The notes under the pieces were generated by a model. The model made no database searches. It was given only the letters and a program-made list of their open reading frames with translations, and had not been told where the DNA came from. Shown here piece after piece: positions 1 to 27,632 of a stretch of DNA of 27,632 nt. How positions within the stretch are numbered: position 1 is the stretch's first letter; every line of letters begins with the position of its first letter. This stretch comes from Chloroflexota bacterium (GTDB lineage Bacteria > Chloroflexota > Limnocylindria > Limnocylindrales > CSP1-4). The stretch covers positions 1-27,632 of the forward strand of contig JAKAMV010000030.1 in assembly GCA_021812735.1 (NCBI GenBank), read 5' to 3'. The position numbers and the translations under genes were made by a program.

Positions 1-1
1 C

Positions 2-1030
<1,029 letters not shown>

Positions 1031-1036
1031 GGGGGC

Positions 1037-1054
1037 GCGGCGGGGCCCCGCCGC
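1037..1054. terminator. Perfect 18-bp GC palindrome between convergent genes
   Basis: GCGGCGGGGCCCCGCCGC is a perfect palindrome, with imperfect pairing continuing outward for about four more bases. It sits 7 bp after the lyase stop and 20 bp after the stop of the convergent propeller gene. There is no T-tract, so it is not a textbook intrinsic terminator. Its place between convergent genes suggests a bidirectional stop or 3'-end barrier. Confidence 0.5.
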
Positions 1055-1073
1055 CCTCACGTTCATCCGCGGC

Positions 1074-3353
1074 TCAGGGCGCGGGCAGCCAGTCGCCGAC
1101 CTGGGACCACGACGCGCCGCGGTCAGGGCTGCGCATGAGCCGGCTCTCCGTGGTCGTGAGGGTCGCGTTCAGCCAGCCGGACTGGACCACGTACCACGGC
1201 CCGTTGGACAGGATGGCTGCCCCGCTGGTGGTGAAGGCGTCGAACTGGCCCGGCGGACACGCGGTCCAGGTCCGGCCGCCGTCGGCGGTGCGGAGCGTCG
1301 ATCCGCGCTGGCCGGTGATGAAGCCGCTGCCGTCGGCGGCCATGGCGATCGTCGCGAGGTAGTCGGATGACGTGATGGTCCCGACGTCCTTCAGGCCGCC
1401 CGGCATGTCGATCCGCGCCCGCCACGACCAGGTGCGGCCGGCGTCGGTCGTCTCCATCACGGCCTTCAGGCCCGAGCCGGCCCCGATCACACTCGAGCAC
1501 CCGACCCAGCCGCGACTCGCCGAGACGAAGCTGACCGAGACCGGGTCGAACGCAGCGCACGGGCGGGCGTCCGGGAGCGGCGTCCACGTGGCGCCGCCGT
1601 CACTCGTCGCGTAGATCGCGGTGCCGAGGCCGGGGCCGGTCCCACCGCCCGCCGAGGGCGCCTCGGGACCGACGCCGAACCCGTGGACCGCGTCACCGAA
1701 CGAGATCGACGTGAGGTTGGCATGCCCAACGACCGTCCACGTCGCCCCGCCATCGTCGCTGCGCTCGACCGAGCCCGCGCACGCGGCATTGCCGGGTGCG
1801 GCGTCTGGCGGGCAGGTCAGCACGTCGGTCCACGCACTCGGGCCGCTGACCGCGAGCGCCACGGCCGCGCCGCCGCCGAGCGGCGACACGGACCAGCTGC
1901 CGCCCCCGTCCCCGGTGTGCCAGGCGTAGGCGGTCGTGGCGTCGCCGCCGACCGCGATTCCGTGCGCCGGGTCGGTGAACGCCACTGCGTCCGGCGTCGC
2001 GGGCTGGGGTGGCTCGGACGGCGTGGGTGTCGGGCTGGCGCCCGGTGCCGGCAGCCGGCCGAACTGCGTGTAGGGCTTCCACGTGCTGCCGTTGTAGAAC
2101 CCGAGGTTGAACGTCGCGGCCGTGTTCGACGACGTCGCGTCGACTGTCAGGGCGAAGAGGCCGCCATCGGTGGTGATGGCCGCGCCCGGCCACTGCATGC
2201 TCCCGGCTGCGTCGCCCAGGGGCAGCCGCGTCCAGGTGGTGCCGCCGTCGGTGGTGCGGATCAGGCCCTCGTTCCACAGCCAGGCGATGCCCGTGCCGTC
2301 CCGGAGCATCTCGATGCCACGGAATAGGCCGGCGAGCGGCACGTCTCCCAGCGCGGCGGTGCCGTCCATCTCGACGCGGGACCGCACCTGCCACGTCGAA
2401 CCGCCGTCGGAGGTGGCGACCACCTCTTTCGAGCTGTTCCCCACCGCCGATTCGCCGCTGCCGCAAGCGGCCCAGCCGTGCTGAGCGTCGGTGAAGCTCA
2501 CGGCCAGCGGGAAGAACGCGGGCTCACAGGGTGCCACGGGTGTCTCGACCCAGGTCCGTCCTCCGTCCGTCGTCGTGACCAGATGGAGCGATGCAGGCGA
2601 CGATGGGGCGATCGCCCAGCCCTCCGTCGCTGAGACGAACGTCAGCGAGATCACCGCGGTTGTGTCGATGACCCGCCAGGTGGCGCCCGATTCGTCGCTG
2701 GCCAGCACGGCCGGCGTGCACGGGCCATCGATGCCCGCGCACGAGGCGCTCGCCCAGGCCCGCGTGCCGACCATCGCGGCGGCGTCGAGCGGCGGGGCGT
2801 CGACCGGGACGGCCGTCCAGTCCTGCCCCTCGTTGGAGGTTGCCCAGACGGCCCCCTTGCCGCCGTCCTCGCCCACGACGATGCCCTGGTTGCGGTCCGC
2901 GAACGCCATCGCATGCTGGGCGCTGCCTGCACCGGCCGACCCCGGCGATGCGCTCCCGGAGGGGCGCACGGACGGCTCCGGCGAGCCGGGCGTGGTCGAG
3001 GGGGTCGACGCCGTGCCCGACGGTCCCGCGACCGATGTCGTCGGCGACGCCTGGGCGGGCTGGCTCGAGAGGCGGTTGACCGCCAGCCCCGCCATCGCCA
3101 GCAGGATGACCGCGGCCGCCAGCGCGACGGACGGCCCGACCTGCACGCGGCTGCGCTGGGCGACCATGCGGACCGGCGCCACGGGAACCCGGCCGACGGG
3201 CGCGTCATCATGCCGCTCGCCGCCGCCCGAGAGGCGCGACCGGACGCTTGCGGCCAGGCGGACGGGCACGGGGTCTGGGTCGAGCTGCCGGTAGTGTCGC
3301 CGGAGCAGCGCCTCGAGCCCGGGTTCGTCGAGGCCATCGCGATGGTCGGTCAT
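1074..3353 (-). CDS. Membrane-anchored protein with two tandem Asp-box (YCF48/BNR-like) modules; probable anti-sigma-associated
   Basis: A 759-residue protein with one membrane helix (about residues 76-93), a cytoplasmic N-terminus of about 75 residues, a Ser/Pro/Thr/Gly-rich linker (about 100-146), and a large extracytoplasmic part. That part holds eleven Asp-box-like motifs of the S/T-x-D-x-G-x-T/S-W kind, for example SDGGSTW, TDGGTTW and SDDGGATW. It splits into two related modules (about 147-438 and 455-759) joined by a Pro/Thr linker; cysteines recur at matching places. The start is the ATG at 3353, which overlaps the stop of the upstream sigma-factor gene as ATGA. The frame runs further upstream to 3749, but that part is only the shadow of the sigma gene. 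The pairing with an ECF sigma factor and the topology suggest a membrane-bound regulator or sensor of that sigma factor. No classical zinc anti-sigma motif is seen, so this role is inferred. Confidence 0.85.
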   Translation of the reverse strand: MTDHRDGLDEPGLEALLRRHYRQLDPDPVPVRLAASVRSRLSGGGERHDDAPVGRVPVAPVRMVAQRSRVQVGPSVALAAAVILLAMAGLAVNRLSSQPAQASPTTSVAGPSGTASTPSTTPGSPEPSVRPSGSASPGSAGAGSAQHAMAFADRNQGIVVGEDGGKGAVWATSNEGQDWTAVPVDAPPLDAAAMVGTRAWASASCAGIDGPCTPAVLASDESGATWRVIDTTAVISLTFVSATEGWAIAPSSPASLHLVTTTDGGRTWVETPVAPCEPAFFPLAVSFTDAQHGWAACGSGESAVGNSSKEVVATSDGGSTWQVRSRVEMDGTAALGDVPLAGLFRGIEMLRDGTGIAWLWNEGLIRTTDGGTTWTRLPLGDAAGSMQWPGAAITTDGGLFALTVDATSSNTAATFNLGFYNGSTWKPYTQFGRLPAPGASPTPTPSEPPQPATPDAVAFTDPAHGIAVGGDATTAYAWHTGDGGGSWSVSPLGGGAAVALAVSGPSAWTDVLTCPPDAAPGNAACAGSVERSDDGGATWTVVGHANLTSISFGDAVHGFGVGPEAPSAGGGTGPGLGTAIYATSDGGATWTPLPDARPCAAFDPVSVSFVSASRGWVGCSSVIGAGSGLKAVMETTDAGRTWSWRARIDMPGGLKDVGTITSSDYLATIAMAADGSGFITGQRGSTLRTADGGRTWTACPPGQFDAFTTSGAAILSNGPWYVVQSGWLNATLTTTESRLMRSPDRGASWSQVGDWLPAP

Positions 3354-3934
3354 CGTCGCGCCTCCTGTGAGCCGGGCGCCACGCCGCGCTCGGCCTCGAT
3401 CGCGACACGCGCTGCCGCGAGGGCGTCGCGGAGCCGCGTCTTGGCGGTGCCCTCGGGGATCCCGAGGCGGTCCGCGATCACGGGCACCGTCAGGTCGGCG
3501 CCGAAGCGGAGCGCGAGGACCACCTGGAAGTCGGGCTTCAGCCGGCGGATCGCCCGGCCGACCTCGTCTCTCTCGTCGGCCGTGGCATCGCGGATCGTGG
3601 GGTCGGCAACGTCGTCCGCAAGAGCCGCGCTCGCCGTTCGCGGTCTGCTGGTCCGACGACGGAGCTCGTCGCGGCAGGCGTTGACGACGATCCGGCCGAA
3701 CCACGCCGGGGCGGCGGCGGTGTCGCGCAAGCCCAACCTCCCGGCCCATGCGCGGGCGGCCGCATCCTGGACGGCATCCTCGGCGGCAGCGGGGTCACCA
3801 AGAATCCAGGTCGCCACCCGGTGCGCCTGGTCGAGCCCCCCGATGATCAGCTCCACGAACGTCGCCTCGTCGATCGCCGTCGGCTCCTTCGGCCTCTCGC
3901 CCCACAGCGCCGCCCCCCTGGCGTCGCTGTCCAC
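3350..3934 (-). CDS. ECF-type RNA polymerase sigma factor
   Basis: A 194-residue sigma-70 family extracytoplasmic-function factor. Region 2 spans about residues 21-96 (DQAHRVATWILGDPAAAEDA then AWFGRIVVNACRDELRRR), the promoter-melting and -10 recognition region. Region 4 spans about 122-175, with the helix-turn-helix TVPVIADRLGIPEGTAKTRL for -35 recognition. The first available start is GTG at 3934; the nearby ATG at 3936 is in another frame. No clear SD precedes it, so a slightly different start is possible. Its stop overlaps the start of the membrane propeller gene by four bases, implying translational coupling and joint regulation, as is usual for ECF factors with a membrane partner. The target promoters cannot be told from the window. 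Confidence 0.9.
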   Translation of the reverse strand: MDSDARGAALWGERPKEPTAIDEATFVELIIGGLDQAHRVATWILGDPAAAEDAVQDAAARAWAGRLGLRDTAAAPAWFGRIVVNACRDELRRRTSRPRTASAALADDVADPTIRDATADERDEVGRAIRRLKPDFQVVLALRFGADLTVPVIADRLGIPEGTAKTRLRDALAAARVAIEAERGVAPGSQEARR

Positions 3935-4046
3935 ATTGACGCACGGACGCCCGCGAATCGATTGGCAGGGCGCGGACCGCGTCCTCCGGCGAGCATCGCG
4001 GACCCGCGAGCCGGCCCTCGTGCTCGCGAGGCGCCGCTGGCTGCGC

Positions 4047-4052
4047 TAGGGT
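4047..4052 (+). promoter_or_regulatory. Candidate -10 box of a leaderless start
   Basis: TAGGGT is followed by exactly six bases and then the ATG at 4059. This spacing places the transcription start at or next to the start codon. No good -35 is visible. An AGGG inside the box could also serve as a weak SD, so the leaderless reading is tentative. Confidence 0.35.
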
Positions 4053-4058
4053 CGCAGC

Positions 4059-4847
4059 ATGCAGCTGCCGCTCGTGCTCCGCGTCGACCGGGACGTCGCG
4101 CCCGGAGTGGTCGTGTTCACGCTCAACCGCCCGGCGGCGCGCAACGCGATCGACGATGCGCTGCTCGACGCCCTGCTGGCGGCGATCCGCTCCCTGGAGG
4201 ACGAACCTGCCGCCCGCGTCCTGGTGCTGACCGGTGCGGGCGCGGCCGCGTTCTCGGCGGGCATGGACCTGCGCGAGCGGGCGGGCTTCTCGGATGCGCA
4301 GCTGGCCGGTCAGCACGGGCGAATCGTGGCGCTCATGACGGAACTCACGGAGCTGCAGATGCCCACGATCGCCGCGGTCGAGGGGTTCTGCCTCGGCGGC
4401 GGGTTCGAGCTGGCGCTGGCCTGCGACCTGATCGTGGCGGCGCGCGACTCGGTCTTCGGCCTGCCGGAGACCCGGGTGGGGATCTTCCCCGGCGGCGGCG
4501 CAGCCCGGCTGCTGATGTGGAGCGTGGGGTCGGCCCGGGCGCGCGATCTGATCCTCACCGGCCGCCGCCTGTCCGGCGGGGAGGCCGAGGCGTGGGGATT
4601 GGTGGCCCGGCTGGCCGAGCCCGGCGGGGCACTCGAGGCGGCGCTCGCGCTGGCTCGCGACCTCGTCGAGGCGGCCCCGCTCGGGCTGCGTGAGGGCAAG
4701 CGGGCGATCCGCACCGCTGCGGGCTCGCTCCGCGACGGACAGGCCGCCGAGGACGCCATGTACGACGTGGTCGTCCGCTCCGAGGACCGCTGCGAGGGCT
4801 TTCGCGCATTCGTCGAGAAGCGCGCGCCGCGGTGGCGTGGCCGCTGA
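4059..4847 (+). CDS. Enoyl-CoA hydratase/isomerase family protein (crotonase fold)
   Basis: A 262-residue crotonase-family enzyme acting on acyl-CoA thioesters, most likely adding water to an enoyl-CoA in fatty-acid or aromatic-acid breakdown. The N-terminal TLNRPAARNAI, the oxyanion-hole segment AFSAGMDL (about 65-71), and EGFCLGGGFELALACD (about 108-123) are typical. Both catalytic glutamates of the hydratases are in place: Glu117 in GGFEL and Glu137 in LPETRVG. That supports hydratase rather than a diverged isomerase or thioesterase, though substrate choice cannot be read. Length is normal for the family. It stands alone on the plus strand, divergent from the sigma-factor gene and 84 bp before the ArsR-type regulator, whose own promoter lies in that gap. 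Confidence 0.92.
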   Translation: MQLPLVLRVDRDVAPGVVVFTLNRPAARNAIDDALLDALLAAIRSLEDEPAARVLVLTGAGAAAFSAGMDLRERAGFSDAQLAGQHGRIVALMTELTELQMPTIAAVEGFCLGGGFELALACDLIVAARDSVFGLPETRVGIFPGGGAARLLMWSVGSARARDLILTGRRLSGGEAEAWGLVARLAEPGGALEAALALARDLVEAAPLGLREGKRAIRTAAGSLRDGQAAEDAMYDVVVRSEDRCEGFRAFVEKRAPRWRGR

Positions 4848-4865
4848 CCTGCTGCATGAGCAGCC

Positions 4866-4893
4866 TTGACACGTCCCGTGCAGCTCCTATAGT
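4866..4893 (+). promoter_or_regulatory. Near-consensus sigma-70 promoter of the ArsR-type gene
   Basis: TTGACA (4866-4871) and TATAGT (4888-4893) are separated by 16 bp, the best housekeeping-type promoter in the window. The -10 box overlaps the repeated motif at 4889-4901, so a protein bound there would block RNA polymerase. A CTAT-N6-ATAG inverted repeat (4887-4900) covers the same site. Confidence 0.7.
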
Positions 4894-4901
4894 TCGATAG
4901 T
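4889..4901 (+). repeat. Operator-like repeat, copy 1
   Basis: ATAGTTCGATAGT matches copy 2 at 5296-5308 in 12 of 13 bases, and ATGAG follows shortly after both. It overlaps the -10 box of the regulator gene. The likely reading is an autoregulatory operator for the ArsR-type protein. Confidence 0.5.
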
Positions 4902-4902
4902 C

Positions 4903-4935
4903 ATGAGAATGTCGTTGAATCGACCGGGCCGATGA
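4903..4935 (+). other. Possible 10-codon leader ORF ending in ATGA at the regulator start
   Basis: ATG at 4903 opens the reading frame MRMSLNRPGR, whose TGA stop overlaps the regulator's ATG at 4932. It would begin within a few bases of the expected transcription start, so it could be translated nearly leaderless and couple to the regulator, which has no clear SD of its own. It is too short to support by codon usage. Confidence 0.3.
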
Positions 4936-5255
4936 CCGCCACCCGATCCCGCCCGACGGACCTGGCGCGCGTCTTCAAGGCGCTCGGCGACCCGTCGCGG
5001 CTCGCCATCTACGAAGTCGTCCGTCGTGTCGCGGACCCGGCCGGGGGCCACACGCCAGGCGAGATCGAGAACACGATCTCGCAGATCGCCGCCAGCTTCG
5101 ACCTCAGCCTCTCGACGGTGTCACACCACATCAAGGAGCTCCGCAACGCGGGGCTGATCCGCTGCGAACGGCGCGGCCAGAGCATCTTCTGCTCGGCTGA
5201 CCCCGAGGTCCTCGAGCAGGTCCGATCGTTCCTCGAGGGTCCGCGCACAGCCTGA
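4932..5255 (+). CDS. ArsR-family winged-helix transcriptional regulator
   Basis: A 107-residue winged helix-turn-helix protein. LARVFKALGDPSRLAIYEVV (residues 11-30) is the classic ArsR entry helix, and QIAASFDLSLSTVSHHIKEL (51-70) the recognition region, followed by the wing AGLIRCERRGQSIF. It has cysteines at 78 and 87 but not the ELCVCDL metal site of ArsR/SmtB, so a metal-sensing role is not supported. The start at 4932 is chosen because the domain begins right after it; upstream ATGs are in another frame. It has its own promoter with an overlapping repeat that recurs before the downstream membrane-protein gene. It therefore probably represses itself and that gene, a small two-gene regulon. 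Confidence 0.9.
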   Translation: MTATRSRPTDLARVFKALGDPSRLAIYEVVRRVADPAGGHTPGEIENTISQIAASFDLSLSTVSHHIKELRNAGLIRCERRGQSIFCSADPEVLEQVRSFLEGPRTA

Positions 5256-5295
5256 CGCATCGGCCGACTCGGCTCAGTGGCCGCTCCGCGAGCGA

Positions 5296-5308
5296 ATAGT
5301 TCGACAGT
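5296..5308 (+). repeat. Operator-like repeat, copy 2
   Basis: ATAGTTCGACAGT, 12 of 13 bases identical to the copy in front of the ArsR-type gene. It overlaps AATAGT (5295-5300), a possible -10 box, 38 bp upstream of the membrane-protein start. It suggests that the adjacent regulator also controls this gene. Confidence 0.5.
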
Positions 5309-5311
5309 TCG

Positions 5312-5329
5312 ATGAGTCTGCAAGCATGA
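5312..5329 (+). other. Possible 5-codon leader ORF after repeat copy 2
   Basis: ATG AGT CTG CAA GCA TGA encodes MSLQA, and its stop overlaps an ATG at 5326 that is in frame with the membrane-protein gene. The layout mirrors the mini-ORF after repeat copy 1. It is too short for coding statistics. Confidence 0.2.
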
Positions 5330-5346
5330 GGGAGAGGAGAGCGCCG

Positions 5347-5721
5347 ATGGAACCCATGGAGACAACCGGGACCACACTCGAGGACCGCTTCCAGACGGCA
5401 GTCGAGGGGGCGCTGCTGCTCCTCGTCGCGGCACTGTGCCTGCCCACCGGCGCCGGCGAGTTCGCGGCCGTCGCCGCGGCCGGCGGGCTCCTGCTGCTGC
5501 TCAACGTCGGGCGACTCGTCGCGGGCGTGCGACCTCGCTGGTTCTCGGTGACAGTCGGCGGGTGGGCGGTGATCTGCGGCACCTTCGCGCTGGCGGGCAT
5601 GCGGCTCAACGCGATCGCCGTGCTCTTCTTGCTCCTCGGCGTCGCGGCCCTCGGCTCGGCCGCGCTCGACGGTCGGGGAACGCTGAGCTTGGACCGGCGG
5701 CGCCACGCCCAAGGCGGCTGA
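5347..5721 (+). CDS. Small four-helix membrane protein
   Basis: A 124-residue hydrophobic protein of unknown function. Four membrane segments can be seen, at about residues 20-33, 36-60, 66-84 and 87-106, with a charged C-terminal tail. It has no enzyme motif. The start at 5347 is chosen because a strong purine-rich SD (GGAGAGGAG, 5331-5339) sits seven bases upstream; the in-frame ATG at 5326 would give 131 residues and is the alternative. The repeat it shares with the ArsR-type promoter suggests control by that regulator. It resembles the short four-helix proteins common in high-GC soil bacteria, but I do not recognise a family. Its 3' end faces the methyltransferase gene across 37 bp. Confidence 0.75.
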   Translation: MEPMETTGTTLEDRFQTAVEGALLLLVAALCLPTGAGEFAAVAAAGGLLLLLNVGRLVAGVRPRWFSVTVGGWAVICGTFALAGMRLNAIAVLFLLLGVAALGSAALDGRGTLSLDRRRHAQGG

Positions 5722-5758
5722 CGACGCAGGCCTCAGCGGCGGATCGAAGCGCGGCCGA

Positions 5759-7231
5759 TCAGATACCCCCGAAGCCCTCCGGCAGGCCCGGCAGCGCGTC
5801 GCCCAGCCCGAACGTCGCGCCGGCCTCGCGCACCCGGGCGGCCATCGCGCCCGCGACGGCGGCGTCGAGCTCGGGCAGCGGGTGCGTCGCGAGGATCTCC
5901 TCGACGCGACCGCGCGCCCGACCGAATGCGTCCTCGCCGCCTGCGTCGAGCCACGCCCGGCGTGACCGGCGGTCGAGGATCGGCGACGGGAGGAACTGCT
6001 CGGACTTGAACAGCCGCCGCGTCTCCGACAGCTCGAGGAACCGGCCTTCGGGCCCCGCCGCCTCGAACGACGCCGTGGCCAGCGTCTCGGTGGGCGTGCC
6101 GATGCCGCGGAGCAGCCGCTGGGCCATGCCGATGGCGTCGGCGTCGATGACCAGCTTCTCCGCGCTCTGCGCCAGCAGGAAATCCAGCATCCCCGGTCCC
6201 GAGATGAGGTCCACGCCCGCGAGCGCGCCCACGAGCGCGGTCATGCCGGTCTCCAGGCCTGCCTGCGCGTCCACGATCTTCGAGTCCGTGGCGCCCATGT
6301 AGGCGTGGGTCGGGAGGCCCAGCCGATGGCCCACCGCGGCGTACCCGCCGTCGATCATCGCGGTCTCGATGGCGCCCATCGGCGTGGCACCCGTCCGCAT
6401 GTCCACGATCGCCGGGGCGCCGCCCCACACGATCGGCGCGCCCGGGGCAGCCAATTGGTGGAGCACGATGCCCGCCAGACACTCTGCCGCGTGCTGGACG
6501 ATGGCGCCGATGAGGGTCACCGGCGCGGCCACGCCGGCCAGCGGCATCGAGACCATCTCGGCGGGGACGCCAGCCCGACCGAGGTCCATGATGTTCCGGC
6601 AGGCGAACTCGGACCAGGTGAGCGGCGGCGAGGGGCACACGTCGAACACCGCGCGCGGCCTGTCGGCGAGGGCCTGGCGGCCGCCCGCGTCGAGCGCCAG
6701 GAGATCGACCATGACGCCCGAGCCGCGCGGCGTGAACGCCCCGGTGACGACCGGCTTGTCCGAGCTGGCCAGACACACGAGCAGCCGGTACAGGTCGCCG
6801 ATCTCGGTGGGGACGTCGTGGCACACGATGGCCGTTGACACGGCGTCAAAGGCGGGGAGGGCGTCGGCCACGCGGGTGATCCGCGCCAGGTCGGCGGCCA
6901 TCGACTGGCGCGTCTCGAGGGTGTCCGGGTCCAGCACGGCCACGCCCGACGACCCCGGGTCGAAGTGGACGGCGCCGGAGCCGTAGCGGACCGCCGGCGT
7001 GCCGTCGCGCGCATAGAGGTCGAACGCGTGGGGGACCGTGTCCAGCGCCCGCTGGACCATCGCATCGGGGATGTGGACACGGTTGCCGTCGGCCGTCCCG
7101 CCGGCGCCGGTCAGGACGCGGACCGCCTCAGGCTCCTCGACCTTCACGCCGGGGACGGCCAGCAGTGCCAGCGCCTCGTCGACGACGCGGTCGATGAGGG
7201 CGGGCTCGAGAAGCTCGAAGCGGGGTCGCAT
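5759..7231 (-). CDS. MttB-family methyltransferase 1 (non-pyrrolysine trimethylamine methyltransferase superfamily)
   Basis: A 490-residue member of the MttB superfamily (COG5598), corrinoid-dependent methyltransferases that take a methyl group from trimethylamine or quaternary amines such as glycine betaine, proline betaine or carnitine. Family features are the N-terminal RPRFELLEP, the FDPGSSGVAVLDPDTLETR segment, and the central TIM-barrel stretch with IVWGGAPAIVDMRTGATPMG. Length equals the family norm. The reading frame has no internal amber codon, so it belongs to the non-pyrrolysine branch whose substrates are mostly quaternary amines. It lies downstream of the second MttB homologue and the corrinoid protein, 97 bp after the former, with a hairpin in the gap. 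An SD (GGAG) precedes its ATG. It is clearly a diverged paralogue of its neighbour, so the two may have different substrates. Confidence 0.9.
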   Translation of the reverse strand: MRPRFELLEPALIDRVVDEALALLAVPGVKVEEPEAVRVLTGAGGTADGNRVHIPDAMVQRALDTVPHAFDLYARDGTPAVRYGSGAVHFDPGSSGVAVLDPDTLETRQSMAADLARITRVADALPAFDAVSTAIVCHDVPTEIGDLYRLLVCLASSDKPVVTGAFTPRGSGVMVDLLALDAGGRQALADRPRAVFDVCPSPPLTWSEFACRNIMDLGRAGVPAEMVSMPLAGVAAPVTLIGAIVQHAAECLAGIVLHQLAAPGAPIVWGGAPAIVDMRTGATPMGAIETAMIDGGYAAVGHRLGLPTHAYMGATDSKIVDAQAGLETGMTALVGALAGVDLISGPGMLDFLLAQSAEKLVIDADAIGMAQRLLRGIGTPTETLATASFEAAGPEGRFLELSETRRLFKSEQFLPSPILDRRSRRAWLDAGGEDAFGRARGRVEEILATHPLPELDAAVAGAMAARVREAGATFGLGDALPGLPEGFGGI

Positions 7232-7296
7232 TGGCGGTCTCCGGAGTGGCAGGGGAGGTGGCGCCCGGCCGGACAGGCGATCGGGCGGCGGATCAG

Positions 7297-7318
7297 GCCG
7301 CGACGGGTCCGTCGCGGC
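7297..7318 (-). other. Intercistronic hairpin between the two MttB-family genes
   Basis: GCCGCGACGG and CCGTCGCGGC form a 10-bp perfect inverted repeat around two bases, 10 bp after the upstream methyltransferase stop on the minus strand. No T-tract follows. It may be an attenuating terminator or an mRNA-stabilising structure that sets the ratio of the two methyltransferases. Confidence 0.55.
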
Positions 7319-7328
7319 GGGAGCAGCG

Positions 7329-8792
7329 TCAGCGGGCGAGCGCCGCCTTGTGGTGGCGCTCGATGAGGCTCGCCAGCTCGCGGTCGACGGCGGGGTCGAG
7401 CGGCTCGGGCTGATGGTTCTTGATCAGGGATCGCGCCCGCTCGAGCGCCTCGCGGTGGTACTTGTCCGGGTCGTCGTGCCACTGGCCGTACGTGCGCCGG
7501 TCCATGTAGCTGGCCTTCCAGAGGCCCTTCATCGCCTGGCGCGTGTGGGGCAGCGTGAGGTACTCGCCGCCGGGGCCGACCTCGGCGATCGCCCCGAGCG
7601 ACAGTGCTTCGTCGTCGAACGGGATGCCCCGCAGCATCGCCTCCACGATGGACGCGATCTCCGCGTCGAGGATCATCTGCTCGAACGACCAGATCCGCGA
7701 TCCGTGGAGCAGGCCAACGCCGAGCAGCATGTCGGACCCGGCGACGGACGCCATGAACGCCGACAGCCCGTTCTCGAGGCCGGCCTGCCAGCCAGACCGC
7801 TTGTCGCCGGTCGCGAACGCGCCCATCGAGAGCGGCACGTTGTAGAAGTCGGCCAGCTCGTTGGTCGCCGCCCCGAACAGGAAGTCCTCGGGACCGCCGC
7901 CCGTGTAGGCCCCCGACCGCAGGTCCATGGCCGTCTGGGCCGCGGCGTAGTAGACGGGCGAGCCGGGGTAGGCGAGCTGCATGAGCGCCATCGCCGAGAC
8001 CACCTCGGCGTTGCCCACGACCAGCGAGCCGGCGATGGTCGCCGGCCCGGAGAACGCGCACGACGCCATCGTCATGAAGCCCACCGGGACCCCCGCCTCG
8101 GCGGCGACGAGGGACGCCTCGATCGGGCCGCCGTCGTGGGCGAGCGGGCTGATCGTGCACTGCATGAGCGACAGCACCGGCCGCCGGCGGAGCGCGTCGC
8201 GCCCGCCAGCGACGATCGCGGCCATCTCGATCGCGGTGCGCGCATCCTCGGCGGTGACGACGGTCTCGGTCTGGACGTGCTTGGTGGAGTTGCGCCAGAC
8301 CGCCAGCAGCTCCTCGTGGGTGCGCGTCGCCGGGTCGGCGTCCTGCGCGGACACGGCCACCCAGTGGAAGTCCACCTGGTCGAGCGCGTCCGCGACGCGG
8401 GCGATGTCGGCGACGTCGGCGAGCGTCGAGCGGCGGACCTCGAGCGTCCACGGGTCGAGGACCTCGATGCCGCAGCCGTCGGTCGCGACGTGCACGTGGT
8501 GGCCGTCGAGCGCGAGGTCCTGGGCCGGGTTGCGCGCTGCCAGCGTGTAGGCGGGCGGGGCCGTCCGCAGGGCGGCCTCGATGATGTGCGCGGGGACCTT
8601 GACGATGCTGGTCGCCCGATCGACGGTGGCGCCGTGGGCCGCCCAGATGTCGAGCGCCCGTTCTGACGGGAACCGCACGCCGACCTTCTCGATCACCTCG
8701 AGGGTCGCCTCGTGGACGCGTCGAATCGCGGCGGGCGAGAGCACCTCGAGGCGAGGGCGCACGCCAGCAGCCGCTGCCGAAGCCGTGTTCAT
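7329..8792 (-). CDS. MttB-family methyltransferase 2 (non-pyrrolysine)
   Basis: A 487-residue MttB-superfamily methyltransferase. RPRLEVLSPAAIRRVHEATL at residues 12-31 is a typical family entry; the TDGCGIEVLDPWTLEVRRST region and the segment around AMDLRSGAYTGGGPE, at the place of the barrel motif in its paralogue, follow. It is expected to transfer a methyl group from an N-methylated substrate to the Co(I) corrinoid protein encoded just upstream. The start at 8792 is set by a strong SD (GGAGG, five bases before ATG) and by where homology begins; the frame's open extension to 8999 runs back into the corrinoid gene and is not used. No in-frame amber codon is present, so it is not a pyrrolysine enzyme. 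As the MttB gene closest to the corrinoid gene, it is probably the main partner. Confidence 0.92.
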   Translation of the reverse strand: MNTASAAAAGVRPRLEVLSPAAIRRVHEATLEVIEKVGVRFPSERALDIWAAHGATVDRATSIVKVPAHIIEAALRTAPPAYTLAARNPAQDLALDGHHVHVATDGCGIEVLDPWTLEVRRSTLADVADIARVADALDQVDFHWVAVSAQDADPATRTHEELLAVWRNSTKHVQTETVVTAEDARTAIEMAAIVAGGRDALRRRPVLSLMQCTISPLAHDGGPIEASLVAAEAGVPVGFMTMASCAFSGPATIAGSLVVGNAEVVSAMALMQLAYPGSPVYYAAAQTAMDLRSGAYTGGGPEDFLFGAATNELADFYNVPLSMGAFATGDKRSGWQAGLENGLSAFMASVAGSDMLLGVGLLHGSRIWSFEQMILDAEIASIVEAMLRGIPFDDEALSLGAIAEVGPGGEYLTLPHTRQAMKGLWKASYMDRRTYGQWHDDPDKYHREALERARSLIKNHQPEPLDPAVDRELASLIERHHKAALAR

Positions 8793-8803
8793 GTGTGCCT
8801 CCG

Positions 8804-8826
8804 GCCGGGTCGGCTGGCGACCCGGC
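8804..8826 (-). other. Hairpin directly upstream of the SD of methyltransferase 2
   Basis: GCCGGGTCG and CGACCCGGC form a 9-bp perfect stem with a 5-base loop. On the minus strand it ends next to the GGAGG of the downstream gene. A second palindrome, GGGGCGCGCCCC, lies at 8846-8857 in the same 83-bp gap. The pair may act in RNA processing or limit read-through between the corrinoid and methyltransferase genes. Confidence 0.5.
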
Positions 8827-8875
8827 AGCCGTGTGCGAGGGGGCGGGGGCGCGCCCCGGAACGTGGAGTCTGGGC

Positions 8876-9523
8876 TCAGGCGCCGACGAGCTGGCGCACG
8901 AGCGCCACCGCTCCGATGGCGTCCTCGCTGTACCCGTCGGCGCCGATCTCGGCCGCCCACGTGGACGAGGCAGGCGCACCGCCCACGATCACGCGGCACT
9001 TCGGGCGCAGCCCGGCGGCGTCGAACTGCTCGACGACGGTGCGCTGCCCGGCCATCGTGGTCGTCAGCAGGGCGGACACGCCCACGATGTCGGCGTCGTG
9101 CGTCTGGGCGGCCTCGAGGAACCGCTCCGGCGCGACGTCGACGCCCAGGTCGTGGACCTCGAAGCCGCTCGTGGCGAGCATCATGCCCACGAGGTTCTTG
9201 CCGATCTCGTGGATGTCGCCCTTGACGGTGCCGAGCACCACCCGGCCCAGCACGTGGCGCTCGGTGGCCTGGCGCTTCATCTCCGGCTCGAGGATGGCGA
9301 CGGCCTTCTGCATCGCGCGCGCCGCGAGCATCATGTCGGGCAGGAAGAGCTCGCCCGCGCCGAACTGCTCGCCCACGTAGCTGAGGCCCGGCACGAAGCC
9401 GCGGTCGATCGCATCCAGGGGCGGGACCCCGTTCGCAAGCGCCTGCTCGGCCAGCGCAGCCGCCGCGGCCGTGTCACCGTCGATGACGGACTGGCGCATC
9501 TGGGCGAACAGTTCCTCGCTCAT
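8876..9523 (-). CDS. Corrinoid (cobalamin-binding) methyl-carrier protein, MttC/MtbC-like
   Basis: A 215-residue corrinoid protein that carries the methyl group as methyl-Co(III) between the methyltransferases. Residues about 1-85 form the helical cap domain (MSEELFAQMR to ILEPEMK). Residues about 92-215 form the Rossmann-like B12 domain. The DxHxxG motif is exact in GDIHEIGKN (Asp103, His105, Gly108), with His105 as the expected lower cobalt ligand; the SALLTTT segment (150-156) and GGAP (181-184) complete the B12 tail pocket. Length matches the MtmC/MtbC/MttC family. An SD (GGAGGAG) stands nine bases before the ATG. It is the first gene of the minus-strand operon followed by two MttB homologues, and is divergent from the gene for its probable reductive activator. 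Confidence 0.95.
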   Translation of the reverse strand: MSEELFAQMRQSVIDGDTAAAAALAEQALANGVPPLDAIDRGFVPGLSYVGEQFGAGELFLPDMMLAARAMQKAVAILEPEMKRQATERHVLGRVVLGTVKGDIHEIGKNLVGMMLATSGFEVHDLGVDVAPERFLEAAQTHDADIVGVSALLTTTMAGQRTVVEQFDAAGLRPKCRVIVGGAPASSTWAAEIGADGYSEDAIGAVALVRQLVGA

Positions 9524-9937
9524 GTTCGTTGTCTCCTCCGGTGCCCCGAGGGCCCAATGCCGTCGGGGTTGGTGTCGCCTGGGCTAAGAGTCAGCGTCGC
9601 GGTGCCGCCCGGGGGACGCGATCGGCGCGCGCCTGGACCATGCTGACCCGACGGGGTTGGACCCGGTCACACGGTGGCGGCTCACCCTGCCAGTCGACGA
9701 GGGATGGATACCACCGCTCGCGGAACCCGCGGGCGGCCTGATCCGCGGCAAGGAACGACGACGGGCGGCGCGATGCGGACGGCTTGAGGGTGCGCTGAAC
9801 CACATACCCCTCGCGAGATGGGGCGGAGACTGCGGCGAGCGTCCGGCCGGGACGGCCTCGGGGGATAGGGCAGAAGGTCCCGTCGCCGCAGGCCGCTCGG
9901 CTGGCGGGGTTGAAGGGGCCCCAACTAGACTCTCGCC
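9524..9937. other. 414-bp divergent intergenic region of the C1 module
   Basis: This gap separates the minus-strand corrinoid operon from the plus-strand activator operon and should hold both promoters. It contains a 6-bp stem (CCCCGA 9544-9549, TCGGGG 9563-9568) immediately upstream of the corrinoid gene's SD, and a TAGACT box six bases before the activator ATG. I see no protein-coding signature, convincing tRNA, or B12-riboswitch core (GCCACTG B12 box with its flanking pattern) on either strand. A regulator binding site probably exists but cannot be singled out. Confidence 0.5.
9926..9931 (+). promoter_or_regulatory. Candidate -10 box of a leaderless start for the activator gene
   Basis: TAGACT stands exactly six bases before the ATG at 9938 and no SD is present. 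This fits a transcript that begins at the start codon. No matching -35 box is seen at 16-18 bp. Confidence 0.45.
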
Positions 9938-11557
9938 ATGCCCGACTTCATCCACGGGTCCGAGCGCCGACCGCTCGTGCCCGGCCAGTCGCTGTTCGAC
10001 GTCGCCGGCGAGCTCTCGGTGGTCGTGCCGGCCTCGTGCAGGAAGACGGGCCGCTGCCACGAGTGCGTGGTGGAGATCAAGTCGGGCGCCGACCAGCTGA
10101 CGCCGCGCACCGACGAGGAGTCGTTCCTCGGCGCGTCGTTCCGGCTGGCCTGCCAGGCCCGCGTGGCTGCCGCCGACCACGACGTCGAGTTCAGCGTCCT
10201 GCGCCGGCGCCTGCGGATCCTGCTCGCGCCGGAGGAGCTGCGGCCGGACCCCGACATCGACCCCGCCATCCGCGAGGTCGACGGCCGCGTGGTCCTCGAC
10301 GACGGCACGGACCTCGGCGCCGTCGGCGGCGCGCCCGTGGGCGTGGCGGTCGACATCGGGACCACCACGATCGTCCTCGAGCTCGTGGACCTGCGCACGG
10401 GCGCCGTGCTCGCCATCGCGTCTATCGAGAACCCGCAGCGCTTCGGCGGCAGCGACGTGATGACCCGCATCACCTATGAGGCCGAGGTGCCGGGCGAGCT
10501 GCGCCTGGCCCTCCGCCGGGCGCTCAACCACGAGCTCAAGCGGCTGTGCGCCGAGTTGGGCCTGGACCGCAGGCAGCTCGTCGAGATGGTGGTCGTCGGC
10601 AATCCGACGATGCGCGACCTCGCGTTCAACCTCGACGTGCTTCCCATCGGCCGGCTGCCATTCCGCTCTGTCACCGAGACGGCGTGGCGGAACGGCGACG
10701 CGCCCAGCACCATGATCGCCCGGCGCGCCCACGAGCTGGGGCTGCTGATGCACCCGCAGGGGCGCGTGGTCGCGGGTCCGCTCATCGCCTGCCACGTGGG
10801 CGCCGATGCGGCGGCCGACCTGGTCGCGGTGGACGCGGTCGAGAAGGGCGGCTCGTTCCTGCTCGTGGACATCGGCACCAACACCGAGATCGTCGCGTCC
10901 GACGGGCACCGCATCCTCGCCGCCTCGAGCCCGGCCGGCCCCGCGTTCGAGGGCGGTGGCGTCCGCTACGGGATGCCGGGCGCCGACGGCGCCATCGAGA
11001 AGGTCCGGCTCGCGGGCAACCGGTTCCAGGTCGAGGTCATCGGGGACGCGCCGCCGGAGGGGATCTGCGGCTCAGGCCTGGTGGACCTGCTGGCGTCCCT
11101 CCGGCGCGCGGACTGGATGACCAGGCGCGGCTCGTTCACCGACGGCCTGCCCGAGATCCGGATCGTGGACGATCCGAGGATCACCTTCTCGCGGGCCGAC
11201 GTCGGCCACCTCTCGATCGCCAAGGCGGCCACCTCGGTCGGCCAGCGGGTGCTGCTGCGCCGCCTCGGCCTGCGGCCGGAGGACCTCGACCGCGTCTACC
11301 TCGCCGGCGGCTTCGCGAACGCGCTCGACATCAGCACTGCCGTCGAGATCGGGCTCTTGGTGGACGCGCCGCGGGAGCGCATGATCCGGGCGGGGAACGC
11401 ATCGATCGCCGGCGCCCGCGCCCTGCTCCTGTCCCGGGGCCGGCGGGCCGCGCTCGACGATCTGGTGCGCCGCATCGAGCACGTGGAGCTCGAGTCCGAG
11501 CCCGACTTCTTCGACCTGTTCACCGACGGCTGCCTGTTCGAACCCATCACCGCCTGA
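9938..11557 (+). CDS. 2Fe-2S/ASKHA corrinoid-activation protein (RACo-like, DUF4445 type)
   Basis: A 539-residue ATP-dependent reductive activator that returns inactive Co(II) corrinoid to Co(I). The N-terminal domain (about 1-85) is a plant-type 2Fe-2S ferredoxin with Cys34, Cys40, Cys43 and Cys72 (SCRKTGRCHEC, then LACQ). From about residue 135 the ASKHA ATPase fold begins with GVAVDIGTTTIVLEL; a second phosphate-loop-like motif, LLVDIGTNTEIV, and the C-terminal YLAGGFANALDIST follow. This is the architecture of RACo and related activators; the methanogen RamA type differs by having C-terminal 4Fe-4S clusters. Length is slightly shorter than RACo. It is divergent from the corrinoid operon and first in an operon with the folate enzymes, 10 bp from metF. 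Its job is to reactivate the neighbouring corrinoid protein. Confidence 0.92.
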   Translation: MPDFIHGSERRPLVPGQSLFDVAGELSVVVPASCRKTGRCHECVVEIKSGADQLTPRTDEESFLGASFRLACQARVAAADHDVEFSVLRRRLRILLAPEELRPDPDIDPAIREVDGRVVLDDGTDLGAVGGAPVGVAVDIGTTTIVLELVDLRTGAVLAIASIENPQRFGGSDVMTRITYEAEVPGELRLALRRALNHELKRLCAELGLDRRQLVEMVVVGNPTMRDLAFNLDVLPIGRLPFRSVTETAWRNGDAPSTMIARRAHELGLLMHPQGRVVAGPLIACHVGADAAADLVAVDAVEKGGSFLLVDIGTNTEIVASDGHRILAASSPAGPAFEGGGVRYGMPGADGAIEKVRLAGNRFQVEVIGDAPPEGICGSGLVDLLASLRRADWMTRRGSFTDGLPEIRIVDDPRITFSRADVGHLSIAKAATSVGQRVLLRRLGLRPEDLDRVYLAGGFANALDISTAVEIGLLVDAPRERMIRAGNASIAGARALLLSRGRRAALDDLVRRIEHVELESEPDFFDLFTDGCLFEPITA

Positions 11558-11567
11558 GGTTGTAGCG

Positions 11568-13304
11568 ATGAGCCCCACCCGCAAGCCTGCCGACACGGCC
11601 ACCGTCGCTGCCGCCCTGCCCACCGGGCCTGGCGCGCTTCGGAAGGCGCTGTTCGACCCCGCCGCCTTCGCGACCGTGGTGGAGCTGGTGCCGTGGGCAG
11701 GCGAGCTGGTGGACGCGAAGGGGGCCTCGCAGCTGAAGGCCGCTCAGGAGCTGGCGGGGAATCCGCGGATCACCGCGATGTCGATCACCGACAACGCGGG
11801 CGGCCACGCACGGCTGTCGCCGTCCGCCCTGGGGGGGCAGGTCCAGCAGCTGGGCCACGACGCCATCGTCCACGTCGCCTGCCGCGACCGGTCCCGCAAC
11901 GCGCTCCAGAGCCTGGGCTGGGAGCTGCTGAGCCGCGGGCTCACGTCGGTGCTGGCCCTGACGGGCGACTACCCCGAGAGCGGCTACGAGGGACTCTCGC
12001 GCCCGGTCTTCGACATCGATTCGGTGGCGCTGCTCCAGATGTACCGCGGGCTGGGCCAGGAGGCTGCGGACAGAGCCGTCACCGCGGACGCCGGAGCCGA
12101 CGTCGACGCCCACCGCTTCCTGCTCGGCTGCGCCATCGACCCGTACAAGCGCGTCGAGCGGGACCTCGTGCCGCAGTACCTCAAGCTGGCGCTCAAGGTC
12201 CGCAGCGGCGCCGACTACGCCATTGCGCAGGTGGGCTACGACGCCCGCAAGCTGGCCGAGCTGCTGGCCGTCGTCAAGCGCGACGGGCTGGGCATCCCCG
12301 TCGTCGCCAACGCGTACATCCTGTCCGGGCCGGTGGCGCGGGCGTTCAACGCGGGCAGGGTCCCGGGCTGCATCGTCACCGACGACCTGCTGGCCGTCGT
12401 GGAGCGCGAGGCCAAGGCGGCCGACAAGGGCCGGGCGTTCTTGCTCGAGTTCGCGGCCAAGCAGGCGATCGTGGCGCGCGGCCTGGGCTTCAAGGGCGTC
12501 TACTTCGCAGGCCACCGCAACGCCGGCGAGATCGCGAGGATCTGCGAGCTGATCGACTCGCATCCGGCTGACGACTGGAGGGCGCTCCTGCCGGACGTCT
12601 CGTGGGCGCTGCCCGCCGCGTTCCAGCTGTTCGAGCGCGACGCCGACGGCCTCCCCACTGGACAGCCCGCGAAGGCGTACGCGCGCACACTGACGCCGGC
12701 CGCCCGCAGGGCCGCTCGGGCAAAGGTGGACCCGCTCTACCGGTTCAGCCGGATCGTGCACCAGCGTGCGTTCGAGCCGGGCTCGCCCGGGTTCGGCCTG
12801 TGGGGCAAGGTGTACGCGAAGGTGGAGCAGTACCGGCTCGACAAGCCGGTCCACGCGCTCGAGCAGGCGGTCAAGGTGCCGATGTTCGACTGCCGGGACT
12901 GCGGCGACTGCTCGCTGCCCGACATCGCCTACCTGTGCCCCGAGAGCCACTGCCAGAAGAACCAGCGCAACGGGCCCTGCGGCGGCGCCCACGACGGCCT
13001 GTGCGAGGTGCCCGGCCACACCTGCGTCTGGGCGGATGCCTACAAGCGCCTCAAGCCGTACGGCGAGGAGCTCACGATGCTCGACCGGGCGCCCGTCCTC
13101 CAGGACAACGCGCTCCGTCGGACGTCCGCGTGGGGCAACGCGTTCCTCGACCGCGACCACATCGCCCGGCGCCTCGGCCGGGCTCAGCTGCCGGTGGTCC
13201 AGGCCCCGGCGCCCAAGCCGAGGCCAGCTGTCGGCGCGCCGGCTGATGCCGCCCAGCCGGCGCCGGGCCCGTCTGAGCCGCTCCAGGCTGACGTCCCGAA
13301 GTGA
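11568..13304 (+). CDS. metF: Methylenetetrahydrofolate reductase fused to a MetV-like zinc/Cys domain (MetF-MetV)
   Basis: A 578-residue fusion. Residues about 35-330 are a MetF-type flavin TIM barrel (VVELVPWAGELVDAKGA, TAMSITDN, CRDRSRNALQSLGWELLSRG, LALTGDYP). Residues about 385-500 carry the MetV-like C-terminal domain: CRDCGDC, LCPESHCQKNQRNGPCGG, LCEVPGHTCVW, with eight cysteines at 442, 445, 448, 457, 462, 471, 479 and 486. In acetogens MetF and MetV are separate subunits; here they form one chain. The enzyme interconverts methyl-THF and methylene-THF, and here it should oxidise methyl groups delivered by the corrinoid system. The tail (about 545-578) is Pro/Ala-rich and probably disordered. 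An SD (GAGGT) precedes the ATG; the stop overlaps the next start as GTGA, so the two are translationally coupled. The electron acceptor is unknown. Confidence 0.92.
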   Translation: MSPTRKPADTATVAAALPTGPGALRKALFDPAAFATVVELVPWAGELVDAKGASQLKAAQELAGNPRITAMSITDNAGGHARLSPSALGGQVQQLGHDAIVHVACRDRSRNALQSLGWELLSRGLTSVLALTGDYPESGYEGLSRPVFDIDSVALLQMYRGLGQEAADRAVTADAGADVDAHRFLLGCAIDPYKRVERDLVPQYLKLALKVRSGADYAIAQVGYDARKLAELLAVVKRDGLGIPVVANAYILSGPVARAFNAGRVPGCIVTDDLLAVVEREAKAADKGRAFLLEFAAKQAIVARGLGFKGVYFAGHRNAGEIARICELIDSHPADDWRALLPDVSWALPAAFQLFERDADGLPTGQPAKAYARTLTPAARRAARAKVDPLYRFSRIVHQRAFEPGSPGFGLWGKVYAKVEQYRLDKPVHALEQAVKVPMFDCRDCGDCSLPDIAYLCPESHCQKNQRNGPCGGAHDGLCEVPGHTCVWADAYKRLKPYGEELTMLDRAPVLQDNALRRTSAWGNAFLDRDHIARRLGRAQLPVVQAPAPKPRPAVGAPADAAQPAPGPSEPLQADVPK

Positions 13305-14341
13305 GGACGGACCGGCGCGGGCACCCGTTCCTGGTCATCGGCGAGAACATCCACGCAAGCCGGGTCCTGCCGCGGACGGGGCGCCGTGCCGTGGAGCTTC
13401 CCGGCGGGCGCGTCGGGATCGGCTTCGAGGATGGCGGTGAGCGGGTCGTGCTGCCCGTCCACCCGGCGATCGCCGCGGGCCGGGACTTCGCGGCCGGCAA
13501 GGTCAGGCACGTGGCCAGCGCCATCCGCTGGGGTCTCGACGGGGGTGAGCACGCGCAGGCGGCGGCGGCCTACATCGGTGCCCTTGCGGCGCTCCAGGAG
13601 ACCGCAGGGGCCGACTGGCTGGACCTCAACGCCGACGAGGCGGCGGCCGACCCGGACACCCGCGCCCAGGCGATCGCCTGGCTGGTGACCACCGTCGAGG
13701 CGGCGGCCGGGGTGCCGGTGTCGGTCGCCTCCTCCGACGCGGCGGTGATCGTGGCGGGCGCTGCGGCGTCGGGCCAGCCGCGCGGTCGCCTCCTGCTCAA
13801 CTCCGCGTCGCTGGAGCGCCCCGAGGTGCTCGACATCGCGCAGACCTTCGGCGCCTCGGTTGTGCTCGCGTGCAGCAGCCCCGGCGGGATGCCCGCGACG
13901 GCCGAGGACCGCGTCCGCAACGGGATTGAGATCCTCGAGCTGGCGCTGGCCAGGCAGATCCCCGCCGACGCGTGCCTCGTCGATCCGCTGGTGCTGCCGG
14001 TGGCCGTGAAGCCGGACGCCCCCGCCAGCGTCCTCGAGGCGGCGCGCCAGCTGCGCGCGGAGTACGGCGTCGAGATCCACCTCACGGGCGGCCTGTCGAA
14101 CGTGTCGTCCGGGATGCCGGCGCGCCGTGTGCTCAATGAGGCGTTCATCGACCTCGCGGCGGAGGCCGGGATCGACTGCGGGATCGTGGACCCGGTGGCG
14201 TCGGACCTCGGGCGAGCGTTCGGCGCGTCGCGCGACACCGACGCCTACCGCCTGGCCTCGGACCTGCTCCTGGGCCGCGACCCCAACGGCGGCGCGTACA
14301 AGGCCGCCTTCCGGGCGGGGCGCCTGGAGGGGGCGGCGTAG
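13301..14341 (+). CDS. Pterin-binding methyltransferase (MeTr/MtgA-like methyl-corrinoid:tetrahydrofolate methyltransferase)
   Basis: A 346-residue protein of the dihydropteroate-synthase-like pterin-binding fold. FLVIGENIHASR (10-21), ADWLDLNADEA, GRLLLNSASLERPE and DACLVDPLVLPV are barrel segments typical of methyltetrahydrofolate:corrinoid methyltransferases. It lacks a B12 domain and a homocysteine domain, so it works with the separate corrinoid protein. In glycine-betaine and related systems such a protein (MtgA, MtqA) transfers the methyl from the corrinoid to tetrahydrofolate, which fits the downstream MetF step. The N-terminus has an insert of about 40 residues between the first strand and the first helix (roughly 20-65) that is longer than in small MeTr proteins. 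GTG at 13301 overlaps the stop of the MetF-MetV gene. It is not folate synthesis, as no other folate genes are near. Confidence 0.85.
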   Translation: MRTDRRGHPFLVIGENIHASRVLPRTGRRAVELPGGRVGIGFEDGGERVVLPVHPAIAAGRDFAAGKVRHVASAIRWGLDGGEHAQAAAAYIGALAALQETAGADWLDLNADEAAADPDTRAQAIAWLVTTVEAAAGVPVSVASSDAAVIVAGAAASGQPRGRLLLNSASLERPEVLDIAQTFGASVVLACSSPGGMPATAEDRVRNGIEILELALARQIPADACLVDPLVLPVAVKPDAPASVLEAARQLRAEYGVEIHLTGGLSNVSSGMPARRVLNEAFIDLAAEAGIDCGIVDPVASDLGRAFGASRDTDAYRLASDLLLGRDPNGGAYKAAFRAGRLEGAA

Positions 14342-14352
14342 CGCGCCGCCGC

Positions 14353-14366
14353 CGCCGGCGCCGGCG
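14353..14366. terminator. 14-bp GC palindrome between convergent genes
   Basis: CGCCGGCGCCGGCG lies in the 36-bp gap between the pterin-binding methyltransferase stop and the DUF1638-type stop. No T-tract is present. Position suggests a shared 3'-end structure; support is positional only. Confidence 0.35.
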
Positions 14367-14377
14367 TGGTCGGCGCC

Positions 14378-15121
14378 TCAGACGGCCGGCACCGCCTTGA
14401 CGACCCTCTCGTCCCAGCTCATGGCCAGCCGCTCGCCGGGCTGCAGCGCGAGCACGTCGTCGTCCCAGTCCCCGTCGATCAGCTTGCGCAGCAGGACCAG
14501 CGAGCCCTCCACCTGCTCGAACGCCCAGCCGCGGCGGTCGGCCTGCTCGCGCGCGTAGGCCACCGACGCCGCCTCGTCGGCGACGCCCATCCCGACGAAC
14601 GCGGCCCGCTGGTAGTGCGCCTTCCAGGCCCCCATGACCTCCATGAGGTAGTCGGCGTTGTCCTCGCCGTACTTCTCGACGTACTCGGCGTGGATCGCCT
14701 CCATGTCGTCGTCGCCGTCGCCGGACACGCCGAGGCCGACCGACTTGGCGTTGTACCCCTGGTTGCGCTCCACCTGATCGTTCACGTACCAGTAGGTGGT
14801 GGAGGCGCTGAACTCCGTGGCGTACCGCTCGCGCGCCCCGAGGAACAGCGTGATGCAGTCGTGGGCGCGCGGCAGCACCACCGGCGTGGACCGCGCCACG
14901 ATCCCGGCCGTGGCGCCGCCGCACAGGCCGTAGCCCAGCACGATCGCATCGTAGCCGGGCTTCACCGCGTCGATCTCGCGCTGCAGGATGTCACGCAGCC
15001 TGGCGGGCTCGTTGTGGAGGCCGCGCTCGAACAGGCGCAGGTCCACGACATGCGGCGACCGCGAGGCGCACAGGTATGCCGGACGGGCGACGACGTCGCA
15101 GGCGATGAGGAACAGTTTCAC
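14378..15121 (-). CDS. DUF1638-type protein of the corrinoid methyltransferase neighbourhood
   Basis: A 247-residue protein resembling the DUF1638 family, whose biochemical role is not established and whose genes recur beside MttB-type methyltransferase genes. Conserved-looking cysteine motifs are KLFLIACDV (Cys8), GYGLCGG, and PRAHDCITLFLGAR. The Cys/His pattern may bind a metal or cofactor. The start is set at GTG 15121, giving the typical KLFLIAC entry right after it; the frame opens at a TTG at 15154, which is less likely. A GAGG lies about eight bases before the GTG. It is convergent with the pterin-binding methyltransferase and so transcribed apart from it, and divergent by 77 bp from the membrane-anchored protein gene. 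Family assignment is from motif memory and moderately sure; function is unknown. Confidence 0.75.
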   Translation of the reverse strand: MKLFLIACDVVARPAYLCASRSPHVVDLRLFERGLHNEPARLRDILQREIDAVKPGYDAIVLGYGLCGGATAGIVARSTPVVLPRAHDCITLFLGARERYATEFSASTTYWYVNDQVERNQGYNAKSVGLGVSGDGDDDMEAIHAEYVEKYGEDNADYLMEVMGAWKAHYQRAAFVGMGVADEAASVAYAREQADRRGWAFEQVEGSLVLLRKLIDGDWDDDVLALQPGERLAMSWDERVVKAVPAV

Positions 15122-15198
15122 GGGACGGCCCTCGACTCCAAGGGATCGTAGCAACTCGGCGGCGCCACAATCTGGGCTGGCACGGCATCCTTACGGGG

Positions 15199-16350
15199 AT
15201 GACTGACCCCCGGACCCCCGCCCGCTCCACGTATCCGACGCCCAATCAGGTCCCCCAGGCGCCCCGCCGCCGGCCGTCCGAGGAGCGGGCCGCCCTGGCC
15301 TCCTCGGCGCGGACCGCCACCCGCCTCGCCGCCCTCGCAGTCCTGCTCGCGGCGGTCGCCCTCGGGCTGACGCTGTGGCGGCTCCTCGGGCCATCTGCTT
15401 CGTCCTGTCAGGACACCGTCTGGAGCGCGATCCCGGCGGCCAATGAGCTGCCGATCCAGTGGACGGCGAAGGGCACCACCTTCGACACCAACCGCCGGAC
15501 CATCACCTTCGCGGGCGTCGATCCGGGCGACGGGTCGGGCGCCCCGACCGTGCTGGCGACCGTGACGTGCTTCCCCGAGGGGGCGGCCGACGCGGTCGCG
15601 CGGGCCCAAGCCGCCGCGCGCGAATACGGCCAGGTCGTCACCTCCAAGAACGACCTCTCGGACGGCGGGTTCGAGTCGACGGACGCCTCGGGCGCCATCT
15701 TCCTCGAGTTCCGGCGCGGCGACATCGTGGTGGACCTCGCCGCCGCCGGCGGCGCCAACGCCACTGACATCGAGACCGTGGCGTCTGCCTACGACCTTGC
15801 GCTGGGCGGGGACGGCGGGAGCATCGCCAGCCCCGCGCCCAGCGGCTCGGGGGGTCCCGGTTCGGCCAGCCCAGGGGCGTCGGAGGGCGCCGGCCCCACG
15901 CACGCCGCGCCCGAGCTCGAGAAGCTGCTGCCCACCACCGTCGGCGGCGTGGCCATGACCGTCGACAGCTCGCTCGGCAGCACGATCCTGACGAGCGATC
16001 CGGGCAGCCGCGCGGCGACCGCCGCGTTGCGATCCGCGGGCAAGACGCCTGACGACCTGCGATTCGCTGAGTCCTACGACCAGACCTCGACGCTCAACGC
16101 CAGCGTTGTGGCGATGTCGGTGAACGGCCTCGACGGTGCGAAGGTGGACGCCATGGTGCTCGACTGGTTCCAGCTCTCGGGGCCGGGCGTCACCAAGACG
16201 AACGTCCAGCTCGCCGGCAAGGCCTGGACCAAGTACGACCTGGGCGACAAGGGCTCGCTGAGCTACGTCCGGATCGACGGCGCGGCCGTGATCGTGATCA
16301 CGGCCGCGGACCAGGCCGCCGCGGAACAGACCGCCGCCGCGATGCCCTGA
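15199..16350 (+). CDS. Membrane-anchored protein of unknown function with a Ser/Gly-rich linker
   Basis: A 383-residue protein. Residues 1-41 are polar and Pro/Arg-rich, one membrane helix spans about 42-63, and the rest is predicted outside the cytoplasm. Two Ala/Gly-rich globular parts (about 66-208 and 240-383) are separated by a Ser/Pro/Gly linker (about 212-238). Two cysteines (Cys70 and that in VTCFPEG) may pair. Each part ends with a similar pattern, a strand (DIVVDLAAAG; AAVIVITAAD) followed by an Ala-rich helix, which hints at two related domains. I do not recognise a family or any catalytic motif. The start is the first ATG; no clear SD is seen. It is divergent from the DUF1638-type gene, with nothing tying it to the C1 module besides position. 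Confidence 0.8.
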   Translation: MTDPRTPARSTYPTPNQVPQAPRRRPSEERAALASSARTATRLAALAVLLAAVALGLTLWRLLGPSASSCQDTVWSAIPAANELPIQWTAKGTTFDTNRRTITFAGVDPGDGSGAPTVLATVTCFPEGAADAVARAQAAAREYGQVVTSKNDLSDGGFESTDASGAIFLEFRRGDIVVDLAAAGGANATDIETVASAYDLALGGDGGSIASPAPSGSGGPGSASPGASEGAGPTHAAPELEKLLPTTVGGVAMTVDSSLGSTILTSDPGSRAATAALRSAGKTPDDLRFAESYDQTSTLNASVVAMSVNGLDGAKVDAMVLDWFQLSGPGVTKTNVQLAGKAWTKYDLGDKGSLSYVRIDGAAVIVITAADQAAAEQTAAAMP

Positions 16351-16450
16351 CGGGCACGTCAGCTGCCAGATCAACGCGGCGGAGCCGCTGACCTTCTTCG
16401 GGGCGATGCTCCAGGCGCTCGAGGACGGGTGCCGGCTCCGCACGGCCTCG
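16349..16450 (+). pseudogene. Possible remnant of the 3' end of a lost gene
   Basis: Right after the upstream stop, frame 2 reads DGHVSCQINAAEPLTFFGAM and on through LQALEDGCRLRTAS. All codons from GAC 16349 to the TCG ending at 16450 end in G or C, as in real genes here, and the text looks protein-like. The frame has a stop at 16295 and no usable start before it, so it is not an intact gene. I cannot name the parent family. Chance composition in GC-rich DNA remains possible. Confidence 0.27.
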
Positions 16451-16761
16451 CGCCCAGCAGCGTGCAGTGCGCCGGCGTCCGTGGTTCAATCGCTCAGTCA
16501 TTCCGCGCTCCCGCGTCACCGCGGGTCGAGAGCGGAGTGATCCGGGCGGCGGCCCCCAACGCCGCCCCGGCGGTCGGTCGCCCACTCTCCCCAGGCGACC
16601 GACCGCCACCTGTCCAGCCAGGTCGCGTGGACGGCTGCTGGAGGGTCAGTCCAGCGCGTGGCTCGGAGGGCCGCGGGCGTGCCCGTCGCGGCGCCGGACG
16701 GAGACGGTTTCGGGCCGTTCGGCACATCTGGCGACGACGCCCCGAGCGGGACCCTACCGGC
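16351..16761 (+). other. 411-bp gap upstream of hypF
   Basis: The gap holds the coding-like remnant at its left end and a long perfect hairpin at 16569-16607. Between the hairpin and the hypF ATG I see no SD and only a weak -10-like GACCCT (16750-16755) six bases before the ATG. The frame upstream of hypF is open but lacks protein-like character. No RNA gene is recognised. Confidence 0.45.
16569..16607. terminator. 14-bp perfect hairpin in the hypF upstream region
   Basis: GGCGGTCGGTCGCC (16569-16582) pairs perfectly with GGCGACCGACCGCC (16594-16607) across an 11-base loop, the longest perfect looped stem I found in the window. No T-tract follows on either strand. It may end transcription from the upstream gene or act as a regulatory dyad for hypF. 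Confidence 0.55.
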
Positions 16762-19158
16762 ATGGCAGCAACCGTCCAGTCGGACGCGTGCGTCCCGGCC
16801 GCCGGCCCCACCCGTGTCGCCCGGGCGATCCATGTCGAGGGCGTGGTGCAGGGTGTCGGCTTCCGCCCGTTCGTGTGGCGCCTCGCGACTGAGCTCGGGC
16901 TTGCCGGGCGCGTGCGCAATGCGGCCGGCCGCGTCGAGGTCGAGGCGGCCGGTCCGCTCCCGGCGCTCGAGGAATTCGCACGCCGCCTGCGGATCGACGC
17001 CCCGCCGCGGGCCCGCGTGGAGCGGGTGGCCGTGCTGCCGCTCGACGCCGCTGCGGCGGCGCGGCTGCCCGCCGCCTTCGAGATTGACGGGAGCGTGGTC
17101 GCGACCGCCCAGGACCGGCTCTTCCCGCCCGACATCGCCACCTGCGATGACTGCCTGTCCGAGTTGTTCGACCCAGCAGACCGCCGCTATCGCTACCCGT
17201 TCACCAACTGCACCAACTGCGGCCCGCGCGCCACCATCATCGACGAGCTCCCGTACGACCGGGCGCAGACGACGATGCGGGAGTTCCCGCTGTGCGATGC
17301 GTGCGAGCGCGAGTACCGCGACCCTGCCGACCGCCGCTTCCACGCCGAGCCCGTGGCGTGTCCCGTCTGCGGCCCGCGACTGGCCTGGGGGGTCACCGGC
17401 GCGCCGTCGGCGTCAGCGACTGGCGAGGCAGCGCTGGTGGCCGCGATCAGCGCGCTGCGCTCGGGGCAGATCGTCGCGGTCAAGGGCCTCGGCGGCTACC
17501 ACCTCGCCTGCGACGCCACCGACGAGGCGACGGTCCGGCGCCTCCGCGACCGCAAGCGCCGCTGGGCGAAGCCGTTCGCGGTGATGGTGCGCGACCTCGC
17601 CGCGGCCGAGGCCCTGTGCCGCATCGGCGTGCTCGAGCGGCAGCTGCTGACGGGCCCGGCGAGGCCGATCGTCCTGCTCGAGGCGGCGCCCACCGCCCGA
17701 CACGCCCTCGCCCGCTCGGTCGCGTCCGGCAACCGCCGCCTGGGCGTCTTCCTGCCGTACGCGCCGCTCCACCACCTGCTGCTGGCCGACCTCGACCGGC
17801 CGCTCGTCCTGACCTCGGGCAACCTCACCGACGAGCCCCTCGCCACCGACGACGGCGACGCCCGGGTCCGCCTCGCCGGCCTCGCGGACGGATTCCTGTC
17901 CCACGACCGCGAGATCCGCGCCCGCTACGACGATTCGGTGACGCGGGTGGTCGCGGGGCGCGAGAGCGTGGTCCGCCGGGCGCGCGGCTATGCACCCGAG
18001 GCCATGCCGCTGCCGATCGCGGCGCCCGTCCCGCTGCTCGCCGTGGGCGCCGAGCTCAAGCACACCTTCACGCTCGCCCGCGGAGCGCGCGCCCACGTGG
18101 CGCCCCACAACGGCGACCTCGAGGACCTGGCCACGCACCGCGCGTTCACCGACGGCCTCGCCCACCTCTCGCGGCTGCTCGCACTCGAGCCGGAGATCGC
18201 CGTCCACGACCTCCACCCGGAGTACCTGTCCACCAAGCACGCCGTCGCTCGGTTCCCCGCGAGCAAGCGCATCGCCGTCCAGCACCACCACGCGCACGTC
18301 GCAGCGTGCGCCGCGGAGCACGGCATCAGCGGCCCGTTCCTGGGCGTCGCCTACGACGGCCTGGGCATGGGCGACGACGGCACGCTCTGGGGCGGCGAGC
18401 TCCTGCTCGCCGACCTGCGCGGCTACCGCCGGCTCGCCCGCTTCGCCCGGGCGCCGCTCCCGGGCGGCGCGCTGGCAGTCAGGCGGCCGTACCGGATGGC
18501 GCTGGGCTACCTGTTCGGCGTCGAGGCGTGCGGGGACGAGCGGCCCGGCGTGCCCGACGCGGAGGAGGCCGCGGCCCGCCTGCTCGCCCGCCTCGACCCG
18601 CGCGAGACGGCCGTGGTGCGGACCCAGATCGCGCGCCGGCTCAACGCCCCGGTCGCCTCGTCGGCCGGGCGGCTGTTCGACGCCGCCGCAGCGCTGCTCG
18701 GCATCCGCGATGTGGCCGAGTACGAGGCGCAGGCGGCGATCGACCTCGAGCTCGCCGCCGGCGACCGTCGGGCGGACCCGCTGCCGTACCGCCTCTGGCG
18801 CGACGACGGCCTGCTCGTCTACGACCCGCGGCCGACCTTGACGGCGCTGCTCGTCTCGGGCGGGTCGGCGGGGGCACTCGCCGCGCGCTTCCAGGCAACC
18901 ATCACCGAGGTGACCTGCGAACTCCTCGCGGACGCCCGGGAGCGCACCGGGGTGCGGGAGGTCTGCCTCTCGGGCGGCGTGTTCCAGAACCGCCGCCTGG
19001 CGTCGGCGCTCTTGCGCCGGCTGGCGTCGGACGGTCTCGAGCCGTACATCAACCGCCAGGTCCCCGTGAACGACGGCGGGGTGAGCTATGGTCAGGCCGC
19101 GGTCGCCGCGGCGCGTCTCGCAGCCGGCGCCTCGGGCGCGCCGGAGCAGGAGGGCTGA
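16762..19158 (+). CDS. hypF: HypF, carbamoyltransferase for [NiFe]-hydrogenase cyanide ligands
   Basis: A 798-residue HypF that uses carbamoyl phosphate and ATP to make carbamoyl-adenylate and load it on HypE, the source of the CN ligands of [NiFe]-hydrogenase. The N-terminal acylphosphatase domain (about 20-110) has VQGVGFRPFV with the catalytic Arg35. Two zinc-finger units follow (about 125-205): CDDC, NCTNCGP, CDACEREY, CPVCGPRL. Then come a YrdC-like domain (about 215-390; VKGLGGYHLACDAT, KRRWAKPFAVM) and a Kae1-like domain (about 410-795; QHHHAHVAACAAEHG, DGLGMGDDGTLWGGE, LSGGVFQNRRLASALL). Length is near the family norm. The start at 16762 puts the first domain about 20 residues in; the open frame back to 16429 is not used. 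Four bases separate it from hypC, whose SD lies in the hypF end. Confidence 0.96.
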   Translation: MAATVQSDACVPAAGPTRVARAIHVEGVVQGVGFRPFVWRLATELGLAGRVRNAAGRVEVEAAGPLPALEEFARRLRIDAPPRARVERVAVLPLDAAAAARLPAAFEIDGSVVATAQDRLFPPDIATCDDCLSELFDPADRRYRYPFTNCTNCGPRATIIDELPYDRAQTTMREFPLCDACEREYRDPADRRFHAEPVACPVCGPRLAWGVTGAPSASATGEAALVAAISALRSGQIVAVKGLGGYHLACDATDEATVRRLRDRKRRWAKPFAVMVRDLAAAEALCRIGVLERQLLTGPARPIVLLEAAPTARHALARSVASGNRRLGVFLPYAPLHHLLLADLDRPLVLTSGNLTDEPLATDDGDARVRLAGLADGFLSHDREIRARYDDSVTRVVAGRESVVRRARGYAPEAMPLPIAAPVPLLAVGAELKHTFTLARGARAHVAPHNGDLEDLATHRAFTDGLAHLSRLLALEPEIAVHDLHPEYLSTKHAVARFPASKRIAVQHHHAHVAACAAEHGISGPFLGVAYDGLGMGDDGTLWGGELLLADLRGYRRLARFARAPLPGGALAVRRPYRMALGYLFGVEACGDERPGVPDAEEAAARLLARLDPRETAVVRTQIARRLNAPVASSAGRLFDAAAALLGIRDVAEYEAQAAIDLELAAGDRRADPLPYRLWRDDGLLVYDPRPTLTALLVSGGSAGALAARFQATITEVTCELLADARERTGVREVCLSGGVFQNRRLASALLRRLASDGLEPYINRQVPVNDGGVSYGQAAVAAARLAAGASGAPEQEG

Positions 19159-19162
19159 CACG

Positions 19163-19513
19163 ATGTGCCTGGGGATCCCGGGTCGGATCACCGAGATCCG
19201 CGACGAGGCCGGGCTGGCCATGGGAAAGGTGGACTTCGGCGGCGTTCGCAAGGACGCCTGCCTCGCCTACCTGCCGGATGCCCGGCTGGGCGACTACGTG
19301 ATCGTCCATGTCGGCTTCGCCATCAGCAAGGTGGACGAGGCCGAGGCGATCAAGACCCTCCAGATCCTCGACGAGATGGGCGTCATGGAGCCCGAGCTCA
19401 TGACCCTGGGCCCCGGCATGGACCAGCCCGCGGTCATCAGCGACGAGGACCCGTCGATCCTGGTGTTCGACCCCGCGCAGCCGCGCTCCTCGATGCCCGG
19501 TCCAGCGTCATGA
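19163..19513 (+). CDS. hypC: HypC/HupF hydrogenase maturation chaperone with long C-terminus
   Basis: A 116-residue HypC, the small chaperone that with HypD carries the Fe(CN)2CO unit to the hydrogenase large subunit. The essential N-terminal motif MCLGIPG with Cys2 is present, which fixes the start at 19163, with an SD (GGAG/GGAGG region) at the end of hyp[21 protein letters not shown] and [19 protein letters not shown] are typical of the OB-like barrel. The usual family length is about 75-95 residues; the tail after about residue 80 ([20 protein letters not shown] and beyond) is an extension of unknown role. The stop overlaps the hypD start as ATGA, so hypC and hypD are coupled, in line with their 1:1 complex. 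Confidence 0.95.
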
Positions 19514-20664
19514 AGTACCTCGACGAGTACCGCGACCCCGTACTCGCGAAGAAGCTGCTGGCCGAGATCCACCGCATCACCACGCGGCCGTGGACCCTCA
19601 TGGAGGTGTGCGGCGGCCAGACGCACACGATCGTCAAGCAGGGGATCGACGAGGCCCTGCCAGAGGGCGTCCGGATGATCCACGGCCCGGGCTGCCCGGT
19701 CTGCGTGACGCCGCTCGAGCAGGTGGACAAGGCGCTCGCCATCGCTGCCCGCCCCGACGTGATCTTCACCAGCTACGGCGACATGCTGCGCGTGCCCGGC
19801 TCCAGCACGGACCTGCTCGCCCTCAAGGCCCGGGGCGCCGATGTGCGCATCGTCTACAGCCCGCTCGACGCGGTGAAGATCGCGCTCGCGAACCCGTCGC
19901 GGCAGGTGGTGTTCTTCGCGGTGGGCTTCGAGACCACGGCACCCGCCAACGCGATGTCCGTGGCCGAGGCCGCGCGCCGGGGCATCGACAACTACAGCGT
20001 GCTCGTCTCGCACGTGCTGGTCCCACCCGCGATGACCGCGCTCCTCGAGTCGCCCCGCAACCAGGTGCAGGGGTTCCTCGCCGCCGGCCACGTGTGCGCG
20101 ATCATGGGCTGGACGGAGTACGAGCCCATCGCCGAGCGGTACAGGGTGCCCATCGTGGTCACCGGCTTCGAGCCCCTCGACCTGCTCGAGGGCATCTACA
20201 TGGCCGTCCGCCAGCTCGAGGAGGGGCGGCACGAGGTGGAGAACCAGTACTCGCGGGCGGTCACCCGCGAGGGCGTGCCGCTGGCCCAGCAGCAGGTCCT
20301 CAAGGTGTTCGAGGTGGGCCCGCGCAAGTGGCGCGGCGTGGGCGAGATCCCGATGTCGGGCTATCGGCTGCGGCCCGAGTATGCCCGCTTCGACGCCGAG
20401 CAGAAGTTCGACGTGGGCGACATCCGCACCAACGAGCACCCGGCGTGCATCGCGGGGGCGATCCTGACCGGCGAGAAGGTGCCGCTCGACTGCACGGCCT
20501 ACGGGACGCTGTGCACGCCCCGGCAGCCGCTCGGCGCGCCGATGGTCTCGTCCGAGGGCACCTGCGCGGCGTTCTTCGCGGCCGGCCGCGGCCTCAAGGC
20601 GGGCGGCGGCTTCAGCCCGGCGCTCCCGCTGATCCAGGTCGCGTCGACGGAGGCCAGCCGATGA
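19510..20664 (+). CDS. hypD: HypD, Fe(CN)2CO assembly scaffold of hydrogenase maturation
   Basis: A 384-residue HypD, the iron-sulfur scaffold on which the Fe(CN)2CO group is built with HypC and HypE. Conserved sites are visible: [10 protein letters not shown] with Cys34, [11 protein letters not shown] with Cys62 and Cys65, and [14 protein letters not shown]. The C-terminal cysteine region for the 4Fe-4S cluster reads [34 protein letters not shown]. Length is the family norm. The start overlaps the hypC stop (ATGA) and the stop overlaps the hypE start (ATGA), so the C-D-E genes are tightly coupled. No key residue is missing. Confidence 0.97.
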
Positions 20665-21740
20665 CGACCGAACGCGAGCCGGCGGTCACCCTCGACGCCG
20701 AGGGCGTCGCCTGTCCGGCGCCCATCCCCGAGGACCAGCGCGTGATTCTGGGCCACGGCTCCGGCGGTCAGCTGTCGGCCGCCCTGATGCGCGACCTGCT
20801 GGCTCCGGCGCTGTCGGCCGCGTCCCCGGGCGGCGTGCTCAACGACGCTGCGGTGCTCGAGGTGGGGGGCGCGCGCCTCGCGTTCACCACCGACTCGTTC
20901 GTGGTGTCGCCCATCCGGTTCCCGGGCGGCGACATCGGCGAGCTGGCGGTGAACGGCACGCTCAACGACCTCGCCATGATGGGGGCGACGCCCGTCGCGA
21001 TCAGCCTCGCCTACGTGATCGAGGAGGGCCTGCCGCTCGAGGATCTGCGCGCCGTCACGGTGTCGGCCGCGGCGGCCGCGAAGAGGGCGGGCGCCCAGAT
21101 CGTCACCGGAGACACGAAGGTCGTGGGCCGGGGCGCCGCCGACAGGTTGTTCGTCAACACCGCGGGGATCGGCCTCGTCCGCCAGGGCGTGGCGCCGGCC
21201 GCCGACCGTGCGCAGCCGGGCGACGCCGTGATCCTGTCCGGCCCGATCGGCCTTCACGGGGTGGCGGTCATGAGCGTCCGCGAGGGCCTCGAGTTCGAGG
21301 TGGAGATCGCATCGGACACGCAGTCGCTGGCCGGCCTCGCGGCGGCGATCACCGCGGTCGAGCCCGACGTCCATGTCCTGCGCGACCCCACGCGCGGCGG
21401 CCTGTCGTCGGCGCTCAACGAGATCGCGCAGGCGTCGGGCGTGGGCATGGTCCTCGACGAGCCCGCCGTGCCCATCCCGGGCCCGGTCCGCGCCGCGTGC
21501 GAGTTCCTGGGTCTCGACCCGCTCCACGTCGCCAACGAGGGCAAGCTGGTCGCGGTCGTGCCGGCGGCCTCCGCTGACGCCGTGCTCGCCGCCATGCGCG
21601 CCACCCCCGAGGGTGCCGAGGCGGCGAGGATCGGCGAGGTCGTCGCCGAGCACCCGGGCATGGTTACGATGCGCACGCTGGTGGGCAGCGAGCGGATCGT
21701 GGACATGCTGGTGGGGGAGCAGCTGCCCCGGATCTGCTGA
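20661..21740 (+). CDS. hypE: HypE, carbamoyl-dehydrating thiocyanate-forming hydrogenase maturation protein
   Basis: A 359-residue HypE of the PurM-like ATP-binding fold. It takes the carbamoyl group from HypF on its C-terminal cysteine and dehydrates it to a thiocyanate that donates CN to iron. The C-terminal PRIC motif ends in Cys359, exactly as needed. N-terminal landmarks are [53 protein letters not shown], and the [17 protein letters not shown] segment. The first 25 residues are a short extra lead before the usual start of homology, so an internal start is possible, but ATGA overlap with hypD supports 20661. This is the last gene of the hyp operon; hypA and hypB are not found here. Confidence 0.97.
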
Positions 21741-21762
21741 GGGGCGTCGGGCCGGTGGGGCG

Positions 21763-21775
21763 GACCGTGTCGGTC
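21763..21775 (+). terminator. Weak hairpin after the hyp operon
   Basis: GACCG-TGT-CGGTC, 22 bp after the hypE stop; an alternative 6-bp stem pairs GGACCG (21762-21767) with CGGTCC (21778-21783). There is no T-tract. It is a candidate 3' end only. Confidence 0.3.
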
Positions 21776-21910
21776 GCCGGTCCACACAGCCGGCCGCGGT
21801 CCGCGTCAGCGGGATCGGCGCGCCCCATGCGCCCGCCTTAGAATCCCGCCCGGAAGCGTCGGCCGTGGAGCCGACCTTCGTGCGCCCCGCGCACGCAATC
21901 CGGAGACGCG

Positions 21911-23110
21911 ATGCAGCCCCACGCGATCACCCTGCTCGGCACCGGCCTGATCGGGGACTTCTACACGATGACGCTCCACGGGCAGCGAGGGGCGGATCGC
22001 GTCCGCGTCGCGTACTCGCGCACGGAGGACCGCGGCCGGGCGTTCAGCGAGCGGTGGGCCATCCCGGAGCACACGACCGACCTGGAGGCCGCGATCCGGC
22101 ACCCCGAGACCGACGTCGTGGTCGTGGCGCTGCCGAACCACCTCCACGAAGAGGCCGTGAAGGCGGTCGCCGCCGCCGGCAAGGCGGTCCTGTGCACCAA
22201 GCCGCTGGGCCGCAACGCGGACGAGGCCAGGCGCATGCTCGAGGCGGTGGAGCAGGCGGGCGTCTTCGCGGGCTACCTCGAGGATCTGTGCTACACGCCC
22301 AAGACGCTCAAGGCGGTCAGGTCGGTCGAGGACGGCGCCCTGGGCGCGGTGACCTGGGTCCGCTCGCGCGAGGCGCACCCCGGGCCGCACAGCGCGTGGT
22401 TCTGGGACGGGCGGCTGACGGGCGGCGGCGCGATCATCGACCTCGGCTGCCACTGCATCGAGATCATCCGCAACTTCGTCGGCAAGGGGAACCGGCCGGT
22501 GTCGGTGATGTGCACCACGGACACGCTGGTCCACCCGATCGAGGACGAGGACAACGCCATCGCGCTGGTCCGCTTCGAATCGGGCGCGATCGGCCAGTTC
22601 GAGGTCAGCTGGACGTTCCGCGGCGGGATGGACCTGCGCGACGAGGTCGCGGGCACCCACGGCACCATCTGGCTCAACCACTTCCTCCGGACCGGCTTCG
22701 AGATGTTCACCGCCGGGGGCAGCGGGGGGTACATCGCCGAGAAGGCGGAGACCGCCGCCGGCTGGCTGTTCCCCGTGGGGGACGAGGTGGCCGAGCTGGG
22801 GTACGTGGACATGTTCACCGACATGTTCAATGCCATCGACGGCGGCGGCGCCCCGCGCGAGACCTTCTATGACGGCTACGTGGTCAACGCCGTCATGGAC
22901 GCCGCGTACCGCTCCGCCAAGTCCGGCTCCTGGGAGCCGGTGGACCTGTTCGAGTGGCGGGGCGGCAGCACGCCGAGGATCACCGCGCGGGGGGAGGCCT
23001 TCGAGGGGGGCACGGTCATCAAGCGCGAGGTCCTGCCGGACGGACGGGTCAAGATGATCCTCAAGGAGCCGAACGGCGACTACGTCGACCGCATCGTCGC
23101 CGGCGCATGA
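21911..23110 (+). CDS. Gfo/Idh/MocA-family NAD(P)-dependent oxidoreductase 1
   Basis: A 399-residue oxidoreductase. The N-terminal Rossmann fold begins [13 protein letters not shown] (6-18), with the family's [11 protein letters not shown] segment (72-82). The catalytic lysine sits in CTKPLGRN (Lys97); most members read EKP here, so the Thr is a small deviation. The C-terminal alpha/beta domain contains [19 protein letters not shown], the metal- or substrate-side Asp/His motif. Such enzymes oxidise or reduce sugars, inositols or amino sugars. An SD (CCGGAGA) lies a few bases before the ATG, and a TAGAAT (21839-21844) could be a -10. The stop overlaps the NagB-like start as ATGA, so both act in one pathway. 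Exact substrate is unknown. Confidence 0.9.
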
Positions 23111-23841
23111 GCGGCGCGACGGCCGGCGCCTCTCCCGCGCTCGAGATCCTGCCCGCTGAGACCTGGGCAGCGGTCGTCGCCGAGCGGCTCGTCGGCCGCC
23201 TCGAGGCCAACCCCGGGCTTCGCGTCTGCCTGCCGACCGGCCACACGCCGGCACCGCTGTACGACCGCCTGGGCGAGCTCGACCGGGCCGAGCCCGGGCG
23301 CTGGGCGCGGGCCACGGTCGTCCTCCTCGACGAGTTCACGGGGTTGCCCCAGGGCGACCCGTCGCGATTCGACCGCTGGGTCCGGAGCGCCCTGATCGAC
23401 CGCCTGGCGCCCCCGCCCCGCTTCATCCCGATCGATGTCGACGGAGGCGACATGAACGCGGCCGTGGCACGCCACGACGCCGCGGCGATGGGCCTCGACA
23501 TCGCGGTGGTCGGCCTCGGCCTCAACGGGCACATCGGGCTGAACGAGCCCGGTTCGAGCCCGGCCGACGAGACTCGGGTGGTCCGCCTCGCGGCGTCGAG
23601 CCAGGAGGCCGCCACGACCCGCTACGGCGCGACCCGGACGCCGACCGCCGGGATCACGATCGGCCTGGCCCGGCTCCTCGAAGCGGGCGAGATCTGGCTG
23701 CTCGTCACCGGCGAGCGCAAGGCAGGGGTCCTGCGCCGTGCGCTCCGTGAGCCGGAGGGCTCGGACTGTCCGGCGTCGTACCTGCGTCGCCACCCGCGCT
23801 TGGTCGTGTTCGCTGACGAGGCGGCGGCGACCCTGCTCTGA
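23107..23841 (+). CDS. NagB-like glucosamine-6-phosphate deaminase/isomerase family protein
   Basis: A 244-residue member of the NagB/6-phosphogluconolactonase-like fold. [15 protein letters not shown] (41-55) is the phosphate loop and [10 protein letters not shown] (71-80) carries the Asp75-Glu76 pair. [15 protein letters not shown] (136-150) is the hallmark NagB active-site motif with His142; the Asn at 140 replaces the Asp of E. coli NagB, as in many Gram-positive enzymes. The likely reaction is deamination and isomerisation of an amino-sugar phosphate to a keto-sugar phosphate. Several sugar clusters with Gfo/Idh/MocA enzymes carry such paralogues with other substrates, so the precise activity is open. 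It is coupled to the upstream oxidoreductase by ATGA and convergent with the ROK gene across 39 bp. Confidence 0.87.
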
Positions 23842-23853
23842 CGGGTGCTCGGA

Positions 23854-23867
23854 GAACGGCCGCGTTC
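23854..23867. terminator. Small hairpin between convergent genes
   Basis: GAACG-GCCG-CGTTC in the 39-bp gap between the NagB-like gene and the ROK gene. The stem is short and lacks a T-tract. It is the only structure in that gap and may serve both strands. Confidence 0.3.
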
Positions 23868-23880
23868 GTCCTGCACCGTG

Positions 23881-25167
23881 TCAGGCGGCCGACCCGTCCT
23901 GCGTCATGTCGGCGGCCGGGACGCCAGCGGCGACCCAGCGGGCCAGCCCGTCCCGCCCGAACAGCTCGTCGGCGACCATCGCCGCGGCGCCCATGACCCC
24001 GGCCAGCGCGCCCAGCGACGAGCGCTGGATGAGGAGGTCGCGGGTCGCCAGCGGCAGGGACCGGCGGTAGACGGTCTCGCGGATCGCCGCCAGGAGCGCA
24101 TCGCCGCTGCGCGCGACGCCGCCGCCGACGACGATCAGCGAGGGGTTGAAGAAGTTCACGACGCCCGCCAGCATGGTGCCCACCTGGCGGCCGGCCGCCT
24201 GCAGGAGCTCCAGCGCGACCGGGTCCCCGAACGAGGCGGCGATGGCCACGTCCTCCGCGGTGACCGTCTGGCCGCGATCGAGCGCTGCAGCCAGGCGCGC
24301 GCTCCGCCCGCTCCGCGCTGCCTCCTCGCCGTCGCGCGCGAGCGCTGCGCCGCCCGCCAGCGCCTCGAGGCAGCCGACGTTGCCGCAGCGGCAGACCACC
24401 GCCCGGGCCCCCGCCACTTGGATGTGCCCGACGTCGCCCGCCGCGCCCTGGGCACCTCGGTGCAGCCGCCCGTCGGAGATGATCCCGGCGCCGATCCCCG
24501 TGCCCACCTTGACGACCACCACGTTGTCGTGGCCCGCGGCGATCCCCGAATGCCACTCGCCGAGGGCCAGGACGTTGACGTCGTTGTCAACCCACACGGG
24601 CGCTCCGTACCGGGCGACGAAGCGCTCCCGGATCGGGTAGCCGTCCCAGCCGGGCATGATCGGCGGCGAGATCGAGCGGCCCGTGCCGAACTCTACCGGG
24701 CCGGGCACGCCGATCCCGATTGCCCACGCCCGGCCGGCGGTGCCGCGGGTTCCCGACTGCAGGCGCTCGAACAGCTCCTCGACGCGGCCGAGTACGGCGT
24801 CCGGCCCCGACGCGACATCCGTCGGCTCGTCAAGGTGCCCCAGGATCCGTCCGTCCAGGGTGGTCACGGCCACGTCGATCGACGTCGCCCCGAGATCGGC
24901 GACCAGCAGGTGTCCCGCATGCGCCTGGAAGGAGAGCTGGCGTGGCGGCCGACCGCCCGTGCTGGGCCCGGGGTCGCCTTCCACCACCAGGCCGCGGTCG
25001 ATCAGCTCGGACACGCGCTGGGCAACCACGCTGCGTGACAGGCCCGTTCGGCCGACCAGCTCGGCGCGGGATCGCGACCGGCCGAAGCGGATCTCGTCGA
25101 GCACGGCCACCAGGGCGTCGAGCGCCTCGTCCGGCAGCGGCCCCTGTTGACCCGACACGGCGTCCAC
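23881..25167 (-). CDS. ROK-family transcriptional regulator / sugar kinase-like protein
   Basis: A 428-residue ROK protein with an N-terminal winged helix-turn-helix (about 10-65; GRSRSRAELVGRTGLSRSVV then QRVSELIDRGLVVEG). The C-terminal sugar-kinase-like fold has VADLGATSIDVAV (ATP loop), WVDNDVNVLALGEW (catalytic Asp), VKVGTGIGAGII, and the zinc motif GHIQV then CRCGNVGCLEAL. The combination marks a sugar-responsive repressor (NagC/XylR-like) rather than a pure kinase. The start is placed at GTG 25167 because TATGAT stands six bases before it with no SD; an ATG at 25221 would add 18 residues lacking family features. It is divergent from the second oxidoreductase and probably controls the surrounding sugar genes. 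Confidence 0.88.
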   Translation of the reverse strand: MDAVSGQQGPLPDEALDALVAVLDEIRFGRSRSRAELVGRTGLSRSVVAQRVSELIDRGLVVEGDPGPSTGGRPPRQLSFQAHAGHLLVADLGATSIDVAVTTLDGRILGHLDEPTDVASGPDAVLGRVEELFERLQSGTRGTAGRAWAIGIGVPGPVEFGTGRSISPPIMPGWDGYPIRERFVARYGAPVWVDNDVNVLALGEWHSGIAAGHDNVVVVKVGTGIGAGIISDGRLHRGAQGAAGDVGHIQVAGARAVVCRCGNVGCLEALAGGAALARDGEEAARSGRSARLAAALDRGQTVTAEDVAIAASFGDPVALELLQAAGRQVGTMLAGVVNFFNPSLIVVGGGVARSGDALLAAIRETVYRRSLPLATRDLLIQRSSLGALAGVMGAAAMVADELFGRDGLARWVAAGVPAADMTQDGSAA

Positions 25168-25173
25168 GCCCCG

Positions 25174-25179
25174 ATCATA
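25174..25179 (-). promoter_or_regulatory. -10 box of a leaderless start for the ROK regulator
   Basis: On the minus strand TATGAT is followed by CGGGGC and then GTG at 25167. The six-base spacing equals that before the genes at 4059 and 9938. No -35 is evident. Confidence 0.5.
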
Positions 25180-25387
25180 GCCGCCATCCCGCGGACCGGG
25201 CTGCGAACTTTTGCCGTCCATCCGTCAAAGCGCCGTCATCTGTGGGCGAATCGATGCGCGATGCACGTCACGACCGGCAGGCAGCCAGCGTGCAATTCCC
25301 GTCGGAACCTACAGCGATACGCACGACAAGTCCTCGATGGCGACGTTTCAGACAGGCCGAATCGCCCTTCTCGTCAAGACGGACCCG

Positions 25388-25395
25388 TATAGACT
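25388..25395 (+). promoter_or_regulatory. Candidate -10 of the second oxidoreductase gene
   Basis: TATAGACT contains both TATAGA and TAGACT, 63 bp before the ATG at 25459. No convincing -35 is found at the right distance, so activation by a regulator is possible. Confidence 0.35.
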
Positions 25396-25458
25396 GGTCG
25401 AACCACCGACGACCCGTTCGACAGCCGATCCGGCAACCGTGCGAGGAACAAGCGGCCC

Positions 25459-26613
25459 ATGCAGCGTCGCTCAGACATCGGCACCGCCGTCATCGGCAGC
25501 GGCTTCATCGGCACCGTCCACATCGAGGCGCTGCGGCGCATCGGCGTGCGGGTCGCGGGGCTCCTCGAGGCGTCGCCCGAGCTCGGCGAGCGGCGCGCGG
25601 CCGAGCTCGGCCTGCCCCGCGCGTACGCCTCGCTGGAGGAGCTGCTCGCGGACGACGCCGTGCAGGCCGTGCACGTCACCTCGCCCAACGAGCTGCACTT
25701 CCCGCAGGTCAGGGAGGTCCTGGCCGCAGGCCGCCACGTCGTGTGCGAGAAGCCGCTGGCGCTGACCTCGGCCGAGTCGCGGGAGCTCGTCCGGCTGGCC
25801 GCGGCGAGCGGGCTGGTCAACGCCGTCAACTTCAACATCCGCTGGTACCCCCTCAACCAGCACGTCGCCGCGATGGTGCGGGCGGGGGAGCTGGGCGACG
25901 TCCGCCTCGTGACCGGGCGCTACTTCCAGGACTGGCTGCTGTACGACACCGACTGGAACTGGCGCCTCGAGCGCGACCGGGGCGGCCCGCTGCGCGCGGT
26001 CGGCGACATCGGCAGCCACTGGCTGGACCTGACCGGCTTCCTCACCGGCCTGCGCGTCGAGGCGGTGATGGCCGACCTGACCACGTTCATCCCGGTGCGC
26101 CGCAGGCCCGCGGGCGAGGTCACGACCTTCTCGACCGAGCGAGCCGCGGAGACGGTTCCGGTCGAGGTCCGGACCGAGGACGCGGCGTCGATCCTGCTGC
26201 GCTACGAGGGGGGCGCCCGGGGCTCGGTCGACATCAGCCAGGTCTCGCCCGGCCGCAAGAACAGCCTCGCCTACCAGGTCGACGGCTCCTCCTCCGCCGT
26301 CGCGTGGGATTCGGAGCAGCCGGACTCGCTGTGGATCGGCCATCGGGACCGGCCCAACGAGCAGCTGCTCCGCAACCCCGCCCTGATGAACGCGGACGGG
26401 GCGGCCGCCGCGCGGCTGCCCGGCGGCCACGCGGAGGGCTTCGCCGACACGTTCGCCGCCGTGTTCGCCGCCGTGTACGCGGACGTCCTCACGGGCCGCC
26501 CGTCGAAGGCCCCGCGCTACGCGACGTTCGCCGCGGGCCACGAGGAGATGGCCATCGGCGACGCGGTCCTCGAGAGCTCCCGCACCGGCCGCTGGGCTCG
26601 GGTGGCCCGGTGA
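25459..26613 (+). CDS. Gfo/Idh/MocA-family NAD(P)-dependent oxidoreductase 2
   Basis: A 384-residue oxidoreductase. The Rossmann motif TAVIGSGFIGTVHIEAL (9-25) and HVTSPNELHFPQV (72-84) are followed by the classic VCEKPLALT with Lys98. The substrate domain shows NIRWYPLNQ, an aromatic stretch YFQDWLLYDTDWNWRL, and GDIGSHWLDLTGFLTG with the Asp/His pair. It shares the family but little detail with the oxidoreductase at 21911, so it works on a different step or substrate. A GAGGA lies 12 bases before the ATG, a weak SD. It is followed after 58 bp by a sugar isomerase/epimerase on the same strand, a common pairing in inositol and rare-sugar catabolism. Confidence 0.9.
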   Translation: MQRRSDIGTAVIGSGFIGTVHIEALRRIGVRVAGLLEASPELGERRAAELGLPRAYASLEELLADDAVQAVHVTSPNELHFPQVREVLAAGRHVVCEKPLALTSAESRELVRLAAASGLVNAVNFNIRWYPLNQHVAAMVRAGELGDVRLVTGRYFQDWLLYDTDWNWRLERDRGGPLRAVGDIGSHWLDLTGFLTGLRVEAVMADLTTFIPVRRRPAGEVTTFSTERAAETVPVEVRTEDAASILLRYEGGARGSVDISQVSPGRKNSLAYQVDGSSSAVAWDSEQPDSLWIGHRDRPNEQLLRNPALMNADGAAAARLPGGHAEGFADTFAAVFAAVYADVLTGRPSKAPRYATFAAGHEEMAIGDAVLESSRTGRWARVAR

Positions 26614-26671
26614 CCGGCATCCAGACCCGCACCAGCACGCCGCCCCACTGCATCCCGGAGGAGCAGCCGCG

Positions 26672-27619
26672 ATGAAGCTCGGCTTCCTTACCGCCCCGTT
26701 CCCTGAGTCCCCCCTCATGGATGTCGCCGACTGGGCCGCGTCTGAGGGCTTCGAGGTCCTCGAGATCGCCTGCTGGCCGCGCTCGGGCGGCGAGGCGCGC
26801 CGCTATGCCGGCACCAGCCACATCGACGTCGCCCACCTGTCCGCCTCGCAGGCGCGGGACGTCCGGGCGGAGCTCGACGCGAAGGGGCTCGCGGTCTCGG
26901 GCTTGGGCTACTACCCGAACCCGCTGCACCCGGACCCGCAGCACCGGGCGTCCGTGATCGCGCACCTGCGGAAGGTCATCGACGCCGCCGAGCTCCTGGA
27001 CGTCCCGCTCGTCAACACGTTCATGGGCGGCGACGGCGCCAGGAACCAGGACCAGAACTGGGAGGAGGCCCTGCGCGTCTGGCCCGACATCGTGGCCTAC
27101 GCGCAGGACCACGGGCGGAAGATCACCATCGAGAACTGCCCGATGCTGTTCTCCTACGACGAGTGGCCGGGCGGGCACAACATCGCCACGACCCCCCGCA
27201 TGTGGCGCCGGATCCTCGAGCAGTGGGAGGGGACGATTGGGCTCAACTTCGACCCCAGCCACCTGGTCCTCCAGATGATCGACATCGGGAGGTTCCTGCG
27301 GGAGTTCGGGGGGCACGTCCTCCACTACCAGGCCAAGGACCTGATGATCGACCGCGACGGCCTGTACGAGCGCGGGATCTTCAGCATGGGCATGGGCTGG
27401 CAGGTGCCGCGCATCCCGGGCCTCGGCGAGGTGGACTGGGGGGTGGTCCACGGCGAGCTGTACCGGGCGGGGTACGAGGGCGACTGCATCATCGAGCACG
27501 AGGACCGGCGCTTCGAGGGGACAGACGCCAAGGTCGAGCAGGGCCTCCTGATCGCCCGGGACGTCCTGCGCCCGTACTGCCACTGCACGGCGATCGACTT
27601 CTCCGTCAGCGAGGGTTGA
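26672..27619 (+). CDS. Sugar phosphate isomerase/epimerase (xylose isomerase-like TIM barrel)
   Basis: A 315-residue TIM-barrel protein of the AP-endonuclease-2/xylose-isomerase-like family, which isomerises or epimerises keto-sugars or inosose-type compounds with a divalent metal. MKLGFLTAPFPESPLMDVAD is a typical entry. Expected metal ligands are Glu154 in ITIENCPML, Asp194 in NFDPSHL with the adjacent His197, and Glu275 in IIEHEDRRFEG; His218 in VLHYQAKD is a further candidate. The loop GIFSMGMGWQVPRIPGLGEV near residues 235-254 supports an inosose/ketose-type pocket. A strong SD (GGAGGAG) precedes the ATG. It forms a likely operon with the oxidoreductase just upstream. The gene is complete, ending 13 bp before the window edge. 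Confidence 0.92.
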   Translation: MKLGFLTAPFPESPLMDVADWAASEGFEVLEIACWPRSGGEARRYAGTSHIDVAHLSASQARDVRAELDAKGLAVSGLGYYPNPLHPDPQHRASVIAHLRKVIDAAELLDVPLVNTFMGGDGARNQDQNWEEALRVWPDIVAYAQDHGRKITIENCPMLFSYDEWPGGHNIATTPRMWRRILEQWEGTIGLNFDPSHLVLQMIDIGRFLREFGGHVLHYQAKDLMIDRDGLYERGIFSMGMGWQVPRIPGLGEVDWGVVHGELYRAGYEGDCIIEHEDRRFEGTDAKVEQGLLIARDVLRPYCHCTAIDFSVSEG

Positions 27620-27632
27620 CGCTCGGAGGGGC

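Follow-up and report, generated by a model that had tools for sequence, protein, structure and literature searches.

A putative corrinoid-dependent methyl-harvesting module with two MttB-type methyltransferases and one carrier in a Limnocylindria-like Chloroflexota bacterium

The window, i.e., the whole 27,632-nucleotide stretch of DNA analyzed here, carries a locus that probably encodes a corrinoid-dependent methyl-harvesting module of a Limnocylindria-like Chloroflexota bacterium, in which two MttB-type enzymes with substrates of their own share one carrier and the methyl groups are passed on to folate (estimated probability roughly 0.6). In the proposed mechanism, MttB1 and MttB2, which differ in their active sites, would each take methyl groups from a quaternary N-methyl substrate of their own and pass them to one shared Co(I) corrinoid protein. 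A pterin-binding methyltransferase would transfer the methyl group to THF, and a fused MetF-MetV protein would convert methyl-THF oxidatively into methylene-THF, which could then be oxidized or assimilated as a C1 unit. Oxidized corrinoid would be re-reduced by a RACo-like protein, perhaps assisted by a DUF1638 protein. Substrates, flux direction and all catalysis in this scheme are predictions from sequence. New in this study are the recurrence of the gene order carrier-MttB2-MttB1 in related bacteria and the finding of natural single-enzyme versions of each kind.

Organization of the locus

Pfam profiles recovered all six genes of the preliminary description at their coordinates and with the domains claimed for them. 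MttB1 (5759–7231, minus strand, 490 aa) and MttB2 (7329–8792, minus strand, 487 aa, with ATG taken as the start although the listed ORF begins further out) matched the MttB superfamily (PF06253/COG5598) over their full length, with 292 and 283 bits, respectively, against a curated cut-off of 25. They are accompanied by an MtgC/MtbC/MttC-like corrinoid (B12) carrier (8876–9523, minus strand, 215 aa; PF02607 and PF02310), whose motifs are DIHEIG (residue 103) and SAL (residue 150). These three genes diverge from those of the activator (9938–11557, plus strand, 539 aa), MetF-MetV (11568–13304, plus strand, 578 aa; PF02219 and PF12225) and the pterin-binding methyltransferase (13301–14341, plus strand, 346 aa; PF00809), the last of which has a GTG start and overlaps MetF-MetV by 4 bp. 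The gaps in gene order are 97, 83, 414, 10, −4, and 36 bp, the final one separating the methyltransferase from a DUF1638 gene (14378–15121, minus strand; PF07796, 128 bits) whose GTG start at 15121 agrees with its homologues. This gene lies beyond the range 5759–14341 and had been overlooked.

The activator, with Fer2, Raco_middle, and RACo_C_ter domains and the cysteine motif Cys34-x5-Cys-x2-Cys...Cys, is predicted to be a RACo/AcsV-like [2Fe-2S]/ASKHA protein that reductively activates the corrinoid protein, and scored 216 bits against the solved relatives 4c1n/3zyy. A RamA activase was rejected, as TIGR04270 gave 114 bits against a cut-off of 500 and the domains are instead those of the Fer2+RACo type. 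MetF-MetV combines a methylene-THF reductase with a Cys-rich C-terminal domain (eight cysteines at 442–486). The putative methyl-corrinoid:THF methyltransferase, of the MtgA/MtgD/AcsE type, reached 161 bits with PRK07535, under the cut-off of 259, and 96 and 80 bits with the solved relatives 4o0q and 2yci. Judged by these domains, all parts of a three-component system appear to be present in the locus (MttB-type enzymes, a D-x-H-x-x-G corrinoid protein, and a corrinoid:THF methyltransferase), which supports the earlier proposal of a corrinoid N-demethylation unit leading to methyl-THF and methylene-THF. Its description as a self-contained route was too strong: no transporter was recognized among the genes that were put to Pfam, FTHFS is encoded elsewhere in the relatives' genomes, and the locus of some near relatives lacks the methyltransferase or DUF1638.

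DUF1638 may perhaps help in corrinoid reactivation, by analogy with Phaeobacter, in which it is cofit with a RamA-like activator and a split methionine synthase (PMC5764234). Its structure model was poor (mean pLDDT 62.6); Foldseek returned no structural relatives at E ≤ 0.001, and no solved relatives were found (one match, E 0.61). The divergent intergenic region (9524–9937, 414 bp) presumably holds the promoters for both halves. It had no match to a riboswitch or other Rfam RNA, and aligning the window with L001, L003–L005, and L007–L009 revealed little conservation and no conserved operator; L002 and L010 were excluded because extra genes sit there.

Family, active site, and phylogeny of the two MttB proteins

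MttB1 and MttB2 share 31% identity. Neither contains an internal in-frame stop, and the residue aligned with Pyl334 of M. barkeri MttB is an alanine in both (Ala314 and Ala327, respectively), in agreement with the earlier reading of two diverged non-pyrrolysine MttBs with one carrier. The pyrrolysine trimethylamine methyltransferase (MttB proper) was rejected on the same residues and on TIGR02369 scores of 361 and 441 bits (cut-off 525). M. barkeri MttB (7xcl, 7xcn) is 33% and 30% identical to MttB1 and MttB2, and the carrier scored 184 bits against M. barkeri MttC (7xcn chain M). In contrast to that system, the window MttBs lack pyrrolysine, and the methyl acceptor would be THF and not coenzyme M. 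As both clades lack pyrrolysine, the database label 'trimethylamine--corrinoid protein Co-methyltransferase' is, on sequence grounds, unsupported for them, and trimethylamine use may be overstated by this label on proteins of the MttB1 and MttB2 types.

In a tree whose deep nodes are weak (0.43–0.88) and whose three reference MttBs all derive from PDB entries, MttB1 formed a separate clade with a support of 0.83, rising to 1.0 once two 42%-identical relatives were included, and MttB2 another with a support of 0.999. The two clades are not sisters; a recent tandem duplication was therefore rejected as the origin of the pair, subject to the weakness of the deep nodes. The clade of D. hafniense MtgB (DhMtgB) and S. 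meliloti 4yyc (support 1.0) leaves out both proteins.

D. hafniense MtgB (2qne, 9yce) belongs to the same family and follows the same three-component logic; its identity to MttB1 and MttB2 is 27.9% and 30.6%. Its residues Y94, N199, R309, H345, and F353, assigned to glycine betaine by docking, are kept at 0/5 positions in MttB1 and 0/5 in MttB2, whereas S. meliloti 4yyc retains the first four. At these positions the MttB1 clade invariably has S/C/H/S/L (92/92, including 2 duplicates) and the MttB2 clade G/C/S/L/S (66/66, including 2 duplicates). Glycine betaine was rejected as a substrate on pocket residues and clade placement, and the substrates of both enzymes are probably other compounds. 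The preliminary description had borrowed the logic of known systems such as MtgB, which holds for the three-component scheme and fails for the substrate. An MttB of the MtgB clade was found in three of the five nearest genomes, G001–G005 (L092, L090, and L089); the other two contained a 743-bit PF06253 match (G003) and PF06253 fragments only (G004).

Genome context and destination of the methyl group

Module composition is not fixed among near relatives. Within L001–L010, only L010 has all seven genes, and L001, L006, and L008 are cut loci. The methyltransferase gene is missing from L003 and L004, with only 34–45% homologues elsewhere in G003 and G004, DUF1638 from L002 and L005, and MttB2 from L007 and L009; in G011 and G012 no methyltransferase homologue was found at E ≤ 1e-10. 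FTHFS (formyl-THF synthetase) occurs in 16/17 genomes, in relatives outside the locus except in G011, where it lies directly upstream of the carrier. Physiology was deduced from the relatives' genomes, whose completeness is unreported. A search for CdhC (CODH/ACS) gave no match in the eight nearest genomes examined, G001–G008, and the gene was present in 2/17, so acetogenic use of the methyl group was rejected. A heme-copper oxidase is encoded in 6/8 of the nearest genomes; COX1 is missing from 2/17, namely G003 and G004, which belong to the five nearest.

In their list of parts, the aerobic MtgBCD systems with MetF2, a RamA-like protein, and DUF1638 in Ruegeria pomeroyi, Phaeobacter, and Sinorhizobium come closest (PMC12478193, PMC5764234). 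Shared between the Ruegeria type and the window are PF06253 enzymes, one MtgC carrier, a pterin methyltransferase, a MetF paralogue, a RamA-like activator, and DUF1638. Unlike the Ruegeria type, the window has a single compact divergent locus, with MetF and a MetV-type domain in one fusion protein. Its MttBs both fall outside the MtgB clade and lack the proposed glycine betaine residues, and the unit contains no homocysteine methyltransferase. In Ruegeria, two PF06253 enzymes are raised and the carrier also serves methionine synthesis (PMC12478193, PMC5764234).

The last point leads to the best-surviving alternative, which we nonetheless consider unlikely: a dual or mainly methionine-directed unit, in which the carrier would methylate homocysteine via a methyltransferase encoded elsewhere and MetF would act reductively, as in Ruegeria and Phaeobacter. 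There, the RamA-like protein, DUF1638, the carrier, and the pterin domain all serve methionine synthesis (PMC5764234, PMC12478193). Homocysteine methyltransferase (PF02574) is encoded in 17/17 relatives' genomes, and at L058 its gene sits on the strand opposite to MttB1, ~0.8 kb downstream; the window unit, however, has none. As the MetH activation domain PF02965 was detected in 0/7 of G001–G007, and MetE gave no strong match there (weak, ~20 bits, in G005 and G007 only), a split methionine synthase is likely in these genomes, which lends weight to a part in methionine synthesis for some unit of this kind. Yet it could be served by a second set of carrier, DUF1638, and pterin-binding homologue (G001, C9; G002, C45; G003, C64; G005, C45), and in 6/17 genomes, including G008, PF02574 lies within frames of 1168–1240 aa resembling full MetH. 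The pair of MttBs itself points to methyl harvesting.

One carrier and two enzymes in related bacteria

The order carrier-MttB2-MttB1 was observed in 60 of 80 related loci and carrier-MttB1 in 10, the remaining 10 being otherwise arranged or cut. The survey of gene order thus bore out the single-carrier arrangement, and homologues do not always have a separate corrinoid gene. Across 301 sampled Chloroflexota genomes, MttB1 was found in 19, MttB2 in 20, and both in 17, a pairing far above chance (Fisher p 8e-23, uncorrected for shared ancestry). Wherever both were present, they were adjacent and co-directional (17/17), with the MttB2 frame interrupted by stops in two of these genomes (G097 and G313). 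MttB1 occurred without MttB2 in 2/301 genomes and MttB2 without MttB1 in 3/301, and in all five the carrier was directly upstream.

Among 87 loci, MttB1 stood alone with the carrier in 12 and MttB2 in 3, five of these 15 (MttB1, L084 and L085; MttB2, L081–L083) having been deliberately added as single-MttB cases. The 15 solo-locus carriers nest at several positions within the triad carrier clade. The Acidobacteria genomes G012 and G017 each have one PF06253 match, a carrier-adjacent MttB1. The only MttBs of G011 are one pair with one carrier. The genes and their domains, their conservation, and the existence of loci with either MttB alone are read directly from the sequences. The preliminary description had left two substrates with one carrier and a mixed complex side by side; because each MttB occurs alone with the same carrier type, the sequences speak more for two enzymes that can work apart and supply a common carrier than for a mixed complex that needs both.

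A combined reading appears quite improbable: two uncharacterized classes of quaternary-amine demethylases would form a mixed complex with the carrier where both are present, and peptides may be the source of one or both substrates in loci of the Anaerolineae type. MttB1 is followed by an S9 peptidase gene in 30/80 loci (in 23 of them no more than 0.5 kb away), by an M20 peptidase gene in 25/80, and by a family-5 solute-binding protein gene in 6/80. Separately, neighboring genes in the window were rejected as a guide to the substrate: those for the enoyl-CoA hydratase and beta-eliminating lyase also lie close to MttB1 in some relatives, but no clear link was seen.

Also rather improbable is an MttB1-MttB2 hetero-oligomer whose MttB2:MttB1 interface would receive the carrier, with one of the two subunits perhaps lacking catalytic activity. 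The fixed order and tight pairing fit it, as does the M. barkeri complex, where each MttC touches both subunits of the MttB dimer (PMC9842639), but the solo loci described above and the non-sister clades argue against it. Redundant paralogues acting on one substrate, for gene dosage or kinetic tuning, are highly improbable: MttB1 is duplicated in 10/62 triad loci, yet the pair shows 31% identity, separate clades, and differing invariant pocket residues.

According to the accessible part of a floodplain survey (PMC11264602), mttB is the most commonly annotated corrinoid methyltransferase-system gene (17% of genomes), and genes of such systems are commonest in Acidobacteriota and Chloroflexota. 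The literature examined, parts of which were accessible, names a substrate for no Chloroflexota enzyme of this kind. The triad and its natural single-MttB versions form a small, directly testable protein set in which to look for two new substrates and to study the way a single corrinoid protein works with two differing enzymes.

Returning to two enzymes with one carrier, such sharing is established in E. limosum, going by the available portion of PMC8604678: the substrate-specific non-pyrrolysine enzymes MtpB, MtcB, and MtyB share the carrier MtqC, the THF methyltransferase MtqA, and the activator RamQ, as proposed for the window. There, however, the MttB genes lie in separate, individually substrate-induced clusters, whereas the two in the window are co-directional with the carrier; CdhC, for which the eight nearest genomes examined gave no match, is a further difference. 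The glycine betaine cluster of 'Ca. Formimonas warabiya', as given in the accessible part of PMC9768040, likewise gathers several MttBs in one methyltransferase cluster, with three MttBs and two corrinoid proteins in contrast to the two MttBs and one carrier of the window.

Gene arrangement and conservation of the triad

The six genes of the module claimed in the preliminary description were all located in the window. On the minus strand, the corrinoid carrier (9523-8876) comes first in transcription order, followed by MttB2 (8792-7329) after 83 bp and MttB1 (7231-5759) after a further 97 bp. A gap of 414 bp separates the carrier gene from the divergent plus-strand half, which encodes the [2Fe-2S]/ASKHA activator (9938-11557), a fused MetF-MetV (11568-13304, 10-bp gap) and a pterin-binding methyltransferase (13301-14341, gap of -4 bp). 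A DUF1638 gene (14378-15121, minus strand) converges on the end of this half. The nearest solved relatives were MtgB (2qne/9yce) for MttB2, pyrrolysine MttB (7xcl) for MttB1, a predicted cobalamin-binding protein (1y80) and MttC for the carrier, RACo-type proteins for the activator, MTHFR for MetF-MetV, and 4o0q and AcsE-type proteins for the methyltransferase. Both MttB frames contained 0 internal stops, and the pyrrolysine position of M. barkeri MttB is alanine in both. In DUF1638, C7, C17, C66 and H86-D87-C88 were invariant among 44 aligned homologues; these Cys and His-Asp-Cys positions could bind a metal or cluster. The closest named locus was L001 from a Chloroflexi MAG, with 91-96% identity across the module genes, and a few close proteins carry the name Candidatus Limnocylindrales, which suggests a Limnocylindria-like host.

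A survey of gene order in relatives, proposed in the preliminary description, revealed a conserved single-carrier triad. GTDB species genomes were scanned with an alignment of 16 MttB1 sequences, and the best 80 of 231 relatives were used, with membership thresholds of 50% (MttB1, carrier) and 55% (MttB2). Carrier, MttB2 and MttB1 were co-directional with steps below 1 kb in 60 of these 80 loci, while 10 had carrier and MttB1 without MttB2. Among the remaining 10, three (L018, L040, L042) had no carrier or MttB2 within 10 kb upstream of MttB1, and the other seven start near a contig end. By title, 78 of the 80 loci are Chloroflexota, the class of some names being presumed; L022 and L058 are Acidobacteria, both without MttB2.

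In a phylum sample of 301 genomes (the relative G011 plus 300 others sampled evenly across its phylum), MttB1 (at least 54% identity) was found in 19 and MttB2 (at least 59%) in 20, with 40-47% matches excluded and at most five candidates scored per genome. Both occurred in 17 genomes, adjacent and with MttB2 first in 17/17 (Fisher p 8e-23, uncorrected for kinship); in two of these, G097 and G313, stops lie within the MttB2 frame. The triad, present in about 6% of the sample, is therefore patchy in the phylum, yet tightly kept where present. Two genomes had MttB1 only and three MttB2 only, all five with a carrier directly upstream. The solo carriers are scattered through a single clade (support 0.73) that unites all 75 triad and solo carriers, and the simplest reading of the solo loci is that either partner was lost repeatedly.

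The rest of the module was more variable. Among the ten nearest loci (L001-L010), activator and MetF-MetV adjoin the triad or carrier-MttB1 in eight (L001-L005, L007, L009, L010), L006 and L008 being cut. Absent from the locus are the methyltransferase gene (L003, L004), DUF1638 (L002, L005) and MttB2 (L007, L009). Only L010 showed all seven genes, together with an additional MttB (6174-7742, 34% identity to MttB1) between activator and carrier; L016, L029 and L039 also have extra MttBs of the same tree group ahead of the carrier. L001 is probably complete, because methyltransferase and DUF1638 sit together on another contig of its genome (C33 of G001), the methyltransferase at the contig's very start. 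The only methyltransferase homologues in G003 and G004 had 34-45% identity, and none was found in G011 and G012 at E <= 1e-10. In some farther loci, activator or methyltransferase occur only as distant homologues (28-37%; e.g., L051, L054, L082, L084).

Divergence of the two MttBs

In a tree of 217 MttBs with weak deep nodes, MttB1 fell into a clade of 92 proteins (support 0.83, rising to 1.0 when two relatives of 42% identity are included) and MttB2 into a separate clade of 66 (support 0.999), each count including the window protein and two duplicates. The clade of D. hafniense MtgB and the S. meliloti structure 4yyc (support 1.0) excludes both. For both MtgBs studied, docking is reported to surround glycine betaine with four residues, to which F353 is added here (PMC6855144). 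In 4yyc, Y, N, R and H are kept at these positions and F is not. The corresponding residues are S, C, H, S, L in MttB1 (92/92) and G, C, S, L, S in MttB2 (66/66), the first position being alignment-dependent by one residue. Among 89 columns that are 95%-conserved in each clade, MttB1 and MttB2 share the residue at 48 and differ at 41. Judged by sequence, these differences match what two different substrates would give.

The 17 relative genomes have 1 to 12 PF06253 hits each. MtgB-clade MttBs were read from G001, G002, G005, G014 and G015 (L092, L090, L089, L091 and L088, respectively), those of G005 and G015 with 67-68% identity to 4yyc; thus, glycine betaine may be served elsewhere in these genomes. 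Many Anaerolineae-type loci carry, downstream from the triad, a member of a third MttB subfamily (L037 13442-14863, L062 13447-14856 and others; mostly 25-29% to MttB1); an M20 peptidase gene and one for a pterin methyltransferase often come next.

Proposed route of the methyl group and alternative roles

Non-pyrrolysine MttBs use quaternary amines, substrates with a leaving group good enough to make pyrrolysine dispensable, so MttB1 and MttB2 are unlikely to demethylate one compound in successive steps. In the proposed route, MttB1 and MttB2 would each load a methyl group onto the Co(I) carrier, from which the pterin-binding enzyme would transfer it to THF; the resulting methyl-THF would be oxidised by MetF-MetV. 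CdhC was found in two of the 17 genomes, both outside the eight nearest examined (G001-G008). FTHFS was found in 16/17 and COX1 in 15/17 (missing in G003 and G004, small assemblies among the five nearest); thus, oxidation is likelier than acetogenesis, absence from incomplete genomes being weak evidence. The G011 carrier has FTHFS immediately upstream, and beyond the MttB pair and this single carrier no further MttB or carrier was found in that genome. Service of several MttBs by one carrier is reported as established in E. limosum (PMC8604678).

A corrinoid unit, of the window type or a second one, probably serves methionine synthesis in bacteria of the G001-G007 type. Ruegeria growing on N-osmolytes is reported to raise two MtgBs, MtgC, MtgD, MetF2, a RamA-like protein and DUF1638, with MtgC and MtgD also essential for methionine synthesis (PMC12478193); in Phaeobacter, a split methionine synthase is reported as cofit with a RamA-like protein and DUF1638 (PMC5764234). 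G001-G007 have stand-alone PF02574 genes (one G002 frame spans 906 aa), PF02965 was not found in them, and a search for MetE gave only weak hits (about 20 bits), in two genomes. Methionine synthesis may thus be split in this lineage. The second unit, which may be the one that serves methionine, occurs in G001, G002, G003 and G005, where a single contig bears a carrier, DUF1638, a pterin-binding homologue and an MttB. In the second system of G001 (L108), G015 (L088) and G005 (L089), the carrier has 43-44% identity, a DUF1638 gene follows directly and a high-scoring MttB lies a few kb beyond. A mixed MttB1:MttB2 dimer is thinkable by analogy, because each MttC in the M. barkeri complex is reported to contact both subunits of the MttB dimer (PMC9842639), but the loci with one MttB argue against an obligatory mixed dimer, which may still form where both enzymes are present.

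Neighbouring genes and substrate hints

Four kinds of neighbour recur across the 80 loci, with all counts lowered by contig ends. In 34 loci the carrier is preceded by a GntR regulator gene at a distance of at most 107 bp. MttB1 is followed by an S9 peptidase gene in 30 loci, 23 of them with a spacing of no more than 0.5 kb, and by one for an M20 peptidase in 25, mostly at 3-4.4 kb. A gene for a family-5 solute-binding protein lies close by in six. None of these neighbours occurs in L001-L010. The gene context suggests a peptide-linked or acylated amine as substrate in the peptidase-bearing loci. The triad was undescribed among the matches listed for open-licence literature on mttB, corrinoid or methyltransferase in Chloroflexota, Limnocylindr or Anaerolineae; mttB-type annotations are reported in Anaerolineae and Limnocylindria (PMC11264602).

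A hydrogenase maturation set (HypF, HypC, HypD, HypE; 16429-21740, read from translations) adjoins the module. No structural gene for a hydrogenase was recognised in the window. Two of the relatives' loci, L003 and L007, likewise have HypF close to the module. A beta-eliminating lyase (20-1030, truncated at the start of the window) and an enoyl-CoA hydratase (4059-4847, named from translation) were found by tblastn at most 7 kb from MttB1 in L001, L002, L007 and L008, the lyase also in L005, where the hydratase was not. A BNR/YCF48-repeat protein and an apparent ECF-type sigma factor are encoded side by side on the minus strand (1074-3934). At the other end, a sugar-type cluster (21911-27619) comprises two Gfo/Idh oxidoreductases, a glucosamine-6-phosphate isomerase family protein, a ROK-type regulator and a TIM-barrel protein, all except the isomerase named from translation only.
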